Shown: piece by piece, positions 1-54,628 of the stretch
Numbering within the stretch: position 1 is the first letter of the stretch
How the letters are laid out: each line of letters opens with the position of its first letter
Virus record (IMG/VR): IMGVR_UViG_3300010885_045154
Location: 1-54,628 of that record
Source: a virus
Direction: 5' to 3' (one strand)
Length of the DNA: 54,628 bases
Position numbers and translations under genes: made by a program
The notes under the pieces: generated by a model
What the model was told of the DNA's origin: nothing
What the model saw: the letters and a program-made list of their open reading frames with translations, nothing else
Database searches by the model: none

Positions 1-594
1 AGCATGCATAGATCCAAACTGATTTCGTTGTTGTGAGATGAGAACAAGTAGTGTGTTTTTGTTTGCATAGTTTAACATTTTGACTGCGTGGGTCATATCC
101 TTTGCTTCAGCGCCGATTTGCTTGGTATCTTGTAAATCCTTCATTTCATTTCCATCTTTTTCAAAGTAGATGGCTGGCAGTAGTGCTGATATAGAATCCA
201 CTACTATTAAATCAACTCCAGCATCCATAAGTTTTGTTGCAACATCAACCATATCGTTAACTGTCTTGGCTGGAGAATAAATTAGCTTAGAAGAATCTAC
301 ACCCAACATCTCTGCCCAGGATTGGTCATAGGATGCTTCAGAATCTATCCATGCACATGTCTTGCCGTCTTTCTGTGCTAAAGCTATCATCTGCAGGCAA
401 AACGAAGATTTTCCTGCAGACTTATTCCCCCAAACAAGTACTTGCCTGCCATAAGCGAATCCGCCCTTTAATGCATCAGTTAAGCCTATGCTTGGGGTTG
501 CTTGTTTTTCAATGTGTATGTCTTGTGCAGACTGCACTCTTGCTCTTGTCTTTGGATCTAATTTTGCCAAAATGTTATCTATGTCTATTGTCAT
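1..594 (-). CDS. recA: RecA-like recombinase, partial (C-terminus beyond window)
   Basis: The ATP-dependent recombinase of the RecA/UvsX family promotes strand exchange on SSB-coated ssDNA during phage replication and repair. The first 198 residues are visible; the frame stays open to base 1. I read a Walker A motif GNKSAGKS at residues 56-63, a DSEASYD segment around residue 84 holding the likely catalytic Glu, a Walker B strand VDLIVVDS at 127-134, and LISQQRNQFGS near the end, matching the conserved strand before loop L2 in RecA. The ATG at 594 lies 4 bases before the next upstream stop codon region. The gene is the last visible one of the replication cassette. A circadian-clock KaiC or DnaB-type ATPase is less likely because of the RecA-like order of motifs. 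Confidence 0.88.
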   Translation of the reverse strand, partial: MTIDIDNILAKLDPKTRARVQSAQDIHIEKQATPSIGLTDALKGGFAYGRQVLVWGNKSAGKSSFCLQMIALAQKDGKTCAWIDSEASYDQSWAEMLGVDSSKLIYSPAKTVNDMVDVATKLMDAGVDLIVVDSISALLPAIYFEKDGNEMKDLQDTKQIGAEAKDMTHAVKMLNYANKNTLLVLISQQRNQFGSMHA

Positions 595-598
595 ATAA

Positions 599-928
599 TT
601 ACTTTCTATAATGTGGACTATTGTAGTCTATAAATCCTACTTCAAGGTTTCCTCTTGTGCATTGAAAGCCTATAGCATTTTCTGGCTTATAACCTTCATC
701 TTCGTACATTAACTCAAATCCAAATTCTTTTTTATTAGAGTCGTAAGTAACACACATAGCGCTACCATAATTTGTAATAAAATCATTTGGCCAAACTTGT
801 TCCTGCAAAAGATCTGTTAATAATTCTTCTGGTACTGATACCTTGCCTTGATGCTTTAATATTGCAACAAAAGCACTGGTAGCTCTAAGATTTTCAAATA
901 TGATCTTGAGCTTTTCGTTATCCATCAT
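599..928 (-). CDS. Small hypothetical protein, paralogue of the gene at 1284-1514
   Basis: A 109-residue soluble protein with no recognised domain. Its second half contains CVTYDSNKKEFGFEL, which resembles KVTYDSDTESFTFRL in the 76-residue protein encoded at 1284-1514; both also share a leading helix of the type AILKxxxxxxVP. The two genes flank the MazG-like gene, so they look like a small duplicated family. Two in-frame ATGs exist, at 928 and 925. No Shine-Dalgarno sequence is seen, but an extended -10 box (TGG-TATACT) ends 6 bases before the ATG at 925, so a leaderless start at 925 (108 residues) is likely. Function unknown; position suggests nucleotide or replication metabolism, which is inference only. 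Confidence 0.7.
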   Translation of the reverse strand: MMDNEKLKIIFENLRATSAFVAILKHQGKVSVPEELLTDLLQEQVWPNDFITNYGSAMCVTYDSNKKEFGFELMYEDEGYKPENAIGFQCTRGNLEVGFIDYNSPHYRK

Positions 929-931
929 ATC

Positions 932-960
932 AGTATACCATTAAAACAAATTGCCGTGAA
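932..960 (-). promoter_or_regulatory. Candidate extended -10 promoter
   Basis: Read on the minus strand: TTCACG, a 17-base spacer ending in TGG, then TATACT (bases 937-932). The -10 box ends 6 bases before the ATG at 925 and no ribosome binding site follows, which is the geometry of a leaderless transcript. It lies in the end of the MazG-like gene and the 12-base gap. Confidence 0.4.
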
Positions 961-1297
961 GTCTTGGTCTATCATTATTTACTTCCATTTTTTTATAAAG
1001 CATTTCATCTAAGCTATCTTCAATAAATGCAGCATTTCTCATTGCTGCATATAAATCTAATAACCTAATAATAATATCTGCCATTTCTTCTACTACTTCT
1101 TGGCTGCCTTTATTTTTTCTTATAGCCTCTAAAACTTCAGTAACTTCAGAATGAACTAGTGCTAATTTATTTCCGATTTTGTCATGATTAATAGGCCCTT
1201 CCCAAAATCCTTTAGTAATTGCTGTTTCATGCAATACTGCAGATAAAGCGTCAAGGCCGTACTGGGAAACTAATCTCTCATCATTATTCGAAATCAT
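941..1297 (-). CDS. MazG-like nucleotide pyrophosphohydrolase
   Basis: All-alpha NTP pyrophosphohydrolase family (MazG/dUTPase-2 like), which hydrolyses nucleoside triphosphates to monophosphates. In this 118-residue protein the ExxE...ExxD metal-binding signature is visible as E51-x2-E54 in HSEVTEVLEA and E71-x2-D74 in EEMADIIIRLLD, spaced as in the single-domain family. Phage MazG proteins are thought to tune nucleotide or ppGpp pools during infection; the substrate here is not predictable. The gene starts inside the tail of the 1284-1514 gene (14-base overlap), so the two are likely translationally coupled. Length is typical of phage single-domain MazG proteins. Confidence 0.8.
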   Translation of the reverse strand: MISNNDERLVSQYGLDALSAVLHETAITKGFWEGPINHDKIGNKLALVHSEVTEVLEAIRKNKGSQEVVEEMADIIIRLLDLYAAMRNAAFIEDSLDEMLYKKMEVNNDRPRLHGNLF

Positions 1298-1514
1298 TTA
1301 TTAGATCCTTTTCTTCCAAATCTTTATCCTTAAGCCTAAAGGTAAAAGACTCTGTATCAGAATCATATGTTACTTTCATTTCCCTATTTTCTTTATTTGA
1401 ATCTAAAAATGTAATTACTGGTACATTTATCTCTTTAAGGGTTGCTAAAATAGAAACCAATATACTGCTAAGATTCATTCCTTCTATAAGTTGTTCTGGG
1501 GTACTGTTTGTCAT
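1284..1514 (-). CDS. Small hypothetical protein, paralogue of the gene at 599-928
   Basis: A 76-residue acidic protein, not recognised. A KVTYDSDTESFTFRL segment (about residues 47-61) resembles CVTYDSNKKEFGFEL in the 109-residue protein at 599-928, and both begin with an amphipathic helix. It overlaps the DnaE stop by an ATGA tetranucleotide (1511-1514) and overlaps the MazG-like start by 14 bases, so the three genes are likely translationally coupled. No membrane segment or metal motif is visible. Probably a small accessory factor of the replication cassette; function unknown. Confidence 0.7.
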   Translation of the reverse strand: MTNSTPEQLIEGMNLSSILVSILATLKEINVPVITFLDSNKENREMKVTYDSDTESFTFRLKDKDLEEKDLINDFE

Positions 1515-4500
1515 ATTATCTCCTTTATATTTAATGTGCCGTCATCTAATTTAGATAGCACTACCTTACATTTCATTCCTTCACGCAATTTAGCAAGTGT
1601 CATTTTATACATTGTGGGGAAAGCAATTGCTCTTACTAACTCTTTATCTTTATTAGCAAATACTATGTGGCTCATCATCTTCCCCGCCTTGGTTTTAAAG
1701 GGGGTAAAGTTAATTACCATGTATTCATCTTCTTCTAAATCATATTCTTTTCTGTAAAGATAATCAACAAAAAGATCAGAACCGCTTGGGTCTATATCTT
1801 TTACATTTATATATCTTGCAATTCTATTATCTCCTACTAGAATAAAATACATCTGATTGGTTTCAATTTGAGTATCCTCGTGATGGAATAAACCAATTGT
1901 TCCAGTTTCATCAACTAATTCAACTCGTGCCCAGCCAGCCCCACGCTTAATACTTTTAACCATCCCAAACATAACAAACGATCCTAGATCATCAAAGTCC
2001 TCAATTGGTCTTGCCTGCGCCTTAATCCTTGGAGGAATTCCCTCTAAATTAAATGTTGGAATTCCAAGATACTCATAATAATTATCTTTTTCGTTTCCTG
2101 ATCTTGGGTTGTCATCAAAAGCTGCTCCGCCAATTGCATTTAATGCATCTATTGCTCTACTATTAATACCACTACCCTTTTTAGAAGCCTTAGAAATTAA
2201 ATCCGCATAATCTTTAAAAGGTCTTTGAGCAATTAACTTATTTGCAATGTTATCAGATATGAATTTAACTTCTGCTAAACCAAATATAATTCCTTCGTCT
2301 TTCAATGAAAAATAAATGTCTGATTCATTAACGTGTGGCAGCATGATGCGAAGCCCAAGTCTTTTGGCTTCTATTAAGTATTCCGTTCTAGCATCTTTAT
2401 CATTTTCGTTTTTAAGGATTGAAAACATAAATTCAAGAGGATAATAAGTCTTAAGCCAAGCAGTATAATAAGAAAGCATGGAGTAAGCAACAGCGTGAGA
2501 GCGATTAAAAGAATACCCAGCATGCGCTTCAAAATCGTGCCAAAGCTGTGCTGCTTTCTTTTCTGAGATATGCTGAGAAGCCCCGCTAATAAACTTATCC
2601 TTGAACTGGTCGAACTCTTTTGCATCTTTCTTTTTACCAATAATCTTGCGAACTTTATCAGCTTCTGACCAAGACATCCCTCCCAAGTATACGCAGGCTT
2701 GCATAACCTGCTCTTGATAAATAATAACACCATATGTATTCTCGGTAAAGTCTTTCATTAATGTATGGCTATAATCTACAGCTTCTCTACCATTTTTACG
2801 ATCAATATAGGATGCGCCAACAGTATTCATTGCTCCTGGCCTTACAAGGGCATTAGATGCAACTAAATCTTCAAACTTATCTACACCCATCTTCATTAAA
2901 AGATTTGTGTATGGGGTTGCTTCTGCCTGAAAAACACCCTTTGTATATCCCTCGCTAAGCATTCGATAAACTTTTGGATCATCCATGGTTAAATCAGAAA
3001 GAATAATATCCTTACCAGATCTTTTTTTAATTGATCCAAGCGTGTCTGATATGACGGAAAGAGTTTTTAGTCCAAGGGCGTCTAATTTAATTAGGCCAAT
3101 ATCTGCAACTGTGTCCATGTCATATGCTACAACTGGAATGCGACCAGAAACTTTATCTTGTGCATCTTCACGAGATTCAACTGGGGCATACTTTCTTAAG
3201 TCATCTTTAGCAACCACAACTCCTGCAGCATGAACTCCAACAGATCTAATTCGGCCACGCAATCTTTCTGCGAGCCATACTACCTCTGGGTACTTTGTTC
3301 TAAACTCCTTTGTATTTGGAGAGCTTAGGAAGTCTTCAAATGTATCAATTTGTTTTGTTGCACGATTTACTTCTTGAAGCGGAACCATGAATACACGAGC
3401 AGCGTCTCTAATTACACCCTTATCTTTAAAATAAGTATATGTAGAAATGGATGCTACATGCTTAAACTTTCCCTTTAAATAATCCTTTACTTCTTTACGT
3501 CGCCTATCCTCAAAGTCTGTGTCAATATCTGGGAAGTCATTACGTTCTGGATTAATAAATCTAAAGAAAAGAAGGTTATATTTAATTGGGTCTACGTCTG
3601 TAATTCCAAGGGCATAGCAAACCAAAGATCCTGCTGCCGAACCACGTCCTGGACCAACTCTAATACCAGACTCTTTTGCCCAATTAATCATATCTCCAAC
3701 TACTAGAAAATATGAGGCAAAATTCTTTGAGGCAATAACTGACAATTCTTCTTCTAGACGGTCCATATAAATTGGGTCTGAAGCCTTCTGAAGGCTCTCT
3801 AAGCCCTTTGCCGCCAATGACCGTAGTCTTTCATCGGCATCAGTCTTTGGGACTGGCAGGAGGTCTAGGCCCTGGTTAAAGTCATAGTCTCCCACCTTAT
3901 TGGCAATCTCCATTGTGTTTTCATATATATCAGTTCTAGTTATATTAGATTTATTAAAGTCTGCTTCAATTTCAGAGCGGCTCTGAATAAATAGATTATA
4001 TTCTTGAAATGAAATTCTTCTATCTGGATATAAATAATTAAACCTATCCATCATATTCTTCATATTCTTAGACATATCAAAATCAATATCTTTATCGGCC
4101 TTTGGGGATGTAGATAAAATTAATAGTGCTTCTTCTAAAACTCTATCTTCTTCTTTGGCAAAGTGAGCATCACCTGTTGCCACCGCTTTAATTCCTAATT
4201 CGTCCGCTAAATTTAAAAGTGCGGAGTTGATCTCCACAGGGTTATGTGACTGCACTTCCACATAAAAATCTTCTCCAAAAGTTTGTTTAAAGCCTTTAAG
4301 AAGAAGTTTTGCTTCCTCCATGTTACCTTTGTCGATAGCCTTACTAATGAGCCCATTAAGACATCCGCTTAGAACAATTATACCTTCGCTATAATCATTT
4401 AAAACTTCCCTATCAATACGTGGCTTATGATAAAAGCCTTCGTTCCATGCAAGCTCCTGTAATATATTTATATTTTCTAAGCCCTTCTTATTTTTTGCAA

Positions 4501-4780
4501 GAAGGATAATGTGATTGTATGCCTGAATTGATTTATCTGTTTTAGAGGAGCGATCAAATCTATCTGTAGGGGAGATGTATGCCTCGACCCCAAGTATGGG
4601 CTTAATGCCTAATTCTTTTGCTGCTATCTGCATTTCACGGTGTGAGGATAAGGTGCCGTGATCTGTTATTGCAATTGCTGTCTGACCAGCATCTAAAGCA
4701 GCTTGGCATAGTTCGGCAGGAGAATTAAGGCCATCCATCAATGAGTAGTATGAATGAACATGCAAATGTGTGAATGACAT
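1511..4780 (-). CDS. dnaE: DNA polymerase III alpha subunit (DnaE-type, C-family)
   Basis: Replicative DNA polymerase of the bacterial C family, 1089 residues, close to the cellular DnaE length. The N-terminal PHP domain keeps its metal motifs: HLHVHSYYSLMDG at residues 5-17 and AITDHGTLSSH near residue 40, as in DnaE proteins where PHP can support proofreading. GPGRGSAAGSL near residue 376 and the catalytic DIDTDF at 418-423 (D418, D420) mark the palm. GVHAAGVVV, IYQEQVM and GYSFNRSHAVAYS are further conserved family blocks. The C-terminal quarter contains an OB-fold-like stretch. No separate epsilon, tau or beta-clamp gene is visible, so host clamp and loader may be used. A GGCGGAG ribosome binding site precedes the ATG. 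It overlaps the next gene by ATGA. Confidence 0.96.
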   Translation of the reverse strand: MSFTHLHVHSYYSLMDGLNSPAELCQAALDAGQTAIAITDHGTLSSHREMQIAAKELGIKPILGVEAYISPTDRFDRSSKTDKSIQAYNHIILLAKNKKGLENINILQELAWNEGFYHKPRIDREVLNDYSEGIIVLSGCLNGLISKAIDKGNMEEAKLLLKGFKQTFGEDFYVEVQSHNPVEINSALLNLADELGIKAVATGDAHFAKEEDRVLEEALLILSTSPKADKDIDFDMSKNMKNMMDRFNYLYPDRRISFQEYNLFIQSRSEIEADFNKSNITRTDIYENTMEIANKVGDYDFNQGLDLLPVPKTDADERLRSLAAKGLESLQKASDPIYMDRLEEELSVIASKNFASYFLVVGDMINWAKESGIRVGPGRGSAAGSLVCYALGITDVDPIKYNLLFFRFINPERNDFPDIDTDFEDRRRKEVKDYLKGKFKHVASISTYTYFKDKGVIRDAARVFMVPLQEVNRATKQIDTFEDFLSSPNTKEFRTKYPEVVWLAERLRGRIRSVGVHAAGVVVAKDDLRKYAPVESREDAQDKVSGRIPVVAYDMDTVADIGLIKLDALGLKTLSVISDTLGSIKKRSGKDIILSDLTMDDPKVYRMLSEGYTKGVFQAEATPYTNLLMKMGVDKFEDLVASNALVRPGAMNTVGASYIDRKNGREAVDYSHTLMKDFTENTYGVIIYQEQVMQACVYLGGMSWSEADKVRKIIGKKKDAKEFDQFKDKFISGASQHISEKKAAQLWHDFEAHAGYSFNRSHAVAYSMLSYYTAWLKTYYPLEFMFSILKNENDKDARTEYLIEAKRLGLRIMLPHVNESDIYFSLKDEGIIFGLAEVKFISDNIANKLIAQRPFKDYADLISKASKKGSGINSRAIDALNAIGGAAFDDNPRSGNEKDNYYEYLGIPTFNLEGIPPRIKAQARPIEDFDDLGSFVMFGMVKSIKRGAGWARVELVDETGTIGLFHHEDTQIETNQMYFILVGDNRIARYINVKDIDPSGSDLFVDYLYRKEYDLEEDEYMVINFTPFKTKAGKMMSHIVFANKDKELVRAIAFPTMYKMTLAKLREGMKCKVVLSKLDDGTLNIKEII

Positions 4781-4803
4781 TAATTCTCCGCCTTAACTAT
4801 TCT

Positions 4804-5478
4804 TTACCAGTCTAAGCTGCTGCTAGTTGCAGAGTCAGATTCTTCTTGGTGTCCAGATTCTCCTGCAAAAAATGCTTCCTGCTCTGTGTATGGCAAGTCA
4901 CGAACTGCAGTTGTTTCTAGATCATATAACTCTAATGCAGAATAGTCAAATGCTGACTCATCTTTTGCGAGTGGGATAATAGTGTAGCTTGTGTCTGTCT
5001 TTGTTCCAGAACGCTTAATGCGCCACATAAGGTTCGTAATTGAACCCATCTCTCCAGCATACTCAATAAGTGTTGGTGTAATTGTTTTTGCACTTGACCC
5101 CTGAGAAAGGATTGCAACATAAGGATCTTCTTTTCCGTCATCAATTAGCACGTTCATGTAAAGTCTTGAACGGCCTTTCCATCCAGCCTTGTAATCCTTG
5201 CGATGCTGTTCACAACCAAAGCACTTGCCCTGGTCATCCATTGAACATAATGCCTTACGACGATAGTCTTTAGGATTTGTGTGCTCTACGGCAATAAAGC
5301 CTAGTCCATTTTTTTCATTATATGTTGGTGAGTCTGGATCTAATTCTTGAAGAAAACGAATTTTAACGCTTTCTGCATCTTCCAGTTTAGCCCAACGAGC
5401 TTTTGTACTGTCACCACTATTTGCATGTGGCTTGTCCATTTCTTTATTAAGTTCTTTTAGTCCTTTAATGATACCCAT
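4804..5478 (-). CDS. Single-stranded DNA-binding protein, T4 gp32-like
   Basis: A 224-residue protein of the gp32-like ssDNA-binding type rather than bacterial OB-fold SSB. A zinc-binding cluster is visible at C78, C86, C89 and H92 (ALCSMDDQGKCFGCEQH), followed by a basic/aromatic stretch (DYKAGWKGRSRLYMNVL). The last 20 residues are acidic and Ser-rich and end in LDW, comparable to the protein-recruiting acidic tails of SSBs. It lies between polymerase and primase, the expected place for an SSB that coordinates the phage replisome. AAAGGAG precedes the ATG. A different zinc-binding replication factor is possible, but domain order and tail favour SSB. Confidence 0.78.
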   Translation of the reverse strand: MGIIKGLKELNKEMDKPHANSGDSTKARWAKLEDAESVKIRFLQELDPDSPTYNEKNGLGFIAVEHTNPKDYRRKALCSMDDQGKCFGCEQHRKDYKAGWKGRSRLYMNVLIDDGKEDPYVAILSQGSSAKTITPTLIEYAGEMGSITNLMWRIKRSGTKTDTSYTIIPLAKDESAFDYSALELYDLETTAVRDLPYTEQEAFFAGESGHQEESDSATSSSLDW

Positions 5479-5527
5479 TTATTTCTCCTTTGTATTTGAT
5501 AGTGTATATCTATCTGTATTGTTTATA

Positions 5528-6526
5528 TTACGGGTTCCAAGATCGATATTCGATATCGGATACTGCATTTTTTATACAGGATTTAATTTCTTCATCAGTC
5601 ATATCCCCTGCATCTTTTGAATCGTGTGGGTATATCTTATCATATTCGTAAGAGGCCCACAAGATGTCTTTGGTTCTTAATTTATTTGATATGCTTTTAC
5701 CAAGCTCCCTGCCAGCTAAATCAGCATCTGTCATTATAGTTATTCTGTTAAAATGCCTGTTGAGTAATTGTTTCTGCTCTGTAGACAAAAATCCTCCAAG
5801 GGTGGCAACTACATTTGGAAAGCCTGACTGATGAACACGAATAGCATCAAAGCTTGATTCAACTACAATAACGTGGTCGCCGATTTTTTTAGCACGATGT
5901 ATATTAAATAATGTCTTGCTCTTGGGAAGATTAGTACTATTCTTAAAAGACTTTCCTTCTATAGACCTTCCAACTATTCCTATTGGCATTCCATCTGGGC
6001 TATGAACTGGAACTGTAACCATATCCATATTCTCAGAGTAACCTAATTCAAAATAGTCCATAGAGCTATTATTAATTTTACGAGAAATAAAATAGTTACA
6101 TGCCTTTACACTATTAACTCTATCATGAGAAAGCTTCTCCAAGACATCCTTGTTAAATTCCTCAAAGGTCGGCTTGTCTTCTATAGCTTCGGCCAATTGC
6201 TCATCAAAATTTTCTAAGGATTCCGTCTCCTTGGCTGATATAAATCTTAATGACTCAAAGTCATTCTTTTGCATTGTGCGTTTAACTAAATCTATAAGTG
6301 TGCCAGATTCTCCGCATGAAGGATTAAAGCAAATAAATGCACCCTTCTCACGGCTTACGCTAAAGCTTGATGTATGTCTATTAGAATGAAATGGGCAGTA
6401 GCATAGGAAGTCATTAGATGTCTCTCCAACAATTGTTAGGCCAATCTCTTTTAGAATTGACTTAATGTGTGATGGCGAGTATTGCGTGAGATCAATTTCC
6501 CTTGTGTTATACCCTCTGATTGCCAT
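5528..6526 (-). CDS. dnaG: DnaG-type DNA primase
   Basis: Synthesises RNA primers for phage DNA replication. The N-terminal CHC2 zinc finger is complete: C44-PF-H47, then C66 and C71 in FICFNPSCGESGTLIDL. The TOPRIM catalytic core follows with VIVVESSFDAI (E223) and IMTDADLAGREL (D267, D269). At 332 residues it is shorter than cellular DnaG (about 580); the C-terminal helicase-interaction domain is missing, as in many phage primases. The start at 6526 has a purine-rich AGGAAAGAAGAAGG upstream and keeps the helix just before the zinc finger, but it overlaps the preceding gene by 76 bases. It works with the DnaB helicase encoded upstream. Confidence 0.94.
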   Translation of the reverse strand: MAIRGYNTREIDLTQYSPSHIKSILKEIGLTIVGETSNDFLCYCPFHSNRHTSSFSVSREKGAFICFNPSCGESGTLIDLVKRTMQKNDFESLRFISAKETESLENFDEQLAEAIEDKPTFEEFNKDVLEKLSHDRVNSVKACNYFISRKINNSSMDYFELGYSENMDMVTVPVHSPDGMPIGIVGRSIEGKSFKNSTNLPKSKTLFNIHRAKKIGDHVIVVESSFDAIRVHQSGFPNVVATLGGFLSTEQKQLLNRHFNRITIMTDADLAGRELGKSISNKLRTKDILWASYEYDKIYPHDSKDAGDMTDEEIKSCIKNAVSDIEYRSWNP

Positions 6527-6753
6527 GCCTTCTTCTTTCCTACATATACGCCATATAGCGTCATTAAAAAAACCCAGGTCTCTCCTGTGAATTCTACCGA
6601 AAAGTTAGTATCTATGTCAAGTACTCTTGCATATCCTTTTGATCTAATATCCTGAGATAGTAATGACTCGTATTGAGCTTTTACTCTTATCATGTCTGAA
6701 TCATCTTTAAACTCAACTCGTACTTGAAATCTTTTAATTGGTTTATGATTCAT
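6451..6753 (-). CDS. Hypothetical protein between helicase and primase, overlapping both
   Basis: A 100-residue basic protein beginning MNHKPIKRFQVRVEFKDD. It is predicted alpha/beta: an N-terminal strand, helix (DMIRVKAQYESLLSQ), a strand pair (VLDIDTNFSVEFTGETWVF), then a basic C-terminus (GVYVGKKKAWQSEGITQGK). The ATG at 6753 overlaps the helicase end by 11 bases; an in-frame TTG at 6777 is less likely. Its C-terminal 25 codons overlap the primase start in another frame. I keep both because the primase N-terminus is needed for its zinc finger and this protein has a compact, folded-looking sequence. Function unknown; probably a replisome accessory. Confidence 0.65.
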   Translation of the reverse strand: MNHKPIKRFQVRVEFKDDSDMIRVKAQYESLLSQDIRSKGYARVLDIDTNFSVEFTGETWVFLMTLYGVYVGKKKAWQSEGITQGKLISRNTRHHTLSQF

Positions 6754-7987
6754 CCTTAGACTTTCTAGGATCCTCAAATATTTCTTTAATTATTCCTCTA
6801 TTGATATCCCAGTCTAGGTAAAGACCAAAATCATGTCCGTGTCTATTTTTTCTAGAAACAACTTCGATTAGATTAGAGTCTGGATATCTATGAACAGCCA
6901 TAGCCATGTCCGCATCATACTCAATAGCTTTTGACCAAGCGACTTGGCTCATCATTGGAGGATTTTCTCTATCAGAAATATCATCTCCAGTTGCTGCAGT
7001 AATGTCGATTACTGGAATATTATTTCTAGTAGCTAAATTTTTAAACTCACGAGATAAGTTCATGTTACGCTCTGTAGGTGCCTTTGAATTATTATTGTCT
7101 GTAAATAGCTGATGGTAATCTAGAATAACTAAGTCTGGCTTATGTTGATCAATTTTTGCCTGAACAGCGTTTGGAGTTACCTGATTAAATCCTTCGTTGG
7201 ATACGAGTATGAATCCGTTCTTATCCTGAAACCTCTTATTGGACCAAGATCTAAAGTCGTCAACGTTAATATCTCCCTTAGAAAAATCTGATGCCCTAAA
7301 TAATCCAGACCCCAACATTGTATATATACGATCACGCATATTTTCTGGACTCATCTCAAGTGAGATAATCATTGGCTTAAATCCTTGCTCCCAAGCTTTG
7401 CAGGCAAGGTAGGATGTGAACCATGTCTTTCCTTTTCCTGGCCAACCAATTGCAACAATTAAATGTCCTGGTGCCATTCCAGTTGGATATGCCAAGTCAA
7501 TAGAATCAAATCCTGTTTTAATTCCTGGTGATCCGCCCATTTCTGCAGAGCGAACCTTTAATGCTTCTATATGTTTAATTGCACTCTCTGCATCGATAAC
7601 GTCTAAGTCACGAATGTTGCTAGTAAATTTATTTAATGCTGATAGTTCTGATTGAAGTTCTGCCAACACACGGGATGCAGCATCTTCTTTAAGCATTGAT
7701 CCACCACGAATAAGAATACCCTTAAGCTTATTAGAAAGAAATTCATTCTTTAGTTTATCTAAATAATAACCAGTCTCTGCGTTAGCCTTTGTATCTGGCT
7801 CAAAGTCTTTAAATCTTTCTTGAAGTACTCCGACCTCTGGCACAGCCTTAAACTTATAGTAATAATTCTTAAGAGAATCCCATATATCTTTATGAGAAGT
7901 AAATAGATCATCTACGTTATCGGCCAACAATGTGCTAATATCTTTATTCTTACATACAGCAGAAATCAAAGTTGCTTCTGTATTCAT
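6743..7987 (-). CDS. dnaB: Replicative DNA helicase, DnaB-type
   Basis: Hexameric 5'-3' helicase that unwinds the phage replication fork. In 414 residues I see a short N-terminal helical domain, a linker (to about residue 155), and a RecA-fold motor: Walker A GWPGKGKT at 181-188, the ISLEMSPENMRDRI block near 208 characteristic of DnaB, Walker B PDLVILDYHQL ending around 293, and the arginine-rich C-terminal VSRKNRHGHDFG segment. The length is close to cellular DnaB. The start overlaps the preceding gene's stop by ATGA (7984-7987), with GAGGGGG as ribosome binding site. It is encoded directly upstream of a small unknown protein and the primase. Confidence 0.95.
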   Translation of the reverse strand: MNTEATLISAVCKNKDISTLLADNVDDLFTSHKDIWDSLKNYYYKFKAVPEVGVLQERFKDFEPDTKANAETGYYLDKLKNEFLSNKLKGILIRGGSMLKEDAASRVLAELQSELSALNKFTSNIRDLDVIDAESAIKHIEALKVRSAEMGGSPGIKTGFDSIDLAYPTGMAPGHLIVAIGWPGKGKTWFTSYLACKAWEQGFKPMIISLEMSPENMRDRIYTMLGSGLFRASDFSKGDINVDDFRSWSNKRFQDKNGFILVSNEGFNQVTPNAVQAKIDQHKPDLVILDYHQLFTDNNNSKAPTERNMNLSREFKNLATRNNIPVIDITAATGDDISDRENPPMMSQVAWSKAIEYDADMAMAVHRYPDSNLIEVVSRKNRHGHDFGLYLDWDINRGIIKEIFEDPRKSKDES

Positions 7988-8304
7988 TTGTCGACCCCCT
8001 CTACCATTCTTTTGGTTGCTTCTCTAAGCAATCTGCGACGCTCTATGTCTTGGTCTATGTCTTTCTTAGTTTTTTCTATTTTATCAAAATTCATGTAAAA
8101 AAAATTCAACGGGTGGCCTGACTTTGGTAAGGAGAAGTAGTACTCTAAAAGCTCTACTGCTTTACTAAGACCAACACTATCTATAACGTCTTGCATAGCC
8201 CACTTTTCACGAAACTTATTAATCGTTACACTAGATCCATATTTTTCTTTATAAAGATTTTGATACAGGCTCATTAACACATAGGGCTCTTTGTTACTTG
8301 CCAC
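7984..8304 (-). CDS. Hypothetical protein coupled to the helicase; possible helicase loader
   Basis: A 106-residue, mainly helical, charged protein. The first part (LMSLYQNLYKEKYGSSVTINKFREKWAMQDV) resembles a DNA-binding helical bundle, the middle has SVGLSKAVELLEYYF, and the C-terminus is a basic helix (DIDQDIERRRLLREATKRM). It ends with an ATGA overlap with the dnaB start and overlaps the preceding gene by 11 bases. Phage helicase loaders often lie immediately upstream of the helicase and are small and helical, so that role is plausible, but I see no loader signature. Family not recognised with certainty. Confidence 0.72.
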   Translation of the reverse strand: MASNKEPYVLMSLYQNLYKEKYGSSVTINKFREKWAMQDVIDSVGLSKAVELLEYYFSLPKSGHPLNFFYMNFDKIEKTKKDIDQDIERRRLLREATKRMVEGVDK

Positions 8305-8497
8305 GCTTTAGCTCTTCTTCTACTTCACGAGTTTTTTCAATAAGTTTATTTTCTACAAAGTCATAGACTCTTTCTGTGGCAGAATCTACAGTCTCGCCCT
8401 GCCTAATGTCGTCCTCGACACCAATACCTATCTTAATACTTTCATAGTTACCTAAATTTCGTGTAAAAGATAAGTCAACCTTAACTCTTGTTGCCAT
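8294..8497 (-). CDS. Small hypothetical protein
   Basis: A 67-residue protein: a beta hairpin-like first half (RVKVDLSFTRNLGNYESIKIGIGVEDD) followed by a long charged helix ending EEELKRGK. I chose the ATG at 8497 over the upstream in-frame start at 8512 because it is preceded by GGAAGGCGGAG at a good distance and overlaps the upstream stop by one base (TAATG). The stretch NLGNYESIKIG recalls small conserved proteins in actinobacteriophage replication cassettes, but I cannot name a family. No catalytic motif is visible. Confidence 0.72.
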   Translation of the reverse strand: MATRVKVDLSFTRNLGNYESIKIGIGVEDDIRQGETVDSATERVYDFVENKLIEKTREVEEELKRGK

Positions 8498-8979
8498 TAC
8501 TCCGCCTTCCATACAGGAACATACTTGCCTTCATTGGTCTTAGTATACAATATAATATTACTTTTGAGAAGAGCCAAAAGCTCTGCTTTAGACGGCAAAT
8601 CTTTAGTGTGCCCTGCCTCTAAAATAAATTCATGCACTTGAACTATATCAGACTCACTAAGCATATACTTAAACCATTTGCTCTCTGGATTTCCAATTGG
8701 ATATACCTTTTGTGGAGACTTTATCTTGCCAACCAATATATACTCTTCTAGCGTTACTTTGTGCCTATTTAAAATTTTACCAGCCTGAAGTAATGTGTAA
8801 GCATTTTCCATACCTTTTACGGCAAGGTTATACGGGTATAGGACTCTTTTTTTATCTGGGTAGCACCAAGCTATCAGCTCGTCCTTTGCCCTAGATGATT
8901 TTAAGACCTTATGTATTTTTCCATTTAAGAAGAAATAGAGAAATCTTTTTTGTACTCCGACTCTTTTTGATCTAGCCAT
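8497..8979 (-). CDS. Hypothetical protein, possible HTH DNA-binding
   Basis: A 160-residue basic protein starting MARSKRVGVQKRFLYFFLNGK. The central part (KGMENAYTLLQAGKILNRHKVTLEEYILVGKIKSP) looks like a MerR/excisionase-type winged helix: a helix, a turn with TLEEYI, and a basic wing. The C-terminal part contains LSESDIVQVHEFILEAG. It may bind DNA as a regulator or replication accessory, but this is from fold impression only. It overlaps the zinc-ribbon gene upstream by 55 bases and the next gene by one base, consistent with the tightly packed cassette. Confidence 0.7.
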   Translation of the reverse strand: MARSKRVGVQKRFLYFFLNGKIHKVLKSSRAKDELIAWCYPDKKRVLYPYNLAVKGMENAYTLLQAGKILNRHKVTLEEYILVGKIKSPQKVYPIGNPESKWFKYMLSESDIVQVHEFILEAGHTKDLPSKAELLALLKSNIILYTKTNEGKYVPVWKAE

Positions 8980-9110
8980 TTTCCTAATTTACTCGATTCT
9001 CTATTAATCATCCAACGTTTTCCGCACATTATGCAGTATAGCTCTATATGAAGTTTTTGAGAAAAAACTCTGTCTATAAATACTCTTCCATTACATTTTA
9101 CGCACCACAT
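8925..9110 (-). CDS. Small zinc-ribbon protein
   Basis: A 61-residue protein with two CxxC knuckles: CVKC at residues 3-6 and CIMC at about 27-30, the pattern of a treble-clef or zinc-ribbon fold, then a charged C-terminal helix. The ATG overlaps the metallophosphoesterase stop by one base (TAATG). The last 55 bases overlap the next gene in another frame. Such tiny zinc ribbons in phage replication cassettes are usually nucleic-acid or protein binding; no closer assignment can be made. Confidence 0.65.
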   Translation of the reverse strand: MWCVKCNGRVFIDRVFSQKLHIELYCIMCGKRWMINRESSKLGKWLDQKESEYKKDFSISS

Positions 9111-9910
9111 TATACTTTAAAGACCTTTCCATCTACAACACATGAGTAGTCTGGGGAAACATGAATCATTTGAATATGTGGATAGTCATTTACAATATGA
9201 GCAACAGCAAATCCTTTTTGCCAATCGTGGTGCTGGCTATACTTCATACCGTCACTCTTTTCGTCACACATGTGACCAATTTCGTATCCACGTAGAGTTT
9301 CGCCTTCTCCTTGATTTCGCAATTCGTATGTAACCATATGCGAAGCAATTCTGTGTGAGTGCCCACGTATTAATGATACCTGTAGGTCTTCCATATCTTT
9401 TCTTACGGCTCCTGTGGCTGATATGGATAATCCATGGTGCACGTGGATATCCCCAAATCGTTTCTTTGGCAATTCATTATAGTAAATATATTCATACCCT
9501 AATGAATCTAAACTCCACAAAGATTCTGGAGTGACTTCGTTAATGTACTCTGGAAGCTTCGCGTCCACATAATTAAAAACTCTAATATCATGATTACCTA
9601 ATGCTGAAAAAAGTTGTGCGTCTGGAAGCATCTCTCTAGTCTTAGCATAGAAGTCTCTAGCACCTTTTGCCTCATGTCTCATCATAGGAACAATCAAGTC
9701 ACCGCTTTCGGTTTTGTGGTAATTTAAAAATTCTGCAGATCTTCCTTCAGTATATTTACTATAGCATGCCTGATCATCGGTATCTCCCAAATAATCTACT
9801 ACGTCAGGTTTAAACCACTTCATTACCTTAAACCATAATTCGATCATCTTGTCATCTTGATACGGGAATTGCTGATCTGACGATAACATCCATTTTAAAT
9901 CGTTTGACAT
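9110..9910 (-). CDS. Calcineurin-like metallophosphoesterase
   Basis: Two-metal phosphoesterase/nuclease fold. In 266 residues the five blocks are visible: SSDQQFPYQD (D12), YLGDTDD (D43), ALGNHD (N106, H107), HVHHG (about 157-160) and RGHSHR (H184, H186). The SDxQ first block, instead of DxH, recalls the Mre11/SbcD-like and phage phosphoesterase subfamilies. As first gene after the promoter/terminator cluster it may process DNA ends, recycle nucleotides or act as a phosphatase; the substrate cannot be read from sequence. AAAGG lies 8 bases before the ATG. Confidence 0.85.
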   Translation of the reverse strand: MSNDLKWMLSSDQQFPYQDDKMIELWFKVMKWFKPDVVDYLGDTDDQACYSKYTEGRSAEFLNYHKTESGDLIVPMMRHEAKGARDFYAKTREMLPDAQLFSALGNHDIRVFNYVDAKLPEYINEVTPESLWSLDSLGYEYIYYNELPKKRFGDIHVHHGLSISATGAVRKDMEDLQVSLIRGHSHRIASHMVTYELRNQGEGETLRGYEIGHMCDEKSDGMKYSQHHDWQKGFAVAHIVNDYPHIQMIHVSPDYSCVVDGKVFKV

Positions 9911-9927
9911 TCATCTACCTTTATACG

Positions 9928-9952
9928 AAAAAAGCCACGGGATCGTGACTTT
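9928..9952 (-). terminator. Intrinsic terminator ahead of the replication genes
   Basis: On the minus strand the stem GTCACG/CGTGGC with an ATCC loop (one G-T pair), extended by AAA/TTT pairs, is followed by TTTTTT. It ends 17 bases before the metallophosphoesterase ATG. It could stop late transcription from the structural genes, but it also lies downstream of the promoter at 9967-9994, so it could attenuate early transcription. Confidence 0.75.
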
Positions 9953-9955
9953 AAG

Positions 9956-9974
9956 GTTACAATATAATTGTAAC
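9956..9974. repeat. Perfect inverted repeat, operator-like
   Basis: GTTACAAT and ATTGTAAC, perfect 8-base arms around 3 bases. It contains the -10 box of the promoter at 9967-9994, so a dimeric repressor bound here would block transcription of the replication genes. An RNA hairpin role is possible but the stem is AT-rich. Confidence 0.55.
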
Positions 9975-9994
9975 ATATTACATCGTGCTGTCAA
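9967..9994 (-). promoter_or_regulatory. Strong sigma70/SigA-like promoter for the replication genes
   Basis: Minus strand: TTGACA (9994-9989), 16-base spacer, TACAAT (9972-9967). The -35 is a perfect consensus match and the -10 matches five of six bases. It begins 3 bases after the stop of the last tail-region gene. The predicted start is about 20 bases ahead of the terminator hairpin at 9928-9952, giving an attenuator-like leader. Confidence 0.65.
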
Positions 9995-9996
9995 TG

Positions 9997-10398
9997 CTAG
10001 CTTGTTTGCTGTTTTGAAACCAATAAGTAATTAATCCTTAATATAATGTCTGCTGTTGGTGCAGGTGTAATTGAAACTCTTATCTTAGGTCTTGAAGTTG
10101 ACTCTACAATAGACAGTGTTGCGAAGGTACCAACTTTTAATGCGCTACCAATGCTTGCGATTATAGATGGGCTTTGCAAAGTACCTAAACTTATCTCTTC
10201 TGAAGTTCCTGTTCCAGCTTTCGCTTTTATAACAATATCTACATATCCAGAATCAAGAAGGGTTTTATATCCAGTATCTGAATTATTTTTTACTGCCTCT
10301 TGATACGTTATAATAATATTATGCTTGAGATCATTTAGTTTATTTGGGTCTAGAGGTTCTCCCTCGTTAAACTCAACCGCTCTTAATTGGTCTGCCAT
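9997..10398 (-). CDS. Hypothetical virion-associated protein
   Basis: A 133-residue protein starting MADQLRAVEFNEGEPLDPNKLNDLKHNI. This opening (a strand, then DPNKLNDL helix) is common at the N-terminus of phage tail or baseplate appendage proteins. The remainder is beta-rich (DIVIKAKAGTGTSEEISLG, KVGTFATLSIVES), ending in a strand-rich Ig-like part (RPKIRVSITPAPTADIILRINYLL). AAGGAG precedes the ATG, which overlaps the previous stop by one base. It is the last gene before the replication promoter. Structural role is inferred from position and N-terminus. Confidence 0.6.
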   Translation of the reverse strand: MADQLRAVEFNEGEPLDPNKLNDLKHNIIITYQEAVKNNSDTGYKTLLDSGYVDIVIKAKAGTGTSEEISLGTLQSPSIIASIGSALKVGTFATLSIVESTSRPKIRVSITPAPTADIILRINYLLVSKQQTS

Positions 10399-10793
10399 TA
10401 TAAATTATCTCCTTGATCGTGCATATTTGTTTCCGCTTCGCTTACCTCTATAATCATATCTTTATTTAATCCGTAAGCATTAAATACATCTGGGCTAATA
10501 ATATGACGTCTTTTATTTTGTGATATTAAATACATTTTACCATCTGCTATATTTTTTATCAAGGTGCCGTCTCTGAAGCCTAGCTTGCCTGCCGTTTTAA
10601 TATTAGCTACGGCTGCCTCTGTTGCATGAACGGTAGGGAATAGCCAAGACTTTTCAGCCCGTTCAGAAATAAGCTTAAACTTTTTACCATCTTTAATCCA
10701 ATAGGTTGCGATTTCTGTTTTCACAGCCAAGCCTGACGGGAAGTTAGTTGGATAATTGATTAAGAGAGTCTGAGTATTCTTGAAGAGCTTCAT
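10398..10793 (-). CDS. Hypothetical protein with two wall/S-layer-like repeats
   Basis: A 131-residue protein from the ATG at 10793; the longer frame up to 10874 would overlap the small coiled-coil gene extensively and is not preferred. It has two related segments: one around YWIKDGKKFKLISERAE and one around DGTLIKNIADGKMYLISQNKRRHIISPDVFNAYGL. The second matches a repeat I know from secreted actinobacterial proteins (G-T-L-[IV]-[KR] ... [VM]-Y-L-I ... K-R-x-I-x-S-x-x-V-F ... G). No signal peptide is seen. It could be a virion tip protein that binds the host envelope; this is inference. Confidence 0.6.
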   Translation of the reverse strand: MKLFKNTQTLLINYPTNFPSGLAVKTEIATYWIKDGKKFKLISERAEKSWLFPTVHATEAAVANIKTAGKLGFRDGTLIKNIADGKMYLISQNKRRHIISPDVFNAYGLNKDMIIEVSEAETNMHDQGDNL

Positions 10794-10917
10794 TTTTAGC
10801 CTGTTCCATAAGTTGAGTAATCTCTGCCCGTAAAATTGCAATCTGAGTTTCATAGTTAGAAACCAGTTCTCCAATTCTTTGTTGTAGGGCGGTTATTATT
10901 AATTCCGCTTTATCCAT
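10744..10917 (-). CDS. Small coiled-coil protein
   Basis: A 57-residue protein, MDKAELIITALQQRIG..., almost entirely a predicted amphipathic coiled coil (LVSNYETQIAILRAEITQLMEQ). It starts one base after the stop of the preceding small gene and overlaps the start of the next gene by 50 bases. It resembles the preceding 73-residue protein in size and helical character. Such small helical proteins after the tail genes are sometimes virion or lysis accessory proteins; function unknown. Confidence 0.5.
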   Translation of the reverse strand: MDKAELIITALQQRIGELVSNYETQIAILRAEITQLMEQAKNEALQEYSDSLNQLSN

Positions 10918-10918
10918 T

Positions 10919-11140
10919 TTATTCCTGTTCTAAAGTAGTTCTTTCCTGTTGTAGAACACTAATCTTATCATCAATCTCGGAAATGTACAATAGCATTTCG
11001 TTAATAGTAGATTGATTTATATTTGATATAGCATTTAGCTCTAGCAGTGTAAGATTTAAATTATATTTATTATAATTTAATGACTTAATGTGTTGATCTA
11101 CAACGCCTATTTTTTCTTCATTAGTTAATTCTGATGTCAT
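10919..11140 (-). CDS. Small coiled-coil protein
   Basis: A 73-residue protein, helical throughout, with a C-terminal heptad-like region (MLLYISEIDDKISVLQQERTTLEQE). It has a strong ribosome binding site (AGGAGGGC) and an extended -10 box (TGC-TATAAT) directly upstream in the 48-base gap, so it probably opens a short transcription unit that continues through the next three genes to 9997. No membrane segment. Function unknown. Confidence 0.6.
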   Translation of the reverse strand: MTSELTNEEKIGVVDQHIKSLNYNKYNLNLTLLELNAISNINQSTINEMLLYISEIDDKISVLQQERTTLEQE

Positions 11141-11157
11141 TTTTGCCCTCCTTTTCT

Positions 11158-11166
11158 ATTATAGCA
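11158..11166 (-). promoter_or_regulatory. Extended -10 promoter
   Basis: TGC-TATAAT on the minus strand in the gap before the 73-residue coiled-coil gene, 17 bases or so ahead of an AGGAGGGC ribosome binding site. No good -35 box is seen, as expected for extended -10 promoters. The same TGCTATAAT occurs at 33140-33148 and 53236-53244. Confidence 0.5.
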
Positions 11167-11188
11167 TATAAAATCTGAACGAACTTTA

Positions 11189-11749
11189 TTATGAATTAGC
11201 TTTGTGCACAAAAATCTGTAAGGTTATTCTAAAGTCAGACTGAACTGGAGATATCCCATGAAGAATACCTCCTCCATTTACTACTGCTTTATTAAAACCA
11301 GGTGAAATAACATTCCACTTTCCAGTCTTTTCATCTTGCCAATTAAAGAATCCTCCTTTGTCATGGTCCCAATCTTTATTTAAGTATATAGTTATTGCTT
11401 TACTATAATTTCCATCTGGATGAGCACATATAAAAGAACCCCTTCCCCATATATTTATAAAAGCAGCAGTTTCCGTAATTCTTTTATCAGTTTTTAAATC
11501 TAAGATTCCATTTTGTATTAATATATCTTCTAGTTCTTTTTCCATTTTTTCTGGTGGCCTAACACATAAAACCAAGCCACTATTGACCACTAAACTTTTG
11601 TGCCATTTTAAGCTGGTCCAAATAGTTCTGGGCGGCTCTTGATAAGTACCCATGGCAACAGAAAGTCCGTAATCATAAAAACTTTGAGCTAGCTCATCTG
11701 GAATTACATCGTTGTATATGGCTATTCCTGGTGATAGTTCTTCTAGCAT
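11189..11749 (-). CDS. Fe(II)/2-oxoglutarate-dependent oxygenase
   Basis: Double-stranded beta-helix dioxygenase, 186 residues. The facial triad is visible as H110-x-D112 (CAHPDGNY) and H164 (GILHGISPV), and R174 (FRITLQIF) would bind 2-oxoglutarate. I chose the ATG at 11749, which overlaps the upstream stop as ATGCTAG; the TTG at 11788 is less likely. It is overlapped with the (SP)n fibre-like gene, so the two are translationally coupled and that protein is a candidate substrate (inference). It is an isolated eighth member of the oxygenase group clustered at 43.6-49.7 kb and is divergent from them. Confidence 0.85.
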   Translation of the reverse strand: MLEELSPGIAIYNDVIPDELAQSFYDYGLSVAMGTYQEPPRTIWTSLKWHKSLVVNSGLVLCVRPPEKMEKELEDILIQNGILDLKTDKRITETAAFINIWGRGSFICAHPDGNYSKAITIYLNKDWDHDKGGFFNWQDEKTGKWNVISPGFNKAVVNGGGILHGISPVQSDFRITLQIFVHKANS

Positions 11750-13059
11750 GGCAAGCTCGGAATTGGTGGATATCCACTTTGAGAGCAAACTATTACGAAA
11801 CTAGAACCACAAAAACTCTGATTCATGGAGGTTATATATTGTGATGTACTTTCATTTCCATCTTCAATTTCTCTAACAGAACAGTACCATGTTGGAGTTG
11901 GTGTGGGATCTGGCGTTGGACTTGGTGAAGGACTTGGTGAAGGACTTGGTGAAGGACTTGGTGTTGATGGCGCAACTACTTCAACTGGGAAAGATTCTCT
12001 AGATGCGGAGCCTGCTGAATTTGTTGCAGTTACCTTACATCTTAAAGTTCCATCTGGATATAAAGAAACATAATTTGATACAGGGCTATATGTTGACAGG
12101 GTTGAAGGATTTCCATTTCTATCATTTCCAAGGGGGGACCAGGTTGATTCATTATCGCTTTGTTCCCACTGATAAGTAAATGATGTTGGAGAGTTTGTCC
12201 ATGTTCCGTTTGTGGTTGAATATTCAGTCACACCAGCTGTTCCAGTAGATGGCGTAACTGTTGGCACAGTTTGATTAACTGGTATTGAAACCAATGCATT
12301 CGTTGTAAGGCTATAATTTGCAGATGCAGTATTTCCAGTAGAAGATGTTACTGTTACTGTTCCAGTGTAAGTCGTTCCTGCGGTTAGTCCCGATTTTGAA
12401 ATAAATGTTGCAGTGGGTGTTGCGGATGTGCTAAATGTTCCAGTTGAAGTATGGCTTGCTTGATTTGTTGAAGTCCAGTTAATTGTTCCTGAAGTTTGAG
12501 TAACGTTAGTATTTGCAGTCATTGATATTGTTGGAATTACTGGGGTAACATTAATAACATTTTGAATAGAAACGGTATCGCTTGTAGATATAGTCTGTAA
12601 TGTTGGAGACACATTAGTATTTGTTGCTGTAACAAGAAATCTAAATGAGCCTGTTGATGTTGATGAAGATGATGGGAAATCTCCAATTACTGGAGTATAT
12701 ATTTTTGTATTTGATGATCCAACGGAAGGATTAGTTATTGTTCCTGTGGGATTTGTTCCGTTACCGTCTAACCATTGTGACCCATTATTATACTGAAATT
12801 TATATGTTAATGTTGTGGCGTTTGTCCATCTATAATTTCTTCCAGTAAGTGTAGCTGGCATAGACGCAGAGCTTCTTACTAATGTTACTTGTTGAGCTAT
12901 TGATGGATCATTTATGCTTGAAATAAATCCAAACATACTTTTCCATACACCACCGCTTCTTATATAAGCTTTAGTTATATTCTTCCATACATCACCTGAT
13001 CGAAGGTAGGCCTTATTAACATTTTTCCAAATGCCACCTGATCTTAATTTAATTGACAT
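11743..13059 (-). CDS. Tail-fibre-like protein with Ig/Fn3 domains and (Ser-Pro)n stalk
   Basis: A 438-residue probable tail-tip or appendage protein. The N-terminus carries three copies of a 14-16-residue motif (LRSGGIWKN, LRSGDVWKN, IRSGGVWKS), typical of virion-attachment segments. Residues about 55-165, 175-255 and 260-365 look like Ig/Fn3-type beta domains. A (SP)n/PTP linker about 20 residues long follows, and the C-terminal domain has five cysteines (WYCSVREIE, FCGSSFVIVCSQ, LPC), possibly disulphide-bonded outside the cell. Encoded with the 2OG oxygenase that overlaps its stop. Adhesion to host is inferred. Confidence 0.75.
   Translation of the reverse strand: MSIKLRSGGIWKNVNKAYLRSGDVWKNITKAYIRSGGVWKSMFGFISSINDPSIAQQVTLVRSSASMPATLTGRNYRWTNATTLTYKFQYNNGSQWLDGNGTNPTGTITNPSVGSSNTKIYTPVIGDFPSSSSTSTGSFRFLVTATNTNVSPTLQTISTSDTVSIQNVINVTPVIPTISMTANTNVTQTSGTINWTSTNQASHTSTGTFSTSATPTATFISKSGLTAGTTYTGTVTVTSSTGNTASANYSLTTNALVSIPVNQTVPTVTPSTGTAGVTEYSTTNGTWTNSPTSFTYQWEQSDNESTWSPLGNDRNGNPSTLSTYSPVSNYVSLYPDGTLRCKVTATNSAGSASRESFPVEVVAPSTPSPSPSPSPSPSPSPTPDPTPTPTWYCSVREIEDGNESTSQYITSMNQSFCGSSFVIVCSQSGYPPIPSLPC
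11918..11965. repeat. Four 12-bp tandem repeats encoding the Ser-Pro linker
   Basis: The unit GGACTTGGTGAA occurs three times exactly, then once as GGACTTGGTGTT. It encodes Ser-Pro pairs on the minus strand. Such short exact repeats are prone to slippage in steps of four residues, changing stalk length without a frameshift. Confidence 0.85.
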
Positions 13060-13065
13060 ATAAAC

Positions 13066-14802
13066 CTAAGAATTCTGATCCCAGACTAAAAGAACTGACC
13101 CATTTTCTGCAGACAGATAGTAGTCAGCCTTACTAGCCTCTGCAAAGTAAGCTTCAGATATAGTAAACATGTTTCTAAGGCCACCAGAGTTTGTGGCTTC
13201 GGATCCAGCAACTTGAGCAGATTTTCTCACTTGAACCTGTCTAGATGTTGCTCCATCTGAATACCCTAAAAATATTCTGCCATTACTTCCAGCGTTATCT
13301 GTTTCTATAATTTTTCTTGTTGTTCCAGATTCTGTTAGTACCAAAGTAGTCCCAGATGCATTTAAAGAAAAATCTCCTAGCTCAAGTGCGCCCGTTGTTC
13401 CCATATCTATTAATGCGTTTCCAGTTGCTGTTATTCCAGAAGAACCAATTTCCCATTTTGTAGCTGAAGATCCAAATGATCCGCCTGTGGCATTTACTGT
13501 TCCAGTAATAGTAAGCCCACCAGTTAGTGGTGCACGTAATAGTTGAGTTGTTCCATCGGAAGCATAAATCGTTAATCCTGGAAGAACAGATCCAACTGTT
13601 GAACTTGAAATTTCAACTCTAGCAGAACTTGCAGTGCCAGCTCTTATAAATGAAGTTGAAGTTATAACTCCAGCCTCTAAATTATCTGTAGATATTGTTC
13701 CAGCTGATAGCTTTGTAACATCAATCTCTCCAGCTTTAATTTTACTTGCTGTTATAGCATCAGCTGCAATTTTTTCTGAAGTAATAGCAAGGGCATCTAT
13801 TTTTGCGCTGGTAATTGCTCCTGCAAAAATTTTAGGAGAAGTTATTGCGTCATCTGCTATCTTAGTTCCAGTTATTGCGCCTGTTGCAATTTTTGTTGCC
13901 GTTACAGAATCTGCAACTAATTTAGCGTTAGTAATAATTTCATCCGCTAAGTCTGCTGAGACTGCAGATTTAGCTCCCAAGCTATTGTTAGCTACATTTT
14001 GCTGAAGTGTTCCAAGATCGCCGTTTATATTTATAGCTCTTGCATGTATATATACTGGTAGATTGTATCTGCAGTATGTTCCATCTACTGGTATAACTAT
14101 TTTATTTATAACTTTATCGCCAGTTAGTACTCCAGCAGAAATAAATGTTCCAGATGTTGCAGTTGCTGAGTTTCCAACAAATATCTCAATTGCCCTAAAT
14201 CCAGCAAACGTCCCGTTTGCATATGTTCCTGCCCAGGAAAGCTCTAATCCACCTAATATTCTTGTTACCGTAAACCCATTTGGATTTGTCGGCGCTTCAA
14301 CTTTTGATGAATCCGTAACGGTTAATTCTACTTCGGTTGATGCATTAGATAATGCTCCTCTGGTTGTAACTGATCTAAGAAATGCTGTATATGTTCCAGC
14401 TGGAACAGGTATAGAAACTGATCCCTTTTCTTTTAAAAATGCTGTAGGGCCAATACCGAATGTGTTTGCATCATCTTCTATATATACATTTACTCTGTCT
14501 ATGATAGACTCTATATTGTTATTGCTTGAATCTTTGCCGTCCCAATAGACTATTATTTTTCCATTGTCTACAGTAAATGTTTTAGGAGCTGTTAGCGATA
14601 CTTTTGGAATTGCTATTCCAGACTCTCCTGGTGTTATTAATTTTTTAGAAGATGACCATTCGCTAAAAGTTTTATCTTTATATTTCCATCTAAATTGTAT
14701 TGGGTAAGTTTCTGCTGGGCTAAGGTCTGTAACTGTTAGTAGAAAATAGTTTCCATCTTCTTTAATTTCTGAAGTGTCTTTAAGTAAATCTTTATATGCC
14801 AT
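13066..14802 (-). CDS. Minor tail / central fibre protein
   Basis: A 578-residue tail protein. Two Fn3-like domains occupy the first 260 residues. Residues about 285-385 contain at least seven repeats of an AIT-x-x-KI-type unit (SVTATKIATGAITGTKIADDA and similar), which form trimeric coiled or beta stalks in phage fibres and J-like host-specificity proteins. The C-terminal part is beta-rich with glycine (GGLTITGTVNATGGSFGSS), ending in a small knob. It lies downstream of the hub genes, as expected for a central tail fibre. Host binding is inferred. Confidence 0.8.
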   Translation of the reverse strand: MAYKDLLKDTSEIKEDGNYFLLTVTDLSPAETYPIQFRWKYKDKTFSEWSSSKKLITPGESGIAIPKVSLTAPKTFTVDNGKIIVYWDGKDSSNNNIESIIDRVNVYIEDDANTFGIGPTAFLKEKGSVSIPVPAGTYTAFLRSVTTRGALSNASTEVELTVTDSSKVEAPTNPNGFTVTRILGGLELSWAGTYANGTFAGFRAIEIFVGNSATATSGTFISAGVLTGDKVINKIVIPVDGTYCRYNLPVYIHARAININGDLGTLQQNVANNSLGAKSAVSADLADEIITNAKLVADSVTATKIATGAITGTKIADDAITSPKIFAGAITSAKIDALAITSEKIAADAITASKIKAGEIDVTKLSAGTISTDNLEAGVITSTSFIRAGTASSARVEISSSTVGSVLPGLTIYASDGTTQLLRAPLTGGLTITGTVNATGGSFGSSATKWEIGSSGITATGNALIDMGTTGALELGDFSLNASGTTLVLTESGTTRKIIETDNAGSNGRIFLGYSDGATSRQVQVRKSAQVAGSEATNSGGLRNMFTISEAYFAEASKADYYLSAENGSVLLVWDQNS

Positions 14803-14803
14803 T

Positions 14804-15742
14804 TTAGAAACTCAAATCCAGCTTATACTCTATGTCTACCTGTCTTCCGTTTAATTTAATTAAAGGGGTGCTAAGTACAGATCTGCTTATTAAGCCATAT
14901 ATTGGATCAAATGTATCTTCGTCGTTTATTCTTATCCCGTCAAAAAGTACCTGCGCTACTCCGCTTGTAGGTGTTATTTGAATACCTATTTTTGTAATGT
15001 TATTTTTTTGTGGGCTGCCGACAATGTTTGAGAATAATGTATTCATTGATATTGTTGCAATCTTATCTCCAATTGAAGATCCAGATATTTGTCCATAATA
15101 ATAATCTGTGTCGGTACTATAGAATTTAATTCTGAAAGATGAAAGGTTTAAATCAGATTGTCTGTATGCTACACTTAGCGCATCAACAGAGCTATATCCA
15201 GAGAGATCTAAAAGAGCATTTGTTTTATATTCATTAACGGCACCTGTATTTGATGTCATACCAACCAAGAAATCTCCGACTCTGGCATTTGATATTACTT
15301 CCTGTGAGGAAGATCCAAGGGTATCCTCCCAGTCTGCTGGATTAGAAAAATCAGATATAAATCTACTGTCATAATTATTTGTTCCAGTTTTTGTTAAAGG
15401 ATATAAACCAACTTCTTTAACAATACCAGATATATCTTGAGGTAGGGTTGTTTTGAATACAGCAGAATAAGTAAATACAGGCTGTCCACTTCCGTCCACA
15501 CCATTTTGCTGAATGTCTGTGCTGGAAAGAGTAACCTCTGTTCTGTAAAATTCAAATCCTAGGCGTGAATCATTTGCGGTTGCGGCAGTAGAATCTATGC
15601 CTATTGCTACTTCCTTTGATAGAGCATTTACATTGCCAGCTATAACATTTGTTAAATAGCGCTTTCCAAATTTAGTAAGGATGTTTTTTGATCGGCATAC
15701 TTCTTTGCCGTCTTCATAAAAAATATATGTGCCTTTTATCAT
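14804..15742 (-). CDS. Minor tail / baseplate protein
   Basis: A 312-residue beta-rich protein. The N-terminus (MIKGTYIFYEDGKEVCRSKNILTKFGKRYL) and the segment SGIVKEVGLY resemble phage tail-fibre assembly proteins in which a small beta domain is followed by a jelly-roll (here about residues 135-270, with LFDGIRI). It is one base from the next gene, and it sits between hub-like proteins and the central fibre, so it is probably part of the tail tip. No enzymatic motif is seen. Confidence 0.7.
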   Translation of the reverse strand: MIKGTYIFYEDGKEVCRSKNILTKFGKRYLTNVIAGNVNALSKEVAIGIDSTAATANDSRLGFEFYRTEVTLSSTDIQQNGVDGSGQPVFTYSAVFKTTLPQDISGIVKEVGLYPLTKTGTNNYDSRFISDFSNPADWEDTLGSSSQEVISNARVGDFLVGMTSNTGAVNEYKTNALLDLSGYSSVDALSVAYRQSDLNLSSFRIKFYSTDTDYYYGQISGSSIGDKIATISMNTLFSNIVGSPQKNNITKIGIQITPTSGVAQVLFDGIRINDEDTFDPIYGLISRSVLSTPLIKLNGRQVDIEYKLDLSF

Positions 15743-16120
15743 TTATTCTCCGCTGGGATTATTATATATCCTTGCGTCAACCCCCTGTACGTTAGACTTA
15801 TCAGAACTTGAATTTCTAATTTTAATAACAGCTTTATATTTTGTAGCCTTAGTAACTGAGTCGTAATACTTTGTATAGGTTATACTTTCAATATCCGTCA
15901 AATCAACTTTATCTACGGACTCATAGCCTGAGCCACCTTTGCCGCCATCCTGCACATATTCTTCTCTAGACCTAAATGGTAGCGTTAAATAATTTTCAAT
16001 GTCGGTTGCTTTTCCAATTAAAACTTCTCTAGGATTTAGCCACAATAGGTCAGGGCTATTTTTGGGAAGGACAATTGGAAATCCATGTGTTATTTGTTCC
16101 GACGGGATATTTTTTACCAT
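15743..16120 (-). CDS. Small tail-region protein
   Basis: A 125-residue protein (MVKNIPSEQITHGFPIVLPKNSPDLLW...) of unknown family, mostly beta with a glycine-rich loop (QDGGKGGSGYE). I prefer the ATG at 16120 over the TTG at 16144: an extended -10 (TGG-TATAAT) ends exactly 6 bases before this ATG and there is no ribosome binding site, which suggests a leaderless message. The stop abuts the next gene. Probably a minor tail or connector component by position. Confidence 0.65.
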   Translation of the reverse strand: MVKNIPSEQITHGFPIVLPKNSPDLLWLNPREVLIGKATDIENYLTLPFRSREEYVQDGGKGGSGYESVDKVDLTDIESITYTKYYDSVTKATKYKAVIKIRNSSSDKSNVQGVDARIYNNPSGE

Positions 16121-16126
16121 TTTTTT

Positions 16127-16135
16127 ATTATACCA
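16127..16135 (-). promoter_or_regulatory. Extended -10 promoter, leaderless geometry
   Basis: TGG-TATAAT on the minus strand, followed by AAAAAA and then the ATG at 16120. With transcription starting about 7 bases after the -10 box, the message would begin at or next to the start codon. Confidence 0.5.
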
Positions 16136-16144
16136 TTTGATCAA

Positions 16145-17857
16145 CTATAATGATCTACATAGTATAGTTGTCTCCAATCCTTGGTCAAATGATTGTGTAA
16201 TATTAGTTATAATAAACTTTTTTGCTGAAGATCCATCAAGGCCCTGGTAGGAATATTTAACTGTAATTATGTCTCCTATGGAAAGCAAAGGGTTTCCAAA
16301 TACAGACATACTAATGATTTGACCTCTATTAATAAATTTAGACTTAATCCACTCAGCTATATTCTTTGCATCTTTTTGATTTTGAATCCACTTTGAAGTA
16401 AAAACTAATGGCTCTGTTGTAGTATATAGATCTGTGTCATCTGTATTATATTCTACTTGTCCTGCCGAGCTTAAAGTATTTCCAATTAAATAAAAACTAT
16501 CGCCCTTGCTGGACTGTAATGGTATTGACGTAGAAGATGTATTTAATACATATGCTTCGGCAGAAAAATTAGATGTTTTACTACCAATAATTTTAGCAAA
16601 CTTATTTGATCCGACTGACCATTTTATTGGAAAAGAAGGTCTAGCAGAAAACTTTGTCTTAACATACGCAATCTCTCTAACAACTTTACCAAATTCTTCT
16701 ACGGAATCTTGGTTTTTAGCATAGTCATCTTCGGCAGAATTAAAATTATAAAATGTCTCTCCAAAGTTAGTTTCTAATAAATCATTTGAGAATTGACCAG
16801 CATAATAATTAACATTTGATTTAATTTGATTGTATTCTTTTTCAGTAATGCTTTTAGCATATACATAGTCAAAGAATGTCTTTCCTTGTTCGGAAAAAAT
16901 TCCAGTGTTGTTTGAAACAACGTTTTTCCAGGCAGGTGCGCTTGTAATTATGTGTGTTCCAGATATCTTAAATCCATTTATATAAGCATCAATAAAAACT
17001 TTATAGTTTACATAATCAACCTTAACCTTTATGTCTATACAGTAAAACTTTCCGCCCAGAACTTTATCTAGTCTTGTTGCTGGATCTATTTGTGTGTCTG
17101 CTATTTTCTCTAATTTTGTTCCGTTTGCAAAGTATAGGTTGATTGTATTTCTGTCTCCAGTTGCGGCTGATCCAGTTGATTCTATCTTAAGATAATATCC
17201 GCCTTTTGCGGCATCGCTTAAAAGAAATCCAATACCTGATGATTGTCTAGGAGCTTCATTTAATGGCTCCATAAAAAGAGATGTTCCAAATATATAATAT
17301 TTATTGCTAGATGTTGGGTATGTGCCTCCTGGGAATGATTCGCCTGCAAAAAATCCTGATGGTGTTGGAGTTGAATCAAATTTTCTAGTTGCTACTACAA
17401 ACTTATTTATTGTAGGAGATGCGCTACCAAGCTGAAAGTATGATTTATTTGAAGAGACTTTGGTAGGATCTGTTGTCCTTGCAATATAAGAGCCATCTGC
17501 AGAAACAGTAGACATTGTAAAATAATATTGCTTAGATATATTTTGAACAGTGCCTACATTTACCTTCTGCAATGTTATATTATAAACTCCTCCAGCCATT
17601 AAACCAGAAAAAGTTTTAACTCCTTCCAATGGAATTATATCTACTATAATTTGGCTACCAACATTTTCATAGTATATATCTTTTCCGCTTACCTTAACCT
17701 TATTTTGCCTTTGAAAAATTACTCGATATTTTTCTGGTATCGTTGATGAGTCATATATAGATAGATCTACAGATGTATCAGATTTTTGAGAAACAGTTAA
17801 ATATGTTTCTGGTTCACCTGGCCCTCCTCCGTCTATTAGATTTTGTACAAAAGCCAT
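16145..17857 (-). CDS. Minor tail protein with LamG-like and hub-like domains
   Basis: A 570-residue protein starting MAFVQNLIDGGGPGEPE at 17857, where the ATG overlaps the previous stop by one base and GAGAGG lies upstream; the in-frame start at 17884 is less likely. Residues about 25-130 look Fn3-like, about 150-340 look like a concanavalin/LamG fold (IDIKVKVDYVNYKVFIDAYINGF), and the C-terminal 100 residues (LLSIGDIITVKYSYQG ... FDQGLETTILCRSL) resemble the barrel domain that ends many phage tail hub proteins. Part of the tail tip. Confidence 0.75.
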   Translation of the reverse strand: MAFVQNLIDGGGPGEPETYLTVSQKSDTSVDLSIYDSSTIPEKYRVIFQRQNKVKVSGKDIYYENVGSQIIVDIIPLEGVKTFSGLMAGGVYNITLQKVNVGTVQNISKQYYFTMSTVSADGSYIARTTDPTKVSSNKSYFQLGSASPTINKFVVATRKFDSTPTPSGFFAGESFPGGTYPTSSNKYYIFGTSLFMEPLNEAPRQSSGIGFLLSDAAKGGYYLKIESTGSAATGDRNTINLYFANGTKLEKIADTQIDPATRLDKVLGGKFYCIDIKVKVDYVNYKVFIDAYINGFKISGTHIITSAPAWKNVVSNNTGIFSEQGKTFFDYVYAKSITEKEYNQIKSNVNYYAGQFSNDLLETNFGETFYNFNSAEDDYAKNQDSVEEFGKVVREIAYVKTKFSARPSFPIKWSVGSNKFAKIIGSKTSNFSAEAYVLNTSSTSIPLQSSKGDSFYLIGNTLSSAGQVEYNTDDTDLYTTTEPLVFTSKWIQNQKDAKNIAEWIKSKFINRGQIISMSVFGNPLLSIGDIITVKYSYQGLDGSSAKKFIITNITQSFDQGLETTILCRSL

Positions 17858-19995
17858 TAAAATGCAACCTCTCTTACTGTCCAATTTTTTGCCTTGGATT
17901 CTTCAAGTGTATAATGAGCTATTGCTTTTGTACCTAAAGCGCCTCTACCAACTAGCTTACCATAGTTATCTTTTTTAATCCTGTATCTACCATTAGGCTT
18001 AAAAAATGCCGTCTCCTGATATTTGCTAAAGTCTGCTGCACCAGGCTTTGAATCAGAACGATATTGATTTAAGTCAGAGGCAGAAGATATCCATACGTTA
18101 TCAATAAAATCGTCATTCTGTTTTACATATTGATATCCTATTGCGTCATATTCTATTATTTCAGAATCAATTAAAACAAATCCGTTGTAGCTGTAGAAAG
18201 ACTCTATCTTAGAATATGGATCAATTGTATCTAAATTTATTAAAAACTCTTCGCTTTCACCTGTTATTCCACCAGCCGTAATGTCCTCTCCCAAACCTCC
18301 TGCGCTGAGAGAATAGGCTGGGGAAGTCCACAGGGCACTACCTCCTCCAATATAAGTACTTGATAGGGGAGTCTGCCATAAAACTTTTACTGAATTTGAA
18401 GAAGGTATTTCATTTTTTGCAAATGAGATTATGTTAGGCAGTACGCCACCATCTTGCGATTGAGTAAATTGCCAATTAATTTCTCTTGATGTATCATAAA
18501 TTGCGTTTCTAGTATAAATCTGAAGTACGCCATTCTTATCAAAGAAAGCATTTGTTTGACTATCCTTACATAATTCTTGTAGTGCTTCCCAAACCGTCTG
18601 TGTGTCTTCCGTCCACCAATGGTTTAAATTAGTTATAGAGTCATCTGTGCCGTCAACTTTTTTTATATTAAAATTGTATTTAGTAAATCCTACTGAATCA
18701 AGCAGTCTCATGATGACAGTAATAGAAGGGAAATCTTTGCAAAGTATATCTGGGCAGAATGTATCCATTAATTGTTTAGATCCATCTAATGCTGTTATCG
18801 TATAGTCGCCATGCTCTGAAATTTGATATGTATCTATATAAAATTCTCCCTGCAAATTTTTATCATAAGGGCTAGATGTTGTGTCAATAGCTCCTCCTGG
18901 ATGATATATTTTAAAGGATGGAGTAAGTAGTGCATTTTTTACCAGATATAATTTGGTTGAATCAAAACTAGCGATTGTTCTTTCATAAATTTGAGGGATT
19001 AATGTTGATGCAAATTGGCTATAGTTTGCTAAAGACATTTCAAGCGTATTTGAATTTACTATACCTACTGGTAAAGCGCTTCCATCATCTGCAGATGAAG
19101 ATTGATTAATAGACATTGATATTAGATCAGATGATATATCCTTCACCCACCTTGCAGATATTTCAATTACCCCTATATCGGCACTTGGTGTTATTCCTTG
19201 AGAAACCAAAGCATTAAGCTGCACAGATTTTATTTCTTGTGTGTTTGAATAGGATGTCGGTACATTTTTACTCCATGTTGTTCCATTATAATAAATAGCT
19301 ACCTCACCATTCCATTCAGCACCAAAATCGGTAAGGGTCAGGGCAACATTTGGAACAACCTCGCCATTTGATTTTGTTATAGATACCCAAGCAGATATGG
19401 GTTTAGAATGATATTTTTCAAACTTAATAACTATCTTGTTTGCTAGGGCATACTTATTACCAACTGGAATTGAACCAGATTTTTTGCTAGCAGTCCATGA
19501 TGTAGAGTCGTGTTTATATGTTACCTTTAGTGCAATATTTTTATTCTTTGCACCCACCCAATACTTATAAGCATTAGAGATTCCTGGGTAATATATTCTT
19601 GGTTTATCTGTCGGGTATGGAACAGCATTATACGCTTGTATAATATCTCCTCCCGTTCCAACAGAAAGGTTATCTCCAATTCCAGGAATAAAATATTTTA
19701 TTCCGCAAGAAGACGGTCTCCTTGGCTGTACAACAGAATCTAATGGGAATAGTTTTTTAAATGCTATAGGGCCATCTGATTGATAGGAAACATCTGCTCC
19801 GTGTGGAAAAGTAGAGTAATTTTCATGAGTTATCTGTGCCCTATATGCAGCATCTGAAGTATATCCAGAATCTACCTCTACGTTTGATACAGATATACCA
19901 TCAATTAAATCATTCATGTTGTATTCAATAAAGCAGGCAGGATTAAGTTTTACTGCATGGTCTTGATAAAAAACATTCTCTAAAGTTGTAGGCAT
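17857..19995 (-). CDS. Tail hub / minor tail protein
   Basis: A 712-residue protein. The sequence IVNSNTLEMSLANYSQF around residue 310 and the later DYTITALDGSKQLMD and TVWEALQELCKDSQTNAFFDKNGVLQIY segments are characteristic of phage tail-associated hub proteins (gp27/Tal-like superfamily), where a beta-barrel ring is followed by an alpha/beta domain. N-terminal 290 residues contain carbohydrate-binding-like beta sheets. Immediately downstream of the distal tail protein, it probably closes the tail tube and anchors the fibres. Confidence 0.75.
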   Translation of the reverse strand: MPTTLENVFYQDHAVKLNPACFIEYNMNDLIDGISVSNVEVDSGYTSDAAYRAQITHENYSTFPHGADVSYQSDGPIAFKKLFPLDSVVQPRRPSSCGIKYFIPGIGDNLSVGTGGDIIQAYNAVPYPTDKPRIYYPGISNAYKYWVGAKNKNIALKVTYKHDSTSWTASKKSGSIPVGNKYALANKIVIKFEKYHSKPISAWVSITKSNGEVVPNVALTLTDFGAEWNGEVAIYYNGTTWSKNVPTSYSNTQEIKSVQLNALVSQGITPSADIGVIEISARWVKDISSDLISMSINQSSSADDGSALPVGIVNSNTLEMSLANYSQFASTLIPQIYERTIASFDSTKLYLVKNALLTPSFKIYHPGGAIDTTSSPYDKNLQGEFYIDTYQISEHGDYTITALDGSKQLMDTFCPDILCKDFPSITVIMRLLDSVGFTKYNFNIKKVDGTDDSITNLNHWWTEDTQTVWEALQELCKDSQTNAFFDKNGVLQIYTRNAIYDTSREINWQFTQSQDGGVLPNIISFAKNEIPSSNSVKVLWQTPLSSTYIGGGSALWTSPAYSLSAGGLGEDITAGGITGESEEFLINLDTIDPYSKIESFYSYNGFVLIDSEIIEYDAIGYQYVKQNDDFIDNVWISSASDLNQYRSDSKPGAADFSKYQETAFFKPNGRYRIKKDNYGKLVGRGALGTKAIAHYTLEESKAKNWTVREVAF

Positions 19996-19998
19996 TTA

Positions 19999-21825
19999 TT
20001 ATACCTCTTCCAAGGATAGGGATACCGTCCAAAATTCCTGCGGCACAGCTACGGTTTGTGCGGATGCAGTATAGTTAACATACTTACTTACGGTTGCCCC
20101 AGATAAACCAGTTACAGAAGATCCCGCTGCTGAAGTAAATGGGACAGTAATTGTATCAGTAGTAACTGCCGATATAACAGCACTTGATAAATTAAATATG
20201 CTTGATGCAGATCCAGGCTTTCTATACTTTGTTGTAATGCTTCCAGGTACTAAGAAATAGGTTGATGTTGCATATGCAATTCTGGCAGAAGAATTGTTGT
20301 AGTCTGACGGGGTAATTCCAGTAATTGAAACAATATCATTTTTAGCAAATGTGTTGGTTGCCGTATATTTTATCATTCCAGAAGACCAGGTATTATTTGC
20401 TGCATCTCCAGTAGCCGCTTCATCCAAAGCAATGTTAGTATTTGTTTTGGCAAAAGAGACGGCGGAATTTGCAGGAACAGCAGTTACTGTATGGGTTCCA
20501 TTAAATACTGAATTACTGCATCCAGATATAGTAATTGAATCTCCAATATTCCATGAGTATGTACTAAACGTAGAATTGCTAAAGGATACTGTTGCTATAT
20601 TGCTTGTTAGCTGAACCGCAGTAATTGTAGCAAGATGAGAGATAATATTATCTCCAGTAAGTTTTTCTGCATTTGTTATTGTAGCAGTAGATCTAATTCC
20701 AGATATACTTACTCTGTCCCCAACTTCTAGGTCATGTCCTGATGATGTGTATTTGACATTTGTGCCAGCTGTTGGCTCAAATCCAGTAACGCTAAATTGA
20801 GTAGCTTCTGAATAAAGGGTAGCGGTTCCTGCGGAACTAAGTACCACAGTTGCCTGCGACGATGTATCTGCTATTGTAAAATAATAATCTGTTGCAGAAA
20901 CAATATCTACGTTTGTTTTGTTATAAACAAGGGACGCTTGTGCTCCAGTAAAAGTGGCGGCTGCGGACTCTGTTCCTACTACGGAAAATGTATCGGTAGT
21001 TACATTAGTAATAACAGCCTTAGATAAATTATATCCCGCAGTAGAAATGCCAGTAATATTAACAACGTCATTTACTAAAAACCCGTGAGCAGTTGCAGTA
21101 TATGTTATTTTACCTGCTGCAGTTGATGCAGCAGTAATTGTTTTAGTTTTAAATCCAGATATGCTAACTACATCTCCAGCCGAGAATGTGTTGCTTGCGT
21201 AATATATAAAATTTGTTCCATCTGAAGAAGCTTCTGTTACTGAAGCGGTGGTACCAGATTTTGCCACAGTAAATGAAGTACCGCTTCTTGAGGTAACAGC
21301 TGCGTTATAAACATTATATGCCTCTGTATCAAATCCTGCTACTGTAACAATATCATTAACTGCAAAAAAATTAGGTGCCGTATATGTGATAGAAGATCCA
21401 TTATTTGTGGCGGCAGTAATTGTTGCTGATTTAGATACTATGTCAGAATAAACATTTCTTTTCATTAGCTCACAGGTAAAAGATGAGAATACCATAGTAA
21501 AACTATTTTCTGTTGATCCAGTTGTGGTGCTTGTTTTTAATTTAACATTAAATGTAGACGTTGCAAGTGCCTCATAAAATGCTTTGAGGTCTAATGCCCC
21601 ATATCCGCCATCTACAGTATAATTTGAATATGATGGAAGCATATTCCATGAAACAGTTAATGTCTTCTTATCTGCAATAAAGAATCTACGTAGTGTGCCA
21701 TTGCTCATTCTTTGAGACTTTTCAATTCTATTATAGCCTATGCCGACTGGATTTCTATTGTGTTCAGAAAGGGCAACATCGTTTAATTTAATAAGTGAGC
21801 CAACTGGCAATGTTATAAATGTCAT
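19999..21825 (-). CDS. Distal-tail-like protein with inserted beta-repeat array
   Basis: A 608-residue protein directly after the tape measure, the usual site of the distal tail (Dit) gene. The N-terminal 145 residues (NRIEKSQRMSNGTLRRFFIADKK, TVDGGYGALDLKAFYEAL, FSSFTCEL) and the last dozen residues (EFWTVSLSLEEV) look like one core tail domain. Between them about 430 residues consist of some six repeats of the pattern YTA...F-x-VNDIV-x-I-x-G...YN...A-x-I...TTDTF-x-V, which resembles the E1-FCCH-like repeats of phage tail proteins. The repeats may decorate the tail tip and bind the host surface. GGGAG precedes the ATG. Confidence 0.75.
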   Translation of the reverse strand: MTFITLPVGSLIKLNDVALSEHNRNPVGIGYNRIEKSQRMSNGTLRRFFIADKKTLTVSWNMLPSYSNYTVDGGYGALDLKAFYEALATSTFNVKLKTSTTTGSTENSFTMVFSSFTCELMKRNVYSDIVSKSATITAATNNGSSITYTAPNFFAVNDIVTVAGFDTEAYNVYNAAVTSRSGTSFTVAKSGTTASVTEASSDGTNFIYYASNTFSAGDVVSISGFKTKTITAASTAAGKITYTATAHGFLVNDVVNITGISTAGYNLSKAVITNVTTDTFSVVGTESAAATFTGAQASLVYNKTNVDIVSATDYYFTIADTSSQATVVLSSAGTATLYSEATQFSVTGFEPTAGTNVKYTSSGHDLEVGDRVSISGIRSTATITNAEKLTGDNIISHLATITAVQLTSNIATVSFSNSTFSTYSWNIGDSITISGCSNSVFNGTHTVTAVPANSAVSFAKTNTNIALDEAATGDAANNTWSSGMIKYTATNTFAKNDIVSITGITPSDYNNSSARIAYATSTYFLVPGSITTKYRKPGSASSIFNLSSAVISAVTTDTITVPFTSAAGSSVTGLSGATVSKYVNYTASAQTVAVPQEFWTVSLSLEEV

Positions 21826-21847
21826 TTAATATTTTCTCCCATATAAC

Positions 21848-21856
21848 ATTGTAGCA
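21848..21856 (-). promoter_or_regulatory. Candidate extended -10 promoter
   Basis: TGC-TACAAT on the minus strand in the 31-base gap between the tape measure and the distal-tail gene. It would allow tail-tip genes to be transcribed independently of the 10.6-kb tape measure gene. No -35 box. Confidence 0.35.
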
Positions 21857-24800
21857 TTATTTGCCTACAACTCTCATACCTGGTCTACCCATTGAAGCAT
21901 TATTTCTAGCATCTATTACTTTTATTTCCGCCAAAACTTGTCGTGTTGCCATATTTGCAATTGCCTGCTCATCCATTCCTGGAGCGGCATTAATTACTGG
22001 TGAAATATTATATGAAACTGAAGGTGGGGAATATGACTGTGCATTAGGATTAAATGGATTCATGTTTGCAGGAACTACTGCTTCATTCTTATGAAGCATT
22101 GCTAACATGTTTGCAGGCACCATATTAATACCCTTTTCAAATTTAGGTATGTTATGTTGCGACACTAATCCGCCACTTGCTTTATAGAATGGTGTCCATC
22201 CTGGAGGTGTATGTTGACCTAGAACTTCAAATACATATTCGTCTATTAATTTTGTAAGTGTTGAGGGGGATCCATCAAATCCAGGAACAGAATAATTATA
22301 TTTATTTTTATTTATTGCCTTAAGTACATACTCTGTCCATGGTGCTATAAGCCCTTCGCCAGCATTGGGATCAAGATTCCAGCCTGCGCCTTGTGCAATT
22401 CCTCTTAGATCTAAGATTCCTTTAGATTCTGGTGTGAATTCAAATCTTGCTATTGCCGAAGTTCCACCTCCACCAGTTCCAGAATTTATAGCCACATGTT
22501 TTGCAAAATCTAAACTATCTGTGATAGATTTATGCATTTGTGGAATCCAAGATTCTCCAATTTTAAGAGCTGGATCTTTTTCTAAAAATTGCCAAGATTC
22601 GGGAGACAATCTACCTGGTAACCCACCATATAGAGCGCTATCTGGTACATGTGCTGGTACATCTGGATGTCTTGTAGCTCCTGGTGGTATTTCTTCTAAT
22701 ACTCCTGGCCTCCATCTTGATCCGTAGAGATTACCCCATGGGGTTTCTACTAATGAACTGGACCCATGCTGTTTCATCCATGGTAGCCCTAGTGTCATGT
22801 CAGCTATATTTGGCCTTGTACTCCAACCAGTAATCTCGGCCATATCTTTCATGCTTAATGCTCTATAAAATGGCATTGTAGTAAAAGCTGATGATCTGGA
22901 TGTTGCAGATGCGATGGCACTAAAATCATTTCCTTGTGCATACATAGGCTTTTGAATAAAAAGGTCTAGCGCACCAAAGAATCCTGGTGGGACATCTGTT
23001 GCTTTAGCTCTTGCTATGTTCTCAGTATATCTTGCTACAGCCGCCTCTAGGTGCTCAATTGATGAATCTTTATAAGCTGGATTAGCCCATGTATGTTTTT
23101 CAAAGTATGCACCACTACGAAGATCATCTATTTCTTGTATAGTTTTTGCTAATTGATCTTCCATTTCTTTAATTGATTTAAGTGTATCTTCTGATAATTT
23201 TTTAGGTCCAGGCATTTGAGCATGAACTGTTGTTTTAGGAACAGGGACTAATTTCCCTGCGGCAGAAGACCCAAAGTTTTTCAAGAAGGCTGGGGCTTTA
23301 GAGCTAAGGGCTTTTATTCCTCCAAATGCGCCCTTTGCTGCATTTTTATATAATCCAGATCCTATAAAACTTGAAGCAATGGTTGTGTAATCATTCCACT
23401 TACCATTTCCAGCTCCAATGTTAGTGGCAGCATCAAACATTGGTTTTACAAGCCATGATCCAAGCTTGAATGCAGGGTTGACTTTGTGCATCATATCCCA
23501 TGCAATAGCCATCTGCTCACGCATGTATTTAGATTTTTCTGTCTGCTTATTTACATCTGGAGCTTTTGATGGTGTTAAAGGAGTCATTGCAAAATTAAAC
23601 ATATCTCCTAGCTGTCTTGAGAAAGATGTTGCTTCTTGTGAATCAGCTATAAATTTTGGATCTCCCGCAATTCCAGTTGCTGGGGAGAATAATGATGAAG
23701 TTGAACCAACACTTGAAGGAATGTTAAATGGACTTACTCCAGATGTCGGCTCTACTAACCTAGGTAGGTACTGTGAGTTTGCGTACCCGCTTTTGATCAG
23801 CTTGGTGCGTAATGCCATTATTTCTTTAGCAGAAGTACTCATTGGTGTTGGCGAATATGATGTTGATGGGTGCTTGTGACCTATTGGTCCGCCATCATGA
23901 TATCCTGGAATTTTTCCGCCCATATTCATATAATGAGGAACGGATGAAGATATAAGAGAAGAAGGATTTATATATCCGCCTTGACTATATCCTTTAGCCC
24001 TATCTAAGTTATTATCAATTATGTATTGCTTAAACTGTTGAAATTGTAAGGAATTTAAGATTTCATCTTGATTCTTTCTTGCTGGTGGTCTAAATTTTGT
24101 AAGACCTTCTGCCCACATACTATAAATATTTTTTGTTTTTTCGGGCATATTTGGAGAGTTTTCTACAAGACCCTTTAGAAAGAATGGATTAAGTCTTATG
24201 GGGCTTGCCAAAGCATTTCTTTGATATTCTTTATAGCTTTTAAAATATCCTCTTAAAATATCTGTGCTAAACCCTGGACCGTATGGATTTCCAATTGTTA
24301 ATGCTAGCTTTTTGTCTTTTGGACTTTTACTAGTTATAAATTTTTGATATGCTTTAAAAGTGCTTTCTTCGGCAAAAGCTTCTGCTGTGCCACCAAAATA
24401 AGCAATAGAATCATGATCTCTTAAATCAAGCGCCTTCTGTGCCCAGGATTCATACCCAAAACCTTTTTGTTTATTTTCTCCTGTTACAAAAATTGATTCG
24501 TATTCATCTGCTAAATCTGTTTTACCAGATTCTCTTAACCTTGCAAGTGTTTTTTTAAAAGAGTCATGAAGAACATCTACATCAAAATGGTGCATTGTTT
24601 CGTGTACTGCAGTGCTACCAGATGTTTTAATCTTTGATTGAAGCAAAATATACGGTAGCAAATTAGTACCAGCTTCGTCTCCAAACCTTGGTATATATTG
24701 TCCTGCGTGATTAGGTGGCAATGCCGCTGTTTTAATTGCTGGTAATTTTACATCTCCCAATACACTAGATAAAAACGTTTCAATGTTTTCAGGCTCTACG

Positions 24801-27800
24801 GTTCTGCCTGTATTTTTGGCTACTCTAAAAGACGGAAGCTTAAACTTTGATAAATTTTTTGTAATCCAGCCTAATGCAGTTTTAATAACTGATCCTCCGC
24901 CCGCAAGCATAAGCGGTCCAAGTCCGTATGCTCCCATGCCAATTCCACCCGTAGAGGCTCCAGAACCTGCAAGAAGCATTGGATCCTTATCTACACCCAT
25001 TCCCAAGCCAGTAGATTTTTTTGGCTGCTCTTGCATTTGATGCCAGTAGTCTGATTGCTGTGGTGTCTTTCCAGTAAACTTAAGTCCTGGAATTTCTGTT
25101 CCGCCCCAGATATCATGTCCAGGTGAAGGATTATATCTTAATTCTCCCCATCTTCCAGTGCGTGGATTACCAGTTGGCTTTCCATTGCTCCAGTAGTTTG
25201 GTAGGTCTGAACGCCATGGGAAAAATGGAAGTTGCTGGCGAGAACTATGCTTGTGTCCTGCTGGTCCGCCCTTGTGGTATCCTGGAATAAGTCCGCCCAT
25301 TGCTTTACGAATAGGAATATCTTTACTCTCAAAATTATAAAAATCTGTGATATATCTTAGTTGTTCTGTATCACCTTTACTAACAAATTTAGGGGGGGTT
25401 AATCCTGGGATTCCAAATGGAAACATTACATTGAATGGATTTTTTGCGTGGCCAAAGAACATGCTATTGTCAAACGGTGGTTCATAATTTTGTTGATAGT
25501 CGCCAATACCTAATGAATGCAAAATTTCATGACTAATTGTTTGGATACCATTTGATCTACCAATGCTCCCCAAATTTAAATAAAATGGAGATCTTAAATC
25601 AACGTATCTGGATCCAGTTACTGCAGTGCCAGCAACTTGACTATCTTCTTCTTTATATAATTCGTTCCAATTTAGCTTAACAACTTCTGGATTATTTCTC
25701 ATTCCAAATGTTGCTCTCTTAAATTGAACTCCAGTCTGCCCTGTTAAATACTTAAGTGCTCCATCAACAATTGGCCTACGATCTTTTGCGTCATATCTAT
25801 CTGCCACATCATAAACGTATATTGATTCTCTTTCTGGGTTAACAGTTGCTTTTTGCATCCATTCTGCGCCGTCACCAGAAACCTTTACAAATTTGCCTAT
25901 ATCCTTATTCTTCCGATAAGAATCAATCTTACTAAGAACATCCAAGCCAAAACCAGCTGCTCCAAATGGGCTTATTGCAGAATTTAAAATCCTGTTAAAT
26001 ACGCTTCCTCCGTCAAAGTACCCTGGAATCATTCCGCCATTTTTCATATAATAAGGAATTGAAGGTGTTATAAGTGCTGAAGTATTTACTGGTCCGCCAT
26101 TTGCAAATTTTCCAGCATTTAGTTTCTCAAATGTCTCTGTTCCGTATTTTTTAACTGAGGAGGCTCTTATTACATACTCTCCATCTGAAAGCATTGCTGG
26201 AATAGAATCAGATGTTGAGGTTCCTGGTCCTGTAACATTTCCACCTGGCATAAAGTTTTTAATCATACCGCCTGCTGCAAATACTCTCTCTACGATATAG
26301 TCGCCATCCTCTTGCACACCAACAACTTTAAATCTACGTCCAGCGTAGTCTATAAATGTTTTCTTCTCTTTTACTGGATTCTCACCCTGAACATACATTC
26401 CAGAATCAACATACTGCTGTGGAGTTATCGTATATGTAGCTTTTGGACCCATAGCACTTTTTTCAGTTGTTAATTTAGGGGTAAAGCTTGTTGTTGAATC
26501 GGCAGTTTGACCAGCAGCAAGTGCTTTTATATACTTGCTTAGCTCTGTATCCTCAACTTGTAACTTGCCAGCTACTACTGAGAAAGAGCTGGCGCCCAAA
26601 GATTCAAGTGAACCAAATCCCATTGCCTGAGCTCTTCCAACATAAGGACCAGTAGGAGACATTTGTAGATATTTGTTTGATAGATTAACAAACTCTTCTA
26701 TTCCGCTATTACTTAATTGCTTTGCTATATCTGCAATTATTAACTTTTCATCAGCTGTTACTCCGCCCATTCCAAGTGTGACAGCCTGAAAGAATAAGTC
26801 ATAAAGACCTTGCATATCAGCCTTCTTAGCCTGTTGAGAACCTGCAGCAGCAATTTGTTTTTCCAAGGATTTAGACAGCCCATCTAATGCGTCAGTTAAA
26901 TTATTTATCAAATCTTGCTGTTTTTTAATGTCCTTATCTGCTTTAGAATCAATTGCAGTTTTAGCAAGATCTAGCTGTCTTGCACCAGTCATTGACTGTA
27001 TATCTAATTGTGCTTGTGCCGCTGTCGCCATATCTCCAGAAGCTAGGGCTTCTGAGTATTCTATTTGCTTTTTTTGAATTTGTAGTAGAAAATCTTCCGC
27101 CTCTGTTTCTTGCTCCAGAGCTTTCTTTTTGGCATCAGCCTCATCTTTAATTCTTTGAATATTTTTTTGTCTTAGTTCTATTTCTTTTTGAATACTTTCT
27201 TTTGTTCTGTTAGCATTTTTAATTAATTGATTAGCAGTAATATTTCCAGTTTTTGCAATTAAATCTGCGGCAGAACTAATTAAAGAATCATTTGAGCTTA
27301 GATAATTTTTCTGTTGTTCTAGTAATAATGATATCGCTGTTGCTGTTTCTGTAGACATATCTTTTAGGTTAAATGTTATGCCAGATACAGAAAGTTTAAT
27401 TTTTGCCCATATACCAGCAAGTGTGTCTGTGGAACTAATTACATCTCTTAGCCCCTCATTTTGTGCAAGTATCTCTTCCAACCCTTTTTCGCCTATTGCT
27501 TGATTGGCAGTTGTAGATATTTGACCCAATACTTTCTCATATGCCTCTGATGAAGTTAAAGCTTTTTTGGTCTTATCATCTACTTTGATAAACGACTGTT
27601 GTAAATTATCCAAAGCGTTAACTGCAGTTTGTAATGCAATTGGAAGCTGATCAAAATTGCCTTCTTTTATAACGTTAGAGAATGTTTTTACAGTTGCATT
27701 TGTTGCAGATACTTTGCCTTGTATTTTACCAAATCCTCTGTCGCCCAATATGTCTAGTGCATACGCAGACTTGTTAGAATTCATAATCATTGCTAATATA

Positions 27801-30800
27801 ATTTCATTAGCTTCTTCTACTGATTTGCCAGCAGCCACCATTCCTGCCTTTAAATTGGCGGCTCTTTCTATGGCTTCCTTATTTGTGACTTTATCAAACA
27901 TTTTAATTTCATCTGGGAAATTTTTTGCTACTTCTTTTTTAAGCTTTTCTAACTCTGGAACTGTTATATCAATTCCTTTGCCTTCCGCTTTTGTTTGACT
28001 ATATCTATTTGCAGCTGCTTTAGCGAGCATTAAATCATATTTTTGTTGATAGCTATCTATTTCAGAACCAAGCTTTTTATATTGAAGTCCTAATTTTTTA
28101 GCAGACTCCTCAGATATTCCAAACCCAGAACTTACTATTCTTCTATGCTCTTCAATTTTGTCGTTCATTGTTTTTATTGCTAGTCCAACTCCAACAACTA
28201 CGGCTAATAGTTTTACTGGTCCTGGTAGTTTTATAAAAAATTGAAAAGCTTTAGATAGAAGAGAGGTTTTAGTGGCTGCCCCTCCTGCTGCCTTTCCTGC
28301 TTCTGATAAATGATTAGTAAGTTTTATAATAGCTGCATCGGCTGCTGCTCCTCCTGCAAATCCGCCTAGAATGCTTCCAAACTGGTTGCCTCCAGTTAAA
28401 CTGCTTCCTAGCATAGATCCAAGTTGCCAACCGCCTATTGATCCGCCCATTCTTGCAGCACCCATTAGAAGTCCTTTACCGCCTGACTTCTGTGTGGCTT
28501 CGGGAACTGAAACAGATCCAGAAGGGAGTTGTCCAGAAGGAAGTTGTCCAGTAGCCCTCATTTGATCTGCAAGGGTTCGATATCCTGTTGCTTGTTCAAA
28601 TTGAGATGCAGTTATTGGAGTTCCAGTTGTTGGGCCTACTGGGAAAAACGAATCATTATATCCTCTAGCCACTATTTCTGATGGGCTTCCTATCATGCCA
28701 CCCATATTGTATCCAGGAATCATTCCGCCAGAATTACGTCTCATAAATCGGCTAGATAAAGCTCTTTCCATTACTTCTTTTATAAATAGGTTTTTACTGG
28801 TCATTCTTTCTATTAATGGCCTTGGAACTGATGAGTGTAGGAATGCTGTTCCTAGTTTTCTTGAGCCCCTTAATCTGCCCATGTCTACAACTACACCAGA
28901 GGGTGTTTTAAATTTAAGAGAAAGCGCTGTTGTGCTTCTTCTTCCAGCGCCAGTGTGATGTGTAATAGCTTTAGAAAAATCTGACCAAACTGAAAGAGCG
29001 TCGGCATTTCCTGCTAGCCTGCTCAAAATTATTCTATTAGATACTGCCCAGAATGGGTTTCTTCTATCTGAAATTCCTTCTATTCTGCCACGAACTACTT
29101 GAGAATATTTAGAATGTATTTCATCAGATATTGAAGCTGCTTCTGCTGCAGATATAACTCCGCTTCTTGCCAATGACTGAAGTAGTTGTTCGGTAGAACT
29201 TCTTGTTCCGCCAGCCTTAGCAGCAGCATCAATAGAGGCCAACATTACTTCTCCAGGTAGACCCCTGGATCCTGGAGCAGCCAATGCTGCGTTTATTTGT
29301 TCAATTCCTATAAATCCAGTTTTGGGATCAACTAGCTTTGGATATTTTGCTATTATTGCTGGATCTGTTATTACGCCATTATAAGTTCCGCTGCCGCCCT
29401 TTGCACGATAAGCAGGCAGACTTCCTTTAAAACCAGGATTAAGAATCCTCATTTCTTCGTTTGTAAGATTTACTCCAGCAGCAATATCTCTGTCTGCACC
29501 ATCATTATATCTTGGTCCTCTAGAACCTCTTCCGTTTATTGCTTGAAGCAATGGGAGGTTTGCTTGGGTGGCTCTTCTATTTACAACGAATTCTCCTGGC
29601 GTAAGAAGCGCTGGAACAACATCTTTGTCTACACTTGGGCCTGGAACTATTGGAGATGAACTTCCTCCGCTAAGATAAGCTAATCCTCCAGAATTTCTTC
29701 TAATAGGAATAGTTGTGTGTGTTGAATATCCTGCTCCCCATGTTCTAACGCCCATAAGTCTTGCGAGTTCATCTACAAATGATCTGGTTTTTCCTTTTTT
29801 AAATAGCTCTCGCATATTTGACTTACCAGTTCTTGGATCTACAACTGGTTGATCTAATGTAGGCACTCCAGTAATAACTGCGGTTCTTCCAAGTGAGGTG
29901 GCTGTTCCTATAGTTGCTTGAGCCATTAATTGCTCAACTTGAATGTTTAATGCAATAATTCTTTGTCTTGCTGTTTGAACAGATATAGTTCCAGCTTTTG
30001 CTTCAGCAACAATGATAGCTGATTGTTGTGCAGCATTTTCTGCAATCGATGTCATCTGCGGAAGAAGTGAGCCAAAAGCCTGAGTAAATTCTGATGTCAC
30101 TGTTCCAGTTGTTCTTATTTGAGTCTTCATCTGAGAAACTTCGGTCTTTGTCATCATTGATAGCGTTCCTACCATTGTATGCCACTTAGCTGCCTCTGAT
30201 GCTACAACGCCAGTTGATACTGCTCCCGATCTTCCTGGAATTGTTGTTAGGCCAGGTACTGCTGGCAAATCTCCTGCTGCAAATATTTGTGGGTTTGCAC
30301 CAACTGCTTGATTAACTGGTATTGGAGCTGGTAAGAAACTGTGAATTGTTTGAGCAGCACGTTGTTCTGGAGTCATTCCAGATCTTGGTACCATGTGTGC
30401 GCTTGCACGTGTGCCAGCTGGACCGACTAGAGGATTTTTTGGATCAACTACTCTACCTACTCCACCACCACCGCCACCGTCGTCGCCTGGCGGCCTTATT
30501 ATATTTCCAGCAACAGTTGAAAGCATTGGCTGCACAGAAACAACTCCTTGAGTCATCTTTGACTGAATAGAGGTCATTCCAGCAGATAAAACTTGAAGTG
30601 CTTCTGCTAAAGCTAATGCTGCTTTTGCGTCGCTATAAAATGTTTTTTCTATTAAGCTTCCAGCTTTTTGTGCTGCAAGTATTTCTGGAGTAAGCATTCT
30701 CCAGCCTTCTCCGCCTTTAAATAATGCTTTGAGGTGAAATGCGCCTTTTATTACATATCCCAGGAAGTTTGCAAGTACACCAGTAAGCATAATCAAAGGT

Positions 30801-32449
30801 CCAGTGACTGCTGTTAGGCCAGCCAAGAATGTTAATATTGTTTTAACTGGTGCTGGTAATTTATTTACAAACTGAATAATTCCATCTACAAGATTAATAA
30901 AGAATGTTGAAACCTTTAAAAATTCTTCTCCGACTCCCGCTAAGTCTGCCTTTAATCCTTCTACAGCTCTTCTGTATTTACCAGAAGCAGATTCTGTAAC
31001 CATACTTAATTCTCGACCTGCAATTGATGCTAGATCTTTAGAGCTTGCTTTCATAAGGTCCATAACCTTAAGCGTCTGGCTTCCTTGTGCACCTAAATTT
31101 TCAAATAATGCAGATAGTCTGGCAAACTGGAACTTACCGAAAAGCTGTTCAATCGCCTGAGACTTTTGCAAGGGGTCTAATTTATTTAATGCTCCTTGTA
31201 AAGCAAAGAGTGTCTTTGTAACATCTCCAGCATTGTTATTCACAATACCCATCAAATCTATTCCAAAGCCCTCAAACTTTTTGACTGCAACGTCAGTAGG
31301 GTTAATTAAAGATGCTAAAGCAGATTTTATTGCATTTGCTCCTTCTGAAGCATTAATTCCACCCTCTTTCATTGCTGTAAGATAAAGTGCTAAATCTTGT
31401 ATGTTTCCACCCAGACCTTTAATAATTGGACCAGCTTTTGGAATAGCTTCTACCAAATCACTAAGGCTTGTAGAGGTCTGGTTTTCTACGGCGTTTAAAA
31501 AGTTAATTGATTTTGCAAGCTCGTCCGTGTCTTGTCTAAATGCGGACTGAATTGCAAGGGTTGCCTTCATAGCATCTTGTCTATCTACTTCACCAAGTAC
31601 TGCAAGACGTGTGGTTTCTCTAATTGAACCCAGTAACTCTGAACCCTGTTTACCAGTTGCGGCTATATCGGCAGAAAGAGCCAGGGTCTCTTTAAAAGAA
31701 GATCCATATCCTCTAGCTAATTCATCTGCAACAGCAGTTACATCTCTTCTTACTTTCTGAAGCTCTGAAGAAGATGTTGCGGCTAATCCACCGTAAACTT
31801 TTGTTAGCCTTGTTAATTCTTGATCTGCTTCTCTAAATGCTTTTGCTGCTGCTGCTCCAAATGCTACAATTGGAACAGTTAATCCTACAGTTAATTGGCG
31901 ACCAGCCCATTGAGTATTTTTACCCCAATTAATAAGGCCTACAGAACCTTCTTGCATAACCTTATTAAGGATTTGCATTTCTTGTCTAGCAATTGCACCT
32001 TTATTTTTTATCTCGTCCAAGCCTTGTGGGACATGAACATTAAATTGCATAAGCCCTTGTGCATTTCTGCCCAAGGGTTGCAATATAGCATTTTGTAATT
32101 GAACCTGCTGCCTAGCAAGGTCTCTTATAAGCCCGCCTGATGTTCTTGTATGAGTTTGAAGTGTGGAAAAATAATCTCTTAGCTTAAGCTTTCCGCCTTC
32201 TAATCTTTTTCCAAATATATCAACATCATTTGCTAAAGAAACAAAGTGGGTTGAGAACTGGCCTGTTGATCTTAGGGTTTCTCCAAAGCTTCTATTGACA
32301 GCATTTATCTGTGCAGAAAGTACTTTGTTAGAGGAACCAATTTGCTGTTGCATTGCAGCAAGGGAGGTAGTAACTTTTCGTACATTTGCGATAAGGTCAG
32401 AAAAATCAGCCCGAGCAACTATATTAGTTACGACTTGATCATCGGCCAT
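21857..32449 (-). CDS. Tail tape measure protein, 3530 residues, with embedded enzyme-like domains
   Basis: Sets tail length and probably travels into the cell during DNA ejection. The N-terminus has a coiled-coil start and a TP901-type core (NWGKNTQWAGRQLTVGLTVP near residue 175; KAFREADQELTRLTKVYGG). Hydrophobic segments occur near 535-580 and 1415. PALLTPGEFVV (about 950) and SIPAMLSDGEYVI (about 2085) are typical tape-measure motifs. Unusual cargo follows: HEILHSLGIGD at 2307-2317 with a Met-turn-like NVMFPFG (metzincin pattern); HETMH at 2616-2620 with a downstream YFGGTAEAFAEES (gluzincin, ATLF-like pattern); and R3196, S3312 region, E3373 in an arrangement like ADP-ribosyltransferases. 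IPGY-type Gly-rich linkers separate these blocks. GGGAG precedes the ATG. Tape-measure identity is firm; domain roles are inference. Confidence 0.93.
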   Translation of the reverse strand: MADDQVVTNIVARADFSDLIANVRKVTTSLAAMQQQIGSSNKVLSAQINAVNRSFGETLRSTGQFSTHFVSLANDVDIFGKRLEGGKLKLRDYFSTLQTHTRTSGGLIRDLARQQVQLQNAILQPLGRNAQGLMQFNVHVPQGLDEIKNKGAIARQEMQILNKVMQEGSVGLINWGKNTQWAGRQLTVGLTVPIVAFGAAAAKAFREADQELTRLTKVYGGLAATSSSELQKVRRDVTAVADELARGYGSSFKETLALSADIAATGKQGSELLGSIRETTRLAVLGEVDRQDAMKATLAIQSAFRQDTDELAKSINFLNAVENQTSTSLSDLVEAIPKAGPIIKGLGGNIQDLALYLTAMKEGGINASEGANAIKSALASLINPTDVAVKKFEGFGIDLMGIVNNNAGDVTKTLFALQGALNKLDPLQKSQAIEQLFGKFQFARLSALFENLGAQGSQTLKVMDLMKASSKDLASIAGRELSMVTESASGKYRRAVEGLKADLAGVGEEFLKVSTFFINLVDGIIQFVNKLPAPVKTILTFLAGLTAVTGPLIMLTGVLANFLGYVIKGAFHLKALFKGGEGWRMLTPEILAAQKAGSLIEKTFYSDAKAALALAEALQVLSAGMTSIQSKMTQGVVSVQPMLSTVAGNIIRPPGDDGGGGGGVGRVVDPKNPLVGPAGTRASAHMVPRSGMTPEQRAAQTIHSFLPAPIPVNQAVGANPQIFAAGDLPAVPGLTTIPGRSGAVSTGVVASEAAKWHTMVGTLSMMTKTEVSQMKTQIRTTGTVTSEFTQAFGSLLPQMTSIAENAAQQSAIIVAEAKAGTISVQTARQRIIALNIQVEQLMAQATIGTATSLGRTAVITGVPTLDQPVVDPRTGKSNMRELFKKGKTRSFVDELARLMGVRTWGAGYSTHTTIPIRRNSGGLAYLSGGSSSPIVPGPSVDKDVVPALLTPGEFVVNRRATQANLPLLQAINGRGSRGPRYNDGADRDIAAGVNLTNEEMRILNPGFKGSLPAYRAKGGSGTYNGVITDPAIIAKYPKLVDPKTGFIGIEQINAALAAPGSRGLPGEVMLASIDAAAKAGGTRSSTEQLLQSLARSGVISAAEAASISDEIHSKYSQVVRGRIEGISDRRNPFWAVSNRIILSRLAGNADALSVWSDFSKAITHHTGAGRRSTTALSLKFKTPSGVVVDMGRLRGSRKLGTAFLHSSVPRPLIERMTSKNLFIKEVMERALSSRFMRRNSGGMIPGYNMGGMIGSPSEIVARGYNDSFFPVGPTTGTPITASQFEQATGYRTLADQMRATGQLPSGQLPSGSVSVPEATQKSGGKGLLMGAARMGGSIGGWQLGSMLGSSLTGGNQFGSILGGFAGGAAADAAIIKLTNHLSEAGKAAGGAATKTSLLSKAFQFFIKLPGPVKLLAVVVGVGLAIKTMNDKIEEHRRIVSSGFGISEESAKKLGLQYKKLGSEIDSYQQKYDLMLAKAAANRYSQTKAEGKGIDITVPELEKLKKEVAKNFPDEIKMFDKVTNKEAIERAANLKAGMVAAGKSVEEANEIILAMIMNSNKSAYALDILGDRGFGKIQGKVSATNATVKTFSNVIKEGNFDQLPIALQTAVNALDNLQQSFIKVDDKTKKALTSSEAYEKVLGQISTTANQAIGEKGLEEILAQNEGLRDVISSTDTLAGIWAKIKLSVSGITFNLKDMSTETATAISLLLEQQKNYLSSNDSLISSAADLIAKTGNITANQLIKNANRTKESIQKEIELRQKNIQRIKDEADAKKKALEQETEAEDFLLQIQKKQIEYSEALASGDMATAAQAQLDIQSMTGARQLDLAKTAIDSKADKDIKKQQDLINNLTDALDGLSKSLEKQIAAAGSQQAKKADMQGLYDLFFQAVTLGMGGVTADEKLIIADIAKQLSNSGIEEFVNLSNKYLQMSPTGPYVGRAQAMGFGSLESLGASSFSVVAGKLQVEDTELSKYIKALAAGQTADSTTSFTPKLTTEKSAMGPKATYTITPQQYVDSGMYVQGENPVKEKKTFIDYAGRRFKVVGVQEDGDYIVERVFAAGGMIKNFMPGGNVTGPGTSTSDSIPAMLSDGEYVIRASSVKKYGTETFEKLNAGKFANGGPVNTSALITPSIPYYMKNGGMIPGYFDGGSVFNRILNSAISPFGAAGFGLDVLSKIDSYRKNKDIGKFVKVSGDGAEWMQKATVNPERESIYVYDVADRYDAKDRRPIVDGALKYLTGQTGVQFKRATFGMRNNPEVVKLNWNELYKEEDSQVAGTAVTGSRYVDLRSPFYLNLGSIGRSNGIQTISHEILHSLGIGDYQQNYEPPFDNSMFFGHAKNPFNVMFPFGIPGLTPPKFVSKGDTEQLRYITDFYNFESKDIPIRKAMGGLIPGYHKGGPAGHKHSSRQQLPFFPWRSDLPNYWSNGKPTGNPRTGRWGELRYNPSPGHDIWGGTEIPGLKFTGKTPQQSDYWHQMQEQPKKSTGLGMGVDKDPMLLAGSGASTGGIGMGAYGLGPLMLAGGGSVIKTALGWITKNLSKFKLPSFRVAKNTGRTVEPENIETFLSSVLGDVKLPAIKTAALPPNHAGQYIPRFGDEAGTNLLPYILLQSKIKTSGSTAVHETMHHFDVDVLHDSFKKTLARLRESGKTDLADEYESIFVTGENKQKGFGYESWAQKALDLRDHDSIAYFGGTAEAFAEESTFKAYQKFITSKSPKDKKLALTIGNPYGPGFSTDILRGYFKSYKEYQRNALASPIRLNPFFLKGLVENSPNMPEKTKNIYSMWAEGLTKFRPPARKNQDEILNSLQFQQFKQYIIDNNLDRAKGYSQGGYINPSSLISSSVPHYMNMGGKIPGYHDGGPIGHKHPSTSYSPTPMSTSAKEIMALRTKLIKSGYANSQYLPRLVEPTSGVSPFNIPSSVGSTSSLFSPATGIAGDPKFIADSQEATSFSRQLGDMFNFAMTPLTPSKAPDVNKQTEKSKYMREQMAIAWDMMHKVNPAFKLGSWLVKPMFDAATNIGAGNGKWNDYTTIASSFIGSGLYKNAAKGAFGGIKALSSKAPAFLKNFGSSAAGKLVPVPKTTVHAQMPGPKKLSEDTLKSIKEMEDQLAKTIQEIDDLRSGAYFEKHTWANPAYKDSSIEHLEAAVARYTENIARAKATDVPPGFFGALDLFIQKPMYAQGNDFSAIASATSRSSAFTTMPFYRALSMKDMAEITGWSTRPNIADMTLGLPWMKQHGSSSLVETPWGNLYGSRWRPGVLEEIPPGATRHPDVPAHVPDSALYGGLPGRLSPESWQFLEKDPALKIGESWIPQMHKSITDSLDFAKHVAINSGTGGGGTSAIARFEFTPESKGILDLRGIAQGAGWNLDPNAGEGLIAPWTEYVLKAINKNKYNYSVPGFDGSPSTLTKLIDEYVFEVLGQHTPPGWTPFYKASGGLVSQHNIPKFEKGINMVPANMLAMLHKNEAVVPANMNPFNPNAQSYSPPSVSYNISPVINAAPGMDEQAIANMATRQVLAEIKVIDARNNASMGRPGMRVVGK
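23862..28735. repeat. Four dispersed IPGY linker repeats inside the tape measure gene
   Basis: Related sequences encode GG-[MLK]-IPGY-x-x-GG at about 28696-28735, 26005-26045, 25245-25300 and 23862-23930. The last two extend into GGP-[AI]-GHKH. They bracket the two zinc-protease segments, so they mark boundaries of inserted domains and could serve as sites of homologous domain exchange. Confidence 0.7.
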
Positions 32450-32452
32450 TTA

Positions 32453-33111
32453 TCACTCCCTAAAGTATCCCAGACCTTCTCCAATACCAAATCCAGCTTG
32501 CGCTGCAAAGGAACCTTGTAATGAAACTACATCATCTCCTGATGCATCTATTCCAAGTGCCTTTCTTTGTATATCATCAAAGGTGGTAACCTTTTCTTGT
32601 ACTTCATCATTTAAGTCTATGCCTTGTATCGAAGCCAAGAACTTTCTTTTTTCCGATTCATTTTTTTGCATTGCCTTAAAAGTCTGGATTAATTCCGCCA
32701 TTGAAAGATTTTCTTCTAGCTCTTCGTAATTTTTCCAATTACCTAAAAGAAAAACTTCCCCTTCTAATGACGCAAGATCTAGATCTGACCAGCCAGAGCC
32801 GCTTGCGCTAGAAGGTTTGGGTCGTCCATCTTAATTCCGCCGCAAACTTCTAGGATTCGGTTAATTGTCGGTACGTCAAGTACATCTTCAAATGCATCTC
32901 TGTCTGCTACCAATTCTGGCAGCTGCTTCTCTAATGCAACTGCACATGCATCAATTAAGATATCTAAAGTTTCGTCTTCAGTTTTTACTTCAGCTGTCTT
33001 CTGAATTACTTCCATAAACTTGCGTAGTTCTTTAATTGTTAGCGGCTTCAACTTTACTGTTGCGCCATTTTGTAGCTTAATTTCTTCTACGTCGTAGACT
33101 GTAGTTGCCAT
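32453..33111 (-). CDS. Tail assembly chaperone, -1 frameshift fusion (GT-like)
   Basis: Second, longer tail chaperone made by programmed -1 frameshifting, as in lambda gpGT. Ribosomes read the first 99 codons from 33111, slip at CCCAAAC (32821-32815) and continue in the -1 frame (PSSASGSGWSDLDL...) to 32453, giving about 219 residues. The second part includes LEGEVFLLGNWKNYEELEENL and AELIQTFKAMQKNESEKRKF and has no start of its own in a natural position: the ATG at 32701 lies inside this continuous frame. The fusion would bind the tape measure, encoded 3 bases downstream, and the tail tube protein during tail assembly. Confidence 0.85.
32779..33111 (-). CDS. Tail assembly chaperone, unshifted product (G-like)
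   Basis: A 110-residue acidic, helical protein (MATTVYDVEEIKLQNGATVKLKPLTIKELRKFMEVI...). It lies between the major tail protein and tape measure genes, where siphoviruses encode the G-like chaperone, and carries the frameshift site 11 codons before its stop. AAGGAGG lies 5 bases before the ATG, and an extended -10 promoter is upstream. It would coat the tape measure during tail polymerisation and is normally absent from the finished virion. Confidence 0.85.
   Translation of the reverse strand: MATTVYDVEEIKLQNGATVKLKPLTIKELRKFMEVIQKTAEVKTEDETLDILIDACAVALEKQLPELVADRDAFEDVLDVPTINRILEVCGGIKMDDPNLLAQAALAGQI
32815..32821 (-). promoter_or_regulatory. -1 ribosomal frameshift slippery heptamer
   Basis: CCCAAAC on the minus strand, in the zero-frame phase C-CCA-AAC, which fits the X-XXY-YYZ rule exactly. 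The zero frame stops 11 codons later and the -1 frame is open to 32453. The next 30 bases are GC-richer (AGCGCAAGCGGCTCTGGCT) and may fold as the stimulatory structure. Confidence 0.85.
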
Positions 33112-33139
33112 TTTATCCTCCTTGGATAGTGTCTATATG

Positions 33140-33148
33140 ATTATAGCA
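33140..33148 (-). promoter_or_regulatory. Extended -10 promoter for chaperones and tape measure
   Basis: TGC-TATAAT on the minus strand in the gap after the tail-tube gene, with TTGTAT 17 bases upstream as a weak -35. It follows directly after the hairpin at 33171-33198, so tail-tube transcripts would end and new transcripts begin here. Confidence 0.55.
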
Positions 33149-33170
33149 AAAAGGTTTTACTAATACAAAC

Positions 33171-33198
33171 GGAAAGCCCCCATTTCTGGAGGCTTTCC
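33171..33198 (-). terminator. Terminator hairpin after the major tail protein gene
   Basis: GGAAAGCC...GGCTTTCC, a perfect 8-bp stem with extra inner pairs after one mismatch, 16 bases beyond the tail-tube stop. The T tract is weak (CTTTCCGTTTG), so it may be a partial terminator or an RNA 3'-end protector. Confidence 0.55.
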
Positions 33199-33213
33199 TT
33201 AATTTAAATTAAA

Positions 33214-33966
33214 TTATGCTGTTGCTGTAAGAATGCGGTCAATAATCTTTCCATATTCCTGTCCAGCATATGCTGACTCTCCTGATGGGAGAAGTCTGAA
33301 TGTTACTGGGAATGTGGTTGGGTTATTACGTGCAAGTGAGAATTGTGACTGTTGTACAGACAATACTCTACGTGCATAGTATACACGCTCAGCACGAACA
33401 ATCTTAGCATTTGATCCTGTTGGACCTTCGCCGACTGCAATAAGCTGACGCTCAACTGGTGCTACACCAAGTGCTCCTGCTGCAAGACCGAGTGTCTTGA
33501 GACCAGCATTTGTTGGTGACTCCTGTGAGTAAGTTGCATTTGTTGTAAGTGTATTAGTTGCTGTGATTGGTGTTGAGTGTGTATTTGTTCCACCCTGACC
33601 GAATACTGCTAGAGTGTTCTCTAGTGTTCCTTCTGCCATTTCTGTTGCAATCATAACTTCCATTGACTCCTTGAAAAGCTTAGCTGTATCAAGAAGCTGA
33701 TCTACTGTTACTGAACCGTATGTTGGGTTGTAAGTAATCTGAAGACCGTTGTTTGTGTAACCTACGTTACGGTACAATGCTGTAGAGATATCTACTGCAT
33801 TAAGTGTATCTGTAAAAGATACTCCTGCACTAAATGCTACGCCTGTTGAAGCGTTAGGCTCCATGTTTTCTACGTAACCTGACTGTGTTGAATCTTTTAC
33901 TGAAAGAAATAGTGGTGAAGCACCGACTAGAATATTCTTTGCATTACCTGTGGCTTGTGTTGCCAT
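33214..33966 (-). CDS. Major tail (tube) protein
   Basis: A 250-residue protein forming the hexameric rings of the non-contractile tail tube. Its size, its beta-rich sequence, and its place between the tail terminator and the chaperone/tape measure genes support this. Segments such as SFTDTLNAVDISTALYRNVGYTNNG, KLFKESMEVMIATEMAEGTLE and FPVTFRLLPSGES match the tail-tube architecture. It has AGGAGG as ribosome binding site, its own -35/-10 promoter, and a hairpin after the stop, consistent with a highly expressed protein. Confidence 0.85.
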   Translation of the reverse strand: MATQATGNAKNILVGASPLFLSVKDSTQSGYVENMEPNASTGVAFSAGVSFTDTLNAVDISTALYRNVGYTNNGLQITYNPTYGSVTVDQLLDTAKLFKESMEVMIATEMAEGTLENTLAVFGQGGTNTHSTPITATNTLTTNATYSQESPTNAGLKTLGLAAGALGVAPVERQLIAVGEGPTGSNAKIVRAERVYYARRVLSVQQSQFSLARNNPTTFPVTFRLLPSGESAYAGQEYGKIIDRILTATA

Positions 33967-34041
33967 AGTTTAAACCTCCTATAAAAATTATTTTATTAAA
34001 TTGTAAAATTTTGGCTGGCTAGGCCCTTTCCTCTAGGTCTA

Positions 34042-34070
34042 ATAATACGGCATTATTGGATATAAGGCAA
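34042..34070 (-). promoter_or_regulatory. Promoter for the major tail protein
   Basis: Minus strand TTGCCT (34070-34065), 17-base spacer, TATTAT (34047-34042), in the 105-base gap after the tail terminator gene. -35 matches four of six and -10 five of six consensus bases. The rest of the gap is AT-rich leader before AGGAGG. Confidence 0.5.
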
Positions 34071-34071
34071 A

Positions 34072-34581
34072 CTAAAGGTACCGTCCACTTTTATCTAAAA
34101 TTCTACTATATTTAATCTCTAATATTACATCTGAAGACAAGAAGCCTAGCTGCTCTTTCGACGGTGTTGTTGGGGATATGTCGGCTATATATGTATTGTA
34201 AAATTTAAATTGAGGCGTAGACTGAGCTGAAGTATTAATGTCCCTAGCAGAATTATCCATTCTTCTAAATAGATCTACCATAAAGTTTGTGATTTCATTA
34301 ATATCAGCCACATCTGTTGCATATATGGTAAACAATATTTGTTCATTGCAGATCATCCAATTATCTTCATAGGTTAAGCTTATCTTATCATAGACAATAT
34401 GCTTCTTCCCGCTCAAGAACTGATTAAATTCGGCAGGCTGTTGAACTGGGACAATAGGAATTAATATATTCCCAGTGCCAGAAGTATCATAGTTATTGGG
34501 GTCAAATATATTGGCATCCTGTAATTCCTGCCATAAGTACTTTCTTAGATCTAACATTGCATCTAATTTATAATTTACCAT
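34072..34581 (-). CDS. Tail terminator protein
   Basis: A 169-residue protein in the position of siphovirus tail terminators, directly upstream of the tail tube gene. The sequence is alpha/beta: an N-terminal helix (LDLRKYLWQELQDANIFD), several strands (EQILFTIYATDVADINEITNFMVDLFRRMD, a strand plus helix typical of gpU/tail-completion folds), and a final strand (SSDVILEIKYSR). It would cap the tail tube and join it to the neck. It overlaps the preceding gene by one base. Confidence 0.65.
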   Translation of the reverse strand: MVNYKLDAMLDLRKYLWQELQDANIFDPNNYDTSGTGNILIPIVPVQQPAEFNQFLSGKKHIVYDKISLTYEDNWMICNEQILFTIYATDVADINEITNFMVDLFRRMDNSARDINTSAQSTPQFKFYNTYIADISPTTPSKEQLGFLSSDVILEIKYSRILDKSGRYL

Positions 34582-35369
34582 TATGCTAATCCTCCAAATG
34601 CATTCTCTATTGCCTGTTTTGCTTCCGCCCTTAACATTTTACCAGAAAATACATATTTTACTTTCCTGACTTCTCTTGGCACTCTTAATACGTCTTTCAT
34701 CTTATATGTAAATATTTTTTGAAATCCAGACTTTTTAATAGACAGGCTAACTAAATTGCTTGTAAAAAATCTTTTGTATGCTGTCTCAAAGGACTGCTTT
34801 GCAGCCACTCCACCAGGCTTTGTAATGGTCACAGAGGCCCCTTTGGGCATGAAGACAGTGTATCCTAACCCTGAATCAAAAACTAGTCTCTCAGCAAAAC
34901 GTGGGGATACTACAACGGTTATTCCTTTTTCCATTATTTCAGCTTTATTTTTAAATACGTTTTTTCTTTTTGAATATTTATTTGGAACAGCAGTCCTAGA
35001 TTGATTAAATTTATATGAGACTCCAAACCCTAGTTCTCCGCTATCTATTTTCTTTAGATTAAATAGTCTTGCTTCTTTGATTCCAGTTTTTTGCCACTCA
35101 TAAACATGGTGCAAGCTTTTTGGCTTTGTTCTAGCCTGAGCATCAATATAGCTACCAAAGTCCTCATTTATTTGATCAAAGATTACTTTATTAAACTTGA
35201 CCTTAAATGATTTACTTGTTGTTAGTTCTGACATAACCATAGACTTATAATAAATAACTGCAGATACCTGAGCTACAAGGGTTTCCTGAATTGGGTACTT
35301 AGAACTTGGCTTAGATCCGACTGTTTCTAAAGTAGCTGCTGCTGCAACTAATAATTCGCTAGACGCCAA
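34581..35369 (-). CDS. Neck / minor head-tail protein
   Basis: A 262-residue basic protein between the head-closure and tail-terminator genes. It contains HHVYEWQKTGIKEARLF and SVSYKFNQSRTAVP, reminiscent of HK97 gp10-like neck proteins, but longer. An internal part (MEKGITVVVSPRFAERLVFDSGLGYTVFM) is beta-rich and the C-terminus is a helix (RAEAKQAIENAFGGLA). It overlaps the previous gene by 11 bases. Assigned by gene order; the fold is not certain. Confidence 0.6.
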   Translation of the reverse strand: MASSELLVAAAATLETVGSKPSSKYPIQETLVAQVSAVIYYKSMVMSELTTSKSFKVKFNKVIFDQINEDFGSYIDAQARTKPKSLHHVYEWQKTGIKEARLFNLKKIDSGELGFGVSYKFNQSRTAVPNKYSKRKNVFKNKAEIMEKGITVVVSPRFAERLVFDSGLGYTVFMPKGASVTITKPGGVAAKQSFETAYKRFFTSNLVSLSIKKSGFQKIFTYKMKDVLRVPREVRKVKYVFSGKMLRAEAKQAIENAFGGLA

Positions 35370-35787
35370 TTACCTGGTTCTCCGATCTTTTAACAATTGT
35401 ACTAAATGCGAGAGTGTTTCCAAATGGGTCAGTGATTGGCGTACTTCCAACTACTTCAAATACAGTCGGTGTATCTTCTGGGAAGTTAAGCTCTGTCCAT
35501 ATATAGTTTCCACTGGCATCTCTAATATTAGAAATTTTTTGTCTTAAAGTTAATTTATCGTGTGTTCTAATTTCAAGCATCTGCGTATTCTCGTAGATAT
35601 TTCCGAAGACTTGCCTGTCTCCAGTTCTTGAGGTTGAAGAATTTGATATAAATGCTTTTGCATGACAGTCTACAGTTTTTGTATACTGCCAGCTTTTTTT
35701 AATTAATCCAGTATCTGCATCTTGTAGGTCTGACTGAGTATAAACATCTAGATTCATGCTAAATATAGCATCGACCAAATCGAACAT
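35359..35787 (-). CDS. Head closure / stopper protein
   Basis: A 142-residue beta-rich protein in the head-closure position (after the adaptor, before the neck protein). FDLVDAIFSMNLDVYTQ opens a beta-barrel-like sequence with EIRTHDKLTLRQKISNIRD and VFEVVGSTPITDPFGNTLAFSTIVKRS, typical of SPP1 gp16/HK97-type stopper proteins. It overlaps the adaptor gene by one base and the next gene by 11 bases. Confidence 0.65.
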   Translation of the reverse strand: MFDLVDAIFSMNLDVYTQSDLQDADTGLIKKSWQYTKTVDCHAKAFISNSSTSRTGDRQVFGNIYENTQMLEIRTHDKLTLRQKISNIRDASGNYIWTELNFPEDTPTVFEVVGSTPITDPFGNTLAFSTIVKRSENQVIGV

Positions 35788-36770
35788 TAGATTACTACCA
35801 TTTGAGTAATTACATATGGAAGTAGGATTTGATCTACATATACATTTCCTGTTCCACGGTAAGACTCGCTGCTATATTCAAATTTCCAGTCAAATGACTG
35901 TACGTTTTGAACATATTTGTTTCTCCATGCTCTATCTTTTGAGAAGTAATCTTTAATTAAATAAATAGTTGCTTCTTCTACTTCGTCTGGAATAAAGCTC
36001 CATCCGTATCGTCCTTGAACTTTGTAAACGGAATCTCTTTTAAATGCCCCGCCAAAAGTATCATTGTAGGGAGGAGGGACCATGCCGTTTGCAGAATAAA
36101 CTGTATTGTCCAACATGTTTGCACGATTAACCCTGACGCCAAATCCGCTTTCAGATATTTGAGTATCATATATCCAGTTATTAACATTGTTAATATTATC
36201 TAAAACAAGAACATCGTTTTCGTAAAGCTCGTGAAGAGAATTTATTTTAAATGGAAGCCTTAAAGAATCTGCTCCATCTCCATAGACTATATGTACATCA
36301 TCATATAAATAAAATGTTTGACCAGTATAATTTTCAATTATTTTTCTAGCCCATTTTTCTGCCATTTGAAGTTGATGATAAGTTTTGGAGTTTACATCTC
36401 CTGGATCTGTTCCATATCCCAAATCATCTATAATATCAAACATACTTGCATATGGAGTAACAACATCAATATATGAAAAATGTGATCCGCTCACTGCATT
36501 TATTTGATAACTCCATTGAATTTTAAACTTTTTATTTCTACGAACTAATGATAACGGAAGTATTATTTGATAGGTACCAGCATCAATTTCTGACTTTACC
36601 GCAGTAGCTGTATGTACTGCTACTGTTGAACTTACTAATGGAGATACGGCTGGATCATTAGTAATATCATAAACAGTTGCAGTTACATTTCCATCGGCAT
36701 CAATAATATCTCCGCCATAGAATATTTTTGTTCTAATTGGTGCTGTTTGATCTACATATATCTCTGCCAT
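35787..36770 (-). CDS. Head-tail adaptor protein
   Basis: A 327-residue protein. The first 105 residues are a beta sandwich (DQTAPIRTKIFYGGDIID, ITNDPAVSPLV, KIQWSYQINAVSG). The central part is the helical connector: MFDIIDDLGYGTDP, QLQMAEKWARKIIENYTGQTF, and EEATIYLIKDYFSKDRAWRN, the head-tail adaptor (gp15/gp6-like) pattern of helices that insert into the portal. Located two genes after the capsid. The extra N-terminal beta domain is unusual for a small adaptor and may be exposed on the virion neck. Confidence 0.72.
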   Translation of the reverse strand: MAEIYVDQTAPIRTKIFYGGDIIDADGNVTATVYDITNDPAVSPLVSSTVAVHTATAVKSEIDAGTYQIILPLSLVRRNKKFKIQWSYQINAVSGSHFSYIDVVTPYASMFDIIDDLGYGTDPGDVNSKTYHQLQMAEKWARKIIENYTGQTFYLYDDVHIVYGDGADSLRLPFKINSLHELYENDVLVLDNINNVNNWIYDTQISESGFGVRVNRANMLDNTVYSANGMVPPPYNDTFGGAFKRDSVYKVQGRYGWSFIPDEVEEATIYLIKDYFSKDRAWRNKYVQNVQSFDWKFEYSSESYRGTGNVYVDQILLPYVITQMVVI

Positions 36771-36784
36771 TATTATAGGCTTGT

Positions 36785-37183
36785 TTAGCTATAAAAATCT
36801 TGTGCTTCTCTTGGTGTTGCTAAACGAAAGCCTTCCTCCACATCAAAAATTTTTTGAGCGTCTTCTTCTTTCATTGCTATAAATGGATGATCTTTTGTAA
36901 AAGTATATCCAAGAATGTCATATCTAAAGTTTGCTCTTGTCATTCTAACTAAAACACTGTCTTTTGGTTGATCTTTCTTTGAATCAAATTTTGGAAGTAC
37001 TTCATCTGACTCTACTTCGGATTCTTCAAGAACTTCAATTGTCTTTGCATAAACAGAATATGTGACGCCTTCTTCTGAAAGTGCTGCAATTAAGTCTGCC
37101 TTGTTTTTTAGTCCTTCTGTATCGACTGCAAAATCTTCTGCAATCTTTTTAAGCTCTGCTACTTTTAATGTCTCAAATGACAT
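36785..37183 (-). CDS. SAP/HeH-like domain head protein
   Basis: A 132-residue protein. The first 40 residues (LKVAELKKIAEDFAVDTEGLKNKADLIAALSEEG) match the helix-extended-helix SAP/Rho-N fold found in nucleic-acid-binding proteins and in phage proteins next to the capsid gene. An acidic linker follows, then a domain with VRMTRANFRYDILGYTFTKDHPF, often seen in head-tail region proteins. AAGGAG precedes the ATG, with a separate promoter and the capsid terminator just upstream. Possible DNA-packaging or head-completion role. Confidence 0.68.
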   Translation of the reverse strand: MSFETLKVAELKKIAEDFAVDTEGLKNKADLIAALSEEGVTYSVYAKTIEVLEESEVESDEVLPKFDSKKDQPKDSVLVRMTRANFRYDILGYTFTKDHPFIAMKEEDAQKIFDVEEGFRLATPREAQDFYS

Positions 37184-37210
37184 ATATTTCTCCTTAGTTT
37201 AGGTACATTC

Positions 37211-37239
37211 ATTATATCATTAATAAATTTAAATGAAAA
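37211..37239 (-). promoter_or_regulatory. Promoter for head-tail connector genes
   Basis: Minus strand TTTTCA (37239-37234), 17-base spacer, TATAAT (37216-37211). The -35 box overlaps the 3' T run of the terminator at 37236-37267, so the capsid message ends where the next unit starts. Confidence 0.5.
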
Positions 37240-37267
37240 GCCCCTGAATTAATTTTCAGGGGCTTTT
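37236..37267. terminator. Intrinsic terminator after the major capsid gene
   Basis: A perfect 13-bp stem, AAAAGCCCCTGAA against TTCAGGGGCTTTT, with a 6-base loop (TTAATT). It is symmetrical, with A and T runs on both sides, and so could work in both directions. It lies 22 bases beyond the capsid stop. Confidence 0.85.
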
Positions 37268-37288
37268 CTTAAATATCTACCTAATTAA

Positions 37289-38335
37289 TTAGGAAGCTAC
37301 CTTAACGTTCTTAACTACAACCCAAGCATTTGCTTGTTCGATTTGGACGCCAACACGAGTATACATTGTGTACTCAATTGAGTCCTTACGTGGCCAGAAG
37401 AATCGGTAAACAGTTACATCACGCTTGATACCAATAACAACGTTATTTGGGAATGTCAAGTGGACGTCTCCGTGGTTTCCTGTCTCTCCTGAGTAATCGC
37501 CATCCTGTGATTCAGGAAGCAATGGTACTTCAATGATTGGAATACCAAATGCGTATGGCGCAACATATCCTGCTGGACCACCAACAACTGGAACATCTCC
37601 ACGGATGATGCCTGAAGCAATATCCTGTGGGTTAACGTTCTGGATGTTTTGTGATGTTGAGTATAAGTAATCCTGGATCAAGTTTGATCCCGCAAGGAAG
37701 CGAAGGTCTGTACGACGTTGCTTGTACTTACGTGGAAGTGCCTTAAGTGCTGAGTTGAATACTGCACGAGAAATGGCAGCTCCACCAGCATCGACAACGT
37801 TACCGTATGTCTTAGCCTTCTTAACTACACCGTTAAATGCCTTATAAAGTGCATCTCCTGTGAGTGCTGTGTTACCGTTTAGGATAACATCTTCGATGTC
37901 ATTTCCAGCCTGTGTTGCAAGAAGTCTTGCAATATGATCTTCTAGATCTGGACCTTCAATGTTGTCTTCTAGAGACTCTGTTGAGAGTTCCCAGTCAAGA
38001 CGAAGCTTCTTTGTTGTCAAAGAAATCTTTGAGAATGTAACTGCTGAGTTTGAAGCAGTATCTGAACCTTCAGTTGCTAGCTTCATAAGCTTCTCACCAA
38101 CGCCAATACGGTCAATCTCGGTTGTGTCTGACTTCATACGGACTGTACGTGCGACTTTACCTATTACGGTTGCATCGAACATATAATCAAGGAAGCGAGC
38201 AGACTGTTCTGGATTAAGCAAACCACCGTTACCATTTTCTGATGCGGTATGAATACCTGCTCCACCTGTTGTGGAAGCAAATGTACCTGTTGCTGTTGTT
38301 CCAGCTGCAATATCTTTTAATAATTCATTGCTCAT
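37289..38335 (-). CDS. Major capsid protein, HK97 fold
   Basis: A 348-residue capsid protein. The flexible Gly/Thr-rich N-arm (AAGTTATGTFASTTGGAGIHT) leads to LNPEQSARFLDYMFDATVIGKVARTVRM, the usual start of HK97-fold capsids, then IDRIGVGEKLM, a spine-helix region (LEDHIARLLATQAGNDIEDVIL), and a C-terminal P-domain part (VIGIKRDVTVYRFFWPRKDSIEYTMYTRVGVQI). It follows the protease/scaffold gene and is followed by a strong terminator, as expected for the most abundant virion protein. No separate decoration protein is obvious. Confidence 0.9.
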   Translation of the reverse strand: MSNELLKDIAAGTTATGTFASTTGGAGIHTASENGNGGLLNPEQSARFLDYMFDATVIGKVARTVRMKSDTTEIDRIGVGEKLMKLATEGSDTASNSAVTFSKISLTTKKLRLDWELSTESLEDNIEGPDLEDHIARLLATQAGNDIEDVILNGNTALTGDALYKAFNGVVKKAKTYGNVVDAGGAAISRAVFNSALKALPRKYKQRRTDLRFLAGSNLIQDYLYSTSQNIQNVNPQDIASGIIRGDVPVVGGPAGYVAPYAFGIPIIEVPLLPESQDGDYSGETGNHGDVHLTFPNNVVIGIKRDVTVYRFFWPRKDSIEYTMYTRVGVQIEQANAWVVVKNVKVAS

Positions 38336-38353
38336 ATTTTATTTCACCTACCC

Positions 38354-39664
38354 TTATTTGATTAAATCTGATACGGAACCGAGGAAAGAACCGTTCCATT
38401 TTGATTTTTTGATTACTACTCCCTGAGATCCGCCAAGATCTGAGGACTTCTTAATTGCAGTCTCACCTTCTACTGCATCGACACGCTTTTCAACGCCGTC
38501 AATTGTGTTCTTTATATCTTCTACAGCCTTGCTTAAAATAGCATGCTGTTCTGCCAACTCTGAAATTCTTCCATCTACGCTCTTGCTGAATGACTCAACA
38601 GTATCTTTAATGGTTAAAACTTGGTCTGCATTTGTTTGTGCAGCCTTATTTAGAGTTTCTGAGAAAAAGCCTTTTAAATCACCAAGCATCTTTGCAAAAT
38701 CAGGTTCATCAACCATAACTTCTGATACGTCGGCTGCTTTTTCCAGAGATTCGGCAGGAGCGTCTGCAACTGCATTTTCTGCAGGAGCTTCTTCAGCTGT
38801 TGGCGTTTCTTCAACGGCAACTGTTTCTTCAACAGCGGTCTCTTCAACCACTGTGTTTTCTGTGTTTTCTGACACTTCATTACCTCCTTCTGCGTTTGCC
38901 TGTTTTGCAATTGTTTGTGTATCAGGCAACGTAAATCTTGATTTCTTAAATGAATCAAGAATCTTTTGTACTTCGGCAGACTTATTAATGTCTGATTTTT
39001 CTACCCATCCGATAATAGACGCTGGCTTTCCAGTGATTGGTGAATCAAATGTTTTTTCTGCAGAAAGGAATACAGAGTTGCTTTCTTCACAATAAAAAAT
39101 ATTTTCTGTTACGATATCTGCAACCATTCCTTTAAATATCATTGTGCCATTTGCTTTTTCAATTGAAAAAATATTACACAATTCATTTGCTGGAGAGTCG
39201 ACAATTGAAAGTTCTACTAGATCATAATCTTTAATAAATCTTACAGATTGCCCTGTTGCTTTATTAACTTCATTGTCTGAATCTTTAATTTTTCCGCCAA
39301 TTGAAAAACCAGTAAGTGTGCCGTCTAAAACTTTTTCCCAGGTATCTTGTGCGCCCTTTGAGATGTATGAGGTTACATAAACGCCATTATAAAAATTTTT
39401 TGAATCTTGATCGTAGTATGTTTCTGGCTTAAAAGAAACAACTTTGCCTACTGCGAGTGGCTGATGCATTTCTCTGAGATTGCCTCTAAAGTTTTCAAAG
39501 GCCTTAAGGCTTGCATCTGCTGTTACAACATCACCTGTTTGGTCAACGTTGTCTAATGTCGCAAAACCTGAGACTGTTCTTTTCTCGATATTTACCTTTG
39601 TAAAGGGAACCGACAAATGAAGATTTTCCCCATTTGATGACCAATAAGATTTTTCGATATTCAT
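38354..39664 (-). CDS. Prohead protease fused to scaffold
   Basis: A 436-residue protein from the ATG at 39664 (a TTG at 39700 would add 12 residues; neither has a clear ribosome binding site). The N-terminal 170 residues match S78/XkdF-like serine proteases: H67 in REMHQP, S121 in TGFSIGG, and E151 in DLVELSIVDSPANE form the likely triad. The middle has an acidic Glu/Ala/Thr-rich linker (around residues 260-300). The C-terminal 130 residues are coiled-coil scaffold (DQVLTIKDTVESFSKSVDGRI...EDIKNTIDGVEKRVDAVEG). It would template capsid assembly, then digest itself and the scaffold. Confidence 0.85.
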   Translation of the reverse strand: MNIEKSYWSSNGENLHLSVPFTKVNIEKRTVSGFATLDNVDQTGDVVTADASLKAFENFRGNLREMHQPLAVGKVVSFKPETYYDQDSKNFYNGVYVTSYISKGAQDTWEKVLDGTLTGFSIGGKIKDSDNEVNKATGQSVRFIKDYDLVELSIVDSPANELCNIFSIEKANGTMIFKGMVADIVTENIFYCEESNSVFLSAEKTFDSPITGKPASIIGWVEKSDINKSAEVQKILDSFKKSRFTLPDTQTIAKQANAEGGNEVSENTENTVVEETAVEETVAVEETPTAEEAPAENAVADAPAESLEKAADVSEVMVDEPDFAKMLGDLKGFFSETLNKAAQTNADQVLTIKDTVESFSKSVDGRISELAEQHAILSKAVEDIKNTIDGVEKRVDAVEGETAIKKSSDLGGSQGVVIKKSKWNGSFLGSVSDLIK

Positions 39665-39716
39665 ATGCTTAATTTTATAGGTATATACATCAAAAGGCAA
39701 ATAACGGTTGAGTAGA

Positions 39717-41297
39717 TTATTCTACTTTACTGCCGTCGCCTTTTGGATTTCTGGCTTCTCCAGAAATATCTGGGGAATTATTTTGTCTCTCTTGATCTCT
39801 GGTTCTTGTCTGCCCAGCCTGAGCTCTAATTTCTGCCTGCTGTTGTGGCTTTAATTGAATAACTTCGTCTCCGCCCTCAATTGGAATTTTACCCATTCTT
39901 AGTCGGACTTCGTTTGGAGTAATAACCTGCATTCTCAAATATCTCTCATCAATCTTTGACTGAGTATCTTCATCTGTAAGGCTAAGCTCATTAAATTTAA
40001 TTTGAACCGCATCTGTTTTTTCAGCAATAATTAAATTAATTTTTTTCTCTAATCTCATTTGTGCTGGTCTGCAAACCTGCTCTTTAAATGTTTTATCTGC
40101 ATCTCTGGCTGCTGCTAAATTAATTCCTTCAGGAATACCAATTTTAGAAATTGGTGTTCTATGGGCCAAAAGAATTTCGTCTCTATTTGCCTTTCGGTAA
40201 ACATTAAATGATGATTCCTGTGATCCCGCCTCTATTGGCTCCATCTTAAATTCAACTTTTGAGTCAGGAGTATCTGCTGGAAGCGGGACATAAAGTGATC
40301 TATGATTTTTGCCCTTTAACCCAACCTGAAAAAACTCAAGTAGTTTTCTTTCTGATTCTGGAGAAAGCTTAGCACCTTTAACGGTAATTATATATCTTGG
40401 TACTGCTTTATTCTGGAAGTAGTCAAGGTTATATTGACCAGAAAATTCATTTCCAGCAAGTGCTACCTGGGCAGCTATGATGTCTGGGATTCCATAATAA
40501 TTATCCATTGGCGTATATTTTTTTAAATGAATAATTTCATTGGGTCTTTCTAGGCCACCTGCAATTTGGTTTGGCGTTTCTTGATCTCCAAAGTTTCTGA
40601 AGAAAACTGCCTTTCCATAAAGTAATTGCATGAATCCATCACGAAGTCTTCTGACACGCATTGTCTTTGCTGGGATATGGCCTATATAACCAATATCTCC
40701 ACGGGTTGTTCTGCCTATTTCAATGAAGCCGTTGCCAGTTGCCTCTAAATCTGTATATGCCTTAATGAGAGTCTCTGTAAATGTTTCTTCATCATTTACC
40801 TCTTCTAACCACTGCTCTAAATCTTGTCTTAGTTTTCCAAGCTTTTTTCTAGCTCTTTGTAATTGTTTTTCATCGGTGATTCCGTCTAAAGCATCGTTTG
40901 TTTTTCTTGTTTCATCAAACTGATATCCAAGACCAACGATGTTTGCAACTTTTGCATTAATTGCTGCATAGTTATATGTAGAAACTTCATAGATTTTTGA
41001 AAGATATTCTAGGTTATATATTGGTTGAACTAGGTCAAACATTGCATAGCCAGTGATGGCCTGTGCTAATAAATTCTGCTGTGTTGATGCACTATCTATT
41101 CCAGTAAAAGATTTTGAAAATTCTCTGCTAAGCTTTCTGCGAAATGCTGGACTTAATCCATTTAGTTTTCTAATATCATCTAATTGAATCTGAAATGGAT
41201 CATCGTGCTCTGTTTCTTTTTTAAAAGAAAACCAGTCTGCGACGCTAGATAATTGAATCTCATCGTTTACTTCTGGGGTCTCATCAATATGTTCCAT
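39717..41297 (-). CDS. Portal protein
   Basis: A 526-residue portal, the dodecameric ring through which DNA is packaged. The core is typical of PBSX/HK97-type portals: NLEYLSKIYEVSTYNYAAINAK, a wing with DLEATGNGFIEIGRTTRGDIGYIGHIPAKTM, HLKKYTPMDNYYGIPDIIAAQVAL, the long helix FSGQYNLDYFQNKAVPRYIIT, and a clip/stem with SSFNVYRKANRDEILLAHRTPISKIGIPEG. The C-terminal 60 residues are Gln/Arg-rich and disordered. It lies upstream of the protease gene; terminase is not in the window. Confidence 0.9.
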   Translation of the reverse strand: MEHIDETPEVNDEIQLSSVADWFSFKKETEHDDPFQIQLDDIRKLNGLSPAFRRKLSREFSKSFTGIDSASTQQNLLAQAITGYAMFDLVQPIYNLEYLSKIYEVSTYNYAAINAKVANIVGLGYQFDETRKTNDALDGITDEKQLQRARKKLGKLRQDLEQWLEEVNDEETFTETLIKAYTDLEATGNGFIEIGRTTRGDIGYIGHIPAKTMRVRRLRDGFMQLLYGKAVFFRNFGDQETPNQIAGGLERPNEIIHLKKYTPMDNYYGIPDIIAAQVALAGNEFSGQYNLDYFQNKAVPRYIITVKGAKLSPESERKLLEFFQVGLKGKNHRSLYVPLPADTPDSKVEFKMEPIEAGSQESSFNVYRKANRDEILLAHRTPISKIGIPEGINLAAARDADKTFKEQVCRPAQMRLEKKINLIIAEKTDAVQIKFNELSLTDEDTQSKIDERYLRMQVITPNEVRLRMGKIPIEGGDEVIQLKPQQQAEIRAQAGQTRTRDQERQNNSPDISGEARNPKGDGSKVE

Positions 41298-41299
41298 TT

Positions 41300-41641
41300 T
41301 TATCTCCCTGGCACTATAAGCTTTTTCATCTCATCCTTATAGCTTCCTATATCTAGTGGGTCTGGTACTAGACCTAAATTAAGTCTTGACTGCTGATACT
41401 CATATTCTTCATCATCAATCTTGCGTCTTCCCGACAAAAATAATGGCTGTCCTCTGTCTATACCATAACCAGAAACAGCTTTTCTGAGAGCCTCAATTCT
41501 TTCTTTGTTATCTTTCATTGATGTAATTGATAGGTAATTTCCTTCGTCGTCTCCGACCCATTTCCCGTCAATTTCCCATACATAAATGCCGAGTGTTGTT
41601 TCCTCGTCTAAAACCTTAGTGCCAATCTTATTGAAGTCCAT
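41300..41641 (-). CDS. Hypothetical head-region protein
   Basis: A 113-residue protein from the ATG at 41641 (an in-frame GTG at 41647 gives two more). Contains GIYVWEIDGKWVGDDEGNYLSI, a small beta hairpin domain, and a basic C-terminal region (SGRRKIDDEEYEYQQSRLNLGLVPDPLD). It ends 2 bases before the portal start. No family recognised; conserved small genes directly before the portal are often packaging or portal accessories. The 56-base gap upstream holds nothing convincing. Confidence 0.6.
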   Translation of the reverse strand: MDFNKIGTKVLDEETTLGIYVWEIDGKWVGDDEGNYLSITSMKDNKERIEALRKAVSGYGIDRGQPLFLSGRRKIDDEEYEYQQSRLNLGLVPDPLDIGSYKDEMKKLIVPGR

Positions 41642-41703
41642 AGACACTCATTCTACCATTATCTTTTATTTAAGTCCAGCTTTTGTCAGGATGACCGACA
41701 GAT

Positions 41704-43611
41704 TTAAACGTTTTGAATCACAAGCCAGTCATTATCGAACAGCTCAAATGCATTTTCTGTCAGGGAGAAGGACGCTTCAGATATTACTGTTGGGTCTCCA
41801 TTTATATAAATTTGGTAGTGATCAGAGACAATTCCAGAGTCTATCTCGTAGTCATACATTGATATATACTGATATAGAGATTCAGAGCCTCCATCTGTAG
41901 AATAACCCATCTTAACTGAATTTATTATCTGCTCCTCAAAAACAAGTACTACGTGGTACATTTCTCCAGCCTTAAAAACATTTGATATTGAAGTTTGAGA
42001 TGTTTTATCTACCCCATTTACATATATTTTTTTAATATTATCTTTGGTAATAGCTCCAGAAGAAGCCCATGTGTAAGCAACTCCTATATCTCTATTTACC
42101 TGTCCTGCGTCATAGGAGGTCGTATAAGATGAGTTGTACAGCCCTCCACTAACTATATCTAGACCAGTGTAAGAGGTATTGTATAGGCCTCCAGAGAGCT
42201 CTATAATGGTAGGATCAACCCTGTATATAAGCCCGCCGCCAGACAAGTCTTTGGGGGTATAAAAGAATTCCATTGATGTAGAAAGTTTAGATAAATTTAA
42301 ATAAAATCCAGAATCTTCTTTTGTGCAAATGCCTCCGTACTTATTCCTAGAAAGAATTGCGTATTTTTGGTCTCCAATATATGACTTTGAGTCATATGCT
42401 GAATCATCTGTCATTTGATATATATAGCTAGATGAGTTTGTTGCATAAAGAGTTTGTGACTTATAAAATTTAATAGTTAGGCTTTGCATAAAAGGATTGT
42501 TTAAAAGGTCGTTAGTTGTTGTAAAAACTACCTTTATATAAAGCTGATAAGAGCTACTAAAGCTTTCCCCGCTTGTAGAATTTCCATATTGAGGTATTTT
42601 AGATCCGTTTTCACATTGAACATATGTTACCCCATCAAGGCTGGAGTATACGGCGACACCGCTTGTTGCTACCCACTCTATCTTAGAGCTATCTATTCCG
42701 TATTGTGATGGTATATATAAAAATTCCGTAAAAAATGCTGACTGAGAATTTCCAGTACCTATAGGAATTTGTATTCTATTTTTTACAAAATTATACTCTA
42801 GACCTGAAGTTGTCATGTCTTTCCAGGGCTTTCTTGCTGGATAAGAGTACTCAAATTTAGTTGATATGTTTGTATCGTATATGTCAAACAGCTCTCCCAG
42901 GTCTGGGAATACTGTATTAAAGGCTGGTATGGATTGCGCTAGGCTATAATGATTTTGTATCTGAGACTCTGACAAGGAGTACCTATATATTGCAACGGAG
43001 TCTATTAAAAATTTATTTGATGAGCTAGATGTTGGACCACACTTTAATGCCAAAGAAGCGTTCGTAAACTTAAAGTTGTCTAGTGTTTTTACTGCTTGCT
43101 TTTCTCCGTCTATATATATTGATATATCTGATACAGAATAAACACATACAATATGTACAACGCGGTTAAAATTAGGTATGGCAAAATCAACCCTTGAATT
43201 AGAATCTGACAAACCCTTTAGCGCAAATGCCACTCCGTTATTATTGGCATAAAGACCAACCCCTGATGCTGCATCTGCAACAACTGGCTCCATTGTTGAT
43301 GTAAGGCTTTTTGGATAAATAAAACATTCTATTGTAAAAGGATTATAAGAATAGCTGCTGTTTGCAATTGGGGTCTCTTTGCTTATACCGTAATAATTAT
43401 ATGTTAGTGGAAAAGTAATGCTTTGTAAATTACTTATTTCTACGGAATTAATTCCTCCGTATGTCAGGGGAAGGGGAGGGCTAGAAAAAGACTGTAAGTA
43501 AACTCCATTATTTCCGCAACCAGATATATCTATGGCGGTAGTTCCAGACTGTTCATCTAAAAACCAAAAGCCTAGTGGATTATCTTTTATTACTGAGTAC
43601 TTATAGGACAT
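41704..43611 (-). CDS. LamG/concanavalin-fold structural protein
   Basis: A 635-residue beta-rich protein. Residues about 1-220 are a Laminin G-like (concanavalin) domain: YKYSVIKDNPLGFWFLDEQSG, SGCGNNGVYLQ, NPFTIECFIYPKS, VHIVCVYSVSDISIYIDGEK and KFLIDSVAIYRYSLSESQIQNHY. A middle beta-sandwich and a second LamG-like part (GEMYHVVLVFEEQ...QIYINGDP) follow. The ATG at 43611 lies 6 bases after a TATAAT box and no ribosome binding site is seen; a GTG at 43659 in frame is less likely. Such proteins are virion decoration or glycan-binding proteins; its place between oxygenases and portal is unusual. Confidence 0.72.
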   Translation of the reverse strand: MSYKYSVIKDNPLGFWFLDEQSGTTAIDISGCGNNGVYLQSFSSPPLPLTYGGINSVEISNLQSITFPLTYNYYGISKETPIANSSYSYNPFTIECFIYPKSLTSTMEPVVADAASGVGLYANNNGVAFALKGLSDSNSRVDFAIPNFNRVVHIVCVYSVSDISIYIDGEKQAVKTLDNFKFTNASLALKCGPTSSSSNKFLIDSVAIYRYSLSESQIQNHYSLAQSIPAFNTVFPDLGELFDIYDTNISTKFEYSYPARKPWKDMTTSGLEYNFVKNRIQIPIGTGNSQSAFFTEFLYIPSQYGIDSSKIEWVATSGVAVYSSLDGVTYVQCENGSKIPQYGNSTSGESFSSSYQLYIKVVFTTTNDLLNNPFMQSLTIKFYKSQTLYATNSSSYIYQMTDDSAYDSKSYIGDQKYAILSRNKYGGICTKEDSGFYLNLSKLSTSMEFFYTPKDLSGGGLIYRVDPTIIELSGGLYNTSYTGLDIVSGGLYNSSYTTSYDAGQVNRDIGVAYTWASSGAITKDNIKKIYVNGVDKTSQTSISNVFKAGEMYHVVLVFEEQIINSVKMGYSTDGGSESLYQYISMYDYEIDSGIVSDHYQIYINGDPTVISEASFSLTENAFELFDNDWLVIQNV

Positions 43612-43617
43612 AATAAG

Positions 43618-43623
43618 ATTATA
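43618..43623 (-). promoter_or_regulatory. -10 box with leaderless geometry
   Basis: TATAAT on the minus strand, then CTTATT and the ATG at 43611. The 6-base distance equals that at 16120 and 925. It begins inside the end of the preceding oxygenase gene. The -35 region is weak (TTGTTT, 18-base spacer). Confidence 0.4.
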
Positions 43624-43625
43624 CC

Positions 43626-44174
43626 TTAAAAAGGCTCCTTGAAACAAAATATTGGACACATATACTTTGTACCTTTTGTTACTGGTTTTGGATCATGATA
43701 ATATGGTGGATACGAAGGAAATATTATCATGCTTCCAGCCTTTGGCTTGATGTCAAGGCCTTGCTCTGGGAAGGATATGTTCCCGCCCTCGTAATCCTCA
43801 TTTAAATATAAAACTATAGATATTGTCGGAGATTTATCCGCAGTTTTATCTATTGAGTCTACGTGTGGCCCCATATAGGCGCCAGTTGAATATTTTTGTA
43901 TTTTATAAAAATCTGGAAGCCATCCAAATTTAATTCCTGTATTTTCAGTATAGTTTTCTAAACAAGTATGCGTAACATATTTTATTGGATCTAATATTAC
44001 ATTAGGAAGTTGATGTGGGCCTCCAGCATATGTGCCATATTCTATAGCCCCGTCGCTGGATAACCAATCATGCCAATCTAAAGAATACTCATCTATTAAT
44101 GATTTATATGCAGAGACATCGCTAAAGATGTCTGTATAGTAATATATGTTTTCCTCTAGCTTTTGGACATTCAT
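43626..44174 (-). CDS. Fe(II)/2-oxoglutarate-dependent oxygenase
   Basis: A 182-residue prolyl-4-hydroxylase-like dioxygenase. Iron ligands: H104-x-D106 (GPHVDSID) and H160 (YYHDPKPV); the 2OG-binding residue is K170 (TKGTKYMC) where animal P4Hs use Lys and many bacterial ones Arg. YLNEDYEGGNISF and KPKAGSMIIFPS are conserved beta strands. GGAG precedes the ATG, one base after the preceding stop. Part of a run of seven oxygenase genes. Substrate unknown; phage members are usually guessed to modify proteins, and the structural genes around suggest virion proteins. Confidence 0.88.
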   Translation of the reverse strand: MNVQKLEENIYYYTDIFSDVSAYKSLIDEYSLDWHDWLSSDGAIEYGTYAGGPHQLPNVILDPIKYVTHTCLENYTENTGIKFGWLPDFYKIQKYSTGAYMGPHVDSIDKTADKSPTISIVLYLNEDYEGGNISFPEQGLDIKPKAGSMIIFPSYPPYYHDPKPVTKGTKYMCPIFCFKEPF

Positions 44175-44885
44175 TTATTCTCCGTTTTTGCCAACGTAGT
44201 CTAAAGTAATTCCTTTTTCTTTATTATCTGCCCATACCTTATATTCTTCTTCTTGCTGGCTTCTAACTTCAGCCAATTCATCAGCCCATTTTTTTCTTTG
44301 CTCTTCAGTATAAACAGAATCAGCATTGTCCCAAAATGATCCTATGGTGTATCTTGTTCCGCTTTTAACTTTTGTAACTTCGTGCTCATTGCCATGGCCT
44401 CCCGCAAATACTGCGAGCATGCCAGTCTCTGGCTTTATGCTAATATCATAATTTTTAAAGTTTAGCACTCCTCCAGTAAAATCATCATTTAAATACATAA
44501 ATGCTGCATACTTGCTTCTTTCAAATGCTGTCGGATTGCCTTCTTCGTCTGAATTGTCTGAGTGAAATGAGGCAAATGCTCCTTCTATCCACTTCTGTGC
44601 ATGATAGCTAACCTCAGAAAGCTCTTTACCTAAAACTTTTTCGCATGCATTCTTTATTCTAGAATTAAGTCTGGCAAAGTAATCTGAGGGCAAATCAAAC
44701 ATGGCTAGCTTTGGATCTGACTCCCAAAATCCCATTGCATATGAGTCATAAAATGATATTTGATTCCACTTTAGAAGATTTGATTCTGCTAAAAATTCTA
44801 AATATCTAATTATTTTATTAGCTTCTTCTGGAGTTACAACATTTGATACATGAAAAACATCTTCTTTGTGTTTAGTTATTTCCAT
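44175..44885 (-). CDS. Fe(II)/2-oxoglutarate-dependent oxygenase
   Basis: A 236-residue member with a complete active site: H108-x-D110 (SFHSDNS), H168 (GNEHEVTKV) and R178 (SGTRYTIGSFW). It uses Arg for 2OG, unlike its Lys-type neighbours. YLNDDFTGGVLNF and KPETGMLAVFAGG are the usual core strands. The C-terminal 45 residues are an added charged helical tail (YTEEQRKKWADELAEVRSQQEEE...) that could bind a partner. GGGAGAT precedes the ATG; it overlaps the preceding oxygenase by 14 bases. Confidence 0.88.
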   Translation of the reverse strand: MEITKHKEDVFHVSNVVTPEEANKIIRYLEFLAESNLLKWNQISFYDSYAMGFWESDPKLAMFDLPSDYFARLNSRIKNACEKVLGKELSEVSYHAQKWIEGAFASFHSDNSDEEGNPTAFERSKYAAFMYLNDDFTGGVLNFKNYDISIKPETGMLAVFAGGHGNEHEVTKVKSGTRYTIGSFWDNADSVYTEEQRKKWADELAEVRSQQEEEYKVWADNKEKGITLDYVGKNGE

Positions 44886-45654
44886 AATTATCTCCCATAT
44901 TAATATACTTCATGCTTTTAGGGTTTTCTTCTTCTAGCCGCTCCTGCTCCATTTTAGCCCAACGAGATGCTCCGTAATGTCTTTGATTTCTAAGCCATTC
45001 TTCTGATCCATTATAAGTATAAGACACAAAGTTTCTAACAAAAAATTTTTCTCCTGAAGTTATAGTTTTAACTCCATGAAAATATGGCTCTATAGAAGGA
45101 AACACTAGAATGTCCCCCGCATCTGGTTTGTAAGGATATTGTTTCCCATCCATTAAAAATTCAATTTCTCCACCAAGATAATCATCGTTTAAATATGTTG
45201 TACATGTTAAAAAGAATTTTGGTCCTGGCATATCTCTTTCAGTTATTATGTAGTCTGTATGATATTGCATAGACATATTATTTTTCATAAGATCTACATT
45301 TGTATCATATTTTGAAAATGACGATGTGAGAAGAGAAGCACCTTCTGGAAGGGTTAAGTTATGTCTTTTTATGTAATCAGATATGGCTTTTGTATATGCT
45401 TCATATACAGAGTCAGATAAATACTTTTCGTCATCATACATTTCGCCGTATTCTCTAGGCTCGTTATCATTATGTTTTTGCTGAGTGTAAGAACCAAATA
45501 CAGACCACTGGTCCCACTCTCTTAAATAGTATCTACCATTTGAATTTTTAGCAGACTCTTTAACAATCTCTGCCAATCTTTTTGAGTCTGGTAATAAATT
45601 TTTATAGACATCTACCTTTGGATATATCTCAAAAAAATCTAATTCGTTATTCAT
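44872..45654 (-). CDS. Fe(II)/2-oxoglutarate-dependent oxygenase
   Basis: A 260-residue member, the longest of the group. Active site: H132-x-D134 (QYHTDYI), H193 (YFHGVKTI) and K203 (SGEKFFVRNF). The first 125 residues are a helical lid with many aromatic and acidic residues (REWDQWSVFGSYTQQK), likely the substrate-binding part. The C-terminus adds a WLRNQRHYGASRWAKMEQERLEE helix. It overlaps the upstream gene by 8 bases. Target unknown. Confidence 0.86.
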   Translation of the reverse strand: MNNELDFFEIYPKVDVYKNLLPDSKRLAEIVKESAKNSNGRYYLREWDQWSVFGSYTQQKHNDNEPREYGEMYDDEKYLSDSVYEAYTKAISDYIKRHNLTLPEGASLLTSSFSKYDTNVDLMKNNMSMQYHTDYIITERDMPGPKFFLTCTTYLNDDYLGGEIEFLMDGKQYPYKPDAGDILVFPSIEPYFHGVKTITSGEKFFVRNFVSYTYNGSEEWLRNQRHYGASRWAKMEQERLEEENPKSMKYINMGDNYGNN

Positions 45655-46336
45655 TATTTTCTTTCCCTAGCTTTGTTACGGTCCAAAAAAGTGGGTAGGT
45701 GTACCTGCATCCTTCTTTAACAGCATTTACTCCATGAATATAATTCATGTCCCCAGGGAAAAAATATGCTCCTCTAGCTTTAGTCTTAAATACAATATTT
45801 TGTTTTGGAAAATAAAGTTCTCCGCCTATATAGTCGTCATTTAAATAAAAAACTGTTCCAATGTCATACCATGGGAATTCATTTGGGGTGCCAGCATCTG
45901 GTCCTTCGTGAAGCTCTTTGTCGGCGTGTGGGAATTGCATAGTTCCTACTGGCCATCTAACTATTGCTGGTGCTGCTGGAGATACCTCTACATTAAATTT
46001 ATCTTCAATTATTGGCTTCATTCTTTCTGTAACAAGTGTCAGAATTTCTACTACTTTTTTATCCGCCTTTGTTAGGGTGCCTACTGTTGCTACACGATTT
46101 TCCCAAACTCTGTGGTCATATATAATGTTTCCATTTTCATTCCATTGTGATTCTGTAATATCCCACATGGTATTATTCTTTGCAAAATTTAGTAAATATT
46201 CCTGCTCTTCTTCTGTGATAAAATTTTCTATCTCTACAATATTATCTGCAGATTCACCAAAATATCCAGATGGAGTTATTGACTTTCTAGAATATCTCAC
46301 TCTTTCTTGAACTTCTTTATTTTCATTAGATATCAT
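45647..46336 (-). CDS. Fe(II)/2-oxoglutarate-dependent oxygenase
   Basis: A 229-residue member starting MISNENKEVQERVRYSRK at 46336. This ATG overlaps the previous stop as ATGA and has AAGAAGG 7 bases upstream, so I prefer it to the in-frame ATG at 46357. Active site: H137-x-D139 (FPHADKEL), H201 (NYIHGVNAV) and R211 (EGCRYTYPLFW). A 20-residue loop follows the HAD motif (LHEGPDAGTPNEFPW), longer than in its neighbours, suggesting a different substrate. Confidence 0.87.
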   Translation of the reverse strand: MISNENKEVQERVRYSRKSITPSGYFGESADNIVEIENFITEEEQEYLLNFAKNNTMWDITESQWNENGNIIYDHRVWENRVATVGTLTKADKKVVEILTLVTERMKPIIEDKFNVEVSPAAPAIVRWPVGTMQFPHADKELHEGPDAGTPNEFPWYDIGTVFYLNDDYIGGELYFPKQNIVFKTKARGAYFFPGDMNYIHGVNAVKEGCRYTYPLFWTVTKLGKENNE

Positions 46337-47064
46337 TCGTGTACCTTCTTTTTCCATAAGTGTTTTTTATACTGTCCGTTTTCATTTGTTCTTAAAATAT
46401 TGCTAGCAGTATCTTTAATTTCTTTCATTTTTTCTTCTTCGGGATACTCTAATTCCATTTTCCAGTTCTCTCTTTTAAATGGAATTACTTGAACATATGG
46501 AGTTCCCGCTGGCAATACTCCAGAAAATCCTTCTCTTAAAAAGAAAGGCACTAGACCTGGGATCTCTAACATATCACTATCTATTATACCAGCAGTAGAA
46601 ATAAATGGTAGATCATATCGGTTTATTGGAGAAATAAAAATTGCACTGTAACCCTTTTCTAATCTAACGCCCCAGTTAGGGTACCAATGAAAATGATTTT
46701 CTTCATATCCATAAGGAACGGCAAATCCATTCATCGGCTCTCTTGATCCAATAAACCTTTCATACCCTGGTTCTGTTTTAGCTACCAATGTATTACTTTG
46801 TGGATCTTTATAAAACATAATATCACATGGAGTAGTTAGATAATAACCATTTAAAAACATGTCTAGCAGAGCTGGACAAGACTTAAAACCAAGTATGTCG
46901 GCACCCCATTGGTGTTTTAAAACTTCCTCTTTTCCATCTTCTTTCCAATATTTGTTCGCAGAAACAAACCACTTAGGAACTTGCGTTTTCCCTGGCTTGG
47001 GGGCAAGAACTTTATTTTCATTATTGTATAATTGATGTGAAACAAATGTTATTTTTTTATTCAT
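46333..47064 (-). CDS. Uncharacterised phage protein (DUF6065-like?)
   Basis: A 243-residue protein from the ATG at 47064. It starts KKITFVSHQLYNNENKVLAPKPGKTQVPKWF and contains ISPINRYDLPFISTAGIIDSD, FFLREGFSG and AGTPYVQVIPFKRENW. I know this pattern (a strand-rich core with a HWYPNWGVRL and a P-x-x-R-Y-D-L-P block) from uncharacterised phage proteins, probably DUF6065, but cannot verify it. It ends with ATGA into an oxygenase gene. The cupin-like strand pattern may mean a metal or sugar site; no motif proves it. Related to the next gene upstream. Confidence 0.65.
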   Translation of the reverse strand: MNKKITFVSHQLYNNENKVLAPKPGKTQVPKWFVSANKYWKEDGKEEVLKHQWGADILGFKSCPALLDMFLNGYYLTTPCDIMFYKDPQSNTLVAKTEPGYERFIGSREPMNGFAVPYGYEENHFHWYPNWGVRLEKGYSAIFISPINRYDLPFISTAGIIDSDMLEIPGLVPFFLREGFSGVLPAGTPYVQVIPFKRENWKMELEYPEEEKMKEIKDTASNILRTNENGQYKKHLWKKKVHE

Positions 47065-47065
47065 T

Positions 47066-47761
47066 TTATTTTTCAATTACCTTTAATTTAATTGATTTTA
47101 CTTCATGATTTCCTAATTTATTTCCATTTATGTCTTTAGCATCTCTATAGCTATTTGACCAAAAACCTTTTTGCAATTTTTGTTTTGGCTGTTCTACTTT
47201 ATTTTCATTATTATTAATAGTGTTTAATATTTCTATACCCGAATAAAAAATAGAAGAATCTTGAATTTCTGATAGAGATACTGGAAAAATAGAAGATATT
47301 GGAGTGTTTGCTTTAATTGTTATTATTTTATTAGGCTTTAATATTCTTAAGGCACATGGCAGATCTGCTTGAAAAAATGATGTGCTTATAAGTGTTGTAA
47401 AAGACTGATATTCATCAGTAAATAAATTTGGCACTGGCATTTGTAATAAACTTGTATTTTGATTTGTTCTAAAAACTAAACCCGTTTTAAAGCTTATGGT
47501 GGCATTAGCCCTTTCAGTATAGCAATATTTATGTCCAGACAATATAGTCACATGATGCCCAGAAGTATCTGATATTCCATCCCAGATAAAAGATATGTCT
47601 TCTGGATAAGATATTCCCCACCCTAAAGAATTTGCAAGTGTCACTGGAAAACATACGTAAGCATGAGAATCTACCGTGTCGTCCATCCAGCCTCTTTTTA
47701 CAGAAAGCTGTGATATATTTGCAGCATCTTCTGTTTTTTTATAAACTAAAATGTCATACAT
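47066..47761 (-). CDS. Uncharacterised phage protein, relative of the 46333-47064 gene
   Basis: A 231-residue beta-rich protein. It contains AYVCFPVTLANSLGWGISYPEDI and WDG, then NATISFKTGLVFRTNQNTSLLQMPVPN, and ends with ANTPISSIFPVSL. The hydrophobic/Gly/Trp pattern and the closing P-I-x-x-I-F-P-V-S-L strand parallel PYVQVIPFKRENW in the neighbouring 243-residue protein, so I read both as one superfamily (resembling DUF6065 from memory). It starts within the end of the upstream oxygenase (8-base overlap), hence it belongs to the oxygenase operon. Function unknown. Confidence 0.65.
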   Translation of the reverse strand: MYDILVYKKTEDAANISQLSVKRGWMDDTVDSHAYVCFPVTLANSLGWGISYPEDISFIWDGISDTSGHHVTILSGHKYCYTERANATISFKTGLVFRTNQNTSLLQMPVPNLFTDEYQSFTTLISTSFFQADLPCALRILKPNKIITIKANTPISSIFPVSLSEIQDSSIFYSGIEILNTINNNENKVEQPKQKLQKGFWSNSYRDAKDINGNKLGNHEVKSIKLKVIEK

Positions 47762-48419
47762 AATTTTCTGTATATCTTTTTTCTATCTCTCTGTATTCTG
47801 GGGTGTGAGGTGCCTCTAAGTAATCAAGCATGGTAACTATAGAGTACTTTGTGCCAGAAGTTACTGGCATTGCTGCATGCGAGTAAATATATGAAGATGG
47901 GAATAAATATAAATCACCAGCCTTTGGTTTAATCTTTAAATTAAACTTATCAAAAAATAGCTCGCCTCCTTCATAGTCATCATTTATGTATCCAACAGAA
48001 GATAGGACGCAAATGTATGAGTATCCGTGGTCTGAATGAACCTGAAAATGTTGGCTTGGACCATATTTAATAAAATTAAAAGATTCCCAATATTTTAATG
48101 GCGCTAAGCCAAACATTTGGCTGTAGTCTTCAACTGGGGCTAGCTGTGCATTATAAGAATCTTCCCAAATTTTTTCAAGCTTTAGCGTAGACTCGCTTTT
48201 TCCAGAATCGTCCCATGTATTTTTTTTAATTTTGAAATCTGAACAGTCTCTATATTCTTTATCTACTAAAGCATATCCAGTTTTTGCAGTCTTCCATTTA
48301 TTTACATCAGATCTATCCGATAAAGTTTCTTCTAGTCTATTAATTAAATCAAGATCTTTGGTGAAAACATTTCTGTATACAACAATACCTGGTCCTAAAA
48401 ATTCGGCGTTTTTTAACAT
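47754..48419 (-). CDS. Fe(II)/2-oxoglutarate-dependent oxygenase, paralogue A
   Basis: A 221-residue member. Active site: H128-x-D130 (QVHSDHGYS), H181 (YSHAAMPV) and K191 (SGTKYSIVT). The motif PGIVVYRN...DLDLINRLEE is the usual N-terminal helix/strand. It is highly similar along its length to the next gene upstream (48435-49127): both share YRDCSDFKIKKNT, SESTLKLEKI and YINDDYEGGELFFDK, so they are tandem duplicates. GGAG precedes the ATG. Confidence 0.88.
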   Translation of the reverse strand: MLKNAEFLGPGIVVYRNVFTKDLDLINRLEETLSDRSDVNKWKTAKTGYALVDKEYRDCSDFKIKKNTWDDSGKSESTLKLEKIWEDSYNAQLAPVEDYSQMFGLAPLKYWESFNFIKYGPSQHFQVHSDHGYSYICVLSSVGYINDDYEGGELFFDKFNLKIKPKAGDLYLFPSSYIYSHAAMPVTSGTKYSIVTMLDYLEAPHTPEYREIEKRYTENYV

Positions 48420-48434
48420 TTATTCTCCAATTTA

Positions 48435-49127
48435 TTAATCATGTACAGACTTTATTTGTCTTTTAGCTATTTCTTTTTTTTCTATCTCTTTATATTCTGG
48501 GGTATGCGGCGCTTCTAAATAATCCATGAAGGTAACAATAGCATACTTTGTTCCAGAGGTAATAGGCAGGGATGCATGTGAATAAAGATATGTAGACGGA
48601 TATAAATATAAATCACCAGCTTTTGGTTTAATCTTTAAATTAAGTTTGTCAAAAAATAACTCGCCTCCTTCGTAGTCGTCATTTATGTATCCAACACAAG
48701 ACAAAACACAAATGTGATTATAACCATGGTCAGAGTGAACTTCAACATATTCTCCTTGATCATATTTTACAAAATTGAGTGATTCCCAATATTCTAATGG
48801 CGATAACCTAAAATGTTGAGAATAATCTTTAACTGCGTTCAAGGCTGCTCTACAACAGTCTTCCGAAATTTTTTCCAGTTTTAATGTAGATTCGCTTTTG
48901 CCCAAATTATCCCCAGTATTTTTTTTAATTTTAAAATCAGAGCAATCTCTATATTTTTTACCAACTTGAACATTTCCATCTCTTGAAGTTTTTGCAGTTC
49001 TCCACTGATTTTCATTTGACTCATTAGATAAAATTTGTTCTAGTCTGTTAATTAAATCAAGGTCCTTGGGAAATGCATTTCTGTATACAATAAGGCCTGG
49101 GGCTATATATTCAGCATTACTTAACAT
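48435..49127 (-). CDS. Fe(II)/2-oxoglutarate-dependent oxygenase, paralogue B
   Basis: A 230-residue duplicate of the 47754-48419 gene. Active site: H131-x-D133 (EVHSDHGYN), H184 (LYSHASLP) and K194 (SGTKYAIVTF). The catalytic core is almost unchanged between the copies while the region around residues 40-55 (TSRDGNVQVGKKYR against TGYALVDKEYR) differs, suggesting altered substrate choice. Both keep all catalytic residues, so neither looks decayed. GGAG precedes the ATG. Confidence 0.88.
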   Translation of the reverse strand: MLSNAEYIAPGLIVYRNAFPKDLDLINRLEQILSNESNENQWRTAKTSRDGNVQVGKKYRDCSDFKIKKNTGDNLGKSESTLKLEKISEDCCRAALNAVKDYSQHFRLSPLEYWESLNFVKYDQGEYVEVHSDHGYNHICVLSCVGYINDDYEGGELFFDKLNLKIKPKAGDLYLYPSTYLYSHASLPITSGTKYAIVTFMDYLEAPHTPEYKEIEKKEIAKRQIKSVHD

Positions 49128-49139
49128 TTGCTCTCCACT

Positions 49140-49748
49140 TTATTTATATTGGTCACTTCTGTGTCCTTTTGCTGTACGATCTGTCATCAAAGCAAATATA
49201 TATTTTGTACCATTTATAATTGGATACGCTGCGTGTGCATATGAGTAAGCAGATGGAAATATTGCTAAGTCTCCAATTTCTGGCTTATAATTAATATCAA
49301 AGAATTTAAAGTGTAGGTTTCCGCCATCATAATCATCATTAAGATAAGCAACGCAAGATACGGTATACCTCACATCTGGGCCATCATCTGTATGATAATT
49401 AAAAAAATCATTTACAGAATATTTAACAACGTTTAATGCTTCAAAATATTTTACCTTAACTGGGTAATCTTTTTCGTAGTCTAACAAACACTCTTTAATT
49501 TTTATCATTACTTCATTATATAACTCTATTAATTGTTTTGAATTTTTGCTATTTTTTTCTAGAGATGTATCACTATATAAAAAATTTTTACAAAATCTGC
49601 TGCTTCCATGGTATAGATCGCTGTCATTGGTTGCAGCGTCATACCAAGAATCTCCTATATTTTCTTCATATCTTTTTACTAAATTCATAGATTCTGGGAA
49701 AATGTTTTTGTATATTACTATTCCTGGACCAATTACATTTTTTATCAT
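49140..49748 (-). CDS. Fe(II)/2-oxoglutarate-dependent oxygenase
   Basis: A 202-residue member, the first oxygenase in transcription order. Active site: H119-x-D121 (NYHTDDGPD), H172 (YAHAAYPI) and K182 (NGTKYIFALM). It shares the PGIVIYKNIFPESMNLV opening with the tandem pair downstream but is more diverged. The stop/start spacing to its neighbours is 1-12 bases, indicating a single transcript with the small cysteine protein and the rest of the cluster. Confidence 0.87.
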   Translation of the reverse strand: MIKNVIGPGIVIYKNIFPESMNLVKRYEENIGDSWYDAATNDSDLYHGSSRFCKNFLYSDTSLEKNSKNSKQLIELYNEVMIKIKECLLDYEKDYPVKVKYFEALNVVKYSVNDFFNYHTDDGPDVRYTVSCVAYLNDDYDGGNLHFKFFDINYKPEIGDLAIFPSAYSYAHAAYPIINGTKYIFALMTDRTAKGHRSDQYK

Positions 49749-49749
49749 A

Positions 49750-49992
49750 TTACTCTCGATCTTCTCTATGCCATTTACCTATTGGGCACTCGGCATTCGA
49801 AAGAGTTGTTTTTCCTGGCATATAACATAAACACTTACTGCATTGTTTTGTTGGTAAAAAAAACTCACAAGCCATACACAAATCTAGCCTTGATTTAATT
49901 ATTGAAGCATCTTTAACTATTCTATCTGGATCTAATAGATGCCAGGGCCTAGAGTCACCTAGATTTTTTTTCCATTCTTCCCATTTAGACAT
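49750..49992 (-). CDS. Cysteine-cluster protein (DUF6171-like?)
   Basis: An 80-residue protein with six cysteines in a compact pattern: CMAC, then CSKCLC, then C in ECPIGKW. I recognise the block (RLDLCMACEFF, QCSKCLCYM, PGKTTLSNAECPIGKW) from small proteins that accompany 2OG oxygenases in environmental phages, probably DUF6171; this is memory, not a search. It likely binds one or two zinc ions or an iron-sulphur cluster. The first 35 residues (WEEWKKNLGDSRPWHLLDPDR) may be a partner-binding arm. It begins the oxygenase run. Confidence 0.7.
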   Translation of the reverse strand: MSKWEEWKKNLGDSRPWHLLDPDRIVKDASIIKSRLDLCMACEFFLPTKQCSKCLCYMPGKTTLSNAECPIGKWHREDRE

Positions 49993-50004
49993 TATATACT
50001 CTTT

Positions 50005-50427
50005 CTAATATTTCAATATTATTTTTTGGTTAGAGTCCCAGATGTCTCCAAAACCTACTGAGTCTTCATTAGAAACATCTAAAACAATTACATCGTTTTC
50101 AAATGCCGCGTTATATTTTATAAATTTATCAGTATTTTTATTAATTATTGATATGCCAAAAACTTTATTTTCTGACAACAGTGTGTATACTACTTCGTTT
50201 TGGGAAAAGGTTTGTATACCCTCTTTATTTTCAACAATAAATTTATTGTCAGCTAATACTGCACCTATTTTTATATTATTATAATTTGGAGCTAAAATAG
50301 CAATTGCCCCTACAGAAATAGCTTGACTATATCTTTTGATCATTTCTAAATTTTCAAAAAAGAATATATCAAATATTTCATAGATATTTTTATCTATTTT
50401 TACCGCTAAGGCAAATTTGTTTTGCAT
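50005..50427 (-). CDS. Hypothetical protein, possible virion accessory
   Basis: A 140-residue beta-rich protein. It contains FALAVKIDKNIYEIFDIFFFENLEMIKRY, IKIGAVLADNKFIVE and VGFGDIWDSNQKIIL; the last resembles endings of small phage tail-associated proteins (VGFGD...). No catalytic motif. The strong promoter at 50451-50479 lies just upstream, so it probably leads the transcript that runs through the oxygenases. Function unknown. Confidence 0.6.
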   Translation of the reverse strand: MQNKFALAVKIDKNIYEIFDIFFFENLEMIKRYSQAISVGAIAILAPNYNNIKIGAVLADNKFIVENKEGIQTFSQNEVVYTLLSENKVFGISIINKNTDKFIKYNAAFENDVIVLDVSNEDSVGFGDIWDSNQKIILKY

Positions 50428-50450
50428 TTTTTTCTTTCTGTTAGATCTAT

Positions 50451-50479
50451 ATTATATAATATAAATTTACAATTGACAA
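50451..50479 (-). promoter_or_regulatory. Strong promoter for the oxygenase block
   Basis: Minus strand TTGTCA (50479-50474), 17-base spacer, TATAAT (50456-50451): five and six of six consensus matches at ideal spacing. It overlaps the stop of the FFxPPx fibre gene. The -10 box sits in a 16-base perfect palindrome (TATATTATATAATATA, 50448-50463), which may just be AT-richness or may bind a repressor. Confidence 0.65.
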
Positions 50480-51294
50480 CTACCACCTGAGCAATAGTAT
50501 CCGTATGGGCAGAATGAACAGAACGATGGTGGGGAGAAGAATCCTGGTGGGGAGAAGAATCCTGGTGGGGAGAAGAATCCTGGTGGGGAGAAGAATCCTG
50601 GTGGCGAGAAGAACGATGGTGGGGCAAAGAACGCTGGTGGCGAGAAGAACGCTGGTGGGGCAAAAAATGTTGTTACTGGGCCTACTCTTTTAGCTAAAGA
50701 TGTTCCATTAGCATTAATTGCATATATATCGTAGCTTTGTGAAGTTCCACCAGTTTCTGTAACTTGTTTTGAAGTTACAAGTATTCCAGTATAAGAGGGG
50801 CCGTCTGTAGAAGTTACGGTATAGCTTGATATAGCTTTTCCTCCAGTTGCTGGAGCTGTCCATGTAAGATCATCTCTATCTGCGACTGTTGATGTTACTG
50901 AAGCTGTCTGAATAGCTTGAGGAACTGTAGTCGCCGTTACTGAGCTTGAAGTGGTACCTGCTGAAGATCCGACAGCGCTATTTGCAGTGATTGTAAATGT
51001 ATATGCTGTTCCAGAAGCTAGTCCTTGAAAAGTATATGGGCTTGAAGATGCTGTATGCGTATATGTAGATGGAGATGTTATAATTGTATATGAAGAAGCT
51101 GCTGCGGATCCAGCTGGAACCGCAAATGTTAGTGTGACTGCTCCTCCAGTTCCAGCAGCTGATGCTGCGGAAGTAGTATTTGCTGTTGCTAGATATGGTC
51201 TTGAAGTTCCAATATCTGTTGCGCCTGATATTACTACCGCTTCTGGCTGACTTATTTGACCTGAAACTTTACCTGTTCTTTTACCTGCTGCCAT
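50467..51294 (-). CDS. Fibre-like protein with Fn3 domains and FFxPPx hexapeptide repeats
   Basis: A 275-residue protein. It starts with a short basic segment (MAAGKRTGKVSGQIS), then two Fn3-like beta domains (about residues 30-125 and 130-205) with typical ASGTAYTFTITANSAVGSS and YTVTSTDG strands. A tail of eight hexapeptides follows, FFAPPA/FFSPPG types, and then a compact cysteine-rich end (CSFCPYGYYCSGGSCQL). The repeated aromatic-proline pattern with PPG triplets is unusual and recalls collagen-like sites for prolyl hydroxylation. It sits directly before the oxygenase operon. AGGAG precedes the ATG. A tail fibre or appendage by context. Confidence 0.72.
   Translation of the reverse strand: MAAGKRTGKVSGQISQPEAVVISGATDIGTSRPYLATANTTSAASAAGTGGAVTLTFAVPAGSAAASSYTIITSPSTYTHTASSSPYTFQGLASGTAYTFTITANSAVGSSAGTTSSSVTATTVPQAIQTASVTSTVADRDDLTWTAPATGGKAISSYTVTSTDGPSYTGILVTSKQVTETGGTSQSYDIYAINANGTSLAKRVGPVTTFFAPPAFFSPPAFFAPPSFFSPPGFFSPPGFFSPPGFFSPPGFFSPPSFCSFCPYGYYCSGGSCQL
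50528..50671. repeat. Eight 18-bp tandem repeats encoding FFxPPx
   Basis: The 18-base unit GGTGGGGAGAAGAATCCT is present four times without change (50528-50599), then four diverged units follow to 50671. Each codes for one hexapeptide. Identical copies at one end and diverged copies at the other is the usual picture of ongoing expansion and contraction. Confidence 0.92.
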
Positions 51295-51312
51295 TTTTAT
51301 TCTCCTATTCTA

Positions 51313-53217
51313 TTATGCTGTTGCTAAATCGCCGATTAATACCCAAGTGTTTGCGGAACGCTTAAAGAGTGTTGCAGATGACCATTGAGCTCTTAAGAAA
51401 GCACCTGGTGTTGAGTTAACTGTAGCTCCTGCTGCTGCTACTATTCTAACTCCTCCAGTATTTGTTCTTAAAATATCTATAGATGTGCCTATCGGAAAAT
51501 TAAGTGTTGCATCTGTTGGGACTGTAATGTCTACAGCAGATCCACCAGTATGAGAAACTTCAATTAAGTCGTCCCTTTCTGTTAATGATGATAGAGTATA
51601 TCCTGCTGTTTTTTGAATAATTGTGGTTCTTGATGGAACTCCTTCAAGTGTCTGTGTTCCATCTGTAAAAATAAATCCTCCAGCTGTTGAACTAATTACC
51701 GAAGTTCCATTTACTTTTAAATCTTTTCCAGAAGCAAGGTTGATATGCTCTGAAGATGTCCAAGAATCTGTGGAGTCTACCCAGTTAAAAGTTTTATCTG
51801 TTGCGCCCTTAAGTGTGATACCTCCACCATCTGCAGTTACATCTGTTGGTGTAGCTGTATCTCCAAGAACGATGTTCTTATCTTCAATAACAAGGTTGGT
51901 TGAGTTAAGATTTGTTGTTGTTCCATTAACTGTTAAATTACCAGAAACTGTTATATCTGCTGCTGCAAGTGTGCCAGTAAATGTAGGTCCAGCAATTGGA
52001 GCCTTGAGGTCAAGGGCTGTCTGTGTAGCAGTTGATATTGGCTTTGATGCATCTGCTGTGTTATCAACATTTGCAAGACCTACCATTGTTTTTGTAATTC
52101 CTGTTGCTGTTGTTGTTACAGCAAGTGTAGGAATTGTCACTGTGCCAGTAAATGTAGGTCCAGCAATTGGAGCCTTGAGGTCAAGGGCTGTATTTACAGT
52201 TGCGGTTAGTGCAAGTGCTGAAGTATCTGCAATACCATGAACTGATGTTGTATCATTTTCATGATTAGTTACAGCTGTAGCAATTGCTGAAGCTGCTGCA
52301 ATTCCCGCTGCAGTAATTGCATTTGATTGTGCATTTGATGCAGCTGTATTAACCGCAGTTGTAGTTGCAAGTACTGAAGTATCTGCAATTCCATGAACGT
52401 TTGTTGTATCAGACTCATGAGTAGAAATATCTGAAGTAAGTGCTACTGTACCAGAAGCATTTGGGAGTGTAATTGTACGATCTGCTGTTGGGTCTGTTAC
52501 TGTAAGTAGTGTCTCATAAGCGTCTGCTGTAGTACCTTCAAATGAAATAGAAGAGTCTAAAGAAACAAGACCCGTAAATGTAGGGTTAGCAATTGGAGCC
52601 TTAGTATCAATCTGTGTCTGGATTCCTGATGTCACGCCATCAAGGTACCCTATTTCTGTGTCTGAAACACCAGTAATTTTATTTTGCTTGTCATTACTTA
52701 AAGAACTTAATGAGTTAGCAATTGTTACAGAATAGTTAGCGTCGTTTCCAAGTGCTGCTGCAAGTTCATTTAATGTATCTAATGTTCCTGGTGCGCTATT
52801 TACTAATGCTGATATATCTGAGGTTAAAGCAACTGTACCAGTAGCATTTGGGAATGTAATAGTTCTATCAGCAGTTGGGTCTGTAACTGCTAAAGTTGTT
52901 TCAAAAGCATTATCTGTTGCTCCTTCAATTACAATAGAAGATCCTGGAACAATAAGATTTTTGCTTGCGTCTAGTCCAGCAACACCTGAGATTGCTCCAA
53001 TGTCTGTTATCTCAACATATCCTGTTAAGGTGCTTGTTAGGTTAGCAATACCTGGGTCGTTTGCATAAGCTAGTGATGTCCAAGCGGTTGTTCCGTCACC
53101 AAACTTAAGATATTTTGTATCTGACTCAAAGCCCATTTCTCCAGCTTCTAAAACTGGATTTGCTGAGGTCCACTGTGATGCGGTTCCTCTTCTTACTTGA
53201 ATTCTTACTGTTGACAT
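51313..53217 (-). CDS. Modular tail fibre protein
   Basis: A 634-residue fibre. The N-terminus (VRIQVRRGTASQWTSANPVLEAGEMGF followed by KYLKFGDGTTAWTSL) is the common virion-anchoring domain of phage fibre and tropism proteins. The rest is a chain of repeated modules: DPTADRTITFPNATGTVALTSDIS appears twice, KAPIAGPTFTGT twice, plus helical stretches (TTAVNTAASNAQSNAITAAG). The last part (INFPIGTSIDILRTNTGGVRI) is a typical fibre-end domain with a trimeric beta fold. The module around IEDKNIVLGDTATPTD...GGGITLKGATDKTFNWVDS recurs in the partial gene at the window end. AGGAG precedes the ATG. Confidence 0.82.
   Translation of the reverse strand: MSTVRIQVRRGTASQWTSANPVLEAGEMGFESDTKYLKFGDGTTAWTSLAYANDPGIANLTSTLTGYVEITDIGAISGVAGLDASKNLIVPGSSIVIEGATDNAFETTLAVTDPTADRTITFPNATGTVALTSDISALVNSAPGTLDTLNELAAALGNDANYSVTIANSLSSLSNDKQNKITGVSDTEIGYLDGVTSGIQTQIDTKAPIANPTFTGLVSLDSSISFEGTTADAYETLLTVTDPTADRTITLPNASGTVALTSDISTHESDTTNVHGIADTSVLATTTAVNTAASNAQSNAITAAGIAAASAIATAVTNHENDTTSVHGIADTSALALTATVNTALDLKAPIAGPTFTGTVTIPTLAVTTTATGITKTMVGLANVDNTADASKPISTATQTALDLKAPIAGPTFTGTLAAADITVSGNLTVNGTTTNLNSTNLVIEDKNIVLGDTATPTDVTADGGGITLKGATDKTFNWVDSTDSWTSSEHINLASGKDLKVNGTSVISSTAGGFIFTDGTQTLEGVPSRTTIIQKTAGYTLSSLTERDDLIEVSHTGGSAVDITVPTDATLNFPIGTSIDILRTNTGGVRIVAAAGATVNSTPGAFLRAQWSSATLFKRSANTWVLIGDLATA
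51970..52020. repeat. 51-bp direct repeat, copy 1 (fibre gene)
   Basis: Identical over 51 bases to 52141-52191 and encodes the APIAGPTFTGT fibre module. A more diverged copy occurs near 52571. Spacing of 171 bases keeps the reading frame. Confidence 0.9.
52141..52191. repeat. 51-bp direct repeat, copy 2 (fibre gene)
   Basis: Exact second copy of 51970-52020. Recombination between them would delete 57 codons in frame. Confidence 0.9.
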
Positions 53218-53235
53218 TTTGTTCTCCTATTTTAT

Positions 53236-53244
53236 ATTATAGCA
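53236..53244 (-). promoter_or_regulatory. Extended -10 promoter for the fibre gene
   Basis: TGC-TATAAT on the minus strand, in the 39-base gap before the modular fibre gene, followed by an AGGAG ribosome binding site. No clear -35 box. Confidence 0.5.
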
Positions 53245-53256
53245 TTTAATTTATTA

Positions 53257-53616
53257 TTACTGAAGTGCACCTGAATCAAATATATAGTCTACTGATGTGG
53301 TCGTTGGTGACCCGCCATCCATAAATTTAGATGATGCAGAAGGCGATACACCATTACCCTGAATTATGTATGTTGGTTCTCCATTATAATCAATAGAAAG
53401 ACCTACATCCATAAATGTAAGAGCTTGTGTTAAATCTGGTATTTCAGAGTATAAAGCGATAGGCTGCCAGGCGTTATCAATATAAACCTTGAGCCTTTTA
53501 GTGCTTGTATCAAAAGCAATAGGAGTGGTGCCAAGTACAATATCAGTATCAAATGTCGCTGTTCCGCCTACATTTAATCCGTTCTTGACTTTAAAATTCT
53601 TATTTGTTGTTGCCAT
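53257..53616 (-). CDS. Small fibre-associated protein
   Basis: A 119-residue protein. NFKVKNGLNVGGTATFDTDIVLGTTPIAF is a module common at the start of phage fibre proteins, with a GG-x-A-x-F beta turn. TKRLKVYIDNAWQPIALYSEI follows, then a C-terminal region that may be a chaperone or tip. It lies between two fibre genes. No clear ribosome binding site; the 66-base leader has a possible RNA fold (53631-53676). Function as a fibre subunit or chaperone is inferred. Confidence 0.65.
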   Translation of the reverse strand: MATTNKNFKVKNGLNVGGTATFDTDIVLGTTPIAFDTSTKRLKVYIDNAWQPIALYSEIPDLTQALTFMDVGLSIDYNGEPTYIIQGNGVSPSASSKFMDGGSPTTTSVDYIFDSGALQ

Positions 53617-53630
53617 TTAAGTTCACATAT

Positions 53631-53676
53631 CCCCTAATTGTTTTTGTTGGGGTTTTGAAAGGACCCCTTACCTTTT
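53631..53676 (-). other. Possible structured leader RNA
   Basis: Minus strand: AAAGG pairs with CCTTT around a loop holding GGGG (53664-53667); a CCCC (53652-53649) downstream could pair with that GGGG (a pseudoknot) or with a second GGGG (53634-53631). The two pairings exclude each other. This is a folding idea only. Confidence 0.25.
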
Positions 53677-53682
53677 ATTTAA

Positions 53683-54628
53683 TTATACTAACAGTGTACC
53701 AGTAACTATTACTTCGGTATTGTTATTTGCAGGTGTTACACGGATTCTTACATCTGTTCCGCTTACGTCTGCTGTAATTGACTGAAGAGAAGTTCCGCTT
53801 GTTGATGACATTCCATATTCTGTAAGATAAACATTATCTGAAGAATCTAGGGTCAACATAATTTTTGTGATTTCTGTATGTGTTGAAGTCTTTGACTTAA
53901 CAAGGAACTCAGCGCTTCGGTATGAAGCCTTTGCCCATGAATAAGCTGTAGTTGCTGCTGCGGTTACAATATTTCCTGTTGTTGCGGCAACTTGCTTAGC
54001 AACTGAATTTAACTCAACAGATGTAAATGAACGAGCTGTTCCATCTACCGCAGTACGGGCACGAGCATCTGTAAAGTACAGCGATGTTCCTTCTGCTACA
54101 TCATCTGTTGTTAATGCATTTGCAACTGCTGCTGCTGCATCTGCTGCAGCTTTAACAAATGCTGTAGTTGCAACCTGAGTTGTATTAGTTCCTGGTGCTG
54201 CAGTAGGTGCTGCTGGTGTACCTGTAAATGTTGGTGAAGCCAAGTTAGCCTTAAGATCTAAAGCTGTTTGTGTAGCAGTTGAAACTGGCTTATTAGCATC
54301 TGTTGTATTATCAACGTTTGCGAGTCCGACATCAGACTTTGTAATTCCAGTTGGAGTATTAATAACTGGAGAAGTCAGGGTCTTATTTGTAAGAGTTTCT
54401 GCTACATCTTTGATTGCTGTTCCGTTAGCAAGGTACGACTTGCCTGAAGCGAGGTTGAAGTTCTCAGAAGATGTCCAAGCGTCTGTTGCGTCTACCCAGT
54501 TAAGAGTCTTGTCTGTAGCACCCTTAAGAGTAATACCACCACCGTCAGCGCCTGCATCTGTTGGAGATGCTACTGAACCAAGTGTAAGGTTCTTGTCATC
54601 AACTGTGATTTCTGTTGAGTTAATTGTA
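53683..54628 (-). CDS. Tail fibre protein, partial (N-terminus beyond window)
   Basis: The frame runs open to the right edge; about 314 residues are visible. It shares modules with the 634-residue fibre downstream: VDDKNLTLGSVASPTDAGADGGG-x-TLKGATDKTLNWVDATDAW, GLANVDNTTDANKPVSTATQTALDLKA and SPTFTGTP. The C-terminal 100 residues (TTAYSWAKASYRSAEFLVKSKTSTHTEITKIML...) form a distinct beta-rich end domain resembling capsid/fibre tip proteins. A TTG at 54243 is an internal codon, not the start. Two paralogous fibre genes in a row suggest alternative or combined receptor binding. Confidence 0.8.
   Translation of the reverse strand, partial: TINSTEITVDDKNLTLGSVASPTDAGADGGGITLKGATDKTLNWVDATDAWTSSENFNLASGKSYLANGTAIKDVAETLTNKTLTSPVINTPTGITKSDVGLANVDNTTDANKPVSTATQTALDLKANLASPTFTGTPAAPTAAPGTNTTQVATTAFVKAAADAAAAVANALTTDDVAEGTSLYFTDARARTAVDGTARSFTSVELNSVAKQVAATTGNIVTAAATTAYSWAKASYRSAEFLVKSKTSTHTEITKIMLTLDSSDNVYLTEYGMSSTSGTSLQSITADVSGTDVRIRVTPANNNTEVIVTGTLLV

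What the first reader, a model, noticed from the sequence alone, without database searches (positions are those of the whole stretch)
22300..25990. Tape measure with two zinc-protease motifs and an ADP-ribosyltransferase-like segment
Seen: HEILHSLGIGD with NVMFPFG downstream (residues 2307 onward) fits HExxHxxGxxD metzincins with a Met-turn; HETMH with a later YFGGTAEAFAEES (from 2616) fits ATLF-like gluzincins; R3196, SITDSLDFAKHVA near 3310 and a Glu-rich EYVL end at 3373 recall the R-S-E layout of ADP-ribosyltransferases. Known: tape measures can carry peptidoglycan-cutting domains, and toxin-type domains occur in phage virion proteins. Inference: enzyme cargo delivered with the DNA to open the envelope or act in the host. 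Two zincin types plus a possible ART in one tape measure is a combination I do not recall being described.
Basis: partly seen in the sequence, partly recalled or inferred. Interest (0 to 1): 0.8.

Follow-up and report, generated by a model that had tools for sequence, protein, structure and literature searches.

The report
Phage tape measure carrying swappable enzymes
The giant protein that sets a phage's tail length also carries, in two exchangeable slots, predicted enzyme modules (here two zinc peptidase-like ones and a possible ADP-ribosyltransferase) that its relatives swap for other enzymes, as if the tail were a loadable injector of anti-host tools.

Summary
Both zinc-peptidase motifs sit in real conserved modules. 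ZN1 (HEILHSLGIGD...NPFNVMFP) recurs in four other TMPs (three lineages) and ZN2 (HETMHHFD...AEAFAEES) in seven other contigs (three lineages), often at higher identity than the backbone around them. The ADP-ribosyltransferase (ART) call is weaker: one homolog supports S3308 and, less firmly, R3196, but the proposed E3373 is not conserved (E3365 or E3404 fit better). No profile library reaches threshold and both structure predictions failed (mean pLDDT 36 and 30), so no fold is shown.

Comparison with about 60 related TMPs shows something larger. A conserved backbone has two variable cargo slots (residues ~918-1385 and ~2122-3429). Relatives fill them with CHAP, LysM and OmpA domains (Pfam), an R-S-ExE ART family, and kinase-, PARP- and GNAT-like modules in many combinations. 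A phage 84-88% identical in backbone DNA has a completely different slot 1.

Best reading: a 'polyvalent' tape measure delivering an enzyme set with the DNA. Single precedents exist (T5 pb2, P23-45 TMP-RNA polymerase, polyvalent proteins); I found no described two-slot, cassette-swapping tape measure.

The parts
21857..32449 (-). Tape measure protein ORF, 3530 aa (residue a starts at base 32449-3(a-1))
   Evidence: PhageMin_Tail; PHROG TMP families
29699..32449 (-). Conserved N-terminal backbone, residues 1-917
   Evidence: aligns in nearly all relatives; 88% DNA identity to L009 ends at 29699
28295..29698 (-). Cargo slot 1, residues 918-1385
   Evidence: unmatched in L009 although both sides match at 84-88% DNA identity
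28748..29407 (-). Slot-1 module C1, residues 1015-1234, function unknown; invariant D, N, W, H and near-invariant S in 10 aligned sequences
26264..28294 (-). Conserved middle backbone, residues 1386-2062
26087..26263 (-). Hinge module ...GPGTSTSDSIPAMLSDGEYVI..., residues 2063-2121; cargo-free relatives end soon after it
25298..26002 (-). ZN1: metzincin-like module, residues 2150-2384
   Evidence: 54-62% identity to L097-L099, 24-30% to L050
25499..25531 (-). HEILHSLGIGD, residues 2307-2317, predicted zinc site of ZN1
   Evidence: HExxHxL[GN]xx[DE] in all five sequences
25418..25432 (-). NVMFP, residues 2340-2344, Met-turn candidate
   Evidence: NPFN[VLI]MFP in all homologs
24896..25249 (-). 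Constant connector 'DYWHQ' module, residues 2401-2518
   Evidence: 62-78% identity in L003, L005, L049, L061
23969..24832 (-). ZN2: gluzincin/ATLF-like module, residues 2540-2827
   Evidence: 55-64% identity to L003, L005, L095
24590..24604 (-). HETMH, residues 2616-2620, predicted zinc site of ZN2
   Evidence: conserved in ZN2 homologs, HENMH in L095
24362..24385 (-). AEAFAEES, residues 2689-2696, candidate third zinc ligand region
   Evidence: AEAFA[DE]E in all ZN2 homologs
22175..22870 (-). ART-like region, residues 3194-3425, with a segment of about 80 residues (3210-3292) not present in L049
   Evidence: homologous to L049 2980-3140, pairwise E=7e-13
22862..22864 (-). R3196 (YRALS), candidate ART arginine
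   Evidence: matches L049 SYRGLS; shuffle p=0.0028 for the 16-residue match
22520..22528 (-). S3308-I-T3310, candidate ART S-x-T motif
   Evidence: SIT conserved in L049
22355..22357 (-). E3365 (GEGLI), better catalytic-Glu candidate than E3373
   Evidence: EGLI conserved in L049; E3373 is Arg there
23871..23923 (.). Linker repeat copy (GGKIPGYHDGGP type), downstream of ZN2
   Evidence: 53-nt direct repeat family D2
25248..25300 (.). Linker repeat copy between ZN1 and the connector/ZN2
   Evidence: 81% identical to copy at 23871
25989..26041 (.). Linker repeat copy upstream of ZN1
   Evidence: 62% identical to copy at 23871; overlapping 93-nt repeat D3 72%
21860..22162 (-). Conserved C-terminal tail, residues 3430-3530
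   Evidence: 52% identity to L005 tail

Best explanation
This is a cassette-loaded ('polyvalent') tape measure protein. A conserved backbone sets tail length and forms the DNA conduit. Two tolerated insertion sites carry effector-type modules separated by repeated Gly-rich linkers. In this phage slot 2 holds a metzincin-like module (ZN1), a gluzincin/ATLF-like module (ZN2) and an ART-like module; slot 1 holds an uncharacterised module (C1). Proposed mechanism (inferred): the protein sits extended in the tail tube and is ejected ahead of or with the DNA, its modules refold, and the peptidases cut envelope proteins or peptidoglycan cross-links and/or cut the chain at linkers to release neighbours. 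Modules that reach the cytoplasm, such as the ART-like one, modify host targets. Modules are exchanged between phages by recombination, perhaps at the linker repeats. Shown here: anatomy, homology, module exchange, conservation under purifying selection. Inferred: zinc binding, catalysis, delivery, targets.
For: Backbone versus slots: relatives align at residues 1-~975 and ~1425-2120, while the rest varies; complete lengths run 2042-3983 aa. Wholesale slot-1 swap against L009, with 84-88% DNA identity on both sides. Modules more conserved than backbone: ZN1 62% versus backbone 42%/24% with L097; ZN2 64% versus 43%/28% with L003. Architecture matrix with reshuffled ZN1, ZN2, ART2, KIN2, PARP-like and GNAT-like modules. 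Pfam hits above cut-off for CHAP, LysM and OmpA in slot 2 of relatives. Invariant R, S, ExE in the ART1 family of slot 1. Sub-threshold but coherent weak hits: Reprolysin_3 (0.05) and Peptidase_M13 (0.21), ADPrib_exo_Tox (0.071, one ART1 member). Crude dN/dS about 0.33-0.44 for ZN1 and ZN2. DNA linker repeats bracket ZN1 and ZN2. Precedents for enzymes in tape measures: P23-45 TMP-RNA polymerase (PMC10770324), T5 pb2 metallopeptidase motif with muralytic activity (PMC10038345).
Against: No curated family matches ZN1, ZN2 or the ART-like region above threshold. No PDB sequence match. AlphaFold2 models unusable. The window ART-like region does not align significantly with the ART1 family. In ZN1 homologs Gly of HExxHxxG is Asn in three and the third ligand is Glu in two, so the canonical metzincin motif is not strict. 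The host is unknown and delivery is untested.
Confidence: 0.68

Rival explanations
1. Envelope-only reading: the zincin modules are cell-wall/periplasm-breaching enzymes of the T5 pb2 or TM4 kind, and the ART-like region and other modules are wall-binding or structural domains; nothing acts in the cytoplasm.
For: Several relatives carry clear peptidoglycan-related domains in slot 2 (CHAP, LysM, OmpA); T5 pb2's metallopeptidase motif is muralytic (PMC10038345).
Against: The same slots hold R-S-ExE ART, kinase-like, PARP-like and GNAT-like modules, whose known relatives use NAD+, ATP or acetyl-CoA, which are cytoplasmic (cofactor needs from general knowledge; module identities rest on motifs).
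Confidence: 0.17
2. Maturation-protease reading: the zincins act mainly on the tape measure itself (or neighbours) during assembly or ejection, as proposed for MPTase domains of polyvalent proteins.
For: Iyer et al. 2017 propose autoprocessing for MPTase domains in large injected proteins (PMC5512222); T5 pb2 is cleaved after R1127; repeated linkers flank ZN1 and ZN2.
Against: Most relatives with cargo lack ZN1 and ZN2, so such processing is not a general need of these tape measures.
Confidence: 0.1
3. Slot modules are catalytically dead or act as binding modules, with motifs retained for fold stability.
For: The ART-like region lacks a conserved E at the proposed place and has an extra segment of about 80 residues; the ZN1 third ligand varies D/E.
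Against: HExxH residues are invariant in ZN1 and ZN2; dN/dS well below 1.
Confidence: 0.04
4. Chance motifs or assembly chimera.
For: Single metagenomic contig; no library match for the modules.
Against: The same modules lie in independent contigs from several metagenomes, in continuous ORFs; two HExxH by shuffling is very rare.
Confidence: 0.01

Closest known systems
Polyvalent proteins of phages and conjugative elements (Iyer et al. 2017, PMC5512222)
   Same: One long polypeptide with unrelated effector modules; zincin-like peptidases, ARTs, kinases, GNATs and wall hydrolases are typical parts.
   Different: Those described are head-packaged (MuF, DarB/DdrB kind) or conjugation proteins; the paper's text has no occurrence of 'tape' or 'TMP'. 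Here the carrier is the tape measure, with two fixed slots.
Thermus phage P23-45 gp96, tape measure fused to a virion RNA polymerase (PMC10770324)
   Same: A giant tape measure (5002 aa) carries an enzyme shown biochemically, plus a metallopeptidase domain; a TMP-borne enzyme thought to act at entry.
   Different: One fixed RNA polymerase at the N terminus; in the passages read, no cassette exchange and no ART or kinase set.
Phage T5 pb2 tape measure (PMC10038345) and mycobacteriophage TM4 TMP
   Same: Peptidase motif in the C-terminal part with muralytic activity, released near the tail tip; TM4 has a peptidoglycan hydrolase motif (cited).
   Different: Single wall-degrading domain; ZN1 and ZN2 are HExxH-type modules that are exchanged between tape measures.
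Sle1-type tape-measure-like effectors of actinobacterial contractile injection systems (PMC13277306)
   Same: Tape-measure-like N-terminal part with diverse functional domains; 'reconfigurable'.
   Different: Effectors of cellular contractile systems with remote TMP similarity; not a phage tape measure with two slots.
Stanwilliamsviridae (Streptomyces) phage tape measures, e.g. Coruscant, 2133 aa
   Same: Closest isolated relatives of the N-terminal backbone, 34-36% identity over ~98% of the query.
   Different: None of the cargo modules was detected in the one examined.

Membership tests
Tail tape measure protein | PhageMin_Tail or TMP profile in the N-terminal part; position among tail genes | tested here: met
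   PF10145 E=4.7e-28; PHROG TMP families; transcribed after portal, head protease and head genes and before minor tail genes
Metzincin (ZN1) | HExxHxxGxx[HD] zinc-binding consensus | tested here: met
   HEILHSLGIGD in the window; homologs vary Gly to Asn and Asp to Glu
Metzincin (ZN1) | Met-turn downstream of the zinc motif | tested here: met
   NPFN[VLI]MFP conserved in all homologs; sequence only
Metzincin (ZN1) | Fold and profile match | tested here: inconclusive
   Reprolysin_3 E=0.24 (window) and 0.05 (one homolog), below cut-off; AlphaFold2 pLDDT 35.7
Gluzincin / ATLF-like (ZN2) | HExxH plus a downstream conserved Glu as third ligand | tested here: met
   HE[TN]MH and AEAFA[DE]E conserved in all homologs; which Glu binds zinc is not known
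Gluzincin / ATLF-like (ZN2) | Profile or fold match to ATLF or another gluzincin family | tested here: inconclusive
   No ATLF hit; Peptidase_M13 at 0.21 in two members of A8, members not identified; model unusable
ADP-ribosyltransferase, R-S-E class (window 3194-3425) | Conserved Arg in the first strand | tested here: inconclusive
   R3196 matches L049 YRGLS (p=0.0028), but a default alignment puts a Gly there
ADP-ribosyltransferase, R-S-E class (window 3194-3425) | S-x-[ST] motif | tested here: met
   SIT in both homologs
   Arg in L049; E3365 and E3404 are conserved instead
ADP-ribosyltransferase, R-S-E class (window 3194-3425) | Profile or fold match | tested here: inconclusive
   No Pfam/NCBIfam/PHROG hit; not significant against ART1; pLDDT 30.3
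ADP-ribosyltransferase, R-S-E class (window 3194-3425) | NAD+-dependent transferase activity | not testable with these tools
   needs purified protein
Polyvalent protein (Iyer et al. 2017) | Several unrelated effector-type domains in one polypeptide | tested here: met
   window: C1, ZN1, ZN2, ART-like; relatives: others; identities rest on motifs and homology
Polyvalent protein (Iyer et al. 2017) | Head-packaged or conjugation-transferred carrier | tested here: not met
   Carrier is a tape measure
Polyvalent protein (Iyer et al. 2017) | Enters the host with the DNA | not testable with these tools
   inferred from tape-measure biology

The most novel reading that the evidence does not exclude
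A large group of aquatic phages uses its tape measure protein as a combinatorial effector-delivery platform: two fixed slots accept interchangeable cassettes (peptidases, ARTs, kinases, acetyltransferases, wall hydrolases) by recombination at repeated linkers, so the tail tube delivers a phage-specific set of enzymes into or through the envelope at the start of infection.
Probability: 0.55. Interest if true: 0.85.

Novelty: new variant of a known kind. Interest (0 to 1): 0.68.

Why it matters
Tape measures are treated mainly as rulers and DNA conduits, with single wall-degrading domains and one known fused RNA polymerase as extras. A backbone with two fixed, swappable enzyme slots would make the tape measure a main route for delivering early host-takeover or counter-defence enzymes in long-tailed phages, a role so far assigned mostly to head-packaged proteins. 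It also gives a natural test of how enzymes pass a narrow tail tube, and a source of unannotated effector families (ZN1, ZN2, ART1, KIN1, C1, RIB).

Tried and rejected
Megablast of the region against phage records: nothing. Pfam, PHROG and NCBIfam on the modules: nothing above cut-off. PDB by sequence and by profile: no meaningful match; the microcompartment-protein (PduA-like) hit for about 3024-3100 (E=0.0045) looks like a low-complexity Gly/Ala match and was set aside. AlphaFold2 on ZN1+ZN2 with seven sequences and on the L049 ART-like domain with two: both too poor, so no fold search was run. Profile-profile comparison of the slot-1 ART family with the window ART-like region: not significant, although R and S motifs fall in register. 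Rejected: E3373 as catalytic residue. tblastn of the modules against phage records: nothing even at E=1. Host assignment: a backbone search in 84,980 genomes found only one hit, in a cyanobacterium-labelled metagenome bin, which may be a mis-binned phage contig; not used. A pre-toxin-like Gly-rich segment before several slot-2 modules was seen, but the model was built mostly from the same sequences and does not pick up the window copy, so it is only a lead.
Full report
What was checked. The window is a 54,628-base IMG/VR virus record. One ORF, 21857-32449 on the minus strand, encodes 3530 residues. It is a tape measure protein: Pfam PhageMin_Tail at 243-438 (E=4.7e-28) and several PHROG tape-measure families. 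In transcription order it follows portal, head protease and head genes and precedes minor tail genes.

Chance and conservation. Shuffling the protein 2000 times gave 0.028 HExxH on average and never two. ZN2 (around HETMH) is present in seven other virus contigs, three lineages, at 54-63% identity; HE[TN]MH, PRF, AEAFA[DE]E and NSPNMP are kept in all. ZN1 (around HEILHSLGIGD) was found in L050 first and then in L097, L098 and L099. HExxHxL, the acidic residue and NPFN[VLI]MFP are kept; the Gly of HExxHxxG is Asn in three, and the acidic residue is Glu in two closely similar ones. Crude counts give dN/dS of about 0.33 (ZN1) and 0.40-0.44 (ZN2).

ART-like region. Residues 3281-3425 are homologous to one other tape measure, L049 (pairwise E=7e-13). 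S-I-T, G-T-x-G-G-x-T-x-A-I-A-R, K-G-I-x-D, E-G-L-I and D-E-Y-V are shared. R3196 is supported by the match FYRALSMKDMAEI / SYRGLSDLDMEAI (shuffle p=0.0028), which needs an extra segment of about 80 residues in the window; a default alignment instead puts LYGGL opposite YRGL, which would mean that the Arg is lost. Two-sequence AlphaFold2 of the L049 domain failed (pLDDT 30.3). I therefore treat 'ART' as plausible, not shown (my estimate about 0.45).

The larger pattern. A search with the N-terminal backbone returned at least 583 related contigs; the 80 best were fetched, which is not a random sample. Aligning the window TMP to these shows a backbone (1-~975, ~1425-2120, and a C-terminal tail) and two variable slots. 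Lengths of complete ones run from 2042 to 3983 aa; about 20 of about 60 sequences longer than 1700 aa carry large slot-2 cargo, related groups included. The closest relative, L009, is 87.9% identical in DNA over 29699-37440 and 84.3% over 26094-28297, but nothing matches between 28298 and 29698: there L009 has an R-S-ExE ART module where the window has C1. Distant backbones share close modules: with L097 the backbone is 42%/24% identical but ZN1 62%; with L003 the backbone is 43%/28% but ZN2 64% and the connector 78%; with L095 41%/28% but ZN2 55%. These two observations, a swap in close relatives and sharing between distant ones, are the main evidence for cassette exchange.

What the cassettes are. 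Above curated cut-offs in slot 2 of relatives: CHAP and LysM (L050, L061), LysM (L049), OmpA (L044). By conserved motifs only: ART1 in slot 1 of 12 loci, with Arg-Gly, R-R-x-S and E-x-E invariant in the nine aligned; KIN1 in 15 loci; KIN2 with GN[LI]...AIDFGRIG in two; a PARP-like module with HG and G-M-G-F-x-x-T-S in five; GNAT-like in L003, L005, L095 (Acetyltransf_1 E=0.031, below cut-off). Combinations: L095 = PARP-like, KIN2, ZN2, GNAT-like; L049 = C1 and ART1 in slot 1, ART2, KIN2, PARP-like in slot 2; L097 = PARP-like and ZN1; window = C1 in slot 1, ZN1, ZN2, ART2 in slot 2. Linkers of the type GG.IPGY..GG flank the modules, and their DNA forms direct repeats that bracket ZN1 and ZN2, a possible substrate for recombination (inference).

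How it may work. Established: tape measures are ejected from the tail and help DNA entry; T5 pb2 has a metallopeptidase motif with muralytic activity, released from the tip (PMC10038345); P23-45 has an RNA polymerase fused to its tape measure, thought to act at entry (PMC10770324). Inference: in this phage slot-2 peptidases near the C-terminal end act in the envelope and/or cut linkers, and NAD-using modules act in the cytoplasm. A tail tube is narrow, so modules would have to refold after ejection; this is discussed for TMP-like effectors (PMC13277306) and was not tested here.

Comparison and novelty. The parts list is that of polyvalent proteins (PMC5512222), in which zincin-like peptidases are the commonest domain; the text of that paper does not mention tape measures, nor does a survey of viral ARTs, which places virion ARTs in heads (PMC9503650). 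Sle1-type effectors of contractile injection systems show the same principle in cells: a tape-measure-like part with variable functional domains. My searches cover open-licence PubMed Central only, so 'not described' means not found there. I rate it a new variant of a known kind: enzyme-carrying tape measures and polyvalent proteins are known; a two-slot, cassette-swapping polyvalent tape measure appears not to be.

Limits. No fold, zinc binding, activity, delivery or host is shown. All profile libraries are silent above threshold for the window's own modules. The sample is biased to close relatives of the backbone, and several loci are near-duplicates.

Noticed in passing
window 28748-29407: Slot-1 module C1 has no library match but invariant D, N, W, H and a near-invariant S over 10 divergent sequences; an unassigned, possibly enzymatic family.
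   Followed up: partly
window 24896-25249: A connector of about 118 residues (SDYWHQMQEQP, DKDPM, GSGAS) is shared at 62-78% identity by tape measures with different cargo and has higher GC (0.48) than its surroundings.
   Followed up: partly
L049 residues 2780-2840 and 3162-3226; L097 1898-1960; L099 2835-2898; L035 2011-2073; window ~2995-3050: A Gly-rich hydrophobic segment (GD..AAL.PL.F.G.G...GK) precedes several slot-2 modules of different kinds, like pre-toxin or glycine-zipper translocation segments.
   Followed up: partly
L049 residues 1290-1580 and 11 other loci (alignment A9): ART1, a family with invariant R-S-ExE in slot 1 of tape measures, not reported by Pfam except one member at E=0.071.
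   Followed up: partly
L036 residues 1320-1640 and 14 other loci (alignment A10): KIN1, a kinase-like family (VFVKP, GDKDL..GN, DVG) in slot 1 of tape measures.
   Followed up: partly
L098/L099 (L098 residues ~1160-1270): An OmpA-like segment (by eye) lies beside ZN1 in a tape measure with a largely different backbone.
   Followed up: no
L065 residue 2666: A third kind of HExxH module (HEFGH) in slot 2 of another tape measure, with a weak DUF4932 match (E=0.028).
   Followed up: no
L101 (CAINGU010000031.1): A cargo-free version of the backbone (1774 aa) lies in a contig of a bin labelled cyanobacterium; the label may be wrong for a phage contig.
   Followed up: no
window 51313-53217: A tail-fibre-like ORF (weak matches to many tail fibre families) lies about 30 kb away from the main tail genes.
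   Followed up: no

Follow-up and report, generated by a model that had tools for sequence, protein, structure and literature searches.

A block of seven Fe(II)/2OG oxygenase genes beside an FFxPP-repeat fibre-like gene points to a probable fibre-hydroxylation cassette in a tailed phage

Organization of the Oxygenase Locus

The window analyzed here is the whole of a 54.6 kb virus record from IMG/VR, whose gene content is typical of a tailed phage. Along its minus strand, the gene of a fibre-like protein with a major-tropism-determinant N-terminal domain (Mtd_N) is followed by an fn3/FFxPP-repeat protein gene, two small open reading frames (ORFs), three Fe(II)/2-oxoglutarate (2OG) oxygenase genes (OG1–OG3), a DUF6065 gene, a phrog_7084 gene, four further oxygenase genes (OG4–OG7), a LamG-like gene and, further on, the portal gene. 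A preliminary description made from the sequence alone had reported seven intact oxygenase genes in one block, and all seven ORFs are indeed present between 43626 and 49748, unbroken and on the same strand, with neighboring genes overlapping or sitting a few bases apart, a clustering far beyond chance. Two non-oxygenases lie inside the block, the DUF6065 (47066–47761) and phrog_7084 (46333–47076) proteins. The adjoining fibre-like gene (50467–51294) has one fn3 domain and, as had also been described, eight FFxPPx units, four of which read FFSPPG. The eighth oxygenase (OG8) noticed at 11.7 kb overlaps an (SP)n gene by 46 bases. At the DNA level, a short part of the portal gene matches large Streptomyces phages. 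The features are the following:

51313–53217, minus strand: fibre-like protein with Mtd_N domain (PF18454, 1.7e-17), directly upstream of the FFxPP gene
50467–51294, minus strand: FFxPPx-repeat fibre-like protein, proposed substrate (275 aa; fn3, 8 FFxPP units, Cys-rich C-terminus)
50005–50427, minus strand: uncharacterised protein between fibre and block (140 aa; conserved in nearest relatives)
49750–49992, minus strand: small Cys-containing protein between fibre and block (80 aa; weak DUF6171, phrog_13558)
49140–49748, minus strand: OG1, 2OG oxygenase with predicted prolyl-hydroxylase-like fold (202 aa; PF13640, HxD..H..K, P4H-nearest profile, AF2 model)
48435–49127, minus strand: OG2, 2OG oxygenase (230 aa; 71% identical to OG3)
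47754–48419, minus strand: OG3, 2OG oxygenase, core orthologue (221 aa; also beside FFxPP genes in a differently arranged cassette)
47066–47761, minus strand: X1, DUF6065 protein with predicted dUTPase-like fold, core cassette member (231 aa; PF19541, 3e-26)
46333–47076, minus strand: X2, phrog_7084 protein, recurrent cassette member (247 aa; PHROG match)
45647–46357, minus strand: OG4, 2OG oxygenase, core orthologue, farthest from PF13640 (236 aa)
44872–45654, minus strand: OG5, 2OG oxygenase (260 aa)
44175–44885, minus strand: OG6, 2OG oxygenase (236 aa)
43626–44174, minus strand: OG7, 2OG oxygenase (182 aa)
41704–43659, minus strand: LamG/ConA-lectin-like protein directly 3' of the block, recurrent cassette end (PF13385, 6.9e-16; cluster C2)
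39717–41297, minus strand: portal protein (PF04860, 4.7e-33), basis of the tree of relatives
11743–13059, minus strand: (SP)n fibre-like protein (438 aa); its Ig-like part has homologues in FFxPP fibres of other phages
11189–11788, minus strand: OG8, eighth 2OG oxygenase (199 aa; PF13640 just over cut-off)

Identity and Fold of the Oxygenases

Six of the seven block oxygenases, and OG8 by a narrow margin, pass the Pfam cut-off for PF13640, while OG4 falls below it (E 7.6e-4) and matches oxygenase PHROG families at 3e-13 to 1e-12. The iron/2OG motif HxD...H...K/R is found by pattern or alignment in all seven block enzymes; in OG8 the HxD and the distal H align and the K/R is less clear. OG2 and OG3 share 71% identity, the remaining block oxygenases being much more diverged, and by this likeness appear to be recent duplicates; OG2 is missing from three related loci (L083, L084 and L086). 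Across related blocks the gene order OG3, DUF6065, X2, OG4, OG5/OG6, OG7 is conserved and the catalytic motif HxD/E..H..R/K is kept in 257 of 260 oxygenases, which together suggests that the paralogues do different jobs.

The best PDB profile matches of the OG1 family are prolyl 4-hydroxylases (P4Hs, 1.2e-9), P3H1, PKHD oxygenases and LH3, from bacterial, viral and animal sources. OG1 is also the sole block oxygenase for which a structure was modelled (AF2, pLDDT 88), and its predicted fold matches best the algal P4H in complex with (Ser-Pro)5 (Z 19.2), followed by PHD2 (19.1), the Pseudomonas putida P4H (18.2) and vCPH of Paramecium bursaria chlorella virus (PBCV-1; 17.4), with a likeness that also reaches a PKHD-type oxygenase (17.9). 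For OG1, the one enzyme compared in this way, P4Hs thus appear to be the closest proteins in both sequence and modelled fold. Known P4Hs (algal P4H 3GZE/2JIG, Bacillus anthracis P4H, P. putida P4H, PHD2 and PBCV-1 vCPH 5C5T) share with OG1 the fold (Z 17–19), the HxD..H..K/R site and the nearest profile matches. However, identity to them is only 14–20%, and the phage enzymes form a single operon-like run of five to seven paralogues together with a candidate substrate.

Linkage of Oxygenases to FFxPP Repeats

A degenerate DNA pattern for FFxPPxFFxPP retrieved at least 120 stretches from IMG/VR. Among the matches listed, 94 of 120 stretches contain at least one oxygenase. In 84 of the FFxPP genes the sequence continues for 2 kb or more on the 3' side; an oxygenase lies within 5 kb on that side in 72 of these, and two or more do so in 68. 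Control repeats treated in the same way gave 3/84 for collagen-type GXP (Fisher p about 1e-30 against FFxPP) and 0/52 for (XP)7 (p about 1e-26), and oxygenase density per 100 kb is 30, 0.65 and 0.45 for FFxPP, GXP and (XP)7, respectively. General proline-rich repeats were rejected as the oxygenase partner on the (XP)7 control. Because neither control set shares its genomes and habitats with the FFxPP set, a within-genome test was added. Of the 108 oxygenases listed for 18 records, 81 have an FFxPP gene within 8 kb, against 29.7 expected and with none of 2000 rotations reaching as high a count; the list covers the best rows only, which leaves some bias in this test.

Relatives picked by their portal protein, irrespective of fibre, show the same pattern. 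All nine whole records with FFxPP carry 5–10 PF13640 matches, whereas those without it carry 0–2, with three exceptions, and the fibres of the two exceptions read (G021 and G036) contain HFPP/FFPP/YFPP repeat arrays. Two relatives with one PF13640 match each (G043 and G047) encode other proline-rich fibre-like proteins close to that match. On the portal tree the block switches state about six times (5–7 in bootstraps), and the repeat fibre, FFxPP or [FHY]FPP, follows it in 41 of 41 rows; only two independent contrasts are strongly supported, which are too few for the sign test to be significant. In addition, a differently arranged cassette (L117, L119, L152 and L193) encodes a short FFxPP protein, has the OG4-type gene on the opposite strand, and again has orthologues of OG3, OG4 and mostly DUF6065 flanking the FFxPP genes.

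Coupling of oxygenases to FFxPP fibres across phages is therefore strongly supported, and many uncultivated phages carry up to seven prolyl-hydroxylase-like oxygenases adjoining an FFxPP-repeat fibre-like gene. The coupling to proline-rich fibres put forward in the preliminary description holds in this narrower form, on the strength of the 72 of 84 listed FFxPP genes, the rotation test and the portal relatives, but extends neither to PPG nor to the (XP)n class as a whole. A three-unit FFxPP pattern run against 84,980 prokaryote genomes occurs in only 11 stretches, mostly with one match each, and none has an oxygenase nearby. Neither a DNA search nor a search with the DUF6065 protein, which has no match in 50,697 phage records, led to a named or cultured isolate that carries the cassette.

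Physical linkage could also result from joint exchange, if the oxygenases acted on another virion or host target (the lectin-like protein, the Mtd_N fibre, a host surface glycan or teichoic acid) and traveled with the FFxPP fibre only as one exchangeable host-recognition cassette. Cassettes are in fact exchanged as a unit among portal relatives, and the block of the window is flanked by the Mtd_N fibre and the LamG-like protein, a recurrent cassette end. However, the LamG-like gene is missing from several cassettes or replaced there by a different gene, whereas FFxPP or [FHY]FPP tracks the block in every row of the tree, and the enzymes resemble protein prolyl/lysyl hydroxylases, which makes such another target unlikely.

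Still less probable is that the block oxygenases are auxiliary metabolic or repair enzymes that draw down 2-oxoglutarate or repair DNA. Service to host nitrogen metabolism or DNA repair has been proposed for the 2OG oxygenases of T4-like cyanophages (PMC3037559), and some relatives of the block enzymes bear the PHROG labels "DNA endonuclease V" and "ferrochelatase". The cyanophage enzymes (phrog_61 and phrog_2297) belong to the same superfamily and also occur several per genome; OG2 is 27–29% identical to them among the best matches listed. Unlike the block studied here, they lie, in the three regions read, mostly among replication and metabolism genes and in some cases after short tail fibres, and the tail fibres read there show no FFxPP despite the many oxygenases, which counts against the fibre reading. 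In S-H9-1, for example, short tail fibres without FFxPP sit beside two oxygenases that match OG2. Against a metabolic role of the block, drawdown of 2-oxoglutarate requires neither five to seven conserved, distinct orthologues nor linkage to one type of repeat, and the sequence matches are to protein hydroxylases. Oxygenases encoded outside the block may nevertheless have metabolic or repair roles.

The FFxPP Repeat as Candidate Substrate

Among 1089 repeat units from the FFxPP matches listed, a set in which the search pattern itself dictates F and P and so makes them conserved by construction, 94% have A, S or G as third residue. Position six varies, with G in 46% and S in 15%, followed by A, L, R, F, V and N, so that 497 units (46%) contain PPG. 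Collagen P4Hs prefer X-Pro-Gly, and this frequency of PPG would fit a collagen-type P4H system that acts on PPG and stabilizes a collagen-like triple helix; the preliminary description, too, had named PPG, beside SP-type motifs, as a site of P4H-type enzymes. This proposal did not survive the comparison with relatives retrieved by the fibre sequence outside the repeat (L081–L086). Many of their units read FFGPPT or FFGPPN, and in an 11-unit array of one such relative PPG is down to two occurrences while FFxPP is retained, so PPG is not required. The repeat is FFxPPx rather than Gly-X-Y with X-Pro-Gly, and glycine does not occupy every third residue. In addition, true GXP repeats show almost no linkage to oxygenases (the 3/84 above), and several oxygenase-free portal relatives have GXY-type fibres. 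Collagen-type recognition of PPG is accordingly rejected, a triple-helix system being the most improbable of the explanations considered. The [A/S/G]-Pro of the repeat instead resembles plant and algal P4H sites, and one may guess from this analogy that the first proline of the pair would be the one modified.

DUF6065 and Accessory Genes

DUF6065 is the commonest non-oxygenase member of the related cassettes (61 members in 57 loci, among 74 blocks). Its sequence has no significant match in the PDB, and its structure was therefore predicted: the AF2 model (pLDDT 89) matches many dUTPases with Z about 11 over 115–137 residues. An alignment of 47 members shows a conserved signature, KRDWMD..HAYxCFP, which on comparison by eye appears to differ from the dUTPase motifs. 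A DUF6065 protein with a predicted dUTPase-like fold thus belongs to the cassette core, and X2 (phrog_7084) also recurs in related cassettes. Some relatives have further genes between fibre and oxygenases, i.e., a sulfotransferase together with an Asp/Arg hydroxylase (eight blocks), a weakly matched GNAT-like gene (five blocks) or a PF11397 GlcNAc-transferase (L101 and L211). Sulfotransferase, Asp-hydroxylase and GlcNAc-transferase genes are what would be expected for decoration of hydroxyl groups, on which the accessory transferases could act.

The Second Site

The preliminary description had treated the coupling of OG8 to the (SP)n gene as independent of that at the main block. The second coupling is real, but its independence is only partial, because the (SP)n protein shares its Ig-like part, by homology, with FFxPP fibres elsewhere and because of the arrangement in L192, a locus syntenic with the window (its metallophosphoesterase-like protein is 80% identical). 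In L192 a homologue of OG8 (5387–5968, E 1.6e-27) and an FFxPP fibre are about 2 kb apart, and that fibre has a further oxygenase directly beside it. By these homologies, the OG8/(SP)n site supports the same kind of system as the FFxPP block. A DNA-pattern search for relatives of OG8 gave only a 16-residue match.

A Proposed Fibre-Hydroxylation Cassette

Taken together, the window probably holds a dedicated cassette of a tailed phage that hydroxylates, and thereby finishes, a fibre at the host-recognition locus. Within this proposal the FFxPP repeats are very likely the substrate, and proline is a reasonably probable modified residue, while an effect on host binding or stiffness is a more tentative suggestion. 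From 51294 to 43626, the run would specify a fibre-like protein ending in FFxPPx repeats, made with the same-strand oxygenases and with the DUF6065 and phrog_7084 proteins as their accessory partners. Hydroxylation of the repeat array would take place while the virion is assembled. Prolines in [A/S/G]-Pro-Pro are the most likely sites, and the conservation of several distinct oxygenases suggests that other residues may be modified too. This would leave a tip with altered chemistry, stiffer or more polar, beside the tropism-determinant-type fibre and the lectin-like protein, and in related phages sulfotransferase, GlcNAc-transferase or acetyltransferase-like enzymes may add further groups to the new hydroxyls. 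A wider reading, which is speculative and rather doubtful, is that of a phage-wide multi-enzyme system comparable in its logic to peptide-modifying gene clusters. Here aromatic-proline fibre tips would be hydroxylated at several residue types and in some lineages capped with sulfate, GlcNAc or acetyl, the DUF6065 protein with its dUTPase fold serving as substrate carrier or scaffold, to yield variable, post-translational host-recognition surfaces.

A partial parallel is the hydroxyproline/GlcNAc pathway of protist Skp1, whose GlcNAc-transferase presumably belongs to PF11397. A P4H-type enzyme is paired with a PF11397-type GlcNAc-transferase in L101 and L211 as well, although this pairing is absent from the window. 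A virus-encoded prolyl hydroxylase for structural proteins is already known from PBCV-1, where proline-rich proteins of the virus are the presumed substrates (cited in PMC9301287). PBCV-1, however, is a virus of eukaryotic algae, and the source read describes no multi-enzyme cassette beside one fibre gene. For the same survey, of the Baltic, the viral use of prolyl 4-hydroxylase "remains cryptic" (PMC9301287), and a 2026 survey likens many such phage proteins to human EGLN3 and names no substrate (PMC12774648). A literature search on the repeat strings and DUF6065, whose incomplete coverage makes it weak evidence of absence, returned no paper and no report of the phage cassette, and two freshwater phage papers make no mention of an oxygenase.

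Aquatic phages commonly encode 2OG-Fe(II) oxygenases, for which there is no accepted explanation, and the linkage to FFxPPx offers a concrete candidate substrate, together with a minimal protein set to test (OG3, OG4 and DUF6065) and matched phages without the cassette. If the proposal is true, these abundant enzymes would gain a testable job, the chemical finishing of the adjoining fibre. Phages would then build part of their host-recognition apparatus post-translationally, which sequence-based host prediction would miss. The fibres themselves vary after the repeat: many FFxPP fibres of relatives have an intein-like Hint domain right after it, where the fibre of the window has a Cys-rich end instead.

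The C-terminal end of the FFxPP fibres

In many relatives, the C-terminal part of the fibre-like protein with FFxPPx repeats (FFxPP fibre) consists of an intein-like domain that directly follows the repeat array, as at loci L010, L039, L041, L087, L090, L103, L104, L126, L137, L154, L170 and L182. This domain begins with F-C and terminates with H/Y-N, and its top PDB profile matches are inteins and a bacterial intein-like domain. It is possibly a self-processing fibre end. The FFxPP fibre of the window itself has no intein-like C-terminal domain.

FFAPPx repeats also occur in a bacterium: a contig of Novosphingobium sp. Fuku2-ISO-50 (L466) contains a 405-aa open frame with six such units, near which no oxygenase was found within the 8 kb examined.

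Genes accompanying the oxygenases

In several related loci, other enzymes are encoded between the FFxPP fibre and the oxygenases:

L100, L104, L137, L150, L154, L156, L165, L170, L171: sulfotransferase (PF03567, one member tested) and Asp/Arg beta-hydroxylase (PF05118, one member tested), before the first oxygenase
L101, 8652-9602: PF11397 GlcNAc-transferase
L211, 11783-12790: PF11397 GlcNAc-transferase

Two further proteins are shared between the window and related loci:

47066-47761: DUF6065 protein (PF19541; cluster C0)
41704-43659: LamG-like protein, which repeatedly closes the cassettes on their 3' side

DUF6065 is predicted to adopt a dUTPase-like fold, despite which its conserved signature differs; no mention of it was found in the literature searched, an incomplete collection of papers. 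The LamG-like protein could be a further receptor-binding or substrate protein.

Among the matches listed, whole phage records (G008, G014, G027, G049) carry up to 15 PF13640 oxygenase genes each, several of which are located far from any FFxPP gene.
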